A stretch of DNA of 64,000 bases from Gemmatimonadota bacterium (GTDB lineage: Bacteria; Latescibacterota; UBA2968; UBA8231): positions 1 to 64,000 of the forward strand of contig JABHDC010000118.1 in NCBI GenBank assembly GCA_018673255.1, given 5' to 3'. Shown here in pieces: positions 1 to 64,000 of this stretch. The position numbers were made by a program, and so were the translations under genes. The notes under the pieces are model-generated. The model was not told the DNA's origin. It did no database searches and saw only the letters and a program-made list of their open reading frames with translations. Position 1 is the first letter of the stretch, and every line of letters starts with the position of its first letter.

Positions 1-985
1 CCAGAACATTCAGCGGCATGATCAACGTGGGAGCCAGTGTCAGCAGGATCCACACCATGCCCAGGCACACCACGGGTCGGTGGCGAGCCTGCCACAGCAG
101 AAACAACAGACCGCACAGGAAGACAGCCGCAGCCAGCACCACCCACTCTCCGGTTGTGGGTGACATGCGAAACTGGGGATCGATACTCTGGTTTACGGGG
201 ACCAGGAAGCTGCGGGCGTAGTAGGGCAGGGCCTTCAGTTGTGTAGCCATCTGGGCCAGTGGGCCTCGGACCGGCTCGCCCAGCGCCTTGCCGAGGATCG
301 CACGAATCCCCACGACGTAGAGGACTGCGACAATCGCCGGTCCGACCAGAAGGCGCCACTGATCGCGGCGATGGGTGAGAAAGAGGTAGGCGCCTGCCAG
401 GGGAAGGATGACGACGCCCGTGGCTTTGGTCAGGACGCCGGCCAGGGTCCACAGGGCCAGCCATTTCCCCCGCCCCGGATCGGTGGAGCGGACCAGGACG
501 AGCATCGCCGCCAGGACAAAGATCGTCGACAACGACGAGGATCGGCTGCTGATGTAGTTAACAGGCTCGGTCACCATGGGATGTGCCGCGAAGAGCAGCG
601 CCAGCAGCCATGCGTGGGACGGATTCAGCAGATGTCGGGCGAGTCGCCAGAGAAGGAGCGCGGCCACGGCATGGCACAGGATGTTGAAGAGATGCAGACC
701 GGCAGGTCCGCCGATGACGAGATTGAGGGCGAAGGTCGTCAGCAACAGCGGGCGATACATCCGCGCATCGGGCGTGGCGGAGAAGGCCCCGGGATCGACG
801 AAGAATGTCGGTATCTCACGCCAGTTGTGGAGGCGCTCGTTCTCGACGATGGAATGTGCGTCGTCGTAGTAGAAGCCATGTTGGACGGTCGTGCCGAAGA
901 GCAGGCCGATCCACAGGACGAGGATGCCTCCCGACACCAGCTGAGGCCGGTTTGCCAGGAGGTTCTTCACAGGGTGCATTCTCAT
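1..985 (-). CDS. GT-C type membrane glycosyltransferase (TMTC/PMT-like), C-terminus outside window
   Basis: The reading frame opens at an ATG at 985, with an in-frame TGA 24 bases upstream, and runs off the left edge, so about 328 residues are visible. The N-terminus is a membrane helix (about residues 15-32), followed by a tyrosine-rich segment ending in an Asp-Asp pair (residues 41-42), a YRPLLLTT segment (78-85) and an AHPMVTEPVNYISSR segment (134-148). These are the signatures of bacterial relatives of TMTC protein O-mannosyltransferases, which use lipid-linked sugars at the outer face of the inner membrane. Several further hydrophobic helices follow. Relatives often carry C-terminal TPR repeats, which would lie outside the window. 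The family call rests on motif recognition; donor and acceptor are unknown. Confidence 0.72.
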   Translation of the reverse strand, partial: MRMHPVKNLLANRPQLVSGGILVLWIGLLFGTTVQHGFYYDDAHSIVENERLHNWREIPTFFVDPGAFSATPDARMYRPLLLTTFALNLVIGGPAGLHLFNILCHAVAALLLWRLARHLLNPSHAWLLALLFAAHPMVTEPVNYISSRSSSLSTIFVLAAMLVLVRSTDPGRGKWLALWTLAGVLTKATGVVILPLAGAYLFLTHRRDQWRLLVGPAIVAVLYVVGIRAILGKALGEPVRGPLAQMATQLKALPYYARSFLVPVNQSIDPQFRMSPTTGEWVVLAAAVFLCGLLFLLWQARHRPVVCLGMVWILLTLAPTLIMPLNVL

Positions 986-1124
986 TGTGAAGAGTCTGGT
1001 GAATCACGCATGCCGGGGCAACGGTTGTGGGGCAACGGCCTCGATCGGGCGCCGACGAACATGCGGGAGAAGCGTGACACGGCCAGCCGCTGGTATGTGC
1101 CGAAGGCTGGATCGGACTATTTTT

Positions 1125-1946
1125 TCAGCAGTCGGCGACAAAACCCAGTTCCGTCCTGATCCGACTCACCTCGTAGACGGCATCGTATTCGTGGCCTGCC
1201 TGTGAGAAATGCGACAGGTCCACATCGTCCCCCCACCAGTTTCGCAGGATATCTGCAACGGGATCCTCGGCCCAGGCTCGAGGTGAGGTCGCATTCATGA
1301 CGCGAACACCCGGCTTGAGCGGTGCTTCGGCGGCGAGGGTGAAGGCGCGCACGGCATTACTGCGCGTCATCATGGCCAGCCCGCCCAGTCCCCATGGTCG
1401 CGGGGGACCGACCGTCTGTTTGGGTGGTGGGTTCTCGTCAGGGACAATGGCTGCCAGGCGCAGATTGCAGACGTCGATCTGTGGATTCTGACGCTGATGG
1501 TATCTGGTGATCTCTTCCATCAGCGCCTTGGACAGACCATAGCCATCTCGATCCAGGCACGGGTGTTCGTCGGGAACCGGAACCTGGAGTGGCCGGAACT
1601 GCATGCTCTGCATGCCGACGACGGCAATCGAACTGGCCATCACGAACTTCTGGCACCCGCGATCGATGAGGTAACGCATCAGGCAGCGTGAGCCCTCGAC
1701 ATTCACCATGATGCCATCGTGTTCGGTGCAGCCACCCGTGACCGCACCCAGGTGGATGACGGCGTTGACGTCTCGATCATCGAGCTGTCGCAGATCTTCG
1801 AAGGAGCCGAAATCACCGCCAATCCACTCAAGGTCCAGACCGGGATCCTTCCGACTCATGCAGAGGACATCGTGTGCCTGGGCCATCGATGCGGCCAGGG
1901 CCTGTCCGATGAAGCCACTGGCGCCGGTTATCAATACGCTGCTCAT
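1125..1946 (-). CDS. NAD(P)-dependent epimerase/dehydratase (extended SDR)
   Basis: A 273-residue extended short-chain dehydrogenase. The Rossmann glycine motif TGASGFIG is at residues 7-14, an acidic Asp-rich stretch follows, and the catalytic pair is Tyr136-Lys140 (YGLSK) with serines 105-106 upstream. The family typically epimerises, dehydrates or oxidises nucleotide sugars or sugar lactones in the cytosol. The gene lies 13 bases after the MDR dehydrogenase gene on the same strand, so the two are probably co-transcribed and may act on the same sugar-derived substrate. Substrate cannot be read from the sequence. Confidence 0.87.
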   Translation of the reverse strand: MSSVLITGASGFIGQALAASMAQAHDVLCMSRKDPGLDLEWIGGDFGSFEDLRQLDDRDVNAVIHLGAVTGGCTEHDGIMVNVEGSRCLMRYLIDRGCQKFVMASSIAVVGMQSMQFRPLQVPVPDEHPCLDRDGYGLSKALMEEITRYHQRQNPQIDVCNLRLAAIVPDENPPPKQTVGPPRPWGLGGLAMMTRSNAVRAFTLAAEAPLKPGVRVMNATSPRAWAEDPVADILRNWWGDDVDLSHFSQAGHEYDAVYEVSRIRTELGFVADC

Positions 1947-1959
1947 GGTCTCCCCGTGC

Positions 1960-2970
1960 CTACGTGTTCAGCCAGTTGATGGTGACGCCGACGATGCCCT
2001 GTTCCTCGGCTTTGTTGATGCGATCGTACAGGTCCGGTGCCTGGGCGCAGTCGATGCGATGGGTGATGCAGTGTTCCCACTGTAGTGCGCCCATTGCCAT
2101 GTTCTTGAGCACCGCACGACGACAAGGTTGCAGGCCATCGTCACAGGGGAAGAACATCTGCAGTCGGCGTCCGTGGGGCGGCAGAAACTGCATGGAGATG
2201 GGTGCGGCACCGTAGTTGCCCTGCCACACGAATCGACCGGAGGTACGACACAACGCGATGGCGGGATCGATGGCGGCGGGAATTCCGGTCGACTCGAAGA
2301 CGACATCTGCACCCTCAGGTACGATGCTGCGCACGGCAGTGTCGACGTCCTGCTCTGACCCGTCGATACACAGATCGGCTCCCATCTTCCGGGCAATCTC
2401 GAGCTGGATCTTGTTGATATCGACGGCGATGACGTAGCAGCCACGGTGCGCACAGGCGGCGATGACGGCCAGCCCGATGAGACCGGCGCCATAGACGACG
2501 ACGGTGTCGCCGAACCGAGGATTGGCCATGTCCACACCATTCAGGCCGACGGCGGGCATGACGAACATGCTGGCCACATCCATCCCTGCGCCGGCGGGGA
2601 CGTGGTCAGCACCGTGGGTTGTATGGGGTTTGGTGACGATGTGAGAACAGTGGGTGCCGGCTGTGCAACTCACTTTCGTGCCGTCGGCCAGCTCTATCGA
2701 ATCATTGCCCCTGACATAGACCTTGTCACCTGTCTTGAAGTCGTCAATCTCAGCCCCCACGGTGACGACCTCGCCTGTAGCCATATAGCCGGTGCAGAGG
2801 GGATAGGGTCCCCAGCTCAGTTTGTTGCGGATCAGGGCAAATTCCGTCCCGATGCTCACGCCACTGAAGTGGGTGCGAATGGCAATCTGGTCGGGCGCGG
2901 GATTCTTCAGTTTCACATCGGCGAGCGTGAATTGCTGACGCTCGTCGCAGATCAGAGCTCTGGCATCCAT
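1960..2970 (-). CDS. Medium-chain (MDR) alcohol/sorbitol-type dehydrogenase
   Basis: A 336-residue MDR-superfamily oxidoreductase. The cofactor domain is clear: GAGLIG at residues 161-166 and an acidic Asp184 at the end of the second strand, which suggests NAD preference. The N-terminal catalytic domain has SGVSIGTE (36-43) where zinc dehydrogenases usually have a Cys of the catalytic zinc site. The four-Cys structural-zinc lobe is also not evident. It resembles the BchC-like branch with the SGxSxGTE signature, so zinc dependence is doubtful. It sits between the secreted phosphatase-like gene (18 bases upstream) and the SDR gene (13 bases downstream) in a minus-strand operon. Substrate unknown; a polyol or sugar alcohol is likely from context. 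Confidence 0.82.
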   Translation of the reverse strand: MDARALICDERQQFTLADVKLKNPAPDQIAIRTHFSGVSIGTEFALIRNKLSWGPYPLCTGYMATGEVVTVGAEIDDFKTGDKVYVRGNDSIELADGTKVSCTAGTHCSHIVTKPHTTHGADHVPAGAGMDVASMFVMPAVGLNGVDMANPRFGDTVVVYGAGLIGLAVIAACAHRGCYVIAVDINKIQLEIARKMGADLCIDGSEQDVDTAVRSIVPEGADVVFESTGIPAAIDPAIALCRTSGRFVWQGNYGAAPISMQFLPPHGRRLQMFFPCDDGLQPCRRAVLKNMAMGALQWEHCITHRIDCAQAPDLYDRINKAEEQGIVGVTINWLNT

Positions 2971-2988
2971 TGCGGGGTCTCACTCCTG

Positions 2989-4872
2989 TTACTTGGTGAT
3001 CGTCAGGTGATCGAACAGCTGACCTTCCAGACCAAAGGACTTCAGTTCGAGGGTGGTGCCATTGATGGCCACCATGCAATAGTGATGACCCCGGCGAACA
3101 TTGTTCTGAAACCATGGACGAATGGGGCCAGGCGTCTCCAGTGGCCCGCCACCGCCTCCGGTGATCATGTAGATGGTGCCATTGCCCGCGGTTGTTGCAC
3201 GGTTCTCGCGCAAGGGCCAGGTGCGTTCGTAGGAGTGGATGTGGCCATTCCAGACGATGTCCACGCCGTACGTATCGAAGAGTGGCACCAGCTCACGTAC
3301 GCGTAGATCCCCACGCGTGGATGGGCCTGACCAGGTGTCACCATAGTCGTTCTCATCCGACGAGTAGGCCGGGTGGTGATAGGAGACGATTTTCCACGTC
3401 GCGGTGGATGCCTCCAGTTCCTTCTGCAACCACTGATACTGCTCGGAATCGGGTTCGACTTTGCGATTGGAATCGATGAGGAAGAATTGGGCATTGCCGT
3501 ATCGGTAGGTGTAGTAGTATTCCGGATCCGGCAGTGACATGTAGTCGTAGTAGAAACGGGCATCCTGTTCGTGGTTACCCAGAACAGGAATGAGGGCCAC
3601 TCTCTCAAACAGTGGTTTCATGCTGCCAAAGAACTCGTCGACCCATTGCGCCTTGATCGAGCCTGTGCTGACCAGGTCACCCGGATGCAGGACAAAGCTG
3701 GGACGTTGTGCCCAGGCCAGGTTGGCGATCTTTCCATTGACCGTCGGATTGCCCTGGGTGTCACTGATGATGCAGAAGGCGAAGGGCGTGTCAGTCGATG
3801 GTGCAGTCTGGAAGCTCAGCACGGGGCTTTGCAGTGTGCGGCCCCGAGCATCGACAGATGTTACTCGATAGTAGTGGGCCTGATCCTGCCGCAGGTCGGT
3901 GAGCCGCACCTCATGCATCGTGTTTGGCCCAGCTGTCGCAACTTTCTGGGAGAATTGGGCTGTCCGGTTGTTGCCCTTGCCTGAGAAGCTCACGGCTTCA
4001 CCGTATTCTACGATGGAGTTGCTGGGCCAGGTGGTCTCCCAGCGGATCGTCATGCTGTTGCGGGTCGGCCACTGCAGATAGGGGTGGACGACCCATCGGT
4101 GTTCCGGATCCACCCAGACGTGGGGTTTCTCATCAGTCAGCTCTGCTGCGTGACTGAAGGAGTCCTGGACCCATTTCTGGCTGGCCGCCTGGCCAAAGAG
4201 GCGGACCGAGCGGATGCGACCGTGGTGGAAGTAGTCTTCGTCCGCGTCGCGGTATCCGCCAAGCACCAGGGGTGCATGGGACGGGTAGAGAATGTCTCCG
4301 CCCTGCTCGCCGCTGCTGGCATCGAGTTGGCCATTCACATACAGACGCTGCTGTGAGCCATCGTAGGTGGCGACCACATGGTAGTATCGACCGATCTCGT
4401 ACGGGGTTCTGCCCGCCAGATAGGTCATCATGCCATCGCCGTCGTCGGCCTGCTTACTGGCCAATCCAAATGTGAAGACCTGCCCATTGTAGCCGAGGAT
4501 CCAGCCCTGCTCGACATCGGCATTGTCCTGCAACACGCCGAGGATGCCACCCCAGCTCTGAGGCGTATTGACGGCGACCCAGGCGGCTACGGTCAGGTGC
4601 TGACCGGGTAGCTCCTGCTCACTGGTGGCCAGGTCTTCGGCAAGGGTTACGCGCGTCGTCTTGCCATCGAAGAACAACCCGTTGCCCTGGGTGTCATCGA
4701 CGAATTTCACCACACCTTCGATCTGACCGTTGACACCCAGCAGAGCCTGCACGTGATCCTGGTCGATCTGATTGCTGTTGAGGTCCCAGCTGCCCAGTGG
4801 ATCCGGGCCCTCATGGGCCCACGCGACCGTGGACGAAAGGAGAGCAAGGCAGAACACGGCGGCACTGATCAT
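2989..4872 (-). CDS. Secreted LamG-domain + purple acid phosphatase-like metallophosphoesterase
   Basis: The frame is open from 4923, but the Met at 4872 starts a textbook signal peptide (ISAAVFCLALLSSTVAWA), so that start is preferred (627 residues). Order of domains: signal peptide; LamG/concanavalin-like jelly roll (about 40-225), usually a glycan- or protein-binding module; a fibronectin-like N-terminal domain of purple acid phosphatases (about 255-360); and the catalytic metallophosphoesterase (about 365-600). Metal-site motifs are visible: an Asp in ISDTQGN, GDL, GNHE near 430, a His in SYHHPAY and GHIHSYER near 540. It probably acts outside the cytoplasm, releasing phosphate from esters, perhaps tethered to polysaccharide by LamG. 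It heads the minus-strand group that continues with the MDR and SDR genes. Confidence 0.85.
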   Translation of the reverse strand: MISAAVFCLALLSSTVAWAHEGPDPLGSWDLNSNQIDQDHVQALLGVNGQIEGVVKFVDDTQGNGLFFDGKTTRVTLAEDLATSEQELPGQHLTVAAWVAVNTPQSWGGILGVLQDNADVEQGWILGYNGQVFTFGLASKQADDGDGMMTYLAGRTPYEIGRYYHVVATYDGSQQRLYVNGQLDASSGEQGGDILYPSHAPLVLGGYRDADEDYFHHGRIRSVRLFGQAASQKWVQDSFSHAAELTDEKPHVWVDPEHRWVVHPYLQWPTRNSMTIRWETTWPSNSIVEYGEAVSFSGKGNNRTAQFSQKVATAGPNTMHEVRLTDLRQDQAHYYRVTSVDARGRTLQSPVLSFQTAPSTDTPFAFCIISDTQGNPTVNGKIANLAWAQRPSFVLHPGDLVSTGSIKAQWVDEFFGSMKPLFERVALIPVLGNHEQDARFYYDYMSLPDPEYYYTYRYGNAQFFLIDSNRKVEPDSEQYQWLQKELEASTATWKIVSYHHPAYSSDENDYGDTWSGPSTRGDLRVRELVPLFDTYGVDIVWNGHIHSYERTWPLRENRATTAGNGTIYMITGGGGGPLETPGPIRPWFQNNVRRGHHYCMVAINGTTLELKSFGLEGQLFDHLTITK

Positions 4873-5009
4873 TGGGGGGCTCCGGCGGCGTGGAATGCAG
4901 ACAGACACAATGTGGCAGATCATTCGACCTCAAGCTCGCGGGGCATTCTGATGCAACACTACCGGTTTGTGCAACCCTGGTGGCCGCCGCGCCGATCTGG
5001 CCGCGTCGG

Positions 5010-5798
5010 TCAGGCTCTGGCGATCAGCAGTCCCACGTGTTTGCCGACGTAGAAGTGACCCACATCGTCGATCCGTCGTTGGATGACCGATTCAAGATCG
5101 TGGCGCAGCTCATCGTCGAGGGTGATGGCGGAGGCGATGAAGTCGATGAGATCGGCGGTCCGTGTGATACGCAACTCATCTTCGTAGATGCGCTTCTCAA
5201 CGTGGGAGAAGTGGGGGGCCAGATCCTGATCTGACTCATCCAGGGCAAAGCTGAGTTTCGAGAAGCGCCATCGCAGTCCCTGCCGCGCCGATCGCAGGAG
5301 GTCATCGATCTCGCCCAGATGGCGTTCGCCATTCGTCGCCGCGTAGAGGACGCCGCCCGGCTTGAGGACGCGCCGTAACTGAGACAGGGCAGCAGGCAGG
5401 TCCTGCACGTGGTAGAGCATGTGATTGGCAAAGACGATGTCGAAGTGCGCGTCAGGGAAGGGCAGGCGTTGCACATCGGCTACACAGACATCACCCTCGA
5501 GCCCGCACTGCGCCAAATGCGCCTGCGCCTCGCCGACCATGCCTGCCGACACGTCGGTCAACGTCAGCTGCCACGAGGCCGGCACGCGACCCTGTGTCCG
5601 CCGCCAGAGCCAGCCGGGTCCGCAACCTGCTTCCAGCACGACGGCATCCTCTGTGAGAGCGACCTGATCGAAGAGCCACTCCACAAAGTCCTTGGGGTTG
5701 ACGGAGTGATCGAGGTGCAGTCTCACCCGCGCATTGAGGTTGTCGCTGTCGGCGTATTGCTCTCGTACCGTGGCGGGATCGGTGAGACTGCGGCTCAT
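5010..5798 (-). CDS. Class I SAM-dependent methyltransferase
   Basis: The frame is open back to 5945, but homology to the fold begins only near the Met at 5798 (MSRSLTDP), so I use that start (262 residues). The extra upstream residues have biased, non-domain composition. Motif I is VVLEAGCGPGW (residues 53-63); an acidic VADVQRLPFPDAHFD segment and the FANHMLYHV motif mark the Methyltransf_11/25 fold. Such enzymes are cytosolic methylators of small molecules or lipids; the acceptor is unknown. It lies about 140 bases upstream of the LamG-phosphatase gene on the same strand. Confidence 0.83.
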   Translation of the reverse strand: MSRSLTDPATVREQYADSDNLNARVRLHLDHSVNPKDFVEWLFDQVALTEDAVVLEAGCGPGWLWRRTQGRVPASWQLTLTDVSAGMVGEAQAHLAQCGLEGDVCVADVQRLPFPDAHFDIVFANHMLYHVQDLPAALSQLRRVLKPGGVLYAATNGERHLGEIDDLLRSARQGLRWRFSKLSFALDESDQDLAPHFSHVEKRIYEDELRITRTADLIDFIASAITLDDELRHDLESVIQRRIDDVGHFYVGKHVGLLIARA

Positions 5799-6074
5799 CG
5801 GGTCTGCCTCAATCGATGTCGGCGTGGGCCCAGACTGCGACCCTGGTCGATTCGTGTGGGGAGTTCCGTGGTCGCTGCCAATGAAGGGAGTCGAACCTTC
5901 GGCCGCCAGCGCGTATCGCTCGTGGACAAGGTCGAGACGCTGCACGCGTCGGTGTCGCTGCGGCAGGTGAGGGTTCTGCTCGTACCTGGCATTGGACGCC
6001 CAGTTGACATAGGCTGAGTTCAGACTCAGTTGCGATCATGTTGCTGACTCCCACATCCCAAGAGAGGTCACGCC

Positions 6075-6920
6075 ATGGCAGACCATGCCGATGCCCACAT
6101 CCATCTGTTTGAGCACAGCCTGGAAAGCTCCTTTCCGGCTCGCCCCGGGGTCGAGATCGATGAGGCGGCATGCTACGACTCAATCGCTGCAGAGCTCAAT
6201 GTGAAAGCGGCCCTCATCGTCTGTTATGCGGCCGGCGAGCGCTACGCCGGCAACAATGAATACGTGTCCGGGCTGATTGAGCAGTATGACTGGATCCGTC
6301 CAGCGGCGTACGTGGACGTGGGGGAGCCGCCCAGCCTCGCCACGCTGGAAGGCTGGCGTGATCAGGGCTTCATCGGTCTGACCATGTACCCGGGTGCTGC
6401 ACTGGAGAAGCTGCGTCAGTTCCCGGACGAGATCTGGGAGTGGATGATTGAGCACGGGTGGGTGTTGAGTGTGAATGCCAGTGGCGAGGCCTGGTCGGCG
6501 TGGACTGACATCCTCGACCGCCACGAACAGCTCCGGCTGCTGCTGTCGCACCTGGGGTTGCCCCCCAAAGCCACCGGGCCGATCGATGCGGCGACGGCGC
6601 GTGCGGCGATGATCCACCAGACCGGGTTGGCGAAGTATCCTCAGGTCGCCGTAAAACTGAGTGGATTCTACGCCCTCACCGAGCCGTCCTACGACTACCC
6701 GCACGAGTTGGCCTGGCCGTATGTGAAGGTTCTCCTGAAGGTCTTCGGAGTGGAACGGCTCCTGTGGGCCTCGGACTATACGCCCTGCCTGAATCACCAC
6801 ACGGTCCCGCAGACCCTGCACCTGTTCGACAAGATGCCATTCTTAAGTGCGGGTGACTGCGAGGCGATCACCGGCGGCAACTTGTTGAAGTTGCTGCAGC
6901 AGGCGTCTGTGCAGGGTTGA
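6075..6920 (+). CDS. Amidohydrolase-family (TIM-barrel) metal-dependent hydrolase
   Basis: A 281-residue Amidohydro_2-type protein. The first-strand metal motif is ADAHIHLF (His8, His10). A later SHLGLPP segment supplies another His, and WASDYTP near the C-terminus supplies the catalytic Asp typical of 2-pyrone-4,6-dicarboxylate lactonase/gamma-resorcylate decarboxylase-like enzymes. An AGAGAGG ribosome-binding site precedes the ATG. It likely hydrolyses a lactone or decarboxylates an acid in the cytosol. A second, divergent paralogue lies at 21411-22415. Family call firm, substrate unknown. Confidence 0.85.
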   Translation: MADHADAHIHLFEHSLESSFPARPGVEIDEAACYDSIAAELNVKAALIVCYAAGERYAGNNEYVSGLIEQYDWIRPAAYVDVGEPPSLATLEGWRDQGFIGLTMYPGAALEKLRQFPDEIWEWMIEHGWVLSVNASGEAWSAWTDILDRHEQLRLLLSHLGLPPKATGPIDAATARAAMIHQTGLAKYPQVAVKLSGFYALTEPSYDYPHELAWPYVKVLLKVFGVERLLWASDYTPCLNHHTVPQTLHLFDKMPFLSAGDCEAITGGNLLKLLQQASVQG

Positions 6921-6990
6921 TGGCTGGCCTCGTGTTGCCGGCCCCGAGCGAATGCTCGCGTGGCCAGAGTCCAGATCCGGAGATGCTGAA

Positions 6991-6995
6991 GGAGG
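6991..6995 (+). promoter_or_regulatory. Shine-Dalgarno GGAGG choosing the 7003 start
   Basis: GGAGG is one base before the ATG at 6997 and seven bases before the ATG at 7003. Only the latter is at a workable distance, and it also yields a signal peptide starting MVRMM. Confidence 0.7.
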
Positions 6996-7002
6996 TATGT
7001 CG

Positions 7003-8775
7003 ATGGTGCGAATGATGATCCCAGCCATGGTCCTGCTGTTGTCACTCATCCCGGTGGATGCCGGTGATTTCGACAGTGGCGGCGGCCCCGTGCCCAGGAA
7101 GCTGATTCAGACGGGCTGGGATCGACCGACGCCGAGTGTTCTGCTGCGGAATCTGGCTGCCCGTGAGGCGTTGCCATTCCAGGGCATGGGAATCACGATC
7201 ATCGGTGTCGATGACGCCGGCCAACCCGTACCGATGCGTGATGCCGGCACGGGGCGGCCCTGGAAGCGGTCGTGGTTTCAGGCACAGATCGACACCCTCC
7301 GGCAGATCCACTCAGAGAAGCTGACGGACAATTTCCTCTACCTCGACCTATCCCCACCACCGGAAGATTTCGTCGATGCTTTCGATGATGCCGGCTGGAA
7401 GCAGATCGTCGATCACCTGCGCATCGCGGCGTGGATCGCGAAAGAAGGCGGACTTAAGGGCATCATGTTTGACCCTGAGGCCTATCGTGGTTCGGTGATC
7501 AAGTATCAGAATCGCCTGCACAAGGACCGGAGTTTCGCCGAGTATGCAGCGAAGGTCAGAGAGCGCGGTCGCCAGTGCATGGTGGCCATGGCCCAGGAGT
7601 ATCGGGACATGACTTTCTTCACACTCTTCATGCATAGCGGTATCGCCATGGGTGCCTTCGGCCTGGATCCACGGGATGGGCTTGAGAGCTCGGGCTACAG
7701 TCTGTATCCGGCCTTCATCAATGGCTGGCTCGACGCGGTACCGCCGACATTGCGCATCGTCGATGGTTTCGAGATGGCCTATCCACACAGCAGCGAGTTG
7801 CAGTATCTGAAGCACGCCAATGCGATGCGAAATGCGTCGTTGGCCCTCGTCGCCCCCGAGAATCGAGCCAAGTATCGAGCCCAGGTGCAGACCGGCCTGG
7901 CGATCTACCTGGATGCTTTCGTGCGGTATCCGGCAGCCGACGTACATGCAGACGTCTGGACGGATCCGCCACTCACAGGGCCGGTGCAGGAACGGCTGAC
8001 AGCGGCCGTGATCTCTGCTTTCGAAGTGGTGGACGAGTATGTCTGGGTCTGGTGCGAAAGTTACCGCTGGCTTCGGGTATCCCCCCATGCGCGGGGCGCC
8101 CAGGCCACCTGGGAAGAGGCGATGCCAGGCATCACCGAAGCGTTGCGGAAGGCGACCCGGCCAGAGACGCGTGCACTGGAGCGAGCGGCCCGTGAGTTCG
8201 CGATACGTCAGCGCAAAGCAGCGCTTCGTGGTGTGCCCATTCGCAACCTGATCGCCAATGGAGACTTCAACAATGGTGCGGCGCCCTCGGCGCGCCCAGC
8301 GGTGGATCGAGTGTGGGGCAAGCCGGCCACTGTGCAGGGCGGTCCAGAAGGATGGACGACCTGGAATGCAGCGGAATCAGCCGGTGAGTTCGGACGTGCC
8401 ACCCATGGCCACTCGGGCTTCAGTTCGGCGCAGGTCGTGGGTGCTGGCGATGCCGCCTTCACGCAACGGGTGAATGTAGCGCCCTTCCGCTTCTATCGGA
8501 TCAGCGCCTGGATCCGTTCCATCGGTGCAGGCCATGCCGACGTGCGAATGCGCTGGCTCGACGAACACGGGATGGTGCTGACGATGGAAGCCACGCCCAG
8601 CCCTCTGACGCCTGAGGGGCCGCCCACCGATGGCTGGCAGGAAGTGTCTGGCATCGTGCGTTGTCCACAGGGTGCACTCCAACTCGAAGTGCGCCTCGCC
8701 GTGACGGATCAGGAGGCAACGACTGACGTCGTCTGGTTCGACGATGTGGCCCTCTACGCGATCGACGTCAACTAG
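7003..8775 (+). CDS. Secreted glycosidase-like protein with C-terminal CBM-like domain
   Basis: The start at 7003 is set by the GGAGG seven bases upstream (590 residues). It opens with a signal peptide ending near VDAGDFD. The main domain (about 40-400) has an alternating pattern consistent with a TIM barrel, with acidic segments such as FDPEAYRG and a late VWCESYRW; I could not assign a GH family. From about residue 425 (LIANGDFN) to the end there is a jelly-roll of the CBM_4_9/carbohydrate-binding type, with aromatic positions (WTTWN) and a repeated FYRISAWIRS strand. Role: probably an extracytoplasmic carbohydrate-active enzyme. The fold and catalytic residues are inferred, not shown. Confidence 0.65.
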   Translation: MVRMMIPAMVLLLSLIPVDAGDFDSGGGPVPRKLIQTGWDRPTPSVLLRNLAAREALPFQGMGITIIGVDDAGQPVPMRDAGTGRPWKRSWFQAQIDTLRQIHSEKLTDNFLYLDLSPPPEDFVDAFDDAGWKQIVDHLRIAAWIAKEGGLKGIMFDPEAYRGSVIKYQNRLHKDRSFAEYAAKVRERGRQCMVAMAQEYRDMTFFTLFMHSGIAMGAFGLDPRDGLESSGYSLYPAFINGWLDAVPPTLRIVDGFEMAYPHSSELQYLKHANAMRNASLALVAPENRAKYRAQVQTGLAIYLDAFVRYPAADVHADVWTDPPLTGPVQERLTAAVISAFEVVDEYVWVWCESYRWLRVSPHARGAQATWEEAMPGITEALRKATRPETRALERAAREFAIRQRKAALRGVPIRNLIANGDFNNGAAPSARPAVDRVWGKPATVQGGPEGWTTWNAAESAGEFGRATHGHSGFSSAQVVGAGDAAFTQRVNVAPFRFYRISAWIRSIGAGHADVRMRWLDEHGMVLTMEATPSPLTPEGPPTDGWQEVSGIVRCPQGALQLEVRLAVTDQEATTDVVWFDDVALYAIDVN

Positions 8776-8876
8776 TGCCGCTGGGAGCCTGTCCGAGTAT
8801 CCCAGGCTACGACCACGTCATTTCCTGTCAAAGCGAATACCCGGACAGGGCAATAGCAAGGGCGCTATGACCCGGC

Positions 8877-10031
8877 TCAGAGGAGCAGGTGGCGCAGGAA
8901 ATTCGCCAGCGCTGTCCCCAGATCGGCGCCGAAGCGGTGTGCCGTCAACTGGTTCACCTCGGCACCCGCCGCTGTCGCATAAGGCACCTCCACACCCGAA
9001 GAGAGTTTCACATCGGGCAGGGCCGCCGCCCAACCGGAGAAACCGATGCCATCCGTGTGATTGTCGTCCGTATTCCAGGAGGTGCCGAAGGGCAGGAAGT
9101 CGAGGGCGGATACGGGCAGTGGCCCCGTAGATGCCGCGGCAAGAATCCCGGAGAATCTGCGCTGCTGGGCGGCGATGGTCTGGTCGGATGAACCGACCAG
9201 GTAGATGACCTCATTGCGCGGTCCTGAGATCCACGGACAGTGCAAGTCCAGGCATACACGCAGGGTACCATCGTTGAAATCCGGCAGCCACTGTCGGATC
9301 GCCGCCGTAGCCGAGTAGAGACTTTCCCCGGCATAGTCGCGGCCGTGGTCCCGGGGATGTCGTCCTTTGCCCTGGTCACCCGCTTCCACACCATCCAGAT
9401 CGACGAAGGGGACGATGAACAGCTGCGTGGACGTGCGAAGCCATTCGGCATCCGGCCCCGGATCACGAACCACCCAGTCCACCAGACCTTCGAGTGCGTA
9501 GCTGGCCATCATCTCACAGCAGTGGTGCCGGCAGGTGATGGCTACCCGATGCTTGGGCTCGTGATCGTTACAGCCAACCAGGAAGTAGTCGATCGTCCGG
9601 TCGTGATCGGATGTGCAGAGAACGTGTTGCTGGAGATATTCTCGATGGGTGGCCTGCTCGCTTACAAGGGCGATGAACTCCTGCCAGCGGGACTGCTGGT
9701 ATGGCATTCCGAAGGAGAAGCGGGCCTCATCTGAATCCTTGTCGAAGGTGCAGGAGAAGCTGTTCTCCTGTACTGCCTGCTGCCCCAACCACGCCCAACT
9801 TACGCCAGCATCCGTCGAGATTGCAGGTCCACGGGCTCCGATGGCCTGGCTCTGCGTGAACTCGAAGTGGAGTGTCCGACCCGCTGCGCCACGAACACGA
9901 AAACACCAGTAGAACCAGTCACGCTGTGTGTCACGCAGGTCTTGATGTAGTCGAACTACGTCGTCCTCGATGGCATCGACAACGATGTTGCCGCCTGGGA
10001 ACTGCGCATCGATCTGTAGAGCGTCAGGCAT
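8877..10031 (-). CDS. M14-family zinc carboxypeptidase (cytosolic carboxypeptidase-like)
   Basis: A 384-residue protein with the two-domain layout of the M14 CCP/AGBL-like branch. An N-terminal beta-sandwich (about 1-115) carries the family-typical WFYWCFRV strand. The peptidase domain has the zinc HxxE motif (His170-Cys-Cys-Glu173) and a second zinc His in DLHCPW (His264). A late VEVPYA segment is where the catalytic Glu would fall. No signal peptide is seen. Members remove C-terminal residues from peptides or, in some bacterial cases, act on amino-sugar/peptide conjugates. The gene converges on the secreted glycosidase-like gene, with about 100 bases between. Confidence 0.8.
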   Translation of the reverse strand: MPDALQIDAQFPGGNIVVDAIEDDVVRLHQDLRDTQRDWFYWCFRVRGAAGRTLHFEFTQSQAIGARGPAISTDAGVSWAWLGQQAVQENSFSCTFDKDSDEARFSFGMPYQQSRWQEFIALVSEQATHREYLQQHVLCTSDHDRTIDYFLVGCNDHEPKHRVAITCRHHCCEMMASYALEGLVDWVVRDPGPDAEWLRTSTQLFIVPFVDLDGVEAGDQGKGRHPRDHGRDYAGESLYSATAAIRQWLPDFNDGTLRVCLDLHCPWISGPRNEVIYLVGSSDQTIAAQQRRFSGILAAASTGPLPVSALDFLPFGTSWNTDDNHTDGIGFSGWAAALPDVKLSSGVEVPYATAAGAEVNQLTAHRFGADLGTALANFLRHLLL

Positions 10032-10124
10032 GTAGAACCCCTCTTCGTGGCTCTGGAATTGGGTGCGACTCAGTTCGGGTGAGGACGAAGCAGCCCATTC
10101 GCTGAAGCGGGTAGACGCAGAAGC

Positions 10125-11108
10125 CTACCTACTTCCCGGCCCTGGTTCGACAGAACGCAGATAGGCCCAGAGCGCCTTCATCTCCGTCTCCGTCATCTGT
10201 CCGGCATAGGTCATCATCAGCGTCATGGGCATCCGTGTCTGAGTGCCATCGGGCCGGCGCCCCTCGCGCATGAGGGTCACAAACTGCGCGTACGTCCAGT
10301 CGGCCAGACCCTCGACGTGGGGCGTAAGGTTCGCCGCGGGTGGCCAATCTGGTGGTCCGGCAGGGATCGGTCCGCCCTGAAGATCGTGACCGTGGCACCC
10401 CGTACAGACACCGGCCAGATGCCGGCCAAATTCAGCGGTGGCCTCCGTCGCGGGCGGCTCCGTGAGATGTTCGCTGTGGTGATCTTCGATCAGGTCTGCG
10501 GACAGAGGCAGTTTGCCTGTTGCGGCCAGCAGGGTGCCCAGAGGGCCGAAACTGACCGGTGCCACTTCCTTGTCCACGGGTGGCATGGAGCGCAGGTAGG
10601 TGATGATGTCGGATAGCTCGCGGTCACTCATCAGCTGGAAATCCTCAGCCGGCATGGCGCTGGGATGGCCATCGCGACGGACGCCGTGACGCACGATGCG
10701 GTCCCAGTCGGCAGCTGTGTAGCCAATCGTCACGCTGCCGATGCCCGTTGTGACGTTTGGCCCCAGCAGTCGGCCGATGGCGGGATCGTCAACCATGACG
10801 CCGCCCCCGAAGTCCTTGCCGTGGCACTCGATGCAGGCATACCGCGCCACCACCAGGTGTTTGCCGCGCTCGCGGGCACGCTGGTCGGCGATGGCACTCA
10901 GATCGAGCGCACTGCCCTGAGCCGGCTCGCCCAGCGCCGTGATCTCTGCTTCATCGAGGGGAAAGGGGATAGGGAAGTCCACCGTGTGGACGTCGATCGT
11001 GCGCTCGAGCTTCGATGCCACCGTCGACTTCGCCCAGACGAGACCTCCACCCACCACAACTACCACAAGTCCCACCAACAGTCCTGCGATTTTCAATGCC
11101 GTCTTCAT
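10125..11108 (-). CDS. Membrane-anchored dihaem cytochrome c
   Basis: A 327-residue protein with one N-terminal membrane helix or uncleaved signal (residues 5-25) and two CxxCH haem-c sites: CIECH (92-96) and CTGCH (234-238). Each is followed by the GxDxxGG pattern of class I cytochrome c domains similar to those in alcohol dehydrogenase cytochrome subunits. Met-rich segments (RMPM, LMMTYAGQM) could supply axial ligands. It would sit on the periplasmic face and carry electrons to or from a quinone pool or oxidase. No dehydrogenase partner is adjacent, so the partner is unknown. Confidence 0.88.
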   Translation of the reverse strand: MKTALKIAGLLVGLVVVVVGGGLVWAKSTVASKLERTIDVHTVDFPIPFPLDEAEITALGEPAQGSALDLSAIADQRARERGKHLVVARYACIECHGKDFGGGVMVDDPAIGRLLGPNVTTGIGSVTIGYTAADWDRIVRHGVRRDGHPSAMPAEDFQLMSDRELSDIITYLRSMPPVDKEVAPVSFGPLGTLLAATGKLPLSADLIEDHHSEHLTEPPATEATAEFGRHLAGVCTGCHGHDLQGGPIPAGPPDWPPAANLTPHVEGLADWTYAQFVTLMREGRRPDGTQTRMPMTLMMTYAGQMTETEMKALWAYLRSVEPGPGSR

Positions 11109-11609
11109 GCGGCCTCCTTTTCAGCGGCCGCGAAGACTAGTGGCTGAAGGCCTGAGAGACAAATATGGCGGTTGGGATGCGCAGACTACCTGGACCGAGA
11201 TGACGGTATCGTCAACTCAATCAGGCGAAGACGTCGACGACGAAGCCCTTGCTCGGAATGGGAGGGCGGAACTCGGTATTGGCTGGTGGCGGGACACCGG
11301 TATCGATTCCCAGTGGGCGCACGTCGCCATTGCGCGGCACCCTTGCCGTCCGGTCTACCTCGGCAATACGAGGGGCTCGTGTTCCCACGGTAACGTCCAT
11401 CTTCGAGACTGGGACGATATGTCGGAAATCTGTGATCCGGGTGGCCATGCCGATGATTCGTACCAGTGGGCGACGGTGATCGATTGCAGTTGTCTGACGC
11501 GATAAATGCTACCGTCGCGGCTTGCCCCTCGTCAAGGCGGGTCAATCAGAGGCTACGACGGTGTCCAGAGTGCGCCATGGGCCCTGAAGCCGCGGACCTC
11601 GGGATTCGG
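11109..11609. other. Intergenic 501 bp, no convincing gene
   Basis: This lies between the cytochrome c start and the rhodanese stop. It should contain the cytochrome promoter. The only open frame of note is the 75-codon one at 11221-11448, listed separately with low confidence. Confidence 0.5.
11221..11448 (-). CDS. Questionable small ORF, 75 aa
   Basis: An open frame beginning ATG at 11448 and ending FVVDVFA-stop. The same frame stays open upstream to a TAG near 11505 without an earlier ATG or GTG. The composition (ATRITDFRHIVPVSKMDVTVG) looks more protein-like than the alternative frames here, but there is no clear ribosome-binding site and I recognise no family. It may be a genuine small protein, the remnant of a decayed gene, or chance. 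Confidence 0.25.
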   Translation of the reverse strand: MATRITDFRHIVPVSKMDVTVGTRAPRIAEVDRTARVPRNGDVRPLGIDTGVPPPANTEFRPPIPSKGFVVDVFA

Positions 11610-11963
11610 TCAGCCCAGCGTCTGCCGGGCGCGGCTGATGGAACCGAGATTGTGCACCTGCTCGTAACCGAGTCGCTTCAGCGTGCGTGCAGCCATAGCC
11701 GAACGCGTACCGCTGAGGCAATAGAGCAACACCGGTCGCTGCTGGTTCGGCAACTGTGCGCCGGCCTGCTCTTCGATCTGATCCAGAGGCAGATTCACAG
11801 AGCCTTTCAGATGGTCGCCGCGAAACTCGTCCGGTGAGCGCACATCAACGAGGTCGGCGCCCTCGGCCATCAGGCTCGTCGCATCTTCAGCGGAGATGAG
11901 AGAGCGGCGTCGCCACAAGTAGAAAAGAGCGGCCAGAGCGAGGAGTACCCAGATCCAGTCCAA
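11610..11963 (-). CDS. Rhodanese-like domain protein with N-terminal membrane anchor
   Basis: A 117-residue protein: one N-terminal hydrophobic helix (residues 3-17, then an Arg cluster) followed by a single rhodanese domain. The signatures are VDVRSPDEF (39-47) and the active-site loop YCLSGTRS with Cys82 as the persulfide-carrying nucleophile. The family moves sulfane sulfur to thiol or cyanide acceptors. Membrane anchoring is a common variant. It is 82 bases downstream of the enolase-superfamily gene on the same strand, but no functional link is evident. Confidence 0.9.
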   Translation of the reverse strand: MDWIWVLLALAALFYLWRRRSLISAEDATSLMAEGADLVDVRSPDEFRGDHLKGSVNLPLDQIEEQAGAQLPNQQRPVLLYCLSGTRSAMAARTLKRLGYEQVHNLGSISRARQTLG

Positions 11964-12045
11964 GGCAGTTTACCTCTGGAAATTGACGGTGGCATGACCG
12001 TCGTCAGATGAGAAACCATCAAAATACGAAAGACTGTATTCAGTG

Positions 12046-13287
12046 CTATGATGCGTAGCGCGCCACGACCGACTGCTCGCGCACCCGTGCCCGCTCCATC
12101 GCCTGGGGGAAACGGGGGTTCGGCAGCGTGCTCGAGCCTTCCACATAGGGGAAACTCGAGGCGGGGTCATCGATGACGGACATCCCGAAGCCGGGTGTCT
12201 CGCCCAGGGCAATCACACCATCTACGGCCCGCATGGGTTCCTTCATGAGACCATAACGCATGTCGTTCGGATACATGAAGAACTCACACAGGTGACCGGC
12301 GCTCGTGCCGGCGATCAGATGTGTATTGCACATCGTGCCCAGCGGTGTCTGCCAGTTGTGGGTGACCATCTTCGCGCCGTGTTCGGCTGCGTGCTGGGCG
12401 ATGCGCCAGTTTTCGGTGAGGCCTACGTGCACGCAGTCGGACTGCACGGCGTCGTAGATGCCCGCTTCGATCCAGGGCGCCGCCTCGGCGGCTGAGCGGA
12501 ATCGTTCGCCGCCCCACAACTGCACGCGGGGCATCAACTGTTTCAGTTTCAGGTAGTCGTCGAACTGCCCCGGTCCCTCGTCACCCATGGGTTGCTCGAA
12601 GAAGAGGAAGCCGAGTTCGTCGATGATGGGTGCAATCTCCTGACACTCCTCCCAGGTCCACGAGTCGTATCCCTTCTTCTCGAGGCCGAGGTGGAAGTCC
12701 GGGCCCACAGCCTCTCGCAACTGCCGGCAGATGTCACCCAATGACGATGCGGTGATCCGGGCCTCATCCCAGTCTGTCCCCGGACGCCACTTGAAGGTGT
12801 CGAAGCCCTGGGACTTGTAGTCGAGGGCCTCGGCGATCAATTCGTCGACGCCATAGGGTTGGCCGTCGCCGCGATCGTAGTAGGTCCACATGACGCCGCC
12901 GCTGGCGTACGTGCGACAGTTGCCGTCGACGGCCTCCTCACCTGCCAGCAGGCGATAGACCGGCTGTCCCTTCACCTGGCCGATGATATCCCAGCATGCC
13001 ACATCGACACCGGCCGGCAGGTCGAGGGTGTCGACGTCGAAGGGGTTCACACCCACCAGGTGTGAGTAGTCGACCTGCGCGGATCCAACGACGGGACCGA
13101 TCCCCATGATGCCTGCGTCGGTGAAGACCTCGACGAATCCGGCATCCATCTTCGTCAGTAGGATGGGCCCGCAGATGTGAATGTTGGAGCCGTCCGCCGG
13201 CTTGTAGCTCAGGGGCGTGACACGAATCTCGGTGATCCGGATCTGTTCACGACCGATGTCGCTCATCAACTGTGTCGCCGATTTCAT
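12046..13287 (-). CDS. Enolase-superfamily (mandelate racemase/muconate lactonizing) enzyme
   Basis: The frame is open to 13341, but AGGAAGG five bases before the ATG at 13287 favours that start (413 residues). A capping N-terminal domain (about 15-140) precedes the barrel. Barrel motifs: a Lys167-x-Arg pair where many members have KxK; carboxylates Glu203, Glu231 (FFEQP) and Glu261 (GGERF) at metal-ligand positions; and a His310 (MVTHNW) that may serve as the opposing base. Such enzymes abstract an alpha-proton of a carboxylate, typically dehydrating or epimerising sugar acids. This fits the uronate/glycan-lyase context. The exact acid-sugar substrate is unknown. Confidence 0.85.
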   Translation of the reverse strand: MKSATQLMSDIGREQIRITEIRVTPLSYKPADGSNIHICGPILLTKMDAGFVEVFTDAGIMGIGPVVGSAQVDYSHLVGVNPFDVDTLDLPAGVDVACWDIIGQVKGQPVYRLLAGEEAVDGNCRTYASGGVMWTYYDRGDGQPYGVDELIAEALDYKSQGFDTFKWRPGTDWDEARITASSLGDICRQLREAVGPDFHLGLEKKGYDSWTWEECQEIAPIIDELGFLFFEQPMGDEGPGQFDDYLKLKQLMPRVQLWGGERFRSAAEAAPWIEAGIYDAVQSDCVHVGLTENWRIAQHAAEHGAKMVTHNWQTPLGTMCNTHLIAGTSAGHLCEFFMYPNDMRYGLMKEPMRAVDGVIALGETPGFGMSVIDDPASSFPYVEGSSTLPNPRFPQAMERARVREQSVVARYAS

Positions 13288-13590
13288 CCAGGCCTTCCTG
13301 GCATCGTGGTGATATCCCTGTGGTGGACTGAAATCCGGCACGCCATCTTGCTGGAGAAGTCAGCCGGCTATCGCCGTCCCGGTATCCCAGGGGGCACACA
13401 TGAATAAGGTGTACGAGGGGCACTCTGGTCGAGTGCGAAGGGAAGATGGTTCGTGCACGAGTCGGGTCGACGCGCCGGCTGCGAGCTGACATATTGTGGC
13501 CCGAGAGACCTCGATGCATTCGAGCGTACTGACCCGCATACCAGAGGATGTGGGGTCAGCCTGAGACACAGATCCGATGATGGTTCAAAC
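13288..13590. other. Divergent intergenic region, 303 bp
   Basis: This separates the enolase-superfamily gene (minus) from ybaK (plus), so promoters for both should lie here. A seven-base inverted repeat (CTGACCC at 13529-13535, GGGTCAG at 13553-13559) sits 32 bases before the ybaK ATG and could form a leader hairpin. No gene seen. Confidence 0.45.
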
Positions 13591-14073
13591 ATGAAGACGC
13601 CCAGACCTCCCATCACTCCGGCCATCCGCGTCCTGCGCGCCGCCCGGGTGACCTGGCAGGACTGTCCCTATGACTGGGTCGAGGGCGGTGGCACCGCCGA
13701 ATTCGCCCGCCAGCACAGTGTGGAGGAACACCGGGTCATCAAGACGCTCATCATGGAAGATGACAGTGCCGTCCCGATGATCGTGCTCATGCACGGCGAT
13801 CTCGAAGTCTCCACCCGGTCCCTCGCACGTGAGCTTGGGGTCAAACACGTTACCCCATGTGAGCCAGCCATCGCCGAACGGCACAGTGGTTACCGCGTGG
13901 GTGGCACTTCTCCCTTCGGCACGCGTCGCACGATGCCCATTGTCTGCCACATCACGATCGCCGAGTTGCCATTTCTCTACATCAATGGCGGCAAGCGAGG
14001 GTATATCCTGCGCCTGGACACGAGTGATCTGCTGGCCGTGCTGGAACCCCGCCTCGTCCACATTGCGCAATGA
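13591..14073 (+). CDS. ybaK: YbaK/EbsC-type Cys-tRNA(Pro) deacylase
   Basis: The homologous part starts at the ATG at 13591 (MKTPRPP), giving 160 residues, the usual length of the family, although the frame is open further upstream. It shows the pattern of single-domain trans-editing enzymes: EHRVIKTLIM strand-helix, an MHGDLEVSTRSLARELG segment, then GYRVGGTSPFGTRR and a C-terminal INGGKRGY loop. YbaK removes cysteine misattached to tRNA(Pro) in the cytosol. The secreted GH16 gene begins 21 bases downstream, probably by chance proximity rather than shared function. Confidence 0.9.
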   Translation: MKTPRPPITPAIRVLRAARVTWQDCPYDWVEGGGTAEFARQHSVEEHRVIKTLIMEDDSAVPMIVLMHGDLEVSTRSLARELGVKHVTPCEPAIAERHSGYRVGGTSPFGTRRTMPIVCHITIAELPFLYINGGKRGYILRLDTSDLLAVLEPRLVHIAQ

Positions 14074-14094
14074 GTCGGAATCGATGATGAGCCC

Positions 14095-15501
14095 ATGAGA
14101 TACCCGGTCATGTCGTTGCTGGCAGCCCTCCTCGTTGTCGGCAGCGCGGCGCAGTTGCACGCCCAGGACAACATTCGCACCCAGTGGCAGGGCCGCCACA
14201 TTCATCTAACTGATGTGCCTGCCTGGGGTGAGGCCGACAGGCTGCTGGGTGGTCAGGTGAGTGGGGTCGCCGTCGCCGACCACCGCGTTGCCGTCTACAT
14301 CCGCGTCGGTGGCTGGTGGACGAAGCCGACCTTCGAGGCGCCCCTCACGAGCATCGACACGGAGGGCTATTGGAGTTGCGACATTGCCACGGGACGCTAC
14401 GATCCGGAGGCGACGCGGATCATGGCGTTTCTCGTGCCGGCAGGTTATCAGCCGCCGCGCATGGAAGGTGGCGGCAGCTTTCCCGCCGATCTCTATCGCA
14501 GCGCCATCGATAGCGCCCTTGTGGTGCGCAACTATCGGCGGCAGGTGGACTTCTCCGGGTTCCGCTGGTCGGTGAAGACGGGATCCTTCCCACAGGGTCC
14601 TGGACCGAATCTGTTCACCGATGACGAGGACGCCCTGTGGGTCGACGCGGACGGCCTGCATATGACGCTGACCCGGCGCGACAGTCTGTGGCGGGCGACG
14701 GAGATCGTGGCTGACACCGTTCTGGGTTATGGCACCTACACCCTGAAAGTGCGTGGTGCCTTCGATCTTCTCGATGCTCATGCGGTCTTCGGCTTCTTCA
14801 CCTGGGACGAGCTGGCGCCAGACCAGGAACACCGCGAGATCGATATTGAGATGTCACGATGGGGTGAGGCTGGCGTGCCGAATGCACAGTTCGTCGTGCA
14901 ACCCTATACGGCCCCAGGACATCGCCACCGGTTTGATACGATGCCGGGTGCCCAGGTGTCGAGTCTGAGTTTCTCGTGGTCGGCAGGTGCGGTCCGCTTC
15001 CGCAGCGCGACTGGTGTTGATGAGGGAAGCGTCACGGAGTGGACCTACGAGGGTGCCGACATCCCGGATCCGGGGCAGGCCAATCCACGTCTGAATCTGT
15101 GGTGGATGCAGGGCCTGGCCCCCACGGATGGCAACGAGGTCGAACTGATCATCACGGACTTCGAATTCGTCCCCGAAGGCACCGTCACAGCCGTGACCCA
15201 GAGCGCCGATGCGACACTTCCAGGGGCATCACGACTGGCCCAGAGTTATCCCAACCCCTTCAACGGCGAAACCGTCATCCCCTATTCATTGCATCGGCGA
15301 GGGGATGTCCACCTGGCGGTGTACAGCGTCACCGGACAGCTCATCACAGTGCTGGTGGAAGGCGTGTCCGGACCGGGGAGATACAACGCCTCCTGGCGCG
15401 GTGTGGACGCCGATGGGGCGCCCGTGGCCAGCGGCGTCTACTACTACCGCCTGAGTGTCGGCGACGAGCAGGTCACGAAATCGATGTTGATGCTGCAGTA
15501 G
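14095..15501 (+). CDS. Secreted GH16-like glycosidase with C-terminal T9SS/FlgD-type sorting domain
   Basis: 468 residues: a signal peptide (about 1-23), a short N-terminal domain, then a concanavalin-like GH16 domain (about 145-365). The catalytic motif Glu248-Ile-Asp250-Ile-Glu252 is intact (EIDIE: nucleophile, helper Asp, acid/base). After a linker, the last 80 residues are a FlgD-like Ig fold: SYPNPFNGETVIPYSL, a VYSVTGQ strand, and GVYYYRL ending in a KSMLMLQ tail. Such tails direct export and surface attachment by the type IX or related system in FCB-lineage bacteria. Likely role: cell-surface or secreted endo-acting hydrolase of a beta-glucan or galactan. The tail is the best taxonomic clue in the window. 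Confidence 0.86.
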   Translation: MRYPVMSLLAALLVVGSAAQLHAQDNIRTQWQGRHIHLTDVPAWGEADRLLGGQVSGVAVADHRVAVYIRVGGWWTKPTFEAPLTSIDTEGYWSCDIATGRYDPEATRIMAFLVPAGYQPPRMEGGGSFPADLYRSAIDSALVVRNYRRQVDFSGFRWSVKTGSFPQGPGPNLFTDDEDALWVDADGLHMTLTRRDSLWRATEIVADTVLGYGTYTLKVRGAFDLLDAHAVFGFFTWDELAPDQEHREIDIEMSRWGEAGVPNAQFVVQPYTAPGHRHRFDTMPGAQVSSLSFSWSAGAVRFRSATGVDEGSVTEWTYEGADIPDPGQANPRLNLWWMQGLAPTDGNEVELIITDFEFVPEGTVTAVTQSADATLPGASRLAQSYPNPFNGETVIPYSLHRRGDVHLAVYSVTGQLITVLVEGVSGPGRYNASWRGVDADGAPVASGVYYYRLSVGDEQVTKSMLMLQ

Positions 15502-15804
15502 GCTGGAAGGGGGCTGGGCAAACAACCGCAGAGTTTCCCGATCTGGCGCAGGTCAGATCCCCCAGACCGAAGTGCAAGAGAATAAATGCCCTGTTAAGAA
15601 GTAATCCTTGTATTCGGCCGCCGATCCATCCTGGCTCACCGCGTGATGCGTCGCTACGCGCCGCCCTCGTCCCTGAGTGCGCTCCCTCGATGGGTCCTAC
15701 TGACCCACATCGGTCGCGCGCCTTGTGAGCCAGGCGCCTCGACGCCCAAATTTCACAAGGCTGACTCCCTAACAGGGCACTATCCACGTGAGGAGCGTTC
15801 CAAT
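15502..15804. other. Intergenic 303 bp upstream of the GH5-like gene
   Basis: No gene seen. It contains an AT-richer stretch (about 15580-15617) that may hold a promoter, and a six-base stem with a five-base loop (TGGGTC at 15691-15696, GACCCA at 15702-15707) with no T-run after it. Confidence 0.4.
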
Positions 15805-17163
15805 ATGAGACCCATCGCTCTGCATCCCGAGAATCCGCACTACTTCCTGTGGCGCGGGCAACCCACGGTGCTGGTCACTTCGGCCGAACACTACGGCGCC
15901 GTGCTCAACGCCGACTTCGACTACAGGGCCTATCTCGACTGTCTGGCCCGGGACGGTCTCAATCACACGCGCATCTTCACCGGTGCCTACTGTGAGCCGA
16001 CCGGAGCGTTCCGCATTTCCGGCAACACGCTGGCGCCGGCGCCCGGACGGCTGTTGTGCCCCTGGGCCCGAAGCGACGAGCCGGGCTACGCCAACGGGGG
16101 CAACCGCTTCGATCTGGGCCGCTGGGATAGTGCCTACTTCGAACGTCTGCAGGATTTCGTCGCCATTGCAGGGGAGGCGGGGGTTGTCGTGGAGGTCAAC
16201 CTTTTCTGCCCGTTCTACCGCGACGAGATGTGGGACCTGAGCCCGATGAAGGCGAGCAACAACATCAATGGCGATGAGCAGGTGTCGAAGGATGATGTCT
16301 ACAGCCTCGATCGCAGTGGTGATCTGCTGGCTGTGCAGGAGTCCATGACGCGCAAGGTGGTCGCCGAGTTACGTGGCTGTGACAATCTGTTTTACGAGAT
16401 CATGAACGAGCCATACCAGAAGGATGTGCCGATGGCGTGGCAGGAGCGCATCATTGATGTCGTGGCCGCGGCAGAAGAGGATGGGGACGAGCCTCATCTG
16501 ATCTCGTTGAACGTGGCGAATCACAAGGAGCGGATGCAAGACCCACACCCGGCTGTGTCATTGTTCAACTTCCACTATGCCTGGCCCCCTGATACCGTCG
16601 GGCTCAACTACGATCTGGGCAAGCCGATCGGCGACAACGAAACCGGTTTTGTGGGCCAACTCGACTTCACCTATCGGCGCGAGGCGTGGGCCTTCCTCAT
16701 GGCTGGTGGCGCCCTGTACAACCATCTCGATTACACCTTCGCAGTGGGTCACGAGGACGGCAGCTTCGACTACCCCGAGACCCAACCCGGCGGCGGATCG
16801 GTTCAGCTGCGCCGCCAGTTGGGGATCCTGGCCCGCTTCGTGCAGGGGTTTGAGTTTGTTCGCATGGCACCGATACCAGGTGACTGCGTGACCACAGCGG
16901 CAGAGGGGGTGAGCACCTTTGGTCTCCGGGAAGGCGGCTCTCAGTATGCCGTATATCTGTGTCAGGAGGAGGATGCAGGTGCGGCGCAATCAGTTCAGCT
17001 GCAGCTGGATCTGCCAACGGGCCGATACGATCTGCAGTGGCTGGACACGAAGACTGGGGAACAGACGTCAATCGAGAAGCTCACGCATGCCGGTGGGGTC
17101 GTGGCCCTGGCGTCACCGCCATTCGGCGAGGATGTGGCACTGTGCATTGTGGCGTCGACCTGA
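15805..17163 (+). CDS. GH5-like (clan GH-A) glycoside hydrolase
   Basis: The start is at 15805, nine bases after a GAGGAG ribosome-binding site (452 residues). No signal peptide is evident. The clan GH-A acid/base motif is clear: EIMNEPY with Glu202. A second strand motif DNETGF places Glu279 as candidate nucleophile, at the expected spacing for a retaining enzyme. The N-terminal FLWRGQPTVLVTSAEHYG segment is typical of cellulase-like proteins in Planctomycetes and related genomes. The last 90 residues form a beta-rich C-terminal domain. Likely an intracellular glycosidase acting on oligosaccharides. It is 78 bases upstream of the creatininase gene. Confidence 0.82.
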   Translation: MRPIALHPENPHYFLWRGQPTVLVTSAEHYGAVLNADFDYRAYLDCLARDGLNHTRIFTGAYCEPTGAFRISGNTLAPAPGRLLCPWARSDEPGYANGGNRFDLGRWDSAYFERLQDFVAIAGEAGVVVEVNLFCPFYRDEMWDLSPMKASNNINGDEQVSKDDVYSLDRSGDLLAVQESMTRKVVAELRGCDNLFYEIMNEPYQKDVPMAWQERIIDVVAAAEEDGDEPHLISLNVANHKERMQDPHPAVSLFNFHYAWPPDTVGLNYDLGKPIGDNETGFVGQLDFTYRREAWAFLMAGGALYNHLDYTFAVGHEDGSFDYPETQPGGGSVQLRRQLGILARFVQGFEFVRMAPIPGDCVTTAAEGVSTFGLREGGSQYAVYLCQEEDAGAAQSVQLQLDLPTGRYDLQWLDTKTGEQTSIEKLTHAGGVVALASPPFGEDVALCIVAST

Positions 17164-17241
17164 GAGGAAGACACGAAAACAGGCGTGGCCAATGGGGCCT
17201 GTCCAGAATACCACATCAACAGGAACAGAAGGAGACTCACA

Positions 17242-18132
17242 ATGGCTGCAGAACCCTGGCGTTATGAGAAGCTGACCTGGCCGGATGTCAACGATGCCGT
17301 CGAGGCGAACAAGGTCATCATCGTACCGGTCGGTTCAACGGAGCAGCATGGTCCTCATCTACCACTCGACGTGGATGTGGTCTGTCCTCGAGGTGTGGCC
17401 GAAGAGGCTGCCAAGTTGATCCCCGATGACGTGCTGGTCATGCCCACCTTCATCCACGGATACACAGCCCATGTGATGGATTTCCCGGGCACGGTCAACG
17501 TGGACTGGGAGAACTTCATCAAGTGCAATATCGATGTCGGAAAAAGCCTGGCCTACCACGGCTTCAAGAAGATCATCTTCCTCAATGGTCATGGCTCCAA
17601 CTCGCCCAACCTGGAATTGGCGGCGCGTCGAGTGAATCTCGAAACGGATGCTGAATGCATTCACTGCAACTGGTGGTCATTGCTGACGATCGATCCCGAT
17701 TTCATGAAGAACTGGCGTGAGAGCAAGTTTCCCGGCGGTTGTGCCCACGCCTGCGAATTGGAGACCTCCGTCTATCTCTATTTCGATGAAGACAATGTCC
17801 GTAAAGACAAGATCGCCGACGGCGACATCGCCTTCCACCAGTACAAGTCAGATTTCCGGTGGGTTGACCTGTTCGGCGCCGGCCCCGGCACACCCATCAG
17901 TTGGACCGCCTCCTATTCAGATTCCGGCACGCTGGGACAGGCGTCGCTGGCGACCAGGGAGAAGGGTGAAACCGTCGTCAAGGAGGTCAGTTCTCAGCTG
18001 GCTCGTATGGTCAATGAGTTCCGTTTACTACCCAAGCCACCCCGCGGTGACCACCACAAGACTCCACCCAGCATGCCGATGCCCTGGAAGACCGACGGCA
18101 GACCGGATGCCAATGGCAACGTGCACGAGTAA
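17242..18132 (+). CDS. Creatininase-family amidohydrolase
   Basis: The start at 17242 follows GAAGGAGA; 296 residues. The metal-binding signature GSTEQHGPHLPLDVD places Glu34, His36 and Asp45 at the ligand positions of creatininase. A later FLNGHGSN loop and the CELETS segment supply the remaining His and Glu. Members hydrolyse cyclic amides, or related lactams and formamides, with two divalent metals. The gene sits between a GH5-like gene and a Gfo/Idh oxidoreductase, so a sugar-derived or N-containing ring is as likely as creatinine. Confidence 0.9.
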   Translation: MAAEPWRYEKLTWPDVNDAVEANKVIIVPVGSTEQHGPHLPLDVDVVCPRGVAEEAAKLIPDDVLVMPTFIHGYTAHVMDFPGTVNVDWENFIKCNIDVGKSLAYHGFKKIIFLNGHGSNSPNLELAARRVNLETDAECIHCNWWSLLTIDPDFMKNWRESKFPGGCAHACELETSVYLYFDEDNVRKDKIADGDIAFHQYKSDFRWVDLFGAGPGTPISWTASYSDSGTLGQASLATREKGETVVKEVSSQLARMVNEFRLLPKPPRGDHHKTPPSMPMPWKTDGRPDANGNVHE

Positions 18133-18288
18133 TGCACGCTTCGATCACCTGAGGCACAGGAAGGAGGCCTGCGGCGCAAGCAGACCATCCGCTGCTGCCG
18201 TAAATTGTCTGTCACAAGGATGATGGCCAGGAATCGGCCACATCGGAACGCCTACAGTCCTCTGTAGAAAGATGCTGGAGAAATAACA

Positions 18289-19338
18289 GTGGCACAGCAG
18301 GACACCGGATCTGAGACAGCTCAACTGCCCATGAACTTCGCGATCGTTGGCTGCGGACGGATCGCACAACGTCATGCCGAGCACATCAGCTCACGAGGAA
18401 ATCTGAGAGCGGTCTGTGACGTCGACTTTGACCGGGCTCAGAAGCTGGGGTCGCAATATGACGCAGTCGCGTATGTCAGCATTGAGGACATGCTGGCGGG
18501 CGAACCGGATATCGATATCGTCGCCATCTGCTCACCGAATGGCCACCACAGAGAGCATTCCATCCTTGCACTCGAAGCGGGCCGACACGTTCTGTGCGAA
18601 AAACCGATGGCCCTGAGTGCCCACGACTGCGGCGAGATGATCAAGTCGGCGGAGAGGTGCAACCGACGCCTGTTCGTCGTGAAGCAGAACAGATTCAATC
18701 CGCCGATCGCTGGCCTGAAGGAGGCAATCGACCGCGGTGTTCTGGGGAAACTCTACAGCCTGCAGCTGAGTTGTTTCTGGAACAGGAACAACGACTACTA
18801 CAAGGATTCCTGGAAAGGTAGTCGCGACCTGGATGGGGGCACGCTCTACACCCAGTTCAGCCACTTCATCGATCTGCTGTACTGGATGGTTGGAGACGTC
18901 GACGAAGTGTCCGCCATGACCGACAACTTCGGCCATCAAGGGACCATCGAGTTTGAGGACACCGGTGTCGTGGTGCTGCGATTCCAGAACGGTGTGCTCG
19001 GAACCGTGAACTTCACCGTCAACAGCTACGACGGAAACATGGAAGGTTCCCTGGTCATCTTTGGCGAGAAGGGGACTGTGAAGGTCGGTGGCCAGTATCT
19101 CAATGAACTGGAATATCAGCGGATTGAAGGGGTCGAACTGGAGACCACCGCCGTCGCAAGACCTCCCAACGAGTACGGGGGGTATCAGGGGTCGATGTCA
19201 AACCACGACAAGGTCTACGACAACCTGATCGACGTCTTCATGCACGGGGCAAGCATCTCCACCAATTCCTTCGAGGCGCTGAAGACGGTTGAGATCATCG
19301 AGAAGATCTATCGGGCTGCTGCCTCTCGTTCCCGATAG
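18289..19338 (+). CDS. Gfo/Idh/MocA-family oxidoreductase
   Basis: 349 residues starting at GTG 18289, preceded by GGAG at eight bases; the ATG at 18331 (MNFAIVGCGRIA) is the main alternative. The Rossmann motif VGCGRIAQRH opens the cofactor domain, and CEKPMALS marks the Glu-Lys-Pro motif shared by the family. The C-terminal domain has the dimerising beta-sheet and a YTQFSHFIDLLYW helix carrying the substrate-side His. These enzymes oxidise or epimerise sugars and inositols with NAD(P). A second family member lies at 22463-23470. Confidence 0.9.
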   Translation: MAQQDTGSETAQLPMNFAIVGCGRIAQRHAEHISSRGNLRAVCDVDFDRAQKLGSQYDAVAYVSIEDMLAGEPDIDIVAICSPNGHHREHSILALEAGRHVLCEKPMALSAHDCGEMIKSAERCNRRLFVVKQNRFNPPIAGLKEAIDRGVLGKLYSLQLSCFWNRNNDYYKDSWKGSRDLDGGTLYTQFSHFIDLLYWMVGDVDEVSAMTDNFGHQGTIEFEDTGVVVLRFQNGVLGTVNFTVNSYDGNMEGSLVIFGEKGTVKVGGQYLNELEYQRIEGVELETTAVARPPNEYGGYQGSMSNHDKVYDNLIDVFMHGASISTNSFEALKTVEIIEKIYRAAASRSR

Positions 19339-19434
19339 TGAAGATCCGCACTCGTGGGCGTTCGTCGGCTCCACGGTGGAGTCGCTTCTATGGGCCCTGA
19401 GCCCCGCTGGTCCATTCGGCCCGCTGGCGGCGCG

Positions 19435-21333
19435 TTATGATGCGTCTTTCGTGAATTGGAGAGACCACTGACCGGCCTCGATGGTCCGGGTCAGAACCCA
19501 GCGCAGGCGATAGAGCGTGTTGCCCCAGATCGTGCGCAGACGGGTATCATCCAGATCGATCTGATCGACGTGCAACTGCGCATCCGGGATCTGCCAGGCA
19601 AGGCGGGCAGCACCGGTGGCACGCCCCGCCCCCAATGGACGCGAAGGCAGCGCGACAATGCCCACGCCCTCAATGACCGGTTCAGCGGCGACCAGCAATG
19701 ACAGCGTAAGGCCTGTCGTGGGCACGGCCAGTTCGAAATCGTCCTCAACACGCAGATGCGAGCGCCGCTGCAGTTGGATCCTCCGTGTCCAACGATGCAC
19801 ACAGTTGTCCGGGTAGGTGGCGGCCAGATCCAAAGACATCGTCACCTGCTGATCGTTGGCGTGATACTCCACGTCGCTGGCGGCATACGCTTCACCCGGT
19901 GCCTGCTGCACATCACCGATGGTTGGCAGATTGTGATAGGCTGACTGCATCGTCCAGATATCGTAGCGATCGGAGGAGAAGGTCTTGGCCGTGTATGTCT
20001 CCACACCGGCATCCACGACCACGGGCTGACCATCGAGATACAACACGTAGTGGCCGACATCGTTGTGATTGTGACTCTCGTCGTTGTGTCCACCCTTGGC
20101 GCCGACAAAGAACCCGGCAGTTGAGCCCCCTTCATCCCGCGCCACCATAACCTGGATCTGATCCAGCCAGACATCGCGCGGTAGCGGTGATGCACCGGTC
20201 TTTGCCGCCAGATCTTTGGCACTGGTTAGCTGCCGCAGTCGGCGCCCGAGATCCACATTCGCACTCGAGCGACCCGCATAACGAGTGGCCAGGGCAGCGC
20301 CGTGTTGCTGCATGGGTTCATCATCAATCGCATGGCCATAGGCATGTACCAGCGCCGCATCGGGTGTCACGATGGCGGGCGCGTCGGCGAAATTGATGTA
20401 GTCGTCGCCACCGATGTGGACGCGGTATATGAAGCGACCGATGTCAGCGATCAGCGGCTCATCATAGAGATCGATCGCACCATCGCTGGCTTTGTGTAGC
20501 AACTCAAGACAGTCGAATAGCGAGGCGCCGGCCCGTCCCCAGTAGCTGGGCCCCTCGTCGCACCCCCCGTCGATTGGATAGGGATCGACGAAGCAGTCGA
20601 GGCAGCGCAGAATCTTGTGGATTGCATCGACTCGACGGGTCGCATCGACTTCGACGAGCAGGACCGTAGCGATCCAGTTCGAACAGATCCATGGATTCCA
20701 GTTGTTCACCCGGCGACCGGTGTTCGACAACCCCATCCAGAAGAAGTCGTCCCGCTCGAGACAGGGCGTCAGCATGCGACGTTGCAGTTCACTGGTCACG
20801 CGCCGGGCGACCATGGGTGCTACCGAGTCGAGGCGATCACTCAGCAGATAGAGACACCAGGCCAGCGCGGCTGCCGTCTCCGCTGCAAAGAGATCGACAA
20901 TGGGCTCCTCCACATCCGGCAGACCCGGGCCCTGCGCCTGCCCACCGATGTGGGCGGGCACACCCCAGAAGGATTCTTCGCATGTCGCCCACAGTCCATC
21001 GACGATGGCATCCAGGTAGTGCCCATCGTTCCGCAGACACTCACCGATCACCAGATCGCCCAAGGCATGACGCCGACGATTCCGCTTGTTCTGATAGCGA
21101 TCGCGATTACCACTGCGCACATATTCGAGAAAGAGTGTGGCCGGCAGTGGCGTCCAGGCGAAGCTCAGCGCCGCGTCCGCCCGGTCGATCGCCTCCTGCC
21201 GCAGTGCCTTGGGCAACTCGGCCCAGGCGTCCGGGGTATCAATCGTCGGGTAGGGGCGCCAACTCTTGATTGCAGGCAGATGGCGGGACAGGGTCTCACG
21301 GTCAAAGCGCTGGGCGAACATCTCGATCTCCAC
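19435..21333 (-). CDS. Heparinase II/III-family polysaccharide lyase-like protein
   Basis: 632 residues. The N-terminal half is an all-helical alpha/alpha toroid (about 20-370). The C-terminal half is the beta-sandwich typical of heparinase II/III and alginate lyase PL15/17 relatives, including the SHNHNDVGHYVLYLDGQPV motif around the catalytic histidines and a YHNLPTIG segment. No clear signal peptide, so it may act on imported oligo-uronides in the cytosol. It lies directly downstream of an amidohydrolase and near a Gfo/Idh gene on the same strand, consistent with a uronate-processing operon. Confidence 0.85.
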   Translation of the reverse strand: MEIEMFAQRFDRETLSRHLPAIKSWRPYPTIDTPDAWAELPKALRQEAIDRADAALSFAWTPLPATLFLEYVRSGNRDRYQNKRNRRRHALGDLVIGECLRNDGHYLDAIVDGLWATCEESFWGVPAHIGGQAQGPGLPDVEEPIVDLFAAETAAALAWCLYLLSDRLDSVAPMVARRVTSELQRRMLTPCLERDDFFWMGLSNTGRRVNNWNPWICSNWIATVLLVEVDATRRVDAIHKILRCLDCFVDPYPIDGGCDEGPSYWGRAGASLFDCLELLHKASDGAIDLYDEPLIADIGRFIYRVHIGGDDYINFADAPAIVTPDAALVHAYGHAIDDEPMQQHGAALATRYAGRSSANVDLGRRLRQLTSAKDLAAKTGASPLPRDVWLDQIQVMVARDEGGSTAGFFVGAKGGHNDESHNHNDVGHYVLYLDGQPVVVDAGVETYTAKTFSSDRYDIWTMQSAYHNLPTIGDVQQAPGEAYAASDVEYHANDQQVTMSLDLAATYPDNCVHRWTRRIQLQRRSHLRVEDDFELAVPTTGLTLSLLVAAEPVIEGVGIVALPSRPLGAGRATGAARLAWQIPDAQLHVDQIDLDDTRLRTIWGNTLYRLRWVLTRTIEAGQWSLQFTKDAS

Positions 21334-21410
21334 TCGATCAGCACCCGGAGCAGCTCAACCGATGTGGCTGGGATCTGCTGCCGGGCGACGGTCGGTTCTT
21401 TGTGGTGCTC

Positions 21411-22415
21411 TCAGGTCACGTTGAAGAGCCGGGCGGCGTTGTTCCAGAACACGTCTTCCACCTGTGCGTCGCTCAGTTTCTCCGACCAGCAGGCCCACTT
21501 CACGGATCGCAGATGTTCGAGGCCTACGAGAAGGGGATCGACCTTCATGTGTTTTTCGCCCCACACAGGTGTGTCCTCGTAGAGCCAGAGGAAGCTGTCA
21601 CCGGCGCCCAGAGACCGACCGCGCATGTGGGAGACGGGCAGGTCGCTGCCATACATGAGGCGCTCGTGACCGAAGAGTCGCATGATTGACTGATGCGCGA
21701 TGGGTTCACAGTTGGCCGCCGTATCGAACCAGAGATTGTCGAGTCCGGTGAGCGTGTGCAGGCCCTCCATGTTGTGGCCGGGTTGAAAGCCGCGCGCGGA
21801 ATGGGCGAGGATGAGCTGCATGCCCGGATAGTTGGTGCAGTAGTGCCGGATCCAGTGCTGGTTGTCAGGATCGGCCACGGCGCGGGACTTCACCATGTGC
21901 AGGGTGATCGTCCAGCCTTCCTGGTCGGCGACGGCGACGAGGGGCTCGGGAAGGTAGTCGGGGATCGATGCCTCCCAGGAGGGATCGACACCGGAGAAGG
22001 TGTGGTAACACTTCAGGCCGTGCATCCCCAGTCGTTTCACCTCGTCGCGCACCCATTCCGGGTCGTCCTGAGGCGTGACGAAGAAGTGGGCACGGCTCAT
22101 CGGGCGGTCAGCGATCTGGGCAGCCGTCCAGGCATTGGCCTCAGCGATCCGATCCCGGTGTTCGGGCATGGCGAAGGAGAGCATCATGACCTCGGTCGGT
22201 CGGTTGCCGTGGATGTCGGCGATGGCCCGGTTGTAGGTGGCCAGATCGACATCTTTCAGGTCAGGGCCGAGGGTGAAGGGGGCCCAGTCCTGCTTCCAGA
22301 TGTGCGCGTGGGCATCGTAGATCCGGTCGGGCAGGAACGAATCCAGTTCACGCGCGAAGAATTCGCGGTCGATCTCTTTCACGCCTGTGTCACTGCTGGC
22401 GGTATCGGTCGCCAT
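21411..22415 (-). CDS. Amidohydrolase-family (TIM-barrel) hydrolase/decarboxylase
   Basis: A 334-residue Amidohydro_2 protein with the first-strand metal motif YDAHAHIW, a later LILAHSARGF strand with a further His, and RLMYGSDLPV with the catalytic Asp. The family hydrolyses lactones or decarboxylates aromatic/sugar acids in the cytosol. It is placed between the Gfo/Idh gene upstream (47 bases) and heparinase II/III downstream (77 bases), all minus strand, so a shared transcript is likely. Confidence 0.86.
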   Translation of the reverse strand: MATDTASSDTGVKEIDREFFARELDSFLPDRIYDAHAHIWKQDWAPFTLGPDLKDVDLATYNRAIADIHGNRPTEVMMLSFAMPEHRDRIAEANAWTAAQIADRPMSRAHFFVTPQDDPEWVRDEVKRLGMHGLKCYHTFSGVDPSWEASIPDYLPEPLVAVADQEGWTITLHMVKSRAVADPDNQHWIRHYCTNYPGMQLILAHSARGFQPGHNMEGLHTLTGLDNLWFDTAANCEPIAHQSIMRLFGHERLMYGSDLPVSHMRGRSLGAGDSFLWLYEDTPVWGEKHMKVDPLLVGLEHLRSVKWACWSEKLSDAQVEDVFWNNAARLFNVT

Positions 22416-22462
22416 GGGGTCTCCTGGAATGACGATGGTGGTTGGCCGTACTCAGCTGATCA

Positions 22463-23470
22463 CTACACGCGTCCCGCGGCGGGTCGGCTCAGGTATTCGT
22501 CGAATGCAACCATGCGGCCTTCATCTGAGGCGATCCCCATCGCTTCCACCATGGCGACGGTGGTCAGATTCTGTCGGCCGCTGAACTCCGGCTCCGTGTC
22601 GTGTTCGATGTATTCGCGGAAGCCGTCCAGCAGTAGAACGGGCGCACCGGGCACGTCATCCAGCGGGATGATCTCAGCTTCCTTGCTGCCGGGGCGTGTC
22701 AGGGCAATGCCATCGGTGACGGGTTCGAGGCAGCCGCCCTCCAATTCGAGACGGAAGCTGGAGCCGCCCTTGTGGGCGGCGAAGGTGCACATGTAACCGC
22801 ACGTGGCGCCATTCTCAAATTCGACCCAGCCGTGGGCGCCGCCACCACCACGGTAGGGACTCCAGTCGGGGTTGAAGCTGTGTCCCCAGGTCCTGGCGGG
22901 CTGAGCATTGAAGAGATAACGCATCGTATCCAGATCGTGAATGCCGCGCTCCCACAGATAGGCGTGCCGGTCCATGCCGGAATGATGCACGCCGGGACGC
23001 CAGCCAAAGGTCGTCTGCAGGCCGAAGGCGGGCTGGCCGAGAGATCCCTCGCGCACCAGGCGTGCCATGGTCATGTAGGTGGGGCTGTAACGAGCATTCT
23101 GGCAGACACCCACCTTCACGCCGGCCTCATCGGCTTCGTCGACGATCTGACGGGCGTAGTCGAGTTGCTTGGTGAACGGCTTTTCCACGAGTACGTGTTT
23201 GCCGGCACGCACAGCATCCAGACACTGGCGGGCGTGCATATCCGGGGGCGTGATGACGACGACGGCATCCGCCTCAACGGTCTCGAGGGCATCCTGCAGG
23301 TTCGTGAAGCAGGCCGCCTCGGCCAGTCCCGTGAGTTCGCGAGCGGCAGCCATGTTGCCAGGGTGGATGTCGACCAGGGCGACGGGTTCGTAGTCATCGC
23401 GTTCCAGCATCAGGCGCAGGGGCCAGGCCCCACGACCGCCGACACCGATGTGGATCGTACGGATGCTCAT
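22463..23470 (-). CDS. Gfo/Idh/MocA-family oxidoreductase
   Basis: The frame is open back to 23863, but the ATG at 23470 has GGAGAGAG immediately upstream and begins the domain (MSIRTIHIGVGGRGA), giving 335 residues. The nucleotide-binding loop is GVGGRGAWP. The Glu-Lys-Pro motif is in LVEKPFTKQ, and a MDRHAYLWERGIHDLDTMRYL helix carries the C-terminal His. It leads the minus-strand group with the amidohydrolase and heparinase. Substrate is probably a sugar or sugar acid from that pathway. Confidence 0.88.
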   Translation of the reverse strand: MSIRTIHIGVGGRGAWPLRLMLERDDYEPVALVDIHPGNMAAARELTGLAEAACFTNLQDALETVEADAVVVITPPDMHARQCLDAVRAGKHVLVEKPFTKQLDYARQIVDEADEAGVKVGVCQNARYSPTYMTMARLVREGSLGQPAFGLQTTFGWRPGVHHSGMDRHAYLWERGIHDLDTMRYLFNAQPARTWGHSFNPDWSPYRGGGGAHGWVEFENGATCGYMCTFAAHKGGSSFRLELEGGCLEPVTDGIALTRPGSKEAEIIPLDDVPGAPVLLLDGFREYIEHDTEPEFSGRQNLTTVAMVEAMGIASDEGRMVAFDEYLSRPAAGRV

Positions 23471-23672
23471 GTCTCTCTCCTGGCGGCGTCGATGCCGCGG
23501 ATCATGCGATGGTCGCCGATACAGCTGCGGTGGCGTTATAAAGGCCGATCCCACCTGCCTTGGCAATGTTCGGTTGCCAGACGTGGGCTGACCGGTCCTG
23601 CGGGGCAGATCGTTCGCTGGTTGTCGACGCGCACAGTGTGCTGTATGCTGGCACGCCGAAGGGGTTCCTATC

Positions 23673-23678
23673 GAGGAG
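23673..23678 (+). promoter_or_regulatory. Shine-Dalgarno GAGGAG choosing a GTG start
   Basis: GAGGAG lies seven bases before the GTG at 23686, which starts the FAD-binding domain precisely. The earlier in-frame ATG codons would add 42 residues of unrelated sequence that overlaps the divergent promoter region. Confidence 0.65.
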
Positions 23679-23685
23679 TATCGGA

Positions 23686-25953
23686 GTGAAATGCACTGAA
23701 GATCGAAACGTCGACGTACTCGTTGCAGGCGGGGGGATGGCAGGTGTCTTCGCCGCCCTGGCCGCAGCTGGCGATGGTGCGTCTGTCGTGTTGATTGAAC
23801 CGAGCAATGTCCTTGGGGGGCAGGGGACGGCAGGCGGTGTGGCCGGATTCTGCGGCGACACACAGCGCGTCAACGACCCCTTCCGCCGGCTCGTTGAGCA
23901 GCTGTCTGCGCACGACAAGATCGCTCCCTACAATCCGCGTTCTGATCGGCGCGCCTACGATCTGGAAATCTGCGGGTTCTTCCTTCAGGAGATGGTGGCC
24001 AAGGCCGACGTCGACATCCTGCTTCATGCCCGCGTGCTGGATGCGGTGGCCGATGCGGGGCGCGTGAGTGATGTGCTGGTGAGCTGCGGATCGGAGGTCA
24101 TTGAGTTTCACCCCACCGTGGCCATCGATGCAACGGGAGATTGTGTCATCGCCCACAGGGCCGGCTTCCCCACAGTGCATGAGGGGGCCAACGTACAGCT
24201 GCCGATGAGTCTGTATTTCACACTCTGGGATACGGGCAAACCGGTCACCTCTTTCCTGCCGCCCGGATGCCCTACGTGGGACACGGACGACGACCTGCCC
24301 ATGACGACGTTACACGTCTTCGATTCGGGCAAGGTCGAGATCAAGATGAAGGTCGTCGGATTCGATGCGGCGAATGGCGAGAGTCTCTCCCAAGCGGAGA
24401 TCCACGCGCGCCGGCAGATGATGGGTCTCATCTATCACCTGCAGACGAAGGGGTATGGCGGCCGTGTGCTCGATTCCCACGAGCTGGCTGCCGTCTCGCG
24501 TCAGATCGGACAGCGCGAAGGCCGACGCATTGTCGGCGAGGTTGTGCTGACGGAAGAGGATGTCACGCACGCCGCAAGCTTTGAGGATGCCGTCGCCGTG
24601 GGAACCTACCACCTCGACTATCACTGGCCTGACAAGGTGCGACGTGCCGGCACGGGAATCACGACCATGGTCGAGCCCTATCACATCCCATTGCGCTCGC
24701 TGATTCCGAAGGGGGCGCGCAATCTGCTGGCCGTGGGGCGCTCTGCATCGGGAGACCAGATGGCGATGAGCTCCTTCCGCGTCCAGGCCACGTGTGCGCA
24801 GATGGGATTCGCGGCCGGCACGGTGGCTGCCGTCTGCAAGGCCCAAGGGGCGGATCTGACCACCGTGGACGTGTCCCAAGTGCAGCGCGCCATCGAGGCA
24901 GGAGGGCAATCGCTGGATCTGTCCGACTACGGCGATTACCTGCGTCACCAGATCCAGTCGCACGAGCACATCTTCGAGAAGACGGACGACTTCGCTTCGT
25001 GCCATGCGTCGAGTCTCGTGCTATTGTCGAATGGCGGCTTCCTGGTCGTGTGGTTTGGCGGCACCCAGGAGGGACGGGCGGACGTCGGCATCTGGGCCAG
25101 CGAACGTCGTGGCTGTGTGTGGTTGCCGCCGCGGTTGTTGGCACGGGTCCGAGATGTGGCGCACTGGAATCCGGTATTGCTGGGTGCGGGGCGTGGCAAC
25201 GTGCACCTGTTCTTCAAGGTCTCCGTCGAAGGGACGGGGCGTGATGGTCGCTTCGGCGTGAGTGAAGGATGGGAGACGTGGTGGATGTCATCGGTCGACG
25301 ATGGGGTGTCGTGGTCGGAGCCGCGGATCCTCGTGGAAGGTGACACCCAGGGGCGGGGTCCGGTGAAGGACAAGCCGATCGTGCTGGCCAGTGGCGCCTG
25401 GCTTGCCGGTGCATCGACGGAAACCCCGGAGGTGTGGGAGGTGTTCTTCGATCGCAGTGAAGATGAGGGGCTCACGTGGGAGCAATCGACCACCGTCGCC
25501 ATGGATCCATCCGTCTTCACCGGCAAAGGGGCGATTCAACCGACGGTGTGGGAGAGCGAACCGGGAAGGGTCCATGCCCTGGTGCGCACGACGGCTGGAT
25601 TTGTGGGCCGCACGGATTCGACCGACGACGGCCGGACCTGGTCGGAGCTGACGCTGACGGATCTGTCGAACAACAACAGTGGTCTGGATGCGGCGCGGCT
25701 GACGGATGGCAGGATTGCCCTCGTGTGCAATCCCATCGACTCGGGGCGTACGCCGCTGAGTGTGCTGATCTCGGATGACAATGGCACCACGTGGACTCGA
25801 CGCCTCGACCTGGAGACGGCGGCAGGGGAATACTCCTATCCCGCCATCATTCCCACAGCGGGAGGCATGGCGATCAGCTATACGTGGAATCGTGAGCGGA
25901 TCGCTTTCTGGCGGGGGTCTGTCGAAGCGATCCCGAAGATCGGCGCATCATGA
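23686..25953 (+). CDS. Fusion: FAD-dependent oxidoreductase + BNR/sialidase-like propeller
   Basis: 755 residues from GTG 23686. Residues about 8-430 are an FAD_oxidored-type flavoprotein: VLVAGGGMAG dinucleotide motif, an acidic LIEPSNVLGGQGTAGG segment, a GDCVIAH segment, and a C-terminal NLLAVGRSASGDQMA FAD contact. From about 440 onward a six-bladed BNR/Asp-box propeller follows (SSVDDGVSW, DDGRTW, SDDNGTTW), with a CHASSLVLL start typical of the sialidase-like BNR_2 group. The reading frame is continuous across the join. Both domains are common alone; the join is unusual. Its stop overlaps the ATG of the next gene, so the two are translationally coupled. Substrate unknown. Confidence 0.8.
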   Translation: MKCTEDRNVDVLVAGGGMAGVFAALAAAGDGASVVLIEPSNVLGGQGTAGGVAGFCGDTQRVNDPFRRLVEQLSAHDKIAPYNPRSDRRAYDLEICGFFLQEMVAKADVDILLHARVLDAVADAGRVSDVLVSCGSEVIEFHPTVAIDATGDCVIAHRAGFPTVHEGANVQLPMSLYFTLWDTGKPVTSFLPPGCPTWDTDDDLPMTTLHVFDSGKVEIKMKVVGFDAANGESLSQAEIHARRQMMGLIYHLQTKGYGGRVLDSHELAAVSRQIGQREGRRIVGEVVLTEEDVTHAASFEDAVAVGTYHLDYHWPDKVRRAGTGITTMVEPYHIPLRSLIPKGARNLLAVGRSASGDQMAMSSFRVQATCAQMGFAAGTVAAVCKAQGADLTTVDVSQVQRAIEAGGQSLDLSDYGDYLRHQIQSHEHIFEKTDDFASCHASSLVLLSNGGFLVVWFGGTQEGRADVGIWASERRGCVWLPPRLLARVRDVAHWNPVLLGAGRGNVHLFFKVSVEGTGRDGRFGVSEGWETWWMSSVDDGVSWSEPRILVEGDTQGRGPVKDKPIVLASGAWLAGASTETPEVWEVFFDRSEDEGLTWEQSTTVAMDPSVFTGKGAIQPTVWESEPGRVHALVRTTAGFVGRTDSTDDGRTWSELTLTDLSNNNSGLDAARLTDGRIALVCNPIDSGRTPLSVLISDDNGTTWTRRLDLETAAGEYSYPAIIPTAGGMAISYTWNRERIAFWRGSVEAIPKIGAS

Positions 25954-26780
25954 CCCAGGTAGAGCACATCATCTTCCTCATCCATCCGTGTTGTTACGAG
26001 CCGATCGATGCCCAGCAGATCCGTCGCGAGGGGTTGCAGTTGTTCCTCGACCGCGAGCAGGTGGTGAAGGCCCGCTGGCGGGCCGAGGTCGCCCAGCGGG
26101 ATACGGGGACGCTCTACGTGCAGCTCGGTGGCCCGGCCTACCTGCACGAAGCGGCCGAGCAGGCACTGGGCCCGGAAGGCGCCCTGTTGCTGAAGACGCC
26201 CTTTCCGGCAAGTGAAGATCTCGATGAGTATTACCGTGGCCTGACCGAGGAGATCCGCCGTCATCTCGCTGATCATGACCGGGCGCTCGATGCGGCCACG
26301 GTGACATCAGAGTTGTGGGGTGAATCCTTCGAGGGTTGTGTGCCAGGTTATGGTGGCGCCTTTGCCCAGCATCTGGGGTTTGTCCAGGCGCCGGAGATGC
26401 GCTTCGAGATGACAGTCTACGATTCGAGATTCCTGTATGAAGCACGCGGCATAGAGAGGATCTCCATTGCCAACACCGATGTAGAAGCCTGGTTGTTTGA
26501 GTGTCACGATGGCACGAGTGCCGTCACCTTCCAGCCCCGCCGCACGGCGCAGTGGTTGGATGAGCGGAGCGTGTGTCTGCGCCTCAACGACCGGCGTCAC
26601 CAGGTCTGCGACAAACAGGGACACACGGTCTGGCCGGATGCGCCGTGGACGAAAGCCCGTGAGGAGTCCGTGCACGAGGTGTCGGTGCCGATGAAGGAGT
26701 GGGTCTCACGGTGGATCCGCAGTGTGGGCACCGGGATCGATGAATTTCGTGAGGTCGTCGCCGCCGCTCGCGTCGAGTGA
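25950..26780 (+). CDS. Unknown protein coupled to the FAD/BNR fusion
   Basis: 276 residues, starting at an ATG that overlaps the upstream stop (ATGA), so it is almost certainly expressed and probably works with the fusion protein. I do not recognise a family. The start (EHIIFLIHPCC) looks like a beta strand with a Cys pair. The middle has WGESFEGCVPGYGGAFAQ, suggesting a cofactor or substrate loop. The C-terminal third has alternating strands, then an amphipathic helix ending the protein. No signal peptide, membrane helix or repeat is seen. Confidence 0.75.
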   Translation: MTQVEHIIFLIHPCCYEPIDAQQIRREGLQLFLDREQVVKARWRAEVAQRDTGTLYVQLGGPAYLHEAAEQALGPEGALLLKTPFPASEDLDEYYRGLTEEIRRHLADHDRALDAATVTSELWGESFEGCVPGYGGAFAQHLGFVQAPEMRFEMTVYDSRFLYEARGIERISIANTDVEAWLFECHDGTSAVTFQPRRTAQWLDERSVCLRLNDRRHQVCDKQGHTVWPDAPWTKAREESVHEVSVPMKEWVSRWIRSVGTGIDEFREVVAAARVE

Positions 26781-26789
26781 CTCCGGTGT

Positions 26790-27689
26790 TTAGGCGGAGC
26801 CGCCTCCCGCATCTTCACCATCGAGTCGTCGCACCAGGCTGAGACCCGATCGGATCCACTCAGCATAACCGGGATGTTCACAATCGGTGCCATACACCTG
26901 GAGAGAGTCACTTTCTCCGAGTGTGCGGCGGGCCGAGTTGCCCGTGGCCTTGCGTAGATCGATGCGTGCCATGACGAGTCGCTCCTCGAAGGATCCCGCC
27001 TCATCCAGGGCATTGCCCGCGGGATCCACGATCATCGAGTTGCCATGGGAGGCGTTGAAGCGGTGCATGTTGTCGGCATCAGCCGGGGCGTTGGCCATGA
27101 CGGCATAACACAGATTCTCCGTGGCGCGTGAGATCTGCATGGAGCGGTAGCCGAGCAATTTGTGCTCTGCGGACAGACCCGACTCGTTGTTGGCGATGAA
27201 GACGATCCGAGCGCCGGCGGTCACGCCGAGTCGTGTCAGTTCGGGGTAACGCAGGTCGTGACAGATGATGGCTGTCGCTTCGACGCCACAGACGTTGAAG
27301 ATGACAGGTCCGCTGCCGGCGGCATACCAGGGTTCCCCGGCGCGCCAGGTCTTGGCGTATCGTCCCAATGGCCGGCCATCTCGATCGATGATGAGCAGAT
27401 CGTTGAAGACCTGTCCATCGCGTCGGCCTGTTGTCCCGACCAGGACAGCGATTGAGAGGTCTTCGGCCAACTGCCGGATGCGCTCCTCAGCGGTCACAAC
27501 CCATTCGAAATCGAGGGCATCCACACGTTCGGCATCGGGGTATCCCGTCAGGCAGCCTTCGTGGAAGAGGACCACATCGCAGCCGGCGGCCGCTGCTTCG
27601 TGAATGCGGCTCTCGATCTTGGCCAGATTCTGTGCCAGATCTGAGTTGGTGTCGATCTGGGCGGCTGCGACGACGAGTTCTTCTGTCAT
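26790..27689 (-). CDS. Carbon-nitrogen hydrolase (nitrilase superfamily) A
   Basis: The start at 27689 (MTEELVVAAAQ) is preferred over the upstream Met at 27722, because it begins the domain and sits seven bases after the upstream gene. 299 residues. The catalytic triad is visible: Glu in FHEGCLTGYPD, Lys in AKTWRAGEP and the Cys in IICHDLRYPE. Members hydrolyse amides, N-carbamoyl compounds or nitriles in the cytosol. The partner gene upstream encodes a second, divergent member, so the pair may act sequentially or as a heteromer. Confidence 0.9.
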   Translation of the reverse strand: MTEELVVAAAQIDTNSDLAQNLAKIESRIHEAAAAGCDVVLFHEGCLTGYPDAERVDALDFEWVVTAEERIRQLAEDLSIAVLVGTTGRRDGQVFNDLLIIDRDGRPLGRYAKTWRAGEPWYAAGSGPVIFNVCGVEATAIICHDLRYPELTRLGVTAGARIVFIANNESGLSAEHKLLGYRSMQISRATENLCYAVMANAPADADNMHRFNASHGNSMIVDPAGNALDEAGSFEERLVMARIDLRKATGNSARRTLGESDSLQVYGTDCEHPGYAEWIRSGLSLVRRLDGEDAGGGSA

Positions 27690-27696
27690 GGTGGCC

Positions 27697-28515
27697 TTAC
27701 TCACTATCGAGTTTCGGCGCATCGAAGGGCGCCTGCGCCGAGCGATGGTTGGTATCGGTCAGCGGGCCATACAGATCGGGTCGCCGATTCTCCAGGTGAT
27801 TGCCTTCGTGGACGAGGGCCAGATCGATGGTGTGGACGAGCACATCCGTCGCATTCGATTGCAGCTTCGCCTCCACCTTGCCCTGGGGATCGGTGATCAG
27901 GCTGACGTTGGGGTGGGTGAAGCAGATGAACATCTGATTCTCGTAGGACCGGGTCCGCATCCACCACTCATTGTCCTCGCCCCACATGCCATAGGTCGGC
28001 ATCAGGCAGATCTCGGCCCCATGGAGACGCAGTGTGCGGATCGACTCGGGCCAGCGCCGATCCGCACAGATGACCATGCCGACACGACCGATGTCCAGGT
28101 CAAAGGCATTGAGGTGCTCGCCGCGATGGAAGCGATGGTCATGACTCAGCAGATGGGTCTTGTGATAGGTGCCGACGATATCGCCCGAGGCGTCGATCAG
28201 CACGGCACAGTTGTAGAAGCCGCCATTCAGCTGTTCGGTGAACCCGAAGACGATGGCCGTGCTCTTCTGCTTCGCCATGTCGCGCAGATCCCCGATGCGT
28301 TCATCGTCGATGGCCAACGACACACCGGCGAAACGCTCCACGGTCCAGTCCTCTTCCGTGACGGCGTAACCATCCAGATAACACTCGGGCGTGATGAAGA
28401 TGTCCACGTCGCCACCGTGGCGGTCGAACTGGTCGCAGAAGACAGACCAGTTGCGTGTCGCATCCCACTTGGCGGGGACATCCTTCAGCATGCCGATGGT
28501 GACGGGTCGTTCCAT
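27697..28515 (-). CDS. Carbon-nitrogen hydrolase (nitrilase superfamily) B
   Basis: 272 residues with an intact triad: Glu in TPECYLDGY, Lys in YHKTHLL and Cys in VICADRRWPE. It lies seven bases upstream of copy A, in tandem on the minus strand. The two proteins differ at most positions around the triad, so this is not a recent duplication. The likely role is amide/carbamoyl hydrolysis of a nitrogen-containing catabolite. Confidence 0.9.
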   Translation of the reverse strand: MERPVTIGMLKDVPAKWDATRNWSVFCDQFDRHGGDVDIFITPECYLDGYAVTEEDWTVERFAGVSLAIDDERIGDLRDMAKQKSTAIVFGFTEQLNGGFYNCAVLIDASGDIVGTYHKTHLLSHDHRFHRGEHLNAFDLDIGRVGMVICADRRWPESIRTLRLHGAEICLMPTYGMWGEDNEWWMRTRSYENQMFICFTHPNVSLITDPQGKVEAKLQSNATDVLVHTIDLALVHEGNHLENRRPDLYGPLTDTNHRSAQAPFDAPKLDSE

Positions 28516-28759
28516 GGTGAAGGTACTACGGCCTGGAGCGAATACGTGTCAAGGAAAGGGCAAGCCGTACCAGATCATCGTTGGGAAGCGCGGCCCTGTG
28601 TCGTCGAGGTGGGCACACGTTTCGTCGAGGGCGTGGCTTTCCACACCACCCGTATCATCATGGATTCACTTGCCTCGCGGTGGATGGGTGGACGGTACGT
28701 GCCAGATCTTGCTGTCCCCACAGGAATTGCCGGAGAGAGTGGCTGGCCGAGCAGAGCGT

Positions 28760-29745
28760 CTAGAAGCGGACGTCCGTCATCACGTACACCCAGAGCAGGT
28801 TGTCGTCCAGCCGACCGATCTCGGAAAAGCCGTCACCGGCATTGACGTAGGACAAGCCGGCCACCCATGTGGCGTTGTCGCTGTAGCGGTAACTCGCCGT
28901 CAGGTCGAGTTCCTCGCCGAGCCGGGCCTCCGACATTCCCTCATCGGCCATGACGGCGAAGGAGTGGAGGTCGGCGCCCACCTTCCATCCCGGCGCGGGT
29001 GAGAGCGTGCACCAATCATTGTCGCCGCTACATCCTCGCCAGCGCGCTCACCTGTCTGGTAGGCTGCCTCGACACGGTACGACAGGCCCGCCGCCTTGCC
29101 CGCCTTGCGGGCCCCGAGGGTCCACTGGTCCGTGGCGCTGCCGCTGGTGTTCTGCAGGGCGAAGAGCTGCGTCTGAGCCAATGCCGCCACCTGCGCATGC
29201 ACCCCCAGCAGGTGGGCGTCGTCAGTCTGTGTCGCGGCCGTCTCGTCTGCCAGGCGTATGGCCAGCAGGTCTGCGTCGATCCCGTCGGCGGCGTAGGAGG
29301 CCCGCACACCGTCGAAGGCGCGGCCCTGCTGGGCCCAGCCAACGGCGCCGATGAGACGCTGCCCACCCAGGGAGATCTCCTGGCGTCCGATTCTCAAATC
29401 GAGACCCGTGCCGGCCACCTCTCCGAACTCCACGTAGCCCTGGTGCAGGTCGAAATTGTCGGCCCGGAAGTCACCCAAAGTGTTCGTCTCTTCACCCCAG
29501 AGACGCACGTCCTGCAGTTGCACGAAGGCACGCACCCCGCCATCCAGATCGGCACCGGCATCGACGCGCACACGCATCGACGTGAAGGCGTCGTCGCTGC
29601 CGTTCCCCGCGTCGCGGAACTCGAAGCGCGGCCGAACCTGGCCGCTTATCTGGGGGCCAGCGGCCAGGGCCGAAGCCGCCGCGGTCAGGACGAGGAGAGC
29701 GCAGGGAACGAATCTGCGCAGGAGAGCTTGCTCGAAGGGCACCAT
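28760..29745 (-). pseudogene. Outer-membrane beta-barrel (Alginate_exp-like) porin, frameshifted and apparently deleted
   Basis: The first frame (from 29745, after AGGAG six bases upstream) gives a signal peptide ending ALAA, then QVRPRFEFRD and IGRQEISLGGQRLIG, hallmarks of Alginate_exp porins. It reads normally to about residue 250 (MIGA). From there the barrel continues in a different frame (LSPAPGWKVGADLHSF...) and ends in the classic terminal Phe (VYVMTDVRF) at the 28760 stop. The two parts add up to about 330 residues, short of the roughly 400-450 usual, so an internal segment seems lost at about 29000-29020. Unless it is an assembly join, the gene is broken. It sits divergently to nrfH. 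Confidence 0.8.
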
Positions 29746-29792
29746 CTCGGACTCCTATTTCCGTGTGGGATTGCTTTACAACCTTGCTTTGG

Positions 29793-29823
29793 GCTTAATT
29801 TGGACCCACATATCCAATTAAGC
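29793..29823. promoter_or_regulatory. Near-perfect inverted repeat between porin and nrfH (candidate operator)
   Basis: Left arm GCTTAATTTGGA (29793-29804), an eight-base centre, and right arm TCCAATTAAGC (29813-29823). The arms match in all 11 bases of the right arm with one extra T in the left. It lies in the AT-rich divergent region, about 56 bases before the nrfH start, where a regulator of nrfHA would bind. The Rrf2-type protein at 35952-36386 is a candidate binder, but this is inference; the sequence matches no site I know for certain. Confidence 0.6.
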
Positions 29824-29878
29824 AACGGCGTCCGTTGAGGGACGACAAGCCACATAGAAAGACCCGAGCGAGTTGCCC

Positions 29879-30409
29879 ATGAAGGCGGAGAGCATCCTGA
29901 AATTTTGCACGCTGGCGGCGGTGGTTGTGGCCGGGGTAATGGCAATTCACCTGGCCAGCGAATCCAAGGCCACTTCGTATCTCTCGAGTGATCCTGCCGC
30001 GTGCATCAACTGCCACGTCATGGAGTCCTATTACGCTTCCTGGCTGCGGAGTTCGCACGCGCAGCGCGCTACGTGCGTGGACTGCCACCTGCCGGCCGAT
30101 GACCACGTCGACATGCTTGTATCCAAGGCTCGCGACGGCTGGAATCACACCGTCGCCTTTACGCTGGACAGTTACAGCAAGCGGCTGCTCATCTCGGACG
30201 ACGGGGCTCGTCGTGTGCAGGAGAACTGCATCCGGTGCCATGGAGCCCAATCGCAATCCCTCGCCAGAGGGAGCGACGGCCGCTACGACTTCGGCAGCGA
30301 AACACTGGGGGACAGGAACTGCTGGGACTGCCACCGTCTCGTTCCGCACGGGAAGGTCCGCAGCATCAATTCCGCCCCCAATAATCTCAGTGTAAAATGG
30401 ACGCAGTGA
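29879..30409 (+). CDS. nrfH: NrfH tetrahaem quinol dehydrogenase subunit
   Basis: 176 residues from ATG 29879 (a TTG at 29873 is possible). One N-terminal membrane helix (residues 8-26) anchors a periplasmic domain with four CxxCH sites: CINCH (42-46), CVDCH (66-70), CIRCH (117-121) and CWDCH (148-152). This is the NapC/NirT-type small subunit of cytochrome c nitrite reductase, which takes electrons from menaquinol and passes them to NrfA. nrfA begins 15 bases after its stop. The size and four-haem count match NrfH. Confidence 0.94.
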   Translation: MKAESILKFCTLAAVVVAGVMAIHLASESKATSYLSSDPAACINCHVMESYYASWLRSSHAQRATCVDCHLPADDHVDMLVSKARDGWNHTVAFTLDSYSKRLLISDDGARRVQENCIRCHGAQSQSLARGSDGRYDFGSETLGDRNCWDCHRLVPHGKVRSINSAPNNLSVKWTQ

Positions 30410-30413
30410 AAGC

Positions 30414-30418
30414 AGGAG
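30414..30418 (+). promoter_or_regulatory. Shine-Dalgarno AGGAG choosing the nrfA start
   Basis: AGGAG sits six bases before the ATG at 30425 and directly abuts the ATG at 30419, which favours 30425 as the start of NrfA. Confidence 0.65.
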
Positions 30419-30424
30419 ATGGGC

Positions 30425-31936
30425 ATGAATCGGACAAAAGTCGTACTCGGAATAGCGCTGCTGGCGATCGCCTGCATGGCCTACTTGCTGCTCTCTATCG
30501 GCACCAAGAAGCAGGAACAGGTGCTGCTGCGAGCCGCCCCGGTCATCAAGGCCGAGGGAGTCGAGGCCAAGAGCGATGTCTGGGGAACGCATTATCCTCG
30601 ACAGCGTGATACCTGGGAACGCACGAAAAACAGCAGCGAGATCGAGGACCTGGTGGACAGGTACCCGCAGTTGGCCATCCTGTGGGCCGGCTACGGCTTC
30701 GCCAAGGATTATAACGCGCCCCGCGGCCACGCCTACGCGCTGCAGAGCAACCGAAACACCCTGCGCACCGGCGCACCCACGGATGCGGCGACCGGGCCCA
30801 TGCCCATGGCCTGCTGGACCTGCAAGTCGCCCGACGTCGCTCGTCTCATCGCGGAGGAAGGCGAGCTGGAGTATTTCACCGGCAAGTGGGCGCGTGGCGG
30901 TTCCGAGATCGTCAACCCCATCGGTTGCGCCGACTGCCACAATAGCCAGACCAGCCAGCTGGCTATTTCTCGTCCGCACTTGTTGAGGGGCTGGGAAGCC
31001 AGCGGTCGCAGCGTCGATGAGATCACCTTTCAGGACATGCGGTCGCTCGCCTGCGCGCAGTGCCATTCGGAGTACTACTTCGCGAAGACCCCGTACACCG
31101 ATGACAACGGCGAAGAGAAAGTTGCCGCTGTCGTGACCTTCCCCTGGGCCGAGGGACTCGCGGCCGAGGATATGGAGGATTACTACAACGAGATGGGGTT
31201 CAAGGACTGGACCAACAAGTTGAGCAAAGCGCCCATGCTCAAGGCTCAGCACCCCGGCTATGAGATCTTCACCACCGGCGTGCACTACCAGCGCGGTCTT
31301 GCCTGCGCCGACTGCCACATGCCCTATGTGCAGGAGGGCGGCGTCAAATACTCGTCGCACCACATCCAGAGTCCGCTCAACGACATCACCAATACCTGCT
31401 TGACCTGTCATCGTCAGAGCGAGGCGGAGTTTCGGTCGATCGTCGCCGAAAAGCTGGCCCGCAAGAACCAGCTCAACGTCATGACGATGAACAGCCTGGC
31501 CGTCGCGCACCTGACGGCCGCGAAGGCCTGGGAGGTCGGCGCGACCGAGGCTGAAATGGCGCCCATCCTTGCGAAGATCCGCTCGGCGCAGTGGCTCTGG
31601 GACTACTCCATCGCGAGCCATGGGTCGTTCTTCCACGCGCCCGGCGAGACCCTGCGCCTCCTGGGGGTGGCCAACGACAAGGCGATGGACGCCCGCCTCG
31701 ATCTCACTACCGTGCTGGCCCAGCACGATGTGATCGATTATCAGGTACCGGATTTCTCCGCCAAGGACCGGGCCCAGCAGCTCGCCGGCCTCGACATGCC
31801 CCAGCTGATCGAGGACAAGCTGAACTTCAAGAGGGGTCTCATGTCTGAATGGCTCGAAGAAGCCAAGGCCGAGGGACGGCTGACCGACGAATTCGTGACG
31901 GGCCTGGAGGACCACGCGTCCTACTCGCTGCACTGA
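30425..31936 (+). CDS. nrfA: Ammonia-forming cytochrome c nitrite reductase NrfA
   Basis: 503 residues from ATG 30425. An N-terminal helix (6-24) is the signal/anchor. The pentahaem layout is complete: active-site CWTCK (130-134) with the lysine-ligated haem, then CADCH (168-172), CAQCH (210-214), CADCH (294-298) and CLTCH (325-329). Conserved surroundings are present: HSEYYF with the calcium/active-site Glu-Tyr, HPGYE, and HYQRGLACADCH. It reduces nitrite to ammonium with six electrons in the periplasm and also detoxifies NO and hydroxylamine. Maturation of the CX2CK haem needs a dedicated lyase; the CcsBA gene 700 bases downstream is the obvious candidate. Confidence 0.96.
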   Translation: MNRTKVVLGIALLAIACMAYLLLSIGTKKQEQVLLRAAPVIKAEGVEAKSDVWGTHYPRQRDTWERTKNSSEIEDLVDRYPQLAILWAGYGFAKDYNAPRGHAYALQSNRNTLRTGAPTDAATGPMPMACWTCKSPDVARLIAEEGELEYFTGKWARGGSEIVNPIGCADCHNSQTSQLAISRPHLLRGWEASGRSVDEITFQDMRSLACAQCHSEYYFAKTPYTDDNGEEKVAAVVTFPWAEGLAAEDMEDYYNEMGFKDWTNKLSKAPMLKAQHPGYEIFTTGVHYQRGLACADCHMPYVQEGGVKYSSHHIQSPLNDITNTCLTCHRQSEAEFRSIVAEKLARKNQLNVMTMNSLAVAHLTAAKAWEVGATEAEMAPILAKIRSAQWLWDYSIASHGSFFHAPGETLRLLGVANDKAMDARLDLTTVLAQHDVIDYQVPDFSAKDRAQQLAGLDMPQLIEDKLNFKRGLMSEWLEEAKAEGRLTDEFVTGLEDHASYSLH

Positions 31937-31962
31937 GACCGCACGATCTGAGCCAACCGAAA

Positions 31963-31991
31963 GAGGGCCGGCGACATGTTCGCCGGCCCTC
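31963..31991. terminator. Strong hairpin between convergent nrfA and azurin genes
   Basis: A perfect 12-base stem GAGGGCCGGCGA / TCGCCGGCCCTC (31963-31974 and 31980-31991) with loop CATGT, 27 bases after the nrfA stop and downstream of the azurin gene from the other side. There is no long T-run, but the position suits a bidirectional terminator. Confidence 0.75.
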
Positions 31992-32048
31992 ACTTCTCGT
32001 TCGGCGGTGATGTATTCGGGTCAGTAGATCACAACGGTGATCGCGTTG

Positions 32049-32510
32049 TCAGCGGACGACGAAATCGCCCCGCATCGCCAGGTAGTGCCCTGGGAAGCTG
32101 CAGATGAATTTGTAGGTTCCCGGCGCAGGCGCTTCGAAGGTAATCGTGTCGGTCTCCCCGCCGCCGAGCATTCGAGTGTGGGCGATGACCTGGTCCTGCT
32201 TCCTGGGGGGGATATGGTCCGTCGTCCCGGCCCTCGCCGCGGCCCGGGCGAAGCCGTCCAGGTCGACACCCTGCTGCAGCAGCACGAAGTTGTGTCCCAT
32301 GGCACCTACCGACATCCTGCCCCTGTGCTCGAGCGTGAGGATGACCCGGGCGCCGGCGGGAACCTCGATGGTCGCCCGGTCGAACTTCATCTGGTCGCTG
32401 CCGGCAATGGTCACGCGGACCGAATTGCCGCCCTGGTCGTTCCCACCGCAGCCCACCAGAAGGAGCACGGCGACGGCGAGCGAGACGATGGGCATGACGG
32501 TGGGTTTCAT
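32049..32510 (-). CDS. Azurin (type 1 copper protein), lipoprotein form
   Basis: The start at 32510 follows GGAGGAAGG; 153 residues. A lipobox ends LLLVGC (Cys21), so the protein is probably lipid-anchored in the periplasm. The copper ligands match azurin: His73 in MGHNF, Cys137 in FICSFPGH, His142 and Met146 (HYLAM). It carries single electrons between periplasmic redox partners such as cytochromes c, nitrite reductases or peroxidases. It converges with nrfA and diverges from the cytochrome-maturation gene, so it probably belongs to the same respiratory module. Whether it feeds NrfA is unknown. Confidence 0.93.
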   Translation of the reverse strand: MKPTVMPIVSLAVAVLLLVGCGGNDQGGNSVRVTIAGSDQMKFDRATIEVPAGARVILTLEHRGRMSVGAMGHNFVLLQQGVDLDGFARAAARAGTTDHIPPRKQDQVIAHTRMLGGGETDTITFEAPAPGTYKFICSFPGHYLAMRGDFVVR

Positions 32511-32523
32511 CGATCCTTCCTCC

Positions 32524-32579
32524 GGGTCCGGGCGAGGTCTGCTGGCTCCCCGGCGAGAAGCCGGGCTTCTGCCGGACCC
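32524..32579. repeat. Nested inverted repeats in the azurin/ccsBA divergent region
   Basis: An outer eight-base pair, GGGTCCGG (32524-32531) and CCGGACCC (32572-32579), encloses an inner hairpin CCCGGC / GCCGGG (32549-32554 and 32560-32565). They lie between the start of the azurin gene and ccsBA, where a shared regulator or an RNA structure in a leader could act. Function unknown. Confidence 0.5.
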
Positions 32580-32640
32580 ATGGTAGCGGCACAGGTCACG
32601 CAGACGCAAGTTGGGTGACCGTCGATATGGATCCCGCGCA

Positions 32641-35600
32641 ATGAGCCGTCGTCATCTTGACCCAAACGAGCGCAAACACGTGCAGAGACTGTTCCGACAT
32701 CCCCTGTTCGCGGCCCTCTCGGACCTGCGGCTCGCGGCCATCCTCCTCGCGGTCCTCGCCATCACCGCAGCTGTCGGCACCTGGATCGAATCTCACTTCG
32801 CCAACCTCGGCTCCATCGAGACGGGCCAGGTCGCGGTCTTCGACCTGGTCTACGACGCGCCCTGGTTCAACGCGCTCCTCGGGCTACTCTTCTCGAATCT
32901 GCTGGCGAACCTGGTCCGACGGCTTCAGGGCGGCCGCCAGGCATCCGGCCCCCTGCTGGTGCACGTGGGCGTCCTCGTGATCCTGGCGGGTGCGGGTGTG
33001 ACCCGCTGGTGCGGCTACGAGGGCCTGATGCACATCCGAGAGGGTGAAGCCAGCAGCGTTCTGACCTCGAAGGAGGTTTTCGCCGTGGTGGCCGACGACG
33101 AGGACGAGGCGCCTCTGCCCGTCCGCCTCTACCGGCCCGGGGCGCAGACACACCGGCAACGCGTCGAGCTGGGCGGCGAAACCCTCACCCTGGGCGTAAC
33201 CGAGTACTGGCCTCGCTTTGCCCGGCGCCTCGAGCCAGGGGACGGCGGCATCGCGGGTGTCGAGCTGACCGCCACCGGCGCCCACGCCCCGGCCGTCCAC
33301 ACGCTCTATCAGGGTGACGAGACGCGGATCGGACACGTCGCGGTGCGCTTCCACACCGACGATCTGCCGGCCGTCGCTGACGGTGAGCCGGCCGTCGCCG
33401 ACGGTTCCAGCGCCCCTCTCGACTTCGCCCGGCGCGACGACGCGGTCGTAATGCGCGCCTCATTCTCTCTCACTGTCGGGTCCCGACAGGGCGAAGACGA
33501 CCGAAAGGTGCCGGCGGGCGACGTCGTGACCGTGGAGACGGGACAGCTGATCCGGGGCGGGGACGGTTTCGAGATCATGGTCAACGACGTCGCCGCCTCG
33601 CTCGTCGAAGGTGGGGGTCCGAGCACCGATCCCGACGCACCGGAGGCGGCGCGGATCACCGTGGAGAAGGACGGCGAGCGGGTTGACGCCATCTGCGTCC
33701 AGGGAGACAAGGCGAAGACTGTCGAGCTGAGCGGTCAGCGGTATCGCCTACGGTATGGGCCGGTGCTCAGTGAGCTGCCCTACGAGATCGCCCTCGAGGA
33801 CTTCGTCCTCGAGACGTACCCCGGCAGCGACAACCCCGCCAGCTATGAGAGCCACGTGTTGCTCAGCGACCCGGAGCACGGGATTTCGGGCCGGCCGGTG
33901 CGTATCTGGATGAACCATCCTCTGACCCACCGCGGCACCAAGCACTTTCAGTCGAGCTACGACCCTGATCGCCAGGGCACGATTCTCTCGGTCAACCGGG
34001 ACCCCGGAAAGCTCCCCACCTACATCGGCTACACCGTCATCTCTCTCGGCTTCCTGGTGATCCTCGTGCAGACCGTCATCCGGCGCGTGATCACCTTGCG
34101 GGCCCTGGCCGGGGCGGCGGCTCTGATCGCCACGTGGGCGCTCGCGGCGGCGGGGAGCGCAGAGGCGCAGGAACCCCGGGCCGGCGGCGGGCCCCCGGGC
34201 CCACCCCGTGTGATCCTCTCGCCCGCGAACCTGGAGTCGGCATCGCGGCTCATCGTGCAGGACTACCACGGGCGCATGAAGCCCTTCGATACCCTCGCCC
34301 GCGAGATGGCGATGAAGATCACCAGGAGCACCCGCTTCGAGGGCCGCGAACCGGCGGCGATTTTCCTGGGCCTCGCGATGCACCCCGAGGCGTGGTATGA
34401 TCATCCGGTGGTCTTCGTGAAGAACCCGGGGGTGCAGAAACTGCTCGGCGTCGACCACTCGGTTCGCCACGTACCGCTGTCCTCGCTCCTGCAGGAGAGC
34501 GGTTACCGGCTGCGGGACGTCGTCGGCGAGGCGCATCGCACTCCCTCGTACCGGCGCGACAAGACCCAGCAGAAACTCATCGTCTTCGACGAGCGGGTAC
34601 ACCTCTTTTTTGGGGCGTTACAGGGCAACTTCCTGCGGATCTTCCCTGTTCCCGACGATCCCGGAAACACCTGGCAGACCATCGAGAAGGTCCTCGAAAC
34701 CCTCCCTCCTCACGACCCGCGCGGCGGCGAGTTCAGAGTCGCTGCCGGCACCCTCTTCGAGGGACTCCTGGCCGGCGATGATGTCCGCATCGGCGAGGGG
34801 CTGCGGCGGGTGCACGAGCTGCAGCGGCGTTACGGCGCCGCCGTCATCCCCACGCAGCTGCGGATCGACGCGGAACTGATGCTCAACCGGACCCGCCCGT
34901 TTCTACTGTCCACCGTGCCGTACCTGCTCGGCTTCGTGGTCCTGATCGTCGCCTTCTTTGTGGGGCTGCTGAGCCGTCACGGGGGTGTCTGGTCCTGGCG
35001 CAGCCCGCTCTACCTGCTGGGCATGCTGGCGTTCCTGGCCGGTTTCGGGCTGCACCTCTGGGGCTTCGTCCTGCGCTGGATCGCCTCTGCGCGCGGGCCA
35101 CTGAGCAATGGCCACGAGTCGCTGCTCTGGGTGGCGCTGACGGTGGCGCTGGCGGGCGTGCTCTTCGAACTGATCAGCCGGACCGCCGCCGTAGGCGCCC
35201 TGGCCTCGTTGCTGACAGCGGTGACGCTGGGCGTGTCGATGCTGGGCACCTTCGATCCCTCCATCGGTCCCCTGAGACCCGTGCTGGCCTCCTACTGGCT
35301 CAATATCCACGTCACCGTCATCACTGCGGGATACGGCTTCCTGGGTCTCTCCTGCCTGCTCGGGTTGCTCACCATGGTGCTCTTCCTCGTCGACTGGGGG
35401 CGGCCGAGGCCGGCCACGGTCCGCGCCGTCGGCCTTCTCGACACGCTGAACGTGGACGTGATGGTTGCCGGCCTCGGCCTGCTCACGGTGGGCACGCTGC
35501 TGGGTGGCGTATGGGCCAACGAGAGCTGGGGGCGCTACTGGGGCTGGGACCCCAAGGAGACCTGGGCGCTGGTGTCGATCCTGCTCTATGCCATGATCCT

Positions 35601-35880
35601 GCACCTGCGCTGGATCCCCGGGCTCGCCAACCCCTTTGTGCAGGCGGCAGGATCCTTCCTGGCCATCTGGTCCATCGTCATGACCTACTTCGGAGTGAAC
35701 TACCTTCTGATGGGCATGCACAGCTACGCCGCGGGCGACAAGGTCGCCATCCCGTTGTGGGCCACAGTCTCTGGCCTGCTCTCCATCGGGTTCTGCTCTG
35801 TCGTCTACCGGGCTTGGTCGGGCCGGCGGAATTCGTGGCGGGGCGACGTCCCTGCAGGTGGGGTCTCGCCGACGAGTTGA
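32641..35880 (+). CDS. Fused CcsB-CcsA (ResB-ResC) cytochrome c haem lyase, candidate NrfI
   Basis: 1079 residues from ATG 32641. The N-terminal ResB/CcsB half has membrane helices near residues 25-45 and 75-105, a large periplasmic domain, and a helix near 460. A periplasmic linker follows (about 500-740). The C-terminal CcsA half has eight or so helices, with the haem-binding WWD signature WGRYWGWDP (963-971) and flanking histidines in GHESLLW, NIHVTVI and GMHSYA. Such system II proteins export haem and ligate it to CxxCH proteins. In Wolinella the homologous NrfI ligates the CX2CK haem of NrfA, and its gene sits with nrfHA. The same pairing here supports that specialised role, though general c-type maturation is equally possible. 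Confidence 0.92.
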   Translation: MSRRHLDPNERKHVQRLFRHPLFAALSDLRLAAILLAVLAITAAVGTWIESHFANLGSIETGQVAVFDLVYDAPWFNALLGLLFSNLLANLVRRLQGGRQASGPLLVHVGVLVILAGAGVTRWCGYEGLMHIREGEASSVLTSKEVFAVVADDEDEAPLPVRLYRPGAQTHRQRVELGGETLTLGVTEYWPRFARRLEPGDGGIAGVELTATGAHAPAVHTLYQGDETRIGHVAVRFHTDDLPAVADGEPAVADGSSAPLDFARRDDAVVMRASFSLTVGSRQGEDDRKVPAGDVVTVETGQLIRGGDGFEIMVNDVAASLVEGGGPSTDPDAPEAARITVEKDGERVDAICVQGDKAKTVELSGQRYRLRYGPVLSELPYEIALEDFVLETYPGSDNPASYESHVLLSDPEHGISGRPVRIWMNHPLTHRGTKHFQSSYDPDRQGTILSVNRDPGKLPTYIGYTVISLGFLVILVQTVIRRVITLRALAGAAALIATWALAAAGSAEAQEPRAGGGPPGPPRVILSPANLESASRLIVQDYHGRMKPFDTLAREMAMKITRSTRFEGREPAAIFLGLAMHPEAWYDHPVVFVKNPGVQKLLGVDHSVRHVPLSSLLQESGYRLRDVVGEAHRTPSYRRDKTQQKLIVFDERVHLFFGALQGNFLRIFPVPDDPGNTWQTIEKVLETLPPHDPRGGEFRVAAGTLFEGLLAGDDVRIGEGLRRVHELQRRYGAAVIPTQLRIDAELMLNRTRPFLLSTVPYLLGFVVLIVAFFVGLLSRHGGVWSWRSPLYLLGMLAFLAGFGLHLWGFVLRWIASARGPLSNGHESLLWVALTVALAGVLFELISRTAAVGALASLLTAVTLGVSMLGTFDPSIGPLRPVLASYWLNIHVTVITAGYGFLGLSCLLGLLTMVLFLVDWGRPRPATVRAVGLLDTLNVDVMVAGLGLLTVGTLLGGVWANESWGRYWGWDPKETWALVSILLYAMILHLRWIPGLANPFVQAAGSFLAIWSIVMTYFGVNYLLMGMHSYAAGDKVAIPLWATVSGLLSIGFCSVVYRAWSGRRNSWRGDVPAGGVSPTS

Positions 35881-35893
35881 CGAGGATCTGAGG

Positions 35894-35913
35894 CCGGTGC
35901 CCTTCGGCACCGG
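35894..35913 (+). terminator. Hairpin after ccsBA
   Basis: CCGGTGCC, loop CTTC, GGCACCGG: a perfect eight-base stem 13 bases beyond the ccsBA stop, without a T-run. It may partly separate ccsBA from the Rrf2 gene. Confidence 0.6.
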
Positions 35914-35951
35914 AGGCTCATGCACGAAGTTTCGGCCCGGAAAGCCATCAC

Positions 35952-36386
35952 ATGCTGTCACAGACCGCAGAATACGCTCTACGAGCCGTCGTATTCCTCG
36001 CAGAGACTTCACCCGCGCTGCGCACGAACCAGCAGATTGCCGACGGCACGCAGGTGCCGTCGAGCTACCTGTCAAAGGTGCTGCAGGGCCTGCAGCGTGC
36101 GGGGGTGGTGTTAACACTGCGCGGCAAAGGGGGTGGGTCCCGGCTCACTCGCGACGCTGCCGACATCACCGCCCTCGAGGTCGTCAACGCCGTCGACCCG
36201 GTCCGACGCATCGACAGCTGTCCCCTCGGGCTGCCGCGGCACGCTGGCCAATTGTGTCCATTGCACCGCAAGCTGGACGATGCACTGGCGACGCTCGAGG
36301 CGAGTCTTGCGTCGACGCCAATGCGCGAGATGCTCGACAACGACGGCGGAGATTCGTTGTGTCAGATCGCCGGGGTCGATCCGTAG
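35952..36386 (+). CDS. Rrf2-family transcriptional regulator (NsrR/IscR relative)
   Basis: 144 residues. The start MLSQTAEYALRAV is the Rrf2 signature. A winged helix-turn-helix occupies about 10-70, with recognition helix SSYLSKVLQ and wing RGKGGG. The sensing loop has Cys90 (DSCPLGL) and Cys102 (LCPLHRKL), with a further Cys137; the middle Cys of the NsrR three-Cys pattern is absent. The pattern matches the common CPLGL/LCPLH subgroup, some of which respond to NO or redox via Fe-S or thiols. Its place 70 bases after ccsBA and near nrfHA makes it a likely local regulator of nitrite/NO metabolism. Confidence 0.92.
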   Translation: MLSQTAEYALRAVVFLAETSPALRTNQQIADGTQVPSSYLSKVLQGLQRAGVVLTLRGKGGGSRLTRDAADITALEVVNAVDPVRRIDSCPLGLPRHAGQLCPLHRKLDDALATLEASLASTPMREMLDNDGGDSLCQIAGVDP

Positions 36387-36462
36387 ATCTATGTCGGCGG
36401 CGGTGAGCGGGTTTTTCGCTGCATGCGGCCACCCGCATTGAGGCGACCGATGTCACTGAGAG

Positions 36463-36476
36463 GAATATCGATATTC
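36463..36476. repeat. Perfect 14-base palindrome GAATATCGATATTC
   Basis: It lies between the ends of the convergent Rrf2 and epimerase genes, at the right edge of the respiratory block. It could be a protein-binding site or chance. Confidence 0.5.
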
Positions 36477-36485
36477 GGGGCCAGC

Positions 36486-37475
36486 TCAGCCGGGATACCA
36501 GACCGTGCGAGGATCATCGTCGCCGCGCTCGTAATCCCAGGCACTGTCGATCAAGTCGGACAGGTCGTATTCGGGGCGCCAGTCGAGGAGGAACTTCGCC
36601 TTGCTGTTGTCGAGCCAGGTGCGATGGAACTCGGTGGGCACGTTGACACTGGGCAGAGAGCGGGTCTCGTAGAGGTAGTCGGCTACGAGAGAGTAATCCA
36701 CGGGCTCATCCATGCAGATGTTGAACAGCTGCTGTCGTGCAGCAGGATTACCTAGAGCGGCCATGATGGCGTCGGTCAGATCCTCGACGTGTACGAAATT
36801 GCGCAGCATCGCCTGGCCATCGGCGCCCAGCATGACTGGAATGGTGCCATCGGCAGCGTACTGGTCGGCCTTCTCTGCACCGACCAGATCGCGCCATCGG
36901 GGCCCACCGAAGACGTCTTCTCCAAAGGAGAGGGTGTATTTGAAGTCATCCTTCTCCATGATCCAGGGTGCCCGCACGCAGCAGCCATTGAAGTCGTACT
37001 GGATGTAATACTGTTCCAGCATGACCTCCTCGAGCACCTTCGACAGGGCATAACATCCCTCGTAGGCACTGTGCTTCTGCGTCTCCACGACGGGGACCGG
37101 ATGGGGGTAGACGAAGTGCCCCATGCCGGCATCGCCACCGATGAGGACAAACTGCTCGAAGCTCGGCGACACGCGGCACTCTTCCAACAACCAGAACATG
37201 CCTTTGACGGCGACGTCCATCACATCGTCCGGCGTCTCCTTGCAGGTGGCCAGGTGCACGACGTGGGTGACACCCTCGACGGCATCAGCTACAACAGATC
37301 GATCGGAGATCGAACCCCGCACGACTTCGATGCGATCACTACTGTCAACGACCCGATTGTGACAGAGGGCCCGAATGGTGGCATCGCTCCAGGCTTCATC
37401 GGCCAGGAATCGACGCAAGAAGGCCTGACCCACCTTGCCCGTGGCACCCGTGATAAGAACACGACGCTCAGCCAT
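36486..37475 (-). CDS. NAD-dependent epimerase/dehydratase (extended SDR)
   Basis: 329 residues. The dinucleotide motif ITGATGKVGQA is at 7-17, and the catalytic Tyr-Lys pair is in YALSKVLEE. An FVHVEDLTDAI segment is typical of UDP-sugar epimerase-like SDRs. The start overlaps the PhyH stop by eight bases, so the two are translationally coupled. Such pairs usually act on sugar or sugar-acid intermediates. Substrate unknown. Confidence 0.88.
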   Translation of the reverse strand: MAERRVLITGATGKVGQAFLRRFLADEAWSDATIRALCHNRVVDSSDRIEVVRGSISDRSVVADAVEGVTHVVHLATCKETPDDVMDVAVKGMFWLLEECRVSPSFEQFVLIGGDAGMGHFVYPHPVPVVETQKHSAYEGCYALSKVLEEVMLEQYYIQYDFNGCCVRAPWIMEKDDFKYTLSFGEDVFGGPRWRDLVGAEKADQYAADGTIPVMLGADGQAMLRNFVHVEDLTDAIMAALGNPAARQQLFNICMDEPVDYSLVADYLYETRSLPSVNVPTEFHRTWLDNSKAKFLLDWRPEYDLSDLIDSAWDYERGDDDPRTVWYPG

Positions 37476-38275
37476 CTGATACCACGCCTTTCATCTGCAG
37501 GGCGATGCTGCCCTTGTTGCGTTCCTTGAAGGCTTCATCGATCTCGCGGCGATTGAAGAACTGATCCGTGTCGTAGAGGAAGTCGTAGGCACCATCACGT
37601 CCCAGACCTGCCGCCAGCGCCGCCGCATTAATCTCGTCGACGCGCCCATAGGCCGGCCACAGGACACCGTGTTGGCAATACGAGACATCGATGAAGTAGC
37701 GCGGTTGGTCCTCGCCACCCGGTTTCGGGCGACGGGCGTGCCAGAGAGCGGAGTGCACGATGACGGCCGAACCCGGTGGCAGATCGTCGAAGACGAGTGA
37801 ACCTGGCAGATCCTGGGTGCCGAAGAGTCCCATACCGCCATTGGGAACGACGAGATTCTGTGATCGTGGCAGGGCAAGCAGATCGCCCACTGTGCCACTG
37901 AGACCATTCAAGTAGTAGAAGACGTGGACCATGATGTGGGAGCGGTTGGTCTGCGGATACTGCTCGTAGTCCTGGTGCCAGTTGACACCCTTGTTGCCGG
38001 CTTCGTGCCGGGCTGAATGGATGTGGTGCATGGCGAATCGGGGTCCCATCAGAATCTTGAGACGTTCGATGATGGGTGGATGGGACGTGAGCAGGCCCAT
38101 CTGTTTGTAGGAGACGATCAAGCGATGGTCCTTCTCCTCCCGGTGAGCCACGAGCTCGTCCAGTTCGGCCACGAGGCGGGCATTGTAGTCGGCGTCGATC
38201 AGACCGGGCAGGGCGAGATACCCCCTCGCGGTGGAAGAACTCCTGGTCGGTGTCACTGACACTGTAGTCGGTCAC
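37468..38275 (-). pseudogene. Phytanoyl-CoA dioxygenase (PhyH) family gene with a one-base frameshift
   Basis: The natural start is GTG 38275 (TDYSVSDTDQEFFHREG), but a run of five C (plus strand, 38221-38225) shifts the frame; with four C it would read EGYLALPGLIDADYN and continue correctly to the stop at 37468. The rest is an intact Fe(II)/2-oxoglutarate dioxygenase: the NWHQDYEQ iron motif (His-x-Asp) and VIVHSALWHARR with the distal His. Product as restored: about 268 residues. The frameshift is near the 5' end in a homopolymer, so a sequencing or assembly error is a real possibility. Alternatively translation may start later, losing the first strand. Coupled to the epimerase by overlap. 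Confidence 0.8.
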
Positions 38276-38450
38276 GGGATCTGTCTCTCTGTGGTGCGGG
38301 CTTGTGGTGCCTTGCGGGCTCACCCAGCTTCTGCGGCGCACGTGATCTGCAGGGGTCGTCCCCACACGAGTTGGTGGGGGCGCGGTGCGGTTCCGATTCG
38401 CAAGAATGCACAATAAGTGAAAGAGCCCGAAGCTGAAAGAGCCAATAGGG

Positions 38451-40145
38451 ATGCCAGAAGAACTCAATGTGTTGCGTACCGAAGCAGCCGATCTCCTGTT
38501 GGAGTGGGCGCGTCAGGCGGCGCCCCACTATGGACCGGTTGGCAGTATGGATCTGGACCGCGATGGCTTCCCGGATGCGGAGGGGCCAAGCTACTACAAC
38601 CAGTTCGCTCACTTCTCGATGCTGCTGCTGTCGGAAAGCATTGTGCCCGGGGCGACGACCAAAGAGCGGGAGCACTTCAGGTCCCTCGCCATCGCGAATC
38701 TGCGCTACATCCTCAGTATTACCGACAGCGACTTCCACACGCCGCACTATTCGCGCGGGCGTGATTGGGGCCGTCACGTGGGGGAGTGGCTCAACTACTA
38801 CGCGCTGGAATCACTGAAGCTGATGGAAGCGCACGATGTGGGCGGCGCCGAATTGCGGCAGGCATTGCATACTGCCATCGAAGGAGCGGTGAGTCACATT
38901 GCTGCGACGATGATCTCCCGCTTTGGGGGCAGTGAAGCCCGTGAAGAGGCGCCTGTTACCTTTCCCGGCAACCATGCCACCTGGCACGGGTTGCTCGTCT
39001 ATCGTGCGGGCCAATACTTCGAGCGACCCGACTGGGTGCAGTTTGCCGACGACTTCTTTGCTCGCTGGATCCTGCCGACACAACGACCCGATGGGGTCTG
39101 GCCCGAAGGGGAGGGCATCGTCGTCGATTATTCGATGGTGACGGCGCAAGCTGTCTCCCTCTACGCTGAGGCGTCTGACTGTGACCTGGCTCGCGACTCG
39201 ATGGCCAGAGCCCTGGGATTCTTCCTGGCCTTCCAGTTGCCCGATGGCTCCAGTGCCGTCGTCGTCGATGGACGCATGCGTCACCGTCCGCGGCCGATGC
39301 TCTTCTTTCCACCGGGTTTTCTGCGCGATCCGGCCGGCCGCACACTGTGCCTGGACCGGGCCCGGGGCGGCCTGCAGGATCTGCGCAGCACGGGGATCGC
39401 CGACAATGGTGCGCAGGGGCTGGCGTTCTACGGGGCCTTCGTGCAGGCCTTGATGACGTGGGATGACATCTCTGACATACCGAGTGTTGTGGCACCCGAA
39501 GTGCTGCCAGCAGCCCGGATCGATGTTGGCCCGTGGACGGCCCTGCTGGGCTGGCAGCTGACGCCGGAGCATACGAGCCGCTTCATTCTCGAGTCGCAGA
39601 ATTTCGTCGAGGTGTATCATGCCGACAGTGGGTATCTGGTGGGCACGGGCAACAGCAAGTTCACGCCACGATTCTCCACGCTTCGCCGCCGCAGCGCCGG
39701 ACGAGACTACATCCCCAGTGCGGCCCGTTGCGTGCGAACATCGGCGGATGAGATCGTGGCGCTATACGAACTCGGAGCTGATCAGGTGGAGGTCTCGCTG
39801 GTTCGTGAGGGCGACGGTCTGGTTGTTCGGTTTCATCAACTGACACCACCCTGTGACATCGAAGCCGGGTTGATGCTGGACCTGGGTGGGGGTGATGAGA
39901 TTGACGCGGGTGGAACAACTCACGTGGTGGTGCCGACGGCACTCATCGATCACACCTTCACAGAAGAGGCGCCGCTGCTGCGTTGGGGCGGTCGATCCTT
40001 CGACGTGCCGGCCGGTTCACGCCTGGAATATCCGATCATACCGCACAATCCCTACACGCAGACGGGCCTGCCGGAAGAGCGTTCTTACGTGGCACGATTG
40101 AGCATCCCCCTTGGTGCCGGGCCGACGCTGGTGACGATTCGTTGA
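38451..40145 (+). CDS. Predicted alpha/alpha-toroid glycan lyase/hydrolase-like protein
   Basis: 564 residues, no signal peptide. The first 370 residues are repeated helical hairpins rich in aromatic and His residues (HVGEWLNYYALESL, TWHGLLVYRAG, VDYSMVTAQ). This suggests an (alpha/alpha)6 toroid as in DUF2264-type or heparinase/alginate-lyase-like enzymes. A beta-rich C-terminal region follows (about 380-564). I cannot name catalytic residues. It lies 54 bases upstream of the large heparinase-like gene on the same strand, which supports a role in the same glycan degradation. Confidence 0.7.
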   Translation: MPEELNVLRTEAADLLLEWARQAAPHYGPVGSMDLDRDGFPDAEGPSYYNQFAHFSMLLLSESIVPGATTKEREHFRSLAIANLRYILSITDSDFHTPHYSRGRDWGRHVGEWLNYYALESLKLMEAHDVGGAELRQALHTAIEGAVSHIAATMISRFGGSEAREEAPVTFPGNHATWHGLLVYRAGQYFERPDWVQFADDFFARWILPTQRPDGVWPEGEGIVVDYSMVTAQAVSLYAEASDCDLARDSMARALGFFLAFQLPDGSSAVVVDGRMRHRPRPMLFFPPGFLRDPAGRTLCLDRARGGLQDLRSTGIADNGAQGLAFYGAFVQALMTWDDISDIPSVVAPEVLPAARIDVGPWTALLGWQLTPEHTSRFILESQNFVEVYHADSGYLVGTGNSKFTPRFSTLRRRSAGRDYIPSAARCVRTSADEIVALYELGADQVEVSLVREGDGLVVRFHQLTPPCDIEAGLMLDLGGGDEIDAGGTTHVVVPTALIDHTFTEEAPLLRWGGRSFDVPAGSRLEYPIIPHNPYTQTGLPEERSYVARLSIPLGAGPTLVTIR

Positions 40146-40199
40146 GCCTGATATGACGATCTGGTTGCGAGTTGCTCAGGGCGGATTTGGAGGAATGTG

Positions 40200-43100
40200 A
40201 TGAAACGACGAATTCTGCTGATGGGAGGGTTGATCATGTGGACGGCAGCGATGGCATCGCCCAAGGATGGTCCCACTTACTACACGCCCGAGCGCATCGA
40301 GGCGGCGCGCCAGAATCTGGCGCGGTATGACTGGGCGAAGGATCTCTTCGAGCGGATTCAGACGGGTGACGCGCTGCGCTACTACATCGGCCCCGAATAC
40401 GGGCCGGCGGCGACCTATGCCGAGCAGAGCGACGAGTTCATGTGGATGTTGCAGCCGACCACGACGATTCCGCGTGCCATGGACCACGAAGCCCGGGCGA
40501 TCTGTCCCGTGCACGGGACCAAGGTGCGCGACATCAACCCGTGGTGTCCCTATAACATCGACCCGGTCAATCATCCGTACAAGATCCAGTGCATGCTCGG
40601 GGGAGAGTGGTATCCGAGTAATGACTATGCTGCCGGGGACATGACATCGGGTGACTTTCCCGACGATGGCAGTGGCTGCGTGATCGATGGGCGCAGGTAT
40701 TTCTTCCTGCGAGAATACGCCCACATGGCCTATGGCTCGGTGGTGATCCCGGCACTGCGCTCCTTGTCGCAGGCGTATGCGCTGACCGGCGATCCTCGCT
40801 ATGGGCGAAAGGGGGCGATTCTGCTGGCCCGGCTGGCCAGCGAGTATCCGAATCACGATGACCGCCAGGATCGGTTGTTCTACGCCCTGTACAATGGCCG
40901 CGATCCACACTATCGCTGGAAGACGGGTGGCATGATCACCGACCTGATCTGGGAGACCTTCTGCCTGGAAGGGGCCGTCTACGCCTATGACGGGTTGTTC
41001 AGCTATATGGATCAGGATCCGGACATGCTAGCCTTCCTCAAAGAGAAGGGCCTGCCCGCAGACAGTGCCGATGACCTGCGAGGTTACATCGAGCACTATC
41101 TAGTACGGGCCGGTATGACTGGCCTGTTGAACGGGGCGATCCACGGAAATGAAGGGCACCATCAGGCGGCAGCGCTGGCCTGCGCACTGGTCCTGGATGA
41201 TTACTCCGATGCGTCACCGAATTCCGTGGAGATGGTGGACTACACCTTCCACGGTGCCGGCCATGCGGCACACCTGCTGGTGAATGGGCTCACCCGTGAT
41301 GGCGGGGGACACGAGAGTCCCTCCTACAATCGGATCAAGCTGGATCTGATTCGCGTGGATCAGGCGATGGCATCGATTCGTCAGCATCAGCCGGGGTTGT
41401 TTCCACTGGATCGATACCCGGACCTCTTCGGTGAACCCAAAGCGCGCTCGATCTTCGACTGGTATGTGGACGTGACCCTGCTGGACGCGTACCTGCCGCC
41501 CATCGGCGATACGGGTGGCATTGGCGAACTGAAGCGGGTCGATCCGCGCTTCTACTCCCTGTTGATGGAGCAGAATGTCTACGCCTTTGGTCGCTATGGT
41601 GACGCCCGTCTGGCGCGGGCGGCGACGAGTCCGGATGGCACACCTTTCCCCGGGGAATTGTTTGAGCCCTATCCGGCAGATGGAATCGCGGCGGCCCTCG
41701 AACAACCAGAATCTCAGATCGACCGTGGCTCGCGTCTGTTCGACGGGTATGGCATGGCGATCCTCGCCTCAGGCGAGGATCAGCAGCGTCGGGCGGCCTT
41801 GCTCAACTACACGTCGCTGCTCGGACATCGGCAGAATGACCACCTGACACTCGGGCTCTATGCCCGTGGCCTGGACTGGCTACCGGATCTGGGATATCCC
41901 CTGTCCTGGGACTATCGCTGGCAGTGGGACTCGAACTCGCTGGCTCACAACACGGTCACCGTCGACGAGACCCAACCGCGTCAGGATTTCGGTGGTTTCG
42001 GCCGGCTTTTTGCCAGCGAAGGCGGCGTACACGTAATCGTCGCTGACCACGATCCGTATCCGATGGATCGTGTCGAGCCGGCGCGGGACGGGGCAGCGCC
42101 GACGCAGTTGTATGAACGCCTGGTGGTGCTCGTCGATGTGGACGACGACCGCTTCTACATGGTGGATCTGTTTGCTGTGGATGGTGGAGACCAGCACGAC
42201 CAGAGCTGGCACGGTCCACTGGTGCCGGTGGTTGCACCCGATCTGGATTGGACGAACCAGCCGGAAGGGACGCTGGCCGGCAGCGAGGTCGAACAATTCG
42301 GCAAGTGGACGGATCGTTGGGGACGGGCGCGTGATGACTTTCCCGGATTCCTGAAGGACATCCGGCGCGTCACGCTGTCTGAGCCGGCAGCATGGACGTG
42401 GCCATCGGATCTGCCGGAGGGGGATGGGTTGCGTCTGCACCTGGTGCCAGTCGGTGGTCCACTTGAGGTCATCGGCGGCCGGGGCCGCTCGCCGGCGCGA
42501 CCCGAAGACTGGGGCCTCGACTATGTACTGGCGCGGCGTCAGGTGGAGGATGGCGAGGCATCGGTCTTCGTCAGTGTGCTGGATGCCTATCAGGGTGAAC
42601 CCGTGGTGGAGAAGGTTCGCCTGATCAGTGCGTCGCCACTGGTGCTGGAGGTCGAGCGAGAGGGCGCGACGGATCGCATCCAGCTTCAGGTCCCATCCAC
42701 GCCGAGCACAACGATGGATCACCGGACGATCGGTGTGCGTGTGCAGACAAGTGTCGCCGGCCAGGGAACACGTGATGTGCGCATCGGCGAATGGGCGCCC
42801 GGCGAAGGAGCCTACACGACGACAGGAATCGTCGCTGTTGACTATGCGGCGAATCGAGTCGCGATCGTGGCGCCTGGAGGCGACCAGTGGCTGGGCCGCA
42901 CACTGCGGATCTACAACGATGCGCGAGCCGCTCTCTATCGTGTGACAGATGTCGTGGCGGACGGTGAACGACTGTGGCTGAGTCTGGATCACTCGGCACT
43001 GCTCGGGCGTGGAACCGTGTCCGATGTCGAGGACGGGCGTCTTCACCTGGATGCCTATCTGACCTTTGCGCAGCGCCGTCCGGTCGAAGAGGGTGACCTG

Positions 43101-43349
43101 GTGCCGGGCCCCGACTACTATGCCGGCAGCTGGATTGGCGCCGGAGACCGCTTCGTGAAGGTCGCTGGTGCCGTGCAGGGTGGTGATGCTGAGGATGAGC
43201 GGAACAGCATCTATCTGAATTCTTCAGGAGAATCGACCAGCGGTTCAGCCGATGCACTGGTTCGCGATTTCACCGGTCAAGCGGTGGAGATCTGGCAATA
43301 TGGCGTGGGAGACCAACTCGAACTGGCCCGCGTCGAGATACTGAGGTAG
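40200..43349 (+). CDS. Large secreted heparinase II/III-like lyase
   Basis: The start at 40200 is set by GGAGG six bases upstream (1049 residues; a GTG at 40197 is in frame). A signal peptide covers about 1-20. The toroid domain (about 25-480) has YHARA-like His positions (NEGHHQAAALAC, GAGHAAHLL). The beta-sandwich has the heparinase motif HRQNDHLTLGLYA and a WDSNSLAHNTVTVDE His. A long extra C-terminal beta region (about 800-1049) is unusual for the family, which is usually 600-800 residues. Likely a periplasmic or secreted exo-acting uronate lyase. Tandem with the toroid gene upstream and a propeller enzyme 27 bases downstream. Confidence 0.83.
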   Translation: MKRRILLMGGLIMWTAAMASPKDGPTYYTPERIEAARQNLARYDWAKDLFERIQTGDALRYYIGPEYGPAATYAEQSDEFMWMLQPTTTIPRAMDHEARAICPVHGTKVRDINPWCPYNIDPVNHPYKIQCMLGGEWYPSNDYAAGDMTSGDFPDDGSGCVIDGRRYFFLREYAHMAYGSVVIPALRSLSQAYALTGDPRYGRKGAILLARLASEYPNHDDRQDRLFYALYNGRDPHYRWKTGGMITDLIWETFCLEGAVYAYDGLFSYMDQDPDMLAFLKEKGLPADSADDLRGYIEHYLVRAGMTGLLNGAIHGNEGHHQAAALACALVLDDYSDASPNSVEMVDYTFHGAGHAAHLLVNGLTRDGGGHESPSYNRIKLDLIRVDQAMASIRQHQPGLFPLDRYPDLFGEPKARSIFDWYVDVTLLDAYLPPIGDTGGIGELKRVDPRFYSLLMEQNVYAFGRYGDARLARAATSPDGTPFPGELFEPYPADGIAAALEQPESQIDRGSRLFDGYGMAILASGEDQQRRAALLNYTSLLGHRQNDHLTLGLYARGLDWLPDLGYPLSWDYRWQWDSNSLAHNTVTVDETQPRQDFGGFGRLFASEGGVHVIVADHDPYPMDRVEPARDGAAPTQLYERLVVLVDVDDDRFYMVDLFAVDGGDQHDQSWHGPLVPVVAPDLDWTNQPEGTLAGSEVEQFGKWTDRWGRARDDFPGFLKDIRRVTLSEPAAWTWPSDLPEGDGLRLHLVPVGGPLEVIGGRGRSPARPEDWGLDYVLARRQVEDGEASVFVSVLDAYQGEPVVEKVRLISASPLVLEVEREGATDRIQLQVPSTPSTTMDHRTIGVRVQTSVAGQGTRDVRIGEWAPGEGAYTTTGIVAVDYAANRVAIVAPGGDQWLGRTLRIYNDARAALYRVTDVVADGERLWLSLDHSALLGRGTVSDVEDGRLHLDAYLTFAQRRPVEEGDLVPGPDYYAGSWIGAGDRFVKVAGAVQGGDAEDERNSIYLNSSGESTSGSADALVRDFTGQAVEIWQYGVGDQLELARVEILR

Positions 43350-43376
43350 TCGAATCTCTGATCTGACAGGAGACGT

Positions 43377-44813
43377 ATGTCCATGTCCCAATCGATGATC
43401 GACCCAAAGAAGAACCGACAATTGCTGATCGACGATGGCGCCATCGAGACAGCAGATGGCGTTCGCCGTGTTCTGCATGAGCCGATCAAGTGCGGTCCCA
43501 TGATCCGCGGCGGCGTGCAGAGCCGGACGCCGCCCATGTGGAATCCCGAGAAGGAGCTCTGGGAGTGGTGGTACATGGGGCAGTTCACCCATTACGCTAC
43601 CTCCTCGGACGGCGAGAACTGGGAACTGCCTTCCCTGGGTCTGTACGAGTGGGAGGGTTCGCGGCAGAACAACATCGCCTGTGATCCGGCTATGCCACGA
43701 CTCTACCACATCATGCGAGACGAGGCCGATCCCGATTCCGGGCGGCGCTACAAGGGGCTGTTTGGCTCGGGTGGTCGACAGCTGGGCGTGTCGCCGGATG
43801 GATTCGACTGGACGATGCTGGATGTGACGATCCCCAGTTCAGATGAATCACAATTCACCTACGATCCACAGACGGGTCGTTACCTGGCCTTCGTGAAGTT
43901 GGGCACCGATTGGGGGCGGTCTGTATGGCTGTCCACCAGCGAGGACTTCCGCTCGTTCACAGAGCCCGAACTCATTTTCCACTCAGATGAAGTGGATTGG
44001 GAGAATTGCCGCCAACGGGTGCGCGAGATCATCGAGAATCCGGTGTATCTGACGCCACCGATCGTGGACGACGAAGACTACAAGGCCGAGATCTACAACA
44101 TGGCCGTCTTGCCCTACCAGGGGCTCTATGTGGGATTCCCGACAGTCTTCAATCCCTTCGGCGCCATCCCGCCCCCGGCGACCAACTACACCCGCATCAA
44201 CCAGATCGAGATGTCCGTATCGCGGGATCTCCACCACTGGGAGCGTGTGGCAGATCGCGAAATCTTCATCGGTGTCGAACCCTGGCGAGGTGACAACTAT
44301 GGAACCTGCCAGCTACTGCCGGCCGGGGCGCCGGTCGTGCGTGAGGATGGTGAGATCTGGTGTTACTACAATGCCCTGCGCCTGCCCGGCAGCCGTGAGC
44401 AATACCAGGAATACAATCGCAGCAAGGAACTCTTCCGGCTGGGCGTGTCACCGGAGGTCTTCGAGGATAGTGGGGCGTTGTCGCTGGCGAAGCTGCCACA
44501 GGATCGCTTTGCGGCATTGGAAGCAGACGAGGCGGGCCAGATCCTCACCAAACCCTTCGATCTGAAGGGAGAGGACGTCTACATCAATGCCGACGCGTCC
44601 TGGGGAAAGATCTACGTGGAGATCGCCGATGCCGAGACGCGCAAGGCGCACACTGGATTCTGGGTGCCTGCCGAAGAGCCGGCGCCCTTTGTCGGTGATG
44701 AAGTGAGGGCGAAGGTGGCGTGGAAGCCAACCCACGATCTGGTCTTCGAGCGTCCCGTGCGGCTCAGATTCTACCTGCATCAGGCGCGACTCTATTCGTT
44801 CTGGATCGAGTAG
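43377..44813 (+). CDS. Glycosyl hydrolase-like five-bladed beta-propeller (GH32/43/130-like)
   Basis: The start at 43377 follows AGGAG at six bases; 478 residues. It starts with the LLIDDGAIE strand, then repeated blades with aspartates and tryptophans (WWYMGQFTHYATSSDG, DGFDWTML, FTYDPQTGRYLAF, RDLHHWERV) typical of the GH32/43/68/130 clan. A jelly-roll-like C-terminal domain follows (about 385-478). No signal peptide. It likely cleaves or phosphorolyses oligosaccharides released by the two lyase-like genes upstream. Exact family uncertain. Confidence 0.75.
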   Translation: MSMSQSMIDPKKNRQLLIDDGAIETADGVRRVLHEPIKCGPMIRGGVQSRTPPMWNPEKELWEWWYMGQFTHYATSSDGENWELPSLGLYEWEGSRQNNIACDPAMPRLYHIMRDEADPDSGRRYKGLFGSGGRQLGVSPDGFDWTMLDVTIPSSDESQFTYDPQTGRYLAFVKLGTDWGRSVWLSTSEDFRSFTEPELIFHSDEVDWENCRQRVREIIENPVYLTPPIVDDEDYKAEIYNMAVLPYQGLYVGFPTVFNPFGAIPPPATNYTRINQIEMSVSRDLHHWERVADREIFIGVEPWRGDNYGTCQLLPAGAPVVREDGEIWCYYNALRLPGSREQYQEYNRSKELFRLGVSPEVFEDSGALSLAKLPQDRFAALEADEAGQILTKPFDLKGEDVYINADASWGKIYVEIADAETRKAHTGFWVPAEEPAPFVGDEVRAKVAWKPTHDLVFERPVRLRFYLHQARLYSFWIE

Positions 44814-44825
44814 GGAAAGATCTGC

Positions 44826-45248
44826 TCACCAGCCGTTGTGAACCGTTACGACGGGGCATGGGGCAGTGGCTACAAAACGCCTGTGGTTTGAGCCAAAGAT
44901 CATCTCACCGATCCTTGGTCTTGGCACGAAGCCGACAACGATTTCGGCGACATCGTTCTCCCGGGCAAAACGGACGAGATCCTCAGCGGCATTCGAGCCA
45001 CGTACGATCAAGTGCACCTTATGAGGGACGTGATCGGCGGCCAGAGAGGCCTCGATGCTGTGGAGGCGATTGCGGGCGTCCATGTCTGCCAGCGTGCCGG
45101 ACGCGTCCAGCGAATGTCCCACAACTGATGAGACCAACAGCAACTCGGCACTGGTCTCCTGCGCGCGCTGCTTGGCAACGCGGATCACATCGTCTGTTGT
45201 GGAGTAGATATTGTAACCCACCATGATTTTCTTCATACCACCTGACAT
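44826..45248 (-). CDS. Universal stress protein (UspA family)
   Basis: 140 residues in one Usp domain. It starts KKIMVGYN with the strand-1 Asp replaced, then an IVRGSNAAEDLVRFAREND helix. The C-terminal ATP-loop-like stretch is IVVGFVPRPRIGEMIFGSNHRRFVAT, ending CPVVTVHN. The usual GxxGSxxxxxL-h-S ATP motif is only partly kept (FGSNHRRFV), so nucleotide binding is plausible but not certain. Such proteins support survival under starvation or redox stress. It converges with the propeller gene, 12 bases from its stop. Confidence 0.87.
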   Translation of the reverse strand: MSGGMKKIMVGYNIYSTTDDVIRVAKQRAQETSAELLLVSSVVGHSLDASGTLADMDARNRLHSIEASLAADHVPHKVHLIVRGSNAAEDLVRFARENDVAEIVVGFVPRPRIGEMIFGSNHRRFVATAPCPVVTVHNGW

Positions 45249-45352
45249 GCTGATCTCTCTTTGACGGTGGTTTGCGCGGTATGTTCGAGGAACTCACAGC
45301 GTGACGCCTTTCGGCTTGAAGATCTGGCCGAATGCGAATAGGGCACGCTCGC

Positions 45353-45377
45353 AGGGGACCGGACACAGTGGTCCCCT
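45353..45377. repeat. Hairpin upstream of usp
   Basis: AGGGGACC / GGTCCCCT with a nine-base loop. It lies about 105 bases before the usp start codon. It could be a terminator of an upstream transcript or an operator; no T-run follows. Confidence 0.45.
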
Positions 45378-45413
45378 CCGAGCATGTCCGATCGGACCGC
45401 ACTAGGGGGGACG

Positions 45414-45734
45414 CTATGTCAGGAAAGCGTGTTTGAGCAGGTAGATCCGCGGCCGGCCTGCACGGGGCGTCACGTTGGAGGGAAGACCGGGGTTGTGTGG
45501 CAACTGGTTCAACAGCGTCAGACCGTGGGTCGTCGACAGGAAAGCGAGTTTCTCTGTCAGGTCTTCTTCACCAAAGGCGCTTTCACAGAAAGCAGGCACG
45601 CCCGGCGTTGCGAAGCTTGATGGTCCGGAGAATTCGTTTGCGAATTCACACGCAGCAAGTGCGATCAGCAGCGTAACCCAGAGATATTGCTGAGTCTCCT
45701 TCACGAGCACATCAATGTTGTGGTGAAACTGCAT
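45414..45734 (-). CDS. Questionable small ORF, 106 aa
   Basis: The frame starts MQFHHNIDVLVKETQQ and includes a short hydrophobic run LWVTLLIALAAC that could be a lipoprotein signal, then a low-complexity polar region. GGGGAG lies 12 bases upstream, rather far. No family recognised. It may be real because no competing gene occupies this region, but it could be chance. Confidence 0.35.
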   Translation of the reverse strand: MQFHHNIDVLVKETQQYLWVTLLIALAACEFANEFSGPSSFATPGVPAFCESAFGEEDLTEKLAFLSTTHGLTLLNQLPHNPGLPSNVTPRAGRPRIYLLKHAFLT

Positions 45735-45803
45735 CTTGTTGTGAAGCTCCCCAACTTGGGGCCAAAGATCCAGTCGAATCGGCCAGGTCCAGGTCTGCCA
45801 TAT

Positions 45804-46670
45804 TCAGCCGATCCCTAATCGCTCGCAGATCTCGTCGAATTCTCGCTGCGTCATGTCGTCCATCGGCGGGATGGTGTCCGGTGCCCGGAAGTGGGGATGG
45901 TCGATGATACCCTGACGGCAGAGGATCTGCTTGTGCACCACACCATTGATCCGAAGCACAGGCTGGATCTGCTGCTCCCATTCCAGCCGGGCAGCGGTCT
46001 CGTCGCCTGCCTGCCACAGATCCCAGACACGAACGAAGGCATGAGGCAGACTCGGCCAGGGCATGGTACCCTGTGAGCCACGACGCAATTCTTCGATCAA
46101 CTGGGTGCCGCTGGCCCCGCCGAGCACGGTGACGCGGTTGCCACACTTGTCGACGCAATCTCTGATCTTCTTCGGTGTGGGGGCGCTCTCCACCTTGGCG
46201 TAGCAGAGATTGTCACTGTCATCGGCCAGATCTGAAAGCAGATCACCACTGACGATTCCACTCACTTCCTGCACAAAGACCGGCACCTGCACGGCCTTGC
46301 ACAGGGCGCTGAAATACTGCCGAATCAACTCGGGCGTCCCATCCGGTGGCGTGCCCATGACGGCATCGACGCCCAGGGATTGAGCCCGCTTGCTGTAGAG
46401 GATCGTCGCCTGTGTCGAGGGTGCTCCCGTATTTGCCACGACAGGTACGCGACCGGCTGCCTGCTCGACGATGATCTGGGTGATCTGGTCTCGCTCGGCC
46501 TCGGTCAGCTTGGGGATCTCAGTCGCGAAGGCGATGCCGAATCCGTGCACACCGGCGTCGATACAGTAGTCGACGAGTCGACGTAGGCTGTCCTCGTCAA
46601 TGCGATCCGCCTGGTCGAAGGGCGTGATGAGGATGGGGACGACACCGTGGAAGAGGGGATCTGTCATCAT
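45804..46670 (-). CDS. DHDPS/NAL-family class I aldolase-like protein
   Basis: 288 residues, (beta/alpha)8 barrel of the DapA/N-acetylneuraminate lyase group. It shows the TPFDQADRIDEDSLRRLVDY start, a TGAPST loop and the Schiff-base Lys159 (CYAKVESAP). The usual YNxP tyrosine loop is replaced by FVQEVSG, so it is unlikely to be dihydrodipicolinate synthase itself. A 2-keto-3-deoxy sugar-acid aldolase or dehydratase is the better guess and would fit the uronate theme. The gene follows the alpha/beta hydrolase by six bases, as a two-gene operon. Confidence 0.88.
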   Translation of the reverse strand: MMTDPLFHGVVPILITPFDQADRIDEDSLRRLVDYCIDAGVHGFGIAFATEIPKLTEAERDQITQIIVEQAAGRVPVVANTGAPSTQATILYSKRAQSLGVDAVMGTPPDGTPELIRQYFSALCKAVQVPVFVQEVSGIVSGDLLSDLADDSDNLCYAKVESAPTPKKIRDCVDKCGNRVTVLGGASGTQLIEELRRGSQGTMPWPSLPHAFVRVWDLWQAGDETAARLEWEQQIQPVLRINGVVHKQILCRQGIIDHPHFRAPDTIPPMDDMTQREFDEICERLGIG

Positions 46671-46676
46671 GCAGAC

Positions 46677-47489
46677 CTACAGCTGTTCAGAGAGCCAGGC
46701 GAGGATCTCAGCATTGTTCTCGCGGGGTGGCAGGTAGTGGTTCGATTCGATCCAGATCTGCTGCTTGGGATCCGGCATGGCGGCGAAGAGTTCTTCCCCC
46801 GGTTCGCGGCCGTCGCCGGTGGCATTGACCATCAGTGTCGGTGCTGAGATCCGCGGGGCAAAATTGAGCATGTTCACCCAACGTGTTCGTGGGTCATCGC
46901 TGTCGCCGGCAACCCAGGCGCCGATGACGGTGAGGGCGACGGCGGCAAAACGATCATCGAGCCCTGCCACCATGCAGCCGATCCAACCGCCGAGTGATCC
47001 ACCGAACAGCCCGATACGGGATCGGTCGACTTCAGGCCGTGTGAGCAGATAATCGAGACCCCGGCGTTGATCGACGACGGATTGTGTCATCCATTCGCGA
47101 TGGTGATAGGAGCCTGCGGCCATGATGTTGAGGGGCTCCGTCATGCGTTCGCCGTGGCCGGCATTGTCGATGCAGAGCACGCAGTAGCCGGCACGGGCCA
47201 GGATGTCCATCCAGTCCATTGCCCAGTCTTCGTTGCGTCCCCAGAAGCTGTTGGCACCGTGAACGAGCAGGATGGCTGGATGCGGGCCGGGGCCGGCTTC
47301 GTGTGGTGTGACGAAGTGTCCGGGGACTCGCTCGCCGTGGGTGCTGGAGTAGATAACCTTCTCGATCGTGTAGGGAATGCGCGCCTTCCACGAGCCGACC
47401 GTGACGGCTTCGAGCGGCTGATTCGCCTCGTATTGGTAGCGATCGGCGATCTGGGCGAAGGAGGCGGTATCGACAGGTTCGCGGCTCAC
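46677..47489 (-). CDS. Alpha/beta hydrolase (acetyl-xylan esterase/dienelactone hydrolase-like)
   Basis: 270 residues without signal peptide. Motifs: oxyanion-side LLVHGANSFWG (75-85), nucleophile elbow GGSLGG with Ser165, and a late LMVNATGDGREPGEE segment supplying the catalytic Asp; the His is likely in IESNHYLPP. Probably an esterase acting on acylated or lactone sugars. It is the first gene of the pair with the aldolase-like gene. Confidence 0.87.
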   Translation of the reverse strand: MSREPVDTASFAQIADRYQYEANQPLEAVTVGSWKARIPYTIEKVIYSSTHGERVPGHFVTPHEAGPGPHPAILLVHGANSFWGRNEDWAMDWMDILARAGYCVLCIDNAGHGERMTEPLNIMAAGSYHHREWMTQSVVDQRRGLDYLLTRPEVDRSRIGLFGGSLGGWIGCMVAGLDDRFAAVALTVIGAWVAGDSDDPRTRWVNMLNFAPRISAPTLMVNATGDGREPGEELFAAMPDPKQQIWIESNHYLPPRENNAEILAWLSEQL

Positions 47490-47642
47490 GGGGGTTTCTC
47501 ACAGTTGGAGTGCGCGTACGGATGCGAAGGGATTGCTCCTGAAGGCAGTATCGTATGCGTGCCCGCTCAAGGGCAACCCCAGTTCGTGGGAGCTGGCACA
47601 CAGAAAGTGCAGCGCATCTGGCGCAGGTTGTAGATTGAGGGC

Positions 47643-49571
47643 ATGACGACAATGAACGATGCACTCTCAGCCCTCGAGCAACACTTCGGATTCGACCAAT
47701 TTCTCCCGGGGCAGGCCGAGGCCGTGGGTCACCTCCTCGACGGGCATTCGACGGCGGCCGTGTTCCCTACGGGCGGTGGGAAGTCCCTGTGCTACCAGTT
47801 ACCCTCGCTGCTGTTGCCCGGACTCACACTGGTGGTCTCGCCCCTCATCGCTTTGATGAAGGACCAGATCGATGCCCTGCGTCGTCGCGGGATCGAGGCG
47901 GCGCGCCTGGATTCGAGTCTCAGCCTGGATGAATACCGGGAGGTGATGGAGGGGGTTCGGTCAGGATCTCTTCGATTGCTCTATGTGGCACCCGAACGTT
48001 TCAACAATGAACGCTTTCGGCAGGCCATTGAGGGGATCGACATCAGCCTCTTCGCCGTCGACGAGGCCCACTGCATCTCGGAGTGGGGCCATAATTTCCG
48101 CCCGGACTATCTGAAGCTTGCCGGTTTTGCCCGCGAGTATGGCGCCGAGCGGGTCCTGGCCCTGACAGCGACAGCGACGCCGCGCGTCCTGGATGATATC
48201 TGCGCGGGTTTCGACATCGATGCGGCCCATGCTGTGCGCACCGGGTTCTATCGACCGAATCTGGAATTGCGTACCCAACCGGTGCGAGCCGGTGCGCGTG
48301 ACGCGGCGCTGCTGGCTGCGATCGGCGCCAGCGAACCGGGTCCGACGATCGTCTACGTCACGTTGCAGCGAACCGCCGAGGATGTGGCAGATCGACTGCG
48401 GGCAGGCGGACTGGATGCCCACGCCTATCACGCGGGCATGAAGGATGAGGACCGCGCCATCGTGCAGGATCGATTCATGGCTTCCACTTCGTCCATCGTG
48501 GTGGCGACGATCGCCTTCGGCATGGGTGTGGACAAGGCCGATATCCGTTATGTCTACCACTACAATCTGCCCAAGAGCCTGGAGAATTACGCCCAGGAGA
48601 TCGGTCGGGCGGGCCGCGACGGGAATCGGTCGGTCTGCCACTGTCTGGTGTGTGCCGATGATCTGACGGTGCTCGAGAATTTCGTCTACGGTGACACGCC
48701 GGATGATGCATCCGTCCGGGCCCTCGTGGATGATGTCTTTGCCCGGGATCCGGCCTTTGATGTGAGTCTGTACGATCTGTCAGCGCAGCATGATATCCGG
48801 CCTCTCGTGTTGCGGACGCTGCTCACGAGACTCGAGTTGGATGGATACCTGGAAGGGGGCACACCCTTCTATTCGGCCTACAAGTTCAAACCCCTCATCG
48901 ACCCGAGTGAGATCACGGCCCGTTTCGATGGCGAGCGCGGGCAGTTCATCGAGGGTCTGTTCAACCACGCGAAACAGGGCCGAGTCTGGTTCCAGGTCGA
49001 TCCTGCCCAGGCGGCGACTGAGTTGCGGACCGATCGTGAACGTGTGATCAGAGCGCTGGACTGGCTCGGTGACCAGCAATTGCTCGAGGTACAGGCGGGC
49101 GGCGTGAGAAATCGGTATCAGCGTCTGCGTCAGGCAGATGACCTGCAGGCACTGGCCGATGATCTGGTCTCCTACAACATGAAGCGGGAGGCGGCAGAGG
49201 CGGACCGTCTGCAACAGGTGCTGGACCTGTTCAATCTGGACAGCTGCCGGTCTGCAGCGCTGGCGGCACACTTCGGTGAGCAGTTGGAGACGCCCTGCGG
49301 CCATTGCAGTGGTTGTCTCGGTGAGGTGGTGCCCATCGAACCGAGATCAGAACGCCCCATCCAGGATGATCTGTGGGATCGAGTGCAACCCACCGTCGAG
49401 GCGGCAGGGGATGTGCTGGGAACGCCGCGGGCCGTGGCACGTTTCCTGTGCGGACTCACGTCACCCCGCATGACGCGGGCGCGCTTGGCCAGGGATCCGC
49501 TCTACGGCACTCTGACCGACCTGCCCTTCCCGAAGGTGCTGGCGTGGGTGGAGCAGAGACTTTCTACCTGA
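47643..49571 (+). CDS. recQ: RecQ-family ATP-dependent DNA helicase
   Basis: 642 residues. The Q-motif region FGFDQFLPGQ leads to Walker A PTGGGKSLCY (Lys47). DEAHCISEWGHNFRP gives the DEAH box plus the RecQ aromatic-rich loop. Helicase motifs V and VI are in GMGVDKADIRYVYH and ENYAQEIGRAGRDG. The RQC region includes the zinc-binding cysteines (DSCRSAALAAHF, CGHCSGC). There is no recognisable HRDC domain at the C-terminus. It unwinds DNA 3'-5' in recombination and fork repair. It is the only clear housekeeping DNA gene here and diverges from the hydrolase operon. Confidence 0.95.
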   Translation: MTTMNDALSALEQHFGFDQFLPGQAEAVGHLLDGHSTAAVFPTGGGKSLCYQLPSLLLPGLTLVVSPLIALMKDQIDALRRRGIEAARLDSSLSLDEYREVMEGVRSGSLRLLYVAPERFNNERFRQAIEGIDISLFAVDEAHCISEWGHNFRPDYLKLAGFAREYGAERVLALTATATPRVLDDICAGFDIDAAHAVRTGFYRPNLELRTQPVRAGARDAALLAAIGASEPGPTIVYVTLQRTAEDVADRLRAGGLDAHAYHAGMKDEDRAIVQDRFMASTSSIVVATIAFGMGVDKADIRYVYHYNLPKSLENYAQEIGRAGRDGNRSVCHCLVCADDLTVLENFVYGDTPDDASVRALVDDVFARDPAFDVSLYDLSAQHDIRPLVLRTLLTRLELDGYLEGGTPFYSAYKFKPLIDPSEITARFDGERGQFIEGLFNHAKQGRVWFQVDPAQAATELRTDRERVIRALDWLGDQQLLEVQAGGVRNRYQRLRQADDLQALADDLVSYNMKREAAEADRLQQVLDLFNLDSCRSAALAAHFGEQLETPCGHCSGCLGEVVPIEPRSERPIQDDLWDRVQPTVEAAGDVLGTPRAVARFLCGLTSPRMTRARLARDPLYGTLTDLPFPKVLAWVEQRLST

Positions 49572-49622
49572 AGCCTGCTCCTTGCGTCTGTGCGCCGGTG
49601 ACGTATGGCGTGGTCCAGAGCA

Positions 49623-51731
49623 CTAGGCGACCACGGACAGGGCGCTGGCCACACCCGTTACACCCGAACGATTGCGACTGCGCATCTGCGCCGTATTCAT
49701 GCCATCGCGTAGTGGCCAATTCCACTCCTGCGTCATCTCCTGCCACGGGCCATCGCCGATTCGCACCTCGTAGGCGGCGAAGTCGGGCGTGGACGATTCC
49801 ATCGACATCTTCAGCTGGCGACCATCCTCGATGCTCACGGCCGTGAAGCGCGTCTGATTGAGGGTGGGATAGAAGTCGGCGCGGCGGTTTGTGTGGTGGG
49901 AGAAGTGTGGCAAAGGCGGCACGCGATCCTCCGCCCAGTTCAGATAACCATCCCAGGCCCAGATCTCGGTGCCTTGACTCACTGGCAACGGACGTGGCCG
50001 GCTGAAGACATCGAAGCGCGGCACGATGCGGAAATGGCTGAAGCTGCGAAACAGGAAGAGGGCGCCATGGTCGCCATCGTCGACACTGTGCTCGTATTCG
50101 CCGTCCCAGTAGGTGATGGGAAGATCCGCCACGAGAGCGTCCAGATCCTGTCGATACAGGTAGGGGCTTTGCCAGGTCTCGATCGTTTCCAGACGATCGA
50201 CGAGGACCCGGTGGATCTCTTCCGTATCCAACGGGGTCAGTGTTCGACGGTCGAACCAGTAGTAGTCGCGGGTGGCATCCAGATGGATCCATTTCTCGTG
50301 ATCATTCGACCACACTTCGCAGATCTCGTGCCCCGTCATGCCCTCGCTGTGGAAGTTGAGATGTCGCGCCGGCATGCCAAAGCTCTGCAGGGCCGCCACG
50401 AGCACGACATTCGGATAGAGACACATCTTGTCGCGTCGGCGGGCCGAATAGGAGTTCAGCTCGATACTGCAATCCTCGCCCCGTTGCAGGTCGATCCAGT
50501 CCAGGACATTCCACGGGAAGTGGGTGCAGTCGCCGAGCGGAATGTGATAGGCCCAACGGTGCAGCCGCTGAATCACTTCAAACTGGGTCTGCGCACCGGC
50601 AACGACGGCATCCAGCTCACACTCGCGTCGCAATTGCTGCAGCAGGCGGCAGCGCGGATCCTCATGCGGCATCGGCTCACTCGAGGGTCGGATCCGCGCA
50701 TTGCGGAAGCCGGCAACCCGCGGCAGGCGATCGGTGCCGATGCCGACCTTCGCCTGAAGGGTGAGCGACTCAAGGGCTGGTGAGGCACACCGATCGGTCG
50801 TCGACCACTGTATACGCGCCTGCACATAGCGGCCGCGCAGAACCGGCAGATCTGCGCCGGATACACAGGTCTGCCAATCGCTCCAGTTGTCATCCTCTGA
50901 TGGGGCAGCACTTCCTGTTGGTGCCGGGTGTGCCCCACTGCGCATGGAGATGGAGAGTGCCGTGCCATCCGGTTGGTTTTCGGCCCAGCTGACCTGCAGC
51001 GTCTCAAGGGTTCGTTCGCTGCGCACGGGCTGATCCTGCTCACCTGCCGCGTCCAGGACGGACGCGATGAGCTCTCCCTGCGGGAGGTATCGATCCAGCA
51101 GCAGGCGCACGACGTATTCGCCCCGCTCCGCTTCCCAGGTATCGCCGCCATCGATGCTTCGGTCGCTGTCGTGGGGAAGCACGACGGGATCTTCCATGCC
51201 TTTGCTGAAGTCGCGGTAGTCGGCGACCATCAACTGCCACCCCGAACCACCATCGACCGCGCTCATGCGGATCTCGTTCTCACCTTCGCGCAGGACCCCG
51301 GCCGGGATGGGCACATAGTACCACCGACTCCACGACAGCTCTCTGTATTGCCGGGCCTCGGGCGCCACCTGAGAGGAAGGTGGACGCAGCACCTCTACAC
51401 CATTGATGAGGAGACGCAGCGTGCTCTGGCTGTCGTTGTCCTCAATCGCAACGAAGCCGAGTTGCGTCGAGATGGCATCGGCCCGATCGAGTCGAAGGAC
51501 CTTCCTGACTTCGAGTTCACCTTCGAGTTGGAAGAAGGGTTCGATCTCGGGGTGATCGGATCTGCCGGCGCCGGGTGAGTCGCTCTCGATGACCTCGCCA
51601 CGGAAGATGCGGATCGAACCGTCGTCGTCACCCTTCCACAGCTGACTGACTCGATCGGCCTCGTGATAGAGGGTGGTTGCATCTATCGAGGTGATCACTT
51701 CCTGGATTCCGGTTGCCGTCTGTGTCGTCAT
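49623..51731 (-). CDS. Transglutaminase-like cysteine protein with N-terminal beta domains
   Basis: The frame is open back to 51806, but the ATG at 51731 (MTTQTATG) with AGAGG upstream is preferred (702 residues). The N-terminal 370 residues are beta-rich, with jelly-roll-like segments (LRLLINGVEVLRPP, WYYVPIPAGVLREGENEIRMS). The central part is transglutaminase-like with a plausible triad: Cys in DKMCLYPNVVLVAAL, His in MTGHEICEVW and Asp in IHLDATRDYYW. A C-terminal Ig-like domain ends the protein. No signal peptide. It may cleave or cross-link amides. It is the last gene of a four-gene operon with a PhyH, a BNR propeller and a UroD-like protein. Confidence 0.75.
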   Translation of the reverse strand: MTTQTATGIQEVITSIDATTLYHEADRVSQLWKGDDDGSIRIFRGEVIESDSPGAGRSDHPEIEPFFQLEGELEVRKVLRLDRADAISTQLGFVAIEDNDSQSTLRLLINGVEVLRPPSSQVAPEARQYRELSWSRWYYVPIPAGVLREGENEIRMSAVDGGSGWQLMVADYRDFSKGMEDPVVLPHDSDRSIDGGDTWEAERGEYVVRLLLDRYLPQGELIASVLDAAGEQDQPVRSERTLETLQVSWAENQPDGTALSISMRSGAHPAPTGSAAPSEDDNWSDWQTCVSGADLPVLRGRYVQARIQWSTTDRCASPALESLTLQAKVGIGTDRLPRVAGFRNARIRPSSEPMPHEDPRCRLLQQLRRECELDAVVAGAQTQFEVIQRLHRWAYHIPLGDCTHFPWNVLDWIDLQRGEDCSIELNSYSARRRDKMCLYPNVVLVAALQSFGMPARHLNFHSEGMTGHEICEVWSNDHEKWIHLDATRDYYWFDRRTLTPLDTEEIHRVLVDRLETIETWQSPYLYRQDLDALVADLPITYWDGEYEHSVDDGDHGALFLFRSFSHFRIVPRFDVFSRPRPLPVSQGTEIWAWDGYLNWAEDRVPPLPHFSHHTNRRADFYPTLNQTRFTAVSIEDGRQLKMSMESSTPDFAAYEVRIGDGPWQEMTQEWNWPLRDGMNTAQMRSRNRSGVTGVASALSVVA

Positions 51732-51787
51732 GGGTCCCTCTGCTGAGGAGCGTGTCCTGGCGCGCGGTTTCAGAACGCGTCGGCCAC

Positions 51788-52867
51788 TCACTGTGTAAAT
51801 TCCCATCGTTCGAGCCGGCCGAGCCAGTCGCGAGCCTCGGTGGGATTGGTGAAGTATGCGTCTACCGCCAGTCGACGCGGCGACAGATGGGGCAGAATGT
51901 GGAACAGATCCGCGGGCGAATACTTGCGAAGTATGAGGCAGCGCCCACGCGCCTGCACGCTCTGCATCAGTGGAATGGTCGTCGACAGGGGCGGACTGAC
52001 CTGTCCGTCATACACGATCTGGATTCCCTGGATTTCATCGGCGCTGAGTACCTCCTCGATCAGATGGATGGCGCCGGCGTGGATATGCATCCATGTCACA
52101 TCCGCCACGCGTGCAAGTTCGCGATCCAGAGGCAGGAAGATCTCGCGATACTGGCGTGGTGAGATGATCGTACAGAAGTCCTCCTGCAGAGCGGCACCAC
52201 GTCCGGGGGTCCACAGCGACCACTGGGTTGCTGAGCCGCCATCGAGGAGCGGTACGATGTCGAAGTGGGATCGCGCATGTGCCTCCCAGGCGGCGGCACC
52301 CGTCGCGGCCAGACGCTGCACTTGCTCTGGGTATTCGTAGAGGTCGGATGCCAGGCGCGTCGGGCCCCGCAGATTGGCGCAGATGTCACTCGGCCCTTCC
52401 AGCAGCCCCGGAATCACCGCGTACTGTCCACCACTTCGGTCCACGAGCTGATGGGCAAGATTCAGCGACCGTTGCACCCATTCATTCGAGTGGTCGTATC
52501 GCACACTCGGGGTGGCGGACCAATCATCGATGATGGGTTCACAGGCCATCATCCGGGCCGTAGCGCGCAGTGGTGCTCCGAATACGGCCCCCGTGTAGTA
52601 CACCCCGCCGCCAGCCAGGATGGCAGGTGGCGTGTCGTCTTCGAAAGCGGTGTGCTCGAGCACACTCTGTTCGATTCGCTCCAGCTGTTCGCCATTGCGT
52701 CCGGCGTCGAAGTGGGCGATCTCGCCTTCCAGCGTCTGCTCGGGACCCACATCCAACTCATCGGTGTCCGAGAAATGGGCGATCACCGGAGGACGGTCTG
52801 CGAGACGGCCATTCCAGAAGGCAGACCACCGTTCCAGAGATTGAGGCCAGCCTGGTTTGTTCAGCAT
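51788..52867 (-). CDS. Uroporphyrinogen decarboxylase (URO-D)-fold protein, probably not HemE
   Basis: 359 residues. The barrel pattern GLLEGPSDICANLRGPTRLASDLYEYPEQV in the middle and the later ITSP-like IISPRQYREIFLPLDRELA and MHIHAGAI segments are those of URO-D-like methyltransferase/decarboxylase proteins. The N-terminal HemE arginine/aspartate motif is absent. Such paralogues are often corrinoid-methyltransferase related or of unknown role in catabolic clusters. It lies between the BNR gene and the transglutaminase-like gene, with about 55 bases on each side. Confidence 0.78.
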   Translation of the reverse strand: MLNKPGWPQSLERWSAFWNGRLADRPPVIAHFSDTDELDVGPEQTLEGEIAHFDAGRNGEQLERIEQSVLEHTAFEDDTPPAILAGGGVYYTGAVFGAPLRATARMMACEPIIDDWSATPSVRYDHSNEWVQRSLNLAHQLVDRSGGQYAVIPGLLEGPSDICANLRGPTRLASDLYEYPEQVQRLAATGAAAWEAHARSHFDIVPLLDGGSATQWSLWTPGRGAALQEDFCTIISPRQYREIFLPLDRELARVADVTWMHIHAGAIHLIEEVLSADEIQGIQIVYDGQVSPPLSTTIPLMQSVQARGRCLILRKYSPADLFHILPHLSPRRLAVDAYFTNPTEARDWLGRLERWEFTQ

Positions 52868-52922
52868 GGAACCTTCCGTTGCGGTCTCGGGCAGGAACTC
52901 GCCGGCCCGCCAGATGCGTTGT

Positions 52923-53846
52923 TCAGTCGGACGGTAGTCGAACCCTGGCCAGGTAGATACTCGATCTGCCTTCGTGGGAAGAATAGTAGGTCATCCAGAG
53001 CAGACCTTCATACCACACCATGCCTGGATAGGAGCAATCGCCGCCACTGGGCAGAACGAGAGCCGGTATATAGCTGTCACGTGTCATGCGGGCCAGCACG
53101 GTGGCCGGCTCGTCGGTGGCAGATCGACCACGGGCCGACGCCCACAGGGTGCCATCCGGGGTACGGATGAAGTTGGGGCCACCCAGACTGGCCTTGATCC
53201 GCGTGAAGGACCACTCGTCATACGGCGGCTGACTCGAACCGATCCAGTCAGGGCGAATGAGGGCGATCATCTCGCCATCGGGCATGACCCGCACCGTCGT
53301 CTCGCTGGCCGTCCAGATGTCGTCGGGCAGGATGAACTCGGTGATAAAATCCCAGGACAGACCGTCCGTCGTGCAATAGAGCATACCGCGTCGCGGATTG
53401 TTGCCGATCCCGAGCTTGGACACGCTGTAGCCAACGGTGCCATGCCACGTGACGCGCCACAACCAGTGATCTTCAGCCAGGCAACGTGTGGGTGTCGTCC
53501 AGTTCGTGGCATCATCGGAGAAGGCCACGCGGGGTGAGCGTGTGCGGTAGCGGCCGTCGGGGGCGAAGAAGTTGGCACTCGTGAGTAGCATCACCCGCCC
53601 GGCAGGTGTCACCGACAGCTTGGGATCACGCAGATCGACGCCAGCCTCTTCGATCTCGGCGGCACTTGACCAGCTGTCGCCATCTGCAGAGCGCAGCACA
53701 CGGATCGTGGCCGGGCAGTGGCCGTGCGATTCGGCCTCGCGGAATGTGCACAGCCAGCCATCGCCGAATCGCAACAGGTCGGTGAAAGCATTGTGGGGCG
53801 CAGCGTCCCAGATCTTGGTGAGGGAAACTAGTTCGGGTGTTGCCAT
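52923..53846 (-). CDS. BNR-repeat/sialidase-like beta-propeller
   Basis: The start at 53846 follows AGGAGG at eight bases; 307 residues, although the frame is open further upstream over the PhyH gene. Asp-box-like blades occur (SADGDSWSS, SDDATNWTT, TTDGLSWDF). The fold is a six-bladed propeller; a catalytic Glu/Tyr/Arg triad could not be assigned. No signal peptide. The gene is second in the operon after PhyH. Likely binds or cleaves a sugar-linked substrate in the cytosol. Confidence 0.8.
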   Translation of the reverse strand: MATPELVSLTKIWDAAPHNAFTDLLRFGDGWLCTFREAESHGHCPATIRVLRSADGDSWSSAAEIEEAGVDLRDPKLSVTPAGRVMLLTSANFFAPDGRYRTRSPRVAFSDDATNWTTPTRCLAEDHWLWRVTWHGTVGYSVSKLGIGNNPRRGMLYCTTDGLSWDFITEFILPDDIWTASETTVRVMPDGEMIALIRPDWIGSSQPPYDEWSFTRIKASLGGPNFIRTPDGTLWASARGRSATDEPATVLARMTRDSYIPALVLPSGGDCSYPGMVWYEGLLWMTYYSSHEGRSSIYLARVRLPSD

Positions 53847-53898
53847 GGTGGGAACCTCCTCAGGACCGCGAAAACTCGGCGGTGGTCGCCGACCGTAG

Positions 53899-54744
53899 CT
53901 ACCTCGGCAGGTAGGCGCTGGGCGTTCGTGTGCTCGGACAGGTGAAACTCGGATCATAGTCGCGGATGGCGTCGGGGATCTCACCCGTCCACCAGCTCGG
54001 TGGCTGCGGGAAAGAGAAGACGTCATGCCAGGCCAGCACGAGTGTGCGCCGCTGATCGGTCTGGTTTGGCCAGGCGGCGTGCAGCAGACGTGCATCGGCG
54101 ATGATCAGATCGCCGGTCCTCAGCGGTACGTCGATGCTATCGGGGTGATCCATGAAGATGGGATGATCGAGATCATCGATGGCCTGGATCTCGGGTGTGT
54201 GCGCATTGGGTAGAAGATCATGGAGCTCGATGCGCTTGCGATGGGTACCCGGAATCACTCGCAGGCAGCCATTCTCCCGACTCGTGTCGCTCATGTAGTA
54301 GGAGAGGAAGATCCTTGTCGGCCAGGGCGCGGCAGCTTCCGGGTGGTCCCAGTTCGTGAAATCCTGATGCCAATACAGAGGCGGTCCGAAAGCCGGCTTG
54401 GACAGCAGGATCAGACTGCCCCCGGCTGAACGCACGTCCTCCAGGCCCAGCTCAGCACAGACCTGCTTTTGTGGTTCATGGTTGAGCAGCTGCTCCACGA
54501 TGGGCGCCGGAAACTGGCGATGGTCGGGTTCGCGATCCATCTGCTGCCAGTGGCTCTCGGTGTAGACGTGGATGTCGCTGCCTTGGTACTGATACCGTGG
54601 ATCCACCGGTACGGCCTCGAAGACTTCCTGAGACCACCTCTGTAACTGGCTGAGCAGTGGATCACCCAGAATGCCCGGCACGATAGCGAACCCGTCACGA
54701 ACCAGCTGATCGCGTTTCTGACGAGCTTCGATGGGATCCAACAT
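53899..54744 (-). CDS. Phytanoyl-CoA dioxygenase (PhyH) family
   Basis: The start at 54744 (MLDPIEAR) follows AAGGA; 281 residues. The Fe(II) site is intact: YWHQDF (His-x-Asp), LLHAAWPNQ with the distal His, and an Arg in TDQRRTLV that would bind 2-oxoglutarate. PhyH proteins hydroxylate diverse small molecules. This copy, unlike that at 37468-38275, is unbroken. It leads the four-gene operon with the BNR, UroD-like and transglutaminase-like genes. Confidence 0.9.
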   Translation of the reverse strand: MLDPIEARQKRDQLVRDGFAIVPGILGDPLLSQLQRWSQEVFEAVPVDPRYQYQGSDIHVYTESHWQQMDREPDHRQFPAPIVEQLLNHEPQKQVCAELGLEDVRSAGGSLILLSKPAFGPPLYWHQDFTNWDHPEAAAPWPTRIFLSYYMSDTSRENGCLRVIPGTHRKRIELHDLLPNAHTPEIQAIDDLDHPIFMDHPDSIDVPLRTGDLIIADARLLHAAWPNQTDQRRTLVLAWHDVFSFPQPPSWWTGEIPDAIRDYDPSFTCPSTRTPSAYLPR

Positions 54745-55024
54745 CTGTTCCTTGTGTCCGATCTGAGAAGGCCTGGTGCAACTCATCCTGCGACTTCATG
54801 ATTATCGTGAGTTGGGTGCAGGCCTGGCAAACAAGATGCAGGGGCATCCGATATGCCCTGCACCGACGCGGCGGCGATCTGCGCCAGCGCACGATGGCAC
54901 CCACTCGGCCTTTTGGGGTACTTACCAGAGCGCAGATAGTGACTGCCGTGCTTGGACATTTTGCGACGAGGCGGTCACTGTTCGAACTGCTTAACTGCAC
55001 AGGAACCCACGCGAATTGGACGAC

Positions 55025-56155
55025 ATGTCGTTGAAGACCGAGCCGGTCCTGGATCCGGCCATCCATCACATCATCGTCAGGGCGGCGGACAGCGAACGCG
55101 TCCGGACAGATACGGCATCGATCCTGGAGCGAACCGATGGCACGCTGCTGATCGCCTATCACAGCTACTCCCCTGGCCCCGAGGGCGGGGGAGACTTCGG
55201 CGCCGCAAAGATCTATCTGGCCACGTCGCAGGACGGTGGGCGTCACTGGGGTAACGAACGCATGGTGGCTGACATCGTTGCGGGCGACCTGAATGTCATG
55301 ACCCCCTTCCTCTGTCAGGTAGAGGACGGGATTCTGCTGGGCTACGTGCGCAATCACACGCCCGGTGACACGACCATGCACCTGCATCGTTCATCGGATG
55401 GCGGTGAGACATTCGGTGACTCGGTGCCGATCTGGGAACATGCAGGTCAGTACCGAATCCAGGGTGGCGCATCGAGTCTGGTTCGACTCTCTTCTGGCCG
55501 TCTGTTGTTACCAGTCCAGAGTTGTGATGAGGTCTGGGTGCCGGATGAGAATCAGGCGATCAGCACCTACTACAGCGATGATGCCGGTCATACCTGGCGG
55601 GAATCCGTGAACCAGATCCGGTTGCCCCTGCGGGGTGCCATGGAACCATCGATTGCCCAACGGGCAGACGGGTCGCTGTTGATGAGCATCCGCACGCAAT
55701 TGGGCGCCGTCTTTCTGGCCAGTTCCGAGGATGGTGGTGCAACCTGGTCACGTGCCCGGACCAGTGGTCTGCGATCACCGGAGAGCTGCACCTGCCTGCG
55801 ACGGGTGCCTGGATCTGACGATCTGGTGCTGTTCTGGAACGATTCGGAATACATCCACGACCATCATCACGCGGGGATTCGCTCGCCTCTGAGTGCGGCC
55901 ATCTCCTCGGATGAAGGTCTGTCGTGGCAGAAGATTGGAGACATCGATGTCGGTGACTGCATGCTGACGAATCTCGGGTGCACCTTCTTGTCTTCGGGCG
56001 CAGCGATCGTCACCTATCTGAAGACGCCGGATCCCGAGATCGAAGGCGGTGTCTATCGGGGCACTCGCTCAACCAAAGAGGAACGGGACGCACAGTTCGA
56101 GATGGAACTCATGGCCGCCCTGATTCCGGCGGCCTGGTTCATGAAACCCGTCTGA
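55025..56155 (+). CDS. Sialidase-like BNR propeller with five Asp boxes
   Basis: 376 residues from ATG 55025 (a TTG at 55016 is possible). Five SxDxGxxW-type Asp boxes are visible: SQDGGRHW, SSDGGETF, SDDAGHTW, SEDGGATW and SSDEGLSW, spaced as in exo-alpha-sialidases. An RTDTASILERTDGTLLIAY start strand is typical of the BNR_2 group. No signal peptide. Whether it cleaves sialic acid or another sugar is unknown, because Arg-triad residues are not obvious. The methyltransferase gene begins 11 bases downstream. Confidence 0.82.
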   Translation: MSLKTEPVLDPAIHHIIVRAADSERVRTDTASILERTDGTLLIAYHSYSPGPEGGGDFGAAKIYLATSQDGGRHWGNERMVADIVAGDLNVMTPFLCQVEDGILLGYVRNHTPGDTTMHLHRSSDGGETFGDSVPIWEHAGQYRIQGGASSLVRLSSGRLLLPVQSCDEVWVPDENQAISTYYSDDAGHTWRESVNQIRLPLRGAMEPSIAQRADGSLLMSIRTQLGAVFLASSEDGGATWSRARTSGLRSPESCTCLRRVPGSDDLVLFWNDSEYIHDHHHAGIRSPLSAAISSDEGLSWQKIGDIDVGDCMLTNLGCTFLSSGAAIVTYLKTPDPEIEGGVYRGTRSTKEERDAQFEMELMAALIPAAWFMKPV

Positions 56156-56166
56156 GAACTGCCACC

Positions 56167-56892
56167 ATGAGCGAAAACTCGGAGGGCAGACCGGAGAGTA
56201 TCCGAGCATACGGACACGGCGCGTCCAGATACGACCACAACGTGAAGTGGTTTGACGTCTTTGCCCGGTTCGGGTTCAACATATCCGGTTGGCGGAATCA
56301 GGCTGTCGCCTCGTTGGGTCTCAGGTCCGGTGATACTGTCGTTGACGTAGGCTGCGGTACCGGTCTGAACTTCCCGCTCCTCCAGGACGCGATTGGTTCA
56401 GAGGGCAAGATCATCGGCGTCGATCAAAGTCAAACCATGCTGGACCAGGCGCGGCAAACAGTGGCAGTCAACGGATGGCAGAACGTGGAATTGATCTGCG
56501 CCGATGCCGCCGGATTCGAGTTTCCGCCACAAGTGGATGGAGTCCTATCGACTTACGTCCTGATACTGGTACCCGACTGCGGGCGTGTTGTTACCAATGC
56601 CTGCCAAGCCCTGAGGCCTGATGGACGGCTCAGCATCCTCGACATGGCCTGGCCACGGTACTGCCCACTCTGGTGGCGGCACGTTCTGTTTTTCTTGCGC
56701 TCGTATGGTGTGACGGCTGGAATCCTCCGTGCCTGCCCGTGGAAAGGCGTACAGGAATCCATGGCCAAGGGACTGGTAGATTTCTCGTGCCGGCAGCGAT
56801 GGTTTGGGTTCTTCTATCTCGCTGAAGGCCGCAAGGCGAGTGAGGTCGCGAATCAGCAAGAAGACCTCCCCATTGATACCTATCGGAGTTGA
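56167..56892 (+). CDS. Class I SAM-dependent methyltransferase
   Basis: 241 residues from ATG 56167. Motif I VVDVGCGTGLNF, an acidic GVDQSQTMLDQA second motif, and an LRPDGRLSILDMAWP motif IV/post-motif region mark a UbiE/Methyltransf_11-25 type enzyme. The C-terminal third is hydrophobic and aromatic (WWRHVLFFLRSYG), perhaps a lipid-binding helix. The acceptor is unknown. It is sandwiched between the propeller and the large glycosidase-like gene with gaps of 11 and 2 bases, so it belongs to their transcript. Confidence 0.87.
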   Translation: MSENSEGRPESIRAYGHGASRYDHNVKWFDVFARFGFNISGWRNQAVASLGLRSGDTVVDVGCGTGLNFPLLQDAIGSEGKIIGVDQSQTMLDQARQTVAVNGWQNVELICADAAGFEFPPQVDGVLSTYVLILVPDCGRVVTNACQALRPDGRLSILDMAWPRYCPLWWRHVLFFLRSYGVTAGILRACPWKGVQESMAKGLVDFSCRQRWFGFFYLAEGRKASEVANQQEDLPIDTYRS

Positions 56893-56894
56893 CC

Positions 56895-59081
56895 ATGAAT
56901 GAGACACCGGATGTGACGATCGAGAATCAGCAGATGAGACTGGTCGTTACCAGTGATGGCATCGCCAGGAGTCTCGTGTACAAGCCAACCGGTACGGAGT
57001 GTCTGATTCAGGGAAAAAGCGTCCCGTTCAGTACCATCACTGAGCCGCGTCCATATCAGAATGAGGTGAAACTGGCATACCCCAACCGGAGGACCACGTT
57101 CAAGTCCAATGCGGTCCGGATGGAGGGGGACAAGCTGGTGATCGGCTACGAACTGATTCCCTGGGAAGCCACGGTCAGTGTGAAGATCGCCGACGACTAC
57201 ATCGCCTTTACCCTGGAGGCTTTCACTCTGACCGAGGATTACGGCATCGTCATGACCGAGCCGCCGATATCCGAGATGTGGTTCCTGCGACTGCCTGTCC
57301 GCGAACTGGGTCACTGGGGCGACTGGTTGAATGTGATATGGGATGACGAGGTGGCGGTCAATGTGCTTGCAGCAGGTCCCTGTGCGAATGCCGACTCAGA
57401 AGAGGGCGAGGGCTATCGGATTCTGCAGGCGGGTTCTGATGAGCAGGTGAAACTCACCGGTGTCACTGCGGCGCTGATCACTTGTGCCAAGGATGAGTTG
57501 CTGGACAAGATCGACACGGTTGAACGGGACTATGGACTGCCCCACGGGGTGGCCAGCCGCAGGCACGATCTCTATACCGCATCCTATTACTGGGCTTCCA
57601 CCGTGACGCCGGCCAGCGTCGACGAGCACATCAAGTACGCCAGGATGGGTGGGTTCAGGCTCATGAATATTTACTATCCGGCGTTTCTCGACAGCAGAGG
57701 TTACAGGCTGATCGGGAACTATGATGTCTACAGGCGGGAGTATCCGAATGGCAAGGCGGACCTGAAAGCGATGCTGACCAAGATCAAGGAAGCAGGCATC
57801 ACGCCAGGCTGTCATTTCCTCCACAGCCACATCGGCAGGGACAGCAAATACGTCACGCCTGCCCCTGATCATCGACTGAATCTGCTGAAGATTTTCACCC
57901 TCGCCGAACCTCTCTCAGAGGCTGACACCACGATTCACGTTGAGCAGAATCCGATTCACTCAACGATGGCGGGGAACCGAAGAGTGCTGAAGATCGGGAC
58001 GGAGCTGATCTCGTATGAGGGGTACACCACGACGCCCCCCTATACGTTCCACGGCTGTGTGCGCGGCATTGACAGCACAACGGTGAATGCCCAACCGGTC
58101 GGCTACATGTTCGGATTGCTGGATGTGAGTGAATTCGGTGCCACGAGCGTGTATCTCGACCAGTATTCAGGCCTGCAGGACGAGGTGGCAGACGGGATTG
58201 CGGATCTCTGGGATGCGGGGTTCGAGTTCATCTATTTCGACGGGTCGGAAGGTGTCAATCCTCCGTTCTGGCATCACGTAGCCAATGCCCAGTACCGAGT
58301 GTTCAGCAAGCTGAAGCCTGAACCGATTCTCGCGGAGGGAGCAGCCAAGACTCACTTCAGCTGGCATATGCTGACAGGCGGGAATGCCTTCGATGTGTTC
58401 CCTCCCGAGAAGCTGAAGGAAGAGACGCTGCGGCATCCCTTCAGGGAAGCACCCAGGATGCGAGACAACTTCACCCGTCTGAATTTCGGGTGGCTCGGTT
58501 ACTGGCTTCCCAGCGAGGAGACGATCGGCACCCAGCCGGACCAGTTGGAGTTTGTCACCAGCAAGGCGGCCGCATGGGATTGCCCGGTTTCTATCCAGGC
58601 TGATCCGGCAAAGCTGGCGCAACATCCGAGATCCTCTGACAACTTCGAAGTCTTCAAGCGCTGGGAAGAGGTGAGGGCAAGGAAGTGGCTGAGTGATGAG
58701 CAGAAACAGATGCTTCGTGATGAAGAGCAGGAGTTCATCCTTCTGCTCGATGAAAGGAACGATCTCGAGCTGGTTCCCTACGATCGGATCATGGAGATTG
58801 CCGGTGGCAGCACGGGGGTGATCGCCTTCACCTTCGAGAGGAAGGATGCGCTGTATGCCGTGTATTGGCATATCTCAGCCGACGCGCAGCTGGAGCTCCC
58901 GTTGAAGCCGCAGGACTTCGTGGTGCTGGAGAGCATGGGTGTAGAAATCGAGGCAGCAGCGGGGAAGCAGGGGGATACAGCAATAGTACCGGTCGGCAAG
59001 CGTCGATATCTCAAATCGACGGGGCCGAATAAGGACAAGCTGACAACAGCATTCGGTGGTGCGCGAGTCCTGGATCTGTGA
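56895..59081 (+). CDS. Large glycosidase-like TIM-barrel protein of unknown family
   Basis: The start at 56895 lies six bases after CGGAG (728 residues). The N-terminal 220 residues form a beta-sandwich as in GH31/36-type enzymes. The barrel core begins near KYARMGGFRLMNIYYP. A YFDGSEG segment in a strand end could provide an acidic nucleophile. A small inserted beta region (about 340-390) interrupts the barrel, and a C-terminal beta domain follows. No signal peptide. It may be an alpha-glycosidase-like enzyme; the family is not certain. No paralogue elsewhere in the window. Confidence 0.65.
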   Translation: MNETPDVTIENQQMRLVVTSDGIARSLVYKPTGTECLIQGKSVPFSTITEPRPYQNEVKLAYPNRRTTFKSNAVRMEGDKLVIGYELIPWEATVSVKIADDYIAFTLEAFTLTEDYGIVMTEPPISEMWFLRLPVRELGHWGDWLNVIWDDEVAVNVLAAGPCANADSEEGEGYRILQAGSDEQVKLTGVTAALITCAKDELLDKIDTVERDYGLPHGVASRRHDLYTASYYWASTVTPASVDEHIKYARMGGFRLMNIYYPAFLDSRGYRLIGNYDVYRREYPNGKADLKAMLTKIKEAGITPGCHFLHSHIGRDSKYVTPAPDHRLNLLKIFTLAEPLSEADTTIHVEQNPIHSTMAGNRRVLKIGTELISYEGYTTTPPYTFHGCVRGIDSTTVNAQPVGYMFGLLDVSEFGATSVYLDQYSGLQDEVADGIADLWDAGFEFIYFDGSEGVNPPFWHHVANAQYRVFSKLKPEPILAEGAAKTHFSWHMLTGGNAFDVFPPEKLKEETLRHPFREAPRMRDNFTRLNFGWLGYWLPSEETIGTQPDQLEFVTSKAAAWDCPVSIQADPAKLAQHPRSSDNFEVFKRWEEVRARKWLSDEQKQMLRDEEQEFILLLDERNDLELVPYDRIMEIAGGSTGVIAFTFERKDALYAVYWHISADAQLELPLKPQDFVVLESMGVEIEAAAGKQGDTAIVPVGKRRYLKSTGPNKDKLTTAFGGARVLDL

Positions 59082-59193
59082 AGCACCAGACGCCCGTGGA
59101 GTAAGCGTGTCGGAAGACATCCGGCAGGCAGTGGATGGGGAGTGTGAGTCAGCCGCCGCAGCGGCCGGCCACCACAGGTAGGGAGAACGAGTT

Positions 59194-61392
59194 TTGGCGA
59201 CAATCATGAAGATGCACAACGGCACGCCTACGCCACATATCGACGGCAAACCGGTGTTCGCCGGATATCTCTGGACCCCCCGGCCCTCGGTCGAGGGATA
59301 CCCGGCAGCGGCAGCAACCGAACACTATGCCGCCGCCGGTATCCACCTGCACGCCTTTGATGTGGGGGTGGGGCATGAGTGGTGCGGGCCCGGCGAGGGA
59401 CGCGCCAGCGACTACGATTTCGACACCGTGGAACAGCGCTTTGGGCACATCATCGAGGCAGATCCAGAGGCGCGTTTTCATCTGCGGCTACAGCTGGAAC
59501 TGAGCCCCCGCGAGTTGTGGTGGCACAATCGCCATCCACAGGAGCGGGAGGTGGACTCAGGGGGTAACCCCACGACCCAGTCGCACGCCTCACCCGTTTG
59601 GCGGCAGCAGGCCAATGACTTCCTGACCCAGTTTGCCCAGCACCTCAAAGACATCGGCATGGCGGAGCGTGTTTTCGCCTACCAGACCGGAGCCGGACAC
59701 ACGGGAGAGTGGGTCAAGGGGCTCACCTCCATGCGCACTCCCTGTGGCGACTATTCGGCGCCGATGGCGCAACACTTCCGCCTCTGGCTCGAAGAGCACT
59801 ACGGCGACGAAGAGGCCCTGCGCGACGCCTGGCAGGACGGCAAGGTGCACTTCCGCGACGCCGCCGTGCCGGCACCCGAGGCCCAATGGGAGACGCAGCA
59901 CTGGAGTTTCCGCGATCCGCGCCGGGAGCAGCAGGTCATCGACTACTACCAGTGCTTCGCAGATCTGTGCGGTGATCTGGTGGTGGACTTCAATCGCACG
60001 ATCAAGGAGGTGACAGGGGACCTCTCCCTCACCGGCGCCTTCTACGGCTATGTCTTCGAACTGGCCTGGAATGCCGGGTTCTTCGGCGAGGGACCCGACA
60101 GCCCCTACTCGACCACCCAGCGCAGCGGCCACCTCGGCCTGGCCCGGGTCCTCGAGTCAGACGTTGTGGACTTCATCGTCAGTCCCTTCAGCTACGGCTT
60201 CCGCGGTCTCGGGGGACACGGCCCGGCCATGCCGCCCAGCGAATCGCCACGGCTGCACAATGTCATGTACATCTACGAAGACGACGCCCGCACGCACCTC
60301 GGGAAACCGCTGATCGGCTTCGGCCGGGCGCGGTCGCTGAACGACTCCGACGCCATCCTCAAGAGGAACTTCTCCGAGGTGGTGACGCGAGCTCAGGGTA
60401 TCTGGTGGTCGATGGGCGAAAGCCACATCGATCCGGTGGCCGAGCCGGCCTTCCGCCCCTTGCTCAAGCAGTTTCAAGACATCGGCACCTTTGCCCTGGA
60501 ACTGGACCGGGCGCCCGCGGCCGAGATCGCCGTGCTGGTGGACGACGAGAGCTACTACTACGAGTCCATCAACAACGACCTGGACGTGCCGCTCATCTTC
60601 CAGCAGCGTCTGTGGGGGCTTCCCCGTCTGGGCGCACCGGCCGACTACTACCTGCTCAATGATTTCCTGGACGGTAAGCTGCCGCCGTACAAACTCTACA
60701 TCATCCTCAATCCCTGGCACCTGGACGACAGCCGCAGGGCTGCCCTCGACCGGGAGTTGCACCATGACAACCGCGTCGCGCTGTGGATCTACGCCCCGGG
60801 ATATATCAAGGAGAAGCCCGATCTGTCCCACATGGAGGAACTGACCGGATTCCGCTTCGGCAAAGGCGAGCACATGTGGGGGCCCATGATCAACATCCTG
60901 GATTTCGAGCACCCCATCACCCAGGCGCTGCCGGAAGATTTCAGCTGGGGGACGAACTCACGCCTCGGACCGGTCTTCCACCTCGAAGATGAGGAGGCTC
61001 GGATCCTGGGCCAGGTTGTGTACTCACAGGGGCGTTGTCTGCCCGGGCTCGGAGTGAAGGAGTTTGATGGGTGGCGTTCGGTGTATGCGGCGGCGCCCAA
61101 TCTGCCGGCGCCGCTGCTGCGCGGCCTGGCTCGATACGCGGGGGTGCATCTGTACAGCGAGGCCGGCGATGTTCTCTATGCGGCGCCGCAACTCCTGGCG
61201 GCACACACCGTAGGCGGCGGCGCCCGGCAGTTCCAGTTGCCGACCCGTGCCGAAGTCGTGTACGACCTGTTTGCCGGCAAGGAGGTGGCTGCCGACTGCG
61301 ACGTGTTTGACGTCGACTTGCCCAAGGCCTCAACGACACTGTGGTACACGGGCGATCGGGCCTTGCTGGACAAGATCCCGGGCAACGCCTGA
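59194..61392 (+). CDS. GH42-like beta-galactosidase-type protein
   Basis: A TTG start at 59194 follows GGGAG at nine bases; the next ATG (59206) is 21 bases from that site. 732 residues. The layout suggests GH42: a GH-A barrel (about 20-400) with a QTGAGHTGEW segment near the acid/base position, then an alpha/beta domain (about 440-650; VLVDDESYYY, LYIILNPWHLDD) resembling the GH42 trimerisation/glutamine-amidotransferase-like domain, and a small C-terminal sheet. No signal peptide. A cytosolic galactosidase-like role is likely; catalytic Glu residues are proposed, not proven. Confidence 0.72.
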   Translation: MATIMKMHNGTPTPHIDGKPVFAGYLWTPRPSVEGYPAAAATEHYAAAGIHLHAFDVGVGHEWCGPGEGRASDYDFDTVEQRFGHIIEADPEARFHLRLQLELSPRELWWHNRHPQEREVDSGGNPTTQSHASPVWRQQANDFLTQFAQHLKDIGMAERVFAYQTGAGHTGEWVKGLTSMRTPCGDYSAPMAQHFRLWLEEHYGDEEALRDAWQDGKVHFRDAAVPAPEAQWETQHWSFRDPRREQQVIDYYQCFADLCGDLVVDFNRTIKEVTGDLSLTGAFYGYVFELAWNAGFFGEGPDSPYSTTQRSGHLGLARVLESDVVDFIVSPFSYGFRGLGGHGPAMPPSESPRLHNVMYIYEDDARTHLGKPLIGFGRARSLNDSDAILKRNFSEVVTRAQGIWWSMGESHIDPVAEPAFRPLLKQFQDIGTFALELDRAPAAEIAVLVDDESYYYESINNDLDVPLIFQQRLWGLPRLGAPADYYLLNDFLDGKLPPYKLYIILNPWHLDDSRRAALDRELHHDNRVALWIYAPGYIKEKPDLSHMEELTGFRFGKGEHMWGPMINILDFEHPITQALPEDFSWGTNSRLGPVFHLEDEEARILGQVVYSQGRCLPGLGVKEFDGWRSVYAAAPNLPAPLLRGLARYAGVHLYSEAGDVLYAAPQLLAAHTVGGGARQFQLPTRAEVVYDLFAGKEVAADCDVFDVDLPKASTTLWYTGDRALLDKIPGNA

Positions 61393-61521
61393 CGGCTGAG
61401 ATAGACGATCGCCGGTGACCGCCATGGCAGTGGCGGTGCCGGCGACGCGTCTCATGGGCCAGACTCACCATAGTGCCTCTTATACTGCCAATCCACACTC
61501 CCACAGCCATCGGAGTGCACC

Positions 61522-62700
61522 ATGGCCATCAACACCTTGTCCGCCTCCTCCAGAGTCCTGCACGAGCGCAACCTGCTCGCCCTGTCCTACATGAATCCGT
61601 CGCCGAGATACGGCGCTGATGGCAGCATCGACTATGCCAACTTCTTCAGCCGGTCGTGCGTGGCCCAGGGGTCCTACCATCGTCTGCGGCGTGGGGGAGT
61701 GGACGTTGCGGTGCTCGGGTTCGGACTCAACGACCCCGACCGTTATCCAGGCCGGGAGGGGGTGGCACGGATTGTTCAGGACCTGTCGGCCTTCCACCAT
61801 GCTGTGCGGGAGCACAGCAGCCTGGCCGGCATCGCCCGCTCCGCCGCCGACGTGCGAAAGCTCCGCCGCGCCGGCAAGATGGCCTTCGTCCTGGCGCTGA
61901 CTGGCGTCTACCTGGATGGTGCCCTTGAGATGCTCGACGGGTACGCCGAGCTGGGTGTCCGCATGGCCCATCCGCCCTTCGATACCCGAGCTGGTCGAAG
62001 CATCCTTGCCTGGAAGGGGACGAGGGGCCTGACGGCATTCGACCGACGGGTGCTGCAGCGGATGGAGCAGCTGGGCATGGCCATTGATCTGTCGCACGCC
62101 TCGGACCGCATGGTGGGCGAAACCCTGAAGATGACCTCCGGCCCGGTGCTGGTGTCCCACGGTATGTGCCGCGCCCTCAGCCCGACAAAGCGCAATCTGA
62201 CCGACAACCAGATCCGCGCCATTGCCGGTACGGGGGGCGTGATCGGTGTTCACTTCGCCGGCCAGCTCATCGATCCGGAGTACGGCCGCCGGCTCGATGC
62301 CTCGGGCTTCCGAGAGGAGCTCGCCAGGTGGGTGGAGGGGCTGAAGCGCAAGTACCCCGATCCTGCCGACTTCGCCCGTAAGCGCTACAACGTCCAGCGC
62401 TGGGAACGCTCTCGCGCCTACGCGCTGTATGAAAGCGTGGCGCCGCCGGATATCGGGCGAGTCGTCGATCACCTCGACCGCATCGTCGACATGGCGGGCA
62501 TCGACCACGTTTGTATCGGTAGTGACTATGACCTTGGCAACATGCCGAAGGCACTGAATCGGGCCGACAAGCTTCCCGCCCTTACCAAGGCCCTGCGGAA
62601 GCGTGGCTACTCACACAGCGACGTGCGCAAGATCAACGGGGCAAACTTCATGAGGGTATTCAGCGAAGTGACCACCGCATCTCTCGACCTCCGCCCATGA
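61522..62700 (+). CDS. Membrane dipeptidase-like (peptidase M19) protein with altered metal site
   Basis: 392 residues. The M19 barrel is recognisable by IDLSHAS (His192), VLVSHGMCRAL (His213), RNLTDNQIRAIAGTGGVIGVHF and a late CIGSDYD. However, the N-terminal DGHND-type HxD metal motif is absent (the region reads HERNLLALSYMN), and the bridging Glu position reads LALTGVYLDG with Thr127. It is therefore probably not a standard dizinc dipeptidase. It may bind one metal or act on something else. Its stop overlaps the sulfatase ATG by four bases (ATGA), so the two are coupled. Confidence 0.82.
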   Translation: MAINTLSASSRVLHERNLLALSYMNPSPRYGADGSIDYANFFSRSCVAQGSYHRLRRGGVDVAVLGFGLNDPDRYPGREGVARIVQDLSAFHHAVREHSSLAGIARSAADVRKLRRAGKMAFVLALTGVYLDGALEMLDGYAELGVRMAHPPFDTRAGRSILAWKGTRGLTAFDRRVLQRMEQLGMAIDLSHASDRMVGETLKMTSGPVLVSHGMCRALSPTKRNLTDNQIRAIAGTGGVIGVHFAGQLIDPEYGRRLDASGFREELARWVEGLKRKYPDPADFARKRYNVQRWERSRAYALYESVAPPDIGRVVDHLDRIVDMAGIDHVCIGSDYDLGNMPKALNRADKLPALTKALRKRGYSHSDVRKINGANFMRVFSEVTTASLDLRP

Positions 62701-64000
62701 ACATCCTGCTCATCACCAGCGACCAGCAGCGATGGGATGCTCTGGGTCGTCTCAATCCAGCGATCCGCACACCGAATCTGGACCGGCTGGCCGCTCGCGG
62801 GATCCTGTTCGATCGCGCCTATACGGTCAATCCCGTGTGCACCCCGACACGCTGCAGCATGCTGACGGGGCAGTATCCCTCACGTCATGGCTGTTTTCAC
62901 GTGGGCACCAGTCTGCCGGACGGTTATGGCCCGACGGTGGCGGACCGCTTCACCGACGCAGGCTACTCAACCGGTTTGCTGGGTAAGGCACACTTCAAGG
63001 CGTGCAAGGATCCGGCCAGTCTGGAATCGGCACCCCAGGTACACGATCTGGATTTTTTCGGTCGCTGGCAGGGACCCTATTTCGGCTTTGAACGGGCCGA
63101 ACTGGTGATCGGGCATACCAGTGAGCCCCACGCGGCGGGTATGCATTATGGTGCCTGGCTTCGCGCTCGTGGTGTCGATCTGCAGACACATTTCGACATC
63201 CATGATTACGATCACTTCGGGCCATGGTCACTGGGTGAAGAACATCACGGATCGGCCTGGGTTGCCGATCGCACGATGGCCGCCATCGATCGAGCCCAGG
63301 AGGCGGATAAACCCTTCTTCCTCTGGGCCAGCTTCCAGGATCCGCACAATCCCTATGTCACACCCGAACCGTGGGCCTCACTGCACGATGCTGCCCACAT
63401 GCCCGACCCGATCGAACCTGCCAGCAACGACGGCAAACCTGACTTCTACGAGAGTCTGGCGAGTGGTTGCTACTACGGAGATGATGAACAACTGCAGGAC
63501 AGAGCCTGGGGTGACGTCAAGATCCGGCCGACGCTGACAGACGAAGACATCCGGAAGCTGCGCGCCGTCTACTATGGCATGGTGAGTCTCATGGACCACC
63601 ATATCGGTCGGCTGCTGGATCGTCTCGAAGCGGATGGAACCATCGATGATACGCTGATCATCTTCTGCTCAGATCACGGCGACTATCTGGGTGATCACGG
63701 TCTGTGGGGCAAAGGGCTGCCGACATACGAGGCGATGCAGCGCGTGCCACTGATCGTGTCGCATCCCGCCTGCAGCAATCCCGGTCAGACGAGTCACGCC
63801 CTGCAGTCCCTGGTCGATATCGAAGCGACGTGCCTCGACGTGGCGGGTCTGAGTCCGTCGAGCCAGAGTCAGGGCATCTCCCAGAAAAGTGCTTGGATCG
63901 ACCCGGCCGCATCGATACGTGATCACTGTCGCGTTGAATTTCGACCGGCCCAGAGCCCATACAAGCAGCGCACTTTTGTCGAATCTCGTTTCAAACTGGT
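62697..64000 (+). CDS. Sulfatase (formylglycine type), C-terminus outside window
   Basis: At least 434 residues, running off the right edge. Metal ligands are in TSDQQRWD (Asp9, Gln10). The modification site CTPTR (Cys48-x-Pro50-x-Arg52) is intact, so Cys48 should become formylglycine. A late CSDHGDYLGDHGLWGKG gives further Asp/His ligands and the Lys. No signal peptide is seen, so it may work in the cytosol on imported sulfated oligosaccharides. An anaerobic or aerobic maturase is required but not encoded here. Coupled to the M19-like gene by ATGA. Confidence 0.94.
   Translation, partial: MNILLITSDQQRWDALGRLNPAIRTPNLDRLAARGILFDRAYTVNPVCTPTRCSMLTGQYPSRHGCFHVGTSLPDGYGPTVADRFTDAGYSTGLLGKAHFKACKDPASLESAPQVHDLDFFGRWQGPYFGFERAELVIGHTSEPHAAGMHYGAWLRARGVDLQTHFDIHDYDHFGPWSLGEEHHGSAWVADRTMAAIDRAQEADKPFFLWASFQDPHNPYVTPEPWASLHDAAHMPDPIEPASNDGKPDFYESLASGCYYGDDEQLQDRAWGDVKIRPTLTDEDIRKLRAVYYGMVSLMDHHIGRLLDRLEADGTIDDTLIIFCSDHGDYLGDHGLWGKGLPTYEAMQRVPLIVSHPACSNPGQTSHALQSLVDIEATCLDVAGLSPSSQSQGISQKSAWIDPAASIRDHCRVEFRPAQSPYKQRTFVESRFKL

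What the first reader, a model, noticed from the sequence alone, without database searches (positions are those of the whole stretch)
29793..36386. nrfHA with an adjacent fused CcsBA, azurin and Rrf2 regulator in an otherwise carbohydrate-catabolic region
NrfA has a CX2CK active-site motif, which in Wolinella needs the dedicated CcsBA-type lyase NrfI. Here a 1079-residue CcsBA lies just downstream with its WWD motif intact. An azurin lipoprotein and an Rrf2 protein complete the block. Pairing azurin with NrfHA is unusual and may mean a copper-protein branch into the nitrite/NO pathway.
Basis: partly seen in the sequence, partly recalled or inferred. Interest (0 to 1): 0.72.

Follow-up and report, generated by a model that had tools for sequence, protein, structure and literature searches.

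The report
Nitrite reductase island with own assembler
A bacterium carries a compact, apparently laterally acquired set of genes for turning nitrite into ammonia, which comes with its own haem-attaching enzyme, a probable nitric-oxide-type switch and, unusually, a copper protein of unknown role.

Summary
The genes are real: nrfH, nrfA (one CWTCK and four CXXCH sites), a fused CcsBA with its catalytic residues, and rrf2, all on +. The azurin is on the minus strand behind a hairpin shared with nrfA, so this is not one operon. The order nrfH-nrfA-azurin(-)-ccsBA recurs in relative G001 (no rrf2). G002 has ccsBA-nrfHA, with no azurin or rrf2 nearby. G001 also has System I (CcmABCEFH) and G002 a separate, distant CcsA, so the nrf-linked CcsBA looks like a dedicated NrfI-like haem lyase travelling with nrfHA. 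The window Rrf2's nearest held relatives sit divergent from norCBQD in two of three genomes. G002's norC-rrf2 gap and the window's nrfH promoter share a TTGGAC-N6-RTCCAA palindrome; G001 and G002 nrf promoters carry FNR/HcpR-type boxes instead. An nrfHA-ccsBA-porin operon is published for Bacteroides, so this is a new variant: azurin added, regulator apparently swapped. The azurin's partner is unknown and no copper branch is shown. A 2025 review calls CXXCK maturation outside Wolinella unknown for System II; this locus makes it testable.

The parts
28760..29745 (-). Alginate-export-type porin gene, broken: frame changes at about 29.01-29.03 kb; the tail reads in another frame to a stop at 28760
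   Evidence: PF13372 E 3.4e-20 on 28900-29745; three-frame reading; a homologue (31% over 178 aa) lies directly upstream of nrfH in L001; an alginate-export gene lies in the Parabacteroides nrf cluster
29793..29823 (.). Inverted repeat GCTTAATTTGGACCCACATATCCAATTAAGC, core TTGGAC-N6-ATCCAA at 29800-29817; proposed Rrf2 operator of nrfHA (and of the divergent porin)
   Evidence: Only site with at most 1 mismatch to TTGGAC-N6-GTCCAA in 64 kb (about 0.5 expected for the R form); the same palindrome, exact, in G002's norC-rrf2 gap
29879..30409 (+). nrfH, tetrahaem quinol dehydrogenase, 176 aa
   Evidence: TIGR03153 above cut-off; PDB 2j7a_C E 2.6e-6; 68% to L001, 66% to L002
30419..31936 (+). [quoted passage not shown]
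   Evidence: NF008339 above cut-off; PDB 1fs9 E 1.4e-177
31963..31991 (.). 12-pair hairpin between convergent nrfA and azurin, terminator-like on both strands
   Evidence: 5 such sites in 8 kb against 3.5 in shuffles, so the scan alone is no proof; a similar hairpin in L001 between nrfA and azurin
32049..32510 (-). Azurin, putative lipoprotein, 153 aa
   Evidence: PF00127 E 6.7e-14; TIGR02695 98.5 bits, cut-off 105.1; four Cu ligands conserved
32641..35880 (+). Fused CcsBA cytochrome c synthetase, 1079 aa, proposed dedicated (NrfI-like) lyase
   Evidence: PF05140 + PF01578; PDB 7s9y E 5e-155; key residues conserved; tree
35952..36386 (+). Rrf2-family regulator, 144 aa; C90, H97, C102, H105
   Evidence: TIGR00738 98.2 bits vs 73.3; residues; nearest held kin at norCBQD in 2 of 3 genomes

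Best explanation
A laterally acquired, self-sufficient nitrite-ammonification module. NrfH takes electrons from quinol and NrfA reduces nitrite to ammonia. The neighbouring CcsBA is a dedicated System II synthetase that attaches haem to NrfA's CWTCK (and perhaps all nrf haems), so the recipient's own maturation system need not recognise that site. The Rrf2 protein is an NO/nitrite-type sensor that acts on nrfHA through the TTGGAC-N6-RTCCAA palindrome 56-86 bp before the nrfH start, in place of the FNR/HcpR-type boxes seen in relatives. The azurin is an add-on with its own transcription unit, probably a periplasmic electron carrier or copper/NO buffer, not a subunit of the pathway. Shown: genes, residues, linkage, trees, shared palindrome, second maturation systems in the relatives. 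Inferred: transfer, haem-site specificity, operator binding, the signal, the azurin's role.
For: Same order in L001 and a ccsBA-nrfHA variant in L002. G001 holds CcmA-type/B/C/E/F/H besides this CcsBA; G002 holds a separate CcsA (34%) and ResB. The three nrf-linked CcsBAs sit in a 100/99 clade of 6 rows in a 53-row tree. NrfA of window, G001 and G002 fall in one 13-row clade (SH-aLRT 100), while the other NrfAs of those phyla (8 and 3 rows) lie across a 100 branch; RecQ of the window is only 46% and 45% identical to those of G001 and G002 (best in their phyla 51% and 48%). Rrf2 kin (47% and 49%) flank norCBQD in G002 and G055 (NorB best PDB match 3o0r, E 6.5e-117). The exact palindrome occurs once in the 4.2-Mb G002 genome, in the norC-rrf2 gap; a site with at most 1 mismatch occurs once in the 64-kb window, in the 133-bp porin-nrfH gap. 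FNR/HcpR-type boxes before the nrf genes in L001 (7980) and L002 (9353), no exact one in the window. Published nrfHA-ccsBA-porin operon BT1414-1418 (PMC10434189, passages).
Against: rrf2 and the palindrome are missing at the L001 and L002 nrf loci. No operator in the azurin-ccsBA or ccsBA-rrf2 gaps (best 6 and 5 mismatches of 12). G054's Rrf2 (51%, the nearest) is not beside nor; the G055 and G054 sites are weak (3 mismatches; as good in 59 and 90 of 1000 resamples). About 0.5 site as good as the window's is expected per 64 kb by chance, so the weight lies in its place. Motif and support share two sites, so their 0 of 1000 scores are not independent. At 1 mismatch the genomes other than G002 show 5 sites against 2 for the reversed control, and 6 of 7 sites in all have no evident link to NO or nrf genes. 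Counting Parabacteroides, nrf-linkage of CcsBA needs 2 changes on the tree. Transfer rests on MAG binning and one housekeeping control. No whole genome is held for the window. Kern 2010 (as reported in PMC12285233): engineered CXXCK motifs were not haemylated by NrfI, so the motif alone is not enough.
Confidence: 0.64

Rival explanations
1. The CcsBA is the organism's general cytochrome c synthetase that happens to lie beside nrfHA and matures all c-type cytochromes.
For: No whole genome is held for the window, so no second system can be shown there. The clade nests among about 1150-aa CcsBAs (one source names Krumholzibacteriia) whose gene neighbours are unknown. The key residues are of the common kind.
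Against: Both relatives with DNA carry another system, and the gene keeps company with nrfHA in all three loci despite rearrangement.
Confidence: 0.22
2. The azurin is a true redox partner: it feeds electrons to, or drains them from, NrfHA or an NO-reducing enzyme, so the locus is a copper-linked nitrite/NO branch.
For: Azurin-nrf linkage in window and L001, and by equal contig lengths in two more (P0122/P0243 on 329466; P0125/P0002 on 22815). The four linked azurins lie in one 100/99 clade of 14 rows in a 60-row tree. Rrf2 kin flank cNOR genes, and cNOR can take electrons from azurin (recalled).
Against: Opposite strand, hairpin between; L002 has nrfHA and ccsBA without it; NrfH already supplies electrons from quinol; the linked azurins are not a clade of their own (3 changes, 53 of 500 shuffles as low); no nor, nirK/nirS or nos family among the 19 window proteins scanned with Pfam (the other ORFs were only looked over).
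Confidence: 0.15
3. Ordinary nrfHA-ccsBA-porin cluster of the Bacteroidota kind that picked up unrelated neighbours (azurin, rrf2) with no functional link.
For: The nrfHA-resB-ccsA-porin-Crp/Fnr arrangement is annotated in Parabacteroides and published for B. thetaiotaomicron. rrf2 is not conserved at the locus.
Against: The azurin recurs at the same place in L001, and the nrfH promoter carries the palindrome found at G002's norC-rrf2 gap.
Confidence: 0.26

Closest known systems
nrfHAIJ of Wolinella succinogenes, with lyase NrfI
   Same: nrfHA plus a fused CcsBA beside it; CXXCK NrfA; best PDB match of NrfA is 1fs9, recalled as Wolinella
   Different: No nrfJ recognised; ccsBA set apart by a reversed azurin; Rrf2 gene nearby in place of Nss-type control (PMC12285233 table); NrfI sequence not available for a tree
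nrfHA-ccsB-ccsA-alginate export operon of Bacteroides thetaiotaomicron (BT1414-1418) and the like cluster of Parabacteroides distasonis
   Same: nrfHA, own CcsB and CcsA, alginate-export porin, a regulator next door; a second, fused CcsBA elsewhere in the same P. distasonis strain
   Different: CcsB and CcsA are separate and only distantly related (CcsA 32% over 210 aa); regulator is Crp-like; no azurin annotated in the 15-kb P. distasonis stretch
E. coli nrf operon with NrfEFG
   Same: Dedicated haem attachment to CXXCK (PMC6976685 passage)
   Different: CcmF/NrfE-type lyase and NrfB/CD electron route (recalled), neither recognised here
NsrR (Rrf2 family NO sensor)
   Same: Rrf2 family; two of three nearest kin lie by NO reductase genes
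   Different: 51.2 bits against NsrR cut-off 182; Cys at 90, 102, 137; palindrome TTGGAC-N6-RTCCAA, not gATGyAT-N5-ATrCATc

Membership tests
NrfI-type dedicated haem lyase | ResB-CcsA fusion with WWD and four histidines | tested here: met
NrfI-type dedicated haem lyase | Encoded with nrfHA | tested here: met
   Window, L001, L002; in the window an azurin on the other strand lies between
NrfI-type dedicated haem lyase | Host has another, general maturation system | tested here: inconclusive
   Met in G001 (Ccm) and G002 (CcsA C71, ResB C13); not testable for the window's own genome
NrfI-type dedicated haem lyase | Common clade with Wolinella NrfI | not tested
   NrfI sequence not reached; the Helicobacter CcsBA piece (7s9y) falls outside the clade
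NrfI-type dedicated haem lyase | Attaches haem to CXXCK | not testable with these tools
   Needs bench work
NrfA (CXXCK class) | Five haem sites, one CXXCK; family score over cut-off | tested here: met
NrfH | Four CXXCH; TIGR03153 over cut-off | tested here: met
   155.8 vs 134.2 bits; four CXXCH
Azurin | Type 1 copper ligands His, Cys, His, Met | tested here: met
Azurin | TIGR02695 over its cut-off | tested here: not met
   98.5 vs 105.1 bits, so azurin-like at family level
NsrR | NsrR equivalog score over cut-off | tested here: not met
   51.2 vs 182 bits
NsrR | Operator gATGyAT-N5-ATrCATc | tested here: inconclusive
   The palindrome found differs (consensus from PMC1274295); the NsrR consensus itself was not scanned for
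Rrf2 superfamily | TIGR00738 over cut-off | tested here: met
   98.2 vs 73.3 bits

The most novel reading that the evidence does not exclude
The locus is a mobile nitrite/NO module in which azurin is a real redox partner of NrfHA or of an NO reductase, which would to my knowledge be the first copper-protein link to ammonia-forming nitrite reduction, and in which an NO-reductase-type Rrf2 regulator has captured nrfHA by acquiring its operator.
Probability: 0.12. Interest if true: 0.68.

Novelty: new variant of a known kind. Interest (0 to 1): 0.48.

Why it matters
The 2025 review of which I read passages (PMC12285233) says that NrfI of W. succinogenes is the only confirmed System II protein for CXXCK and that it is unknown how other such organisms manage. 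This locus and its relatives give ready candidates: CcsBAs tied to nrfHA in genomes that have another maturation system, one of them System I. They also suggest that a nitrite reductase can cross phyla because its haem lyase travels with it, and they give a concrete, testable operator for an Rrf2 subgroup near NO reductase and Nrf genes.

Tried and rejected
Rejected: one nrf operon including azurin (opposite strand, hairpin). Rejected: Rrf2 as a scored NsrR (score, cysteines, different palindrome). Rejected: close kinship of the window with G001 or G002 (RecQ 46% and 45%). Led nowhere: own-genome search (none held); tRNA and Rfam scans (no hits); sigma-70 scan (2 sites against 0.7 expected, none at the nrfH promoter); the other 6 of 7 one-mismatch palindromes in G001, G002, G054 and G055 (L119, L120, L122-L125), none with an evident link; the Prevotella record (no annotation). 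In one search my nrfH query was one base out of frame; its two nrfH rows are void and were replaced. The first CcsBA tree held rows in wrong frames and a hand label of P0001 and P0002 as nrf-linked; it was replaced and is used only for residue counts. The NrfA tree stopped on a naming error; one search is used. Literature: searches with azurin + NrfHA, azurin + nrfA + gene cluster + Rrf2, azurin + DNRA + nrfH + synteny and Rrf2 + nrfHA listed no paper whose title, abstract start or passages read pair azurin with nrfHA in one locus. PMC13228040 (passages) notes azurin enriched in a Capnocytophaga clade of a genus where most species have nrfA and nrfH, without telling the loci. I saw listings and passages only, in an open-licence library.
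Full report
Anatomy. The window holds nrfH (29879-30409) and nrfA (30419-31936) on +, a minus-strand azurin (32049-32510), ccsBA (32641-35880) and rrf2 (35952-36386) on +. nrfA and azurin converge on a 12-pair hairpin that scores as terminator-like on both strands (31963-31991; the scan found 5 such sites in 8 kb against 3.5 in shuffles); a similar hairpin stands there in L001. The azurin and ccsBA diverge from a 130-bp gap. Upstream of nrfH, divergent, is an alginate-export-type porin (PF13372) whose frame changes at about 29.01-29.03 kb and whose tail ends at 28760; whether this is decay or an assembly error I cannot tell. The flanks hold, among the ORFs scanned with Pfam, a sulfatase, heparinase II/III-like, creatininase and DHDPS-family genes and RecQ.

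Residues. NrfA has CWTCK at 132 and four CXXCH; its best solved relative is 1fs9 (E 1.4e-177), recalled as Wolinella. CcsBA keeps the WWD segment and histidines 108, 890, 988 and 1027; in 71 aligned rows these four columns hold only H or gaps (H in 60, 67, 69 and 69, which has a few misframed rows). Best solved relative 7s9y (E 5e-155). The azurin keeps all four copper ligands; 59 or 60 of 60 rows share each.

Relatives. A genome-contig scan with NrfA gave 5 loci; three are distant (29-44%) and two close. L001 (genome G001) has nrfH (68%), nrfA (80%), azurin reversed (68%) and ccsBA (57% and 71% in two pieces) in the same order, with a porin homologue just upstream of nrfH and no rrf2. L002 (G002, not among the 47 genomes listed for G001's phylum) has ccsBA (64%), nrfH (66%), nrfA (78%), and no azurin, porin or rrf2 in its 21.5 kb. 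Equal longest-contig lengths in the protein lists link an azurin with NrfA (329466) and an azurin with CcsBA (22815) (each list shows the best 120 only); for those I have no DNA. Among 47 genomes of G001's phylum, 9 have NrfA and only G001 has this azurin. Azurin was not sought in the rest of G002.

Is the CcsBA dedicated? G001 has, besides this CcsBA, a CcmA-type ABC protein, CcmB, CcmC-size PF01578 protein, CcmE, CcmF and CcmH on contig C10. G002 has a separate CcsA on C71 (34%) and a ResB on C13. G007 and G008, of G001's phylum and without a NrfA match, likewise have CcmF- and CcmC-size PF01578 hits and a CcsBA next to ORFs with several CXXCH motifs (the full Ccm set was checked by Pfam only in G001). 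In a 53-row tree of the CcsA domain the three nrf-linked CcsBAs and P0001-P0003 form a clade (100/99). G002's other CcsA, the Parabacteroides fused CcsBA and the Helicobacter one lie elsewhere. The Parabacteroides nrf-linked CcsA is a very long branch that does not join them: the four nrf-linked rows need 2 changes on the tree (35 of 500 shuffles as low). Wolinella NrfI was not available. So the dedicated role is supported by company and by redundancy, not by kinship with NrfI.

Lateral movement. In a 53-row NrfA tree (quick, SH-aLRT only) window, G001 and G002 sit in a 13-row clade (100) next to Desulfobacterota sequences. The other 8 NrfAs of G001's phylum and 3 of G002's lie across a 100 branch. 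The window's RecQ is 46% identical to that of G001 and 45% to that of G002; the best in those phyla are 51% and 48%. This fits transfer of the module among phyla, if the two MAGs are binned rightly; RecQ is the only control.

Regulation. Of 7 genomes searched, G054, G055 and G002 hold near-full-length relatives of the window's Rrf2 (51%, 49%, 47%); G001's best is weak (E 5e-5). In G002 and G055, but not in G054, that gene is divergent from norC, norB, norQ, norD (G002's set checked). The porin-nrfH gap has TTGGACCCACATATCCAA inside a 31-bp inverted repeat; G002's norC-rrf2 gap has TTGGACTAGAATGTCCAA. The nonamer AAWTTGGAC occurs once each in the window, L117 (G055) and L118 (G002), always in these gaps, and not in the 7 other loci scanned, L116 of G054 among them. 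With the pattern drawn from these sites, the exact form is unique in G002's 4.2 Mb and the window site is the only one with at most 1 mismatch in 64 kb. Controls: about 0.5 match as good is expected by chance per 64 kb, so the evidence is its place in a 133-bp gap; at 1 mismatch five genomes show 7 sites (G002 2, G055 2, G001 2, G054 1, G053 0) against 2 for the reversed control, and six of the 7 have no evident link. G055 and G054 upstream sites are weak (3 mismatches). By contrast TTGATGTGGGTCAA (L001 7980, 121 bp before the likely porin start at 8114; L001 has another such box at 5161, away from nrf) and TTGACACAGGTCAA (L002 9353, the only one in 21.5 kb) stand before the nrf genes there, and no exact such box occurs in the window. 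HcpR's motif wyTTGACnnnnGTCAArw and its predicted control of nrfHA in Geobacter are in PMC1274295 (passages). So the window's nrfHA seems to have passed from CRP/FNR-type to Rrf2-type control. The signal (NO or nitrite) is inferred from the company of norCBQD.

Azurin. The four linked azurins fall in one 100/99 clade of 14 rows (60-row tree), though not in a clade of their own (3 changes); the other ten list longest contigs of only 1.3-5.6 kb, so their neighbours cannot be told. Its role is open: electron carrier, or copper or NO buffering. Nothing here shows a copper branch.

Known background. Passages of PMC12285233: NrfI in nrfHAIJ serves CXXCK; it is the only confirmed System II protein for it, and other organisms' solution is unknown. 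Passages of PMC10434189: BT1414-1418 is an operon of nrfAH, ccsA, ccsB and an alginate export gene, predicted to be under a Crp-like regulator. Annotation of P. distasonis shows the same set. Passage of PMC3534657: an Rrf2 gene stands near nrfHA and a nos cluster in Melioribacter. Passages of PMC5701242: in Desulfovibrio desulfuricans nrfHA answers to NrfS-NrfR, and an Rrf2 gene is induced by nitrate. Passage of PMC8805035: System II genes beside other cytochrome genes in genomes with System I. Hence: a new variant of a known kind.

Noticed in passing
window 23560-25953: One ORF joins a FAD-dependent oxidoreductase (PF12831) to a BNR/sialidase-like domain (PF13088), an odd fusion.
   Followed up: no
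window 26790-27722 and 27697-28515: Two overlapping minus-strand ORFs; the second matches carbon-nitrogen hydrolase families, all below cut-off, and the first looks alike by eye.
   Followed up: no
L100 (G008:C65) 3046-13393: A CcsBA split in two ORFs directly after four ORFs with 6, 4, 5 and 19 CXXCH motifs, in a genome that also has CcmF/CcmC-size PF01578 hits: perhaps another dedicated lyase for a multihaem complex.
   Followed up: partly
L118 (G002:C11) 4445-9520: norC-norB-norQ-norD divergent from an Rrf2 gene with a perfect TTGGAC-N6-GTCCAA palindrome in the gap; a candidate NO-responsive Rrf2 subgroup distinct from NsrR.
   Followed up: partly
window 28760-29745: Porin gene with a frame change; shorter than the 476-aa homologous ORF in L001.
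   Followed up: partly
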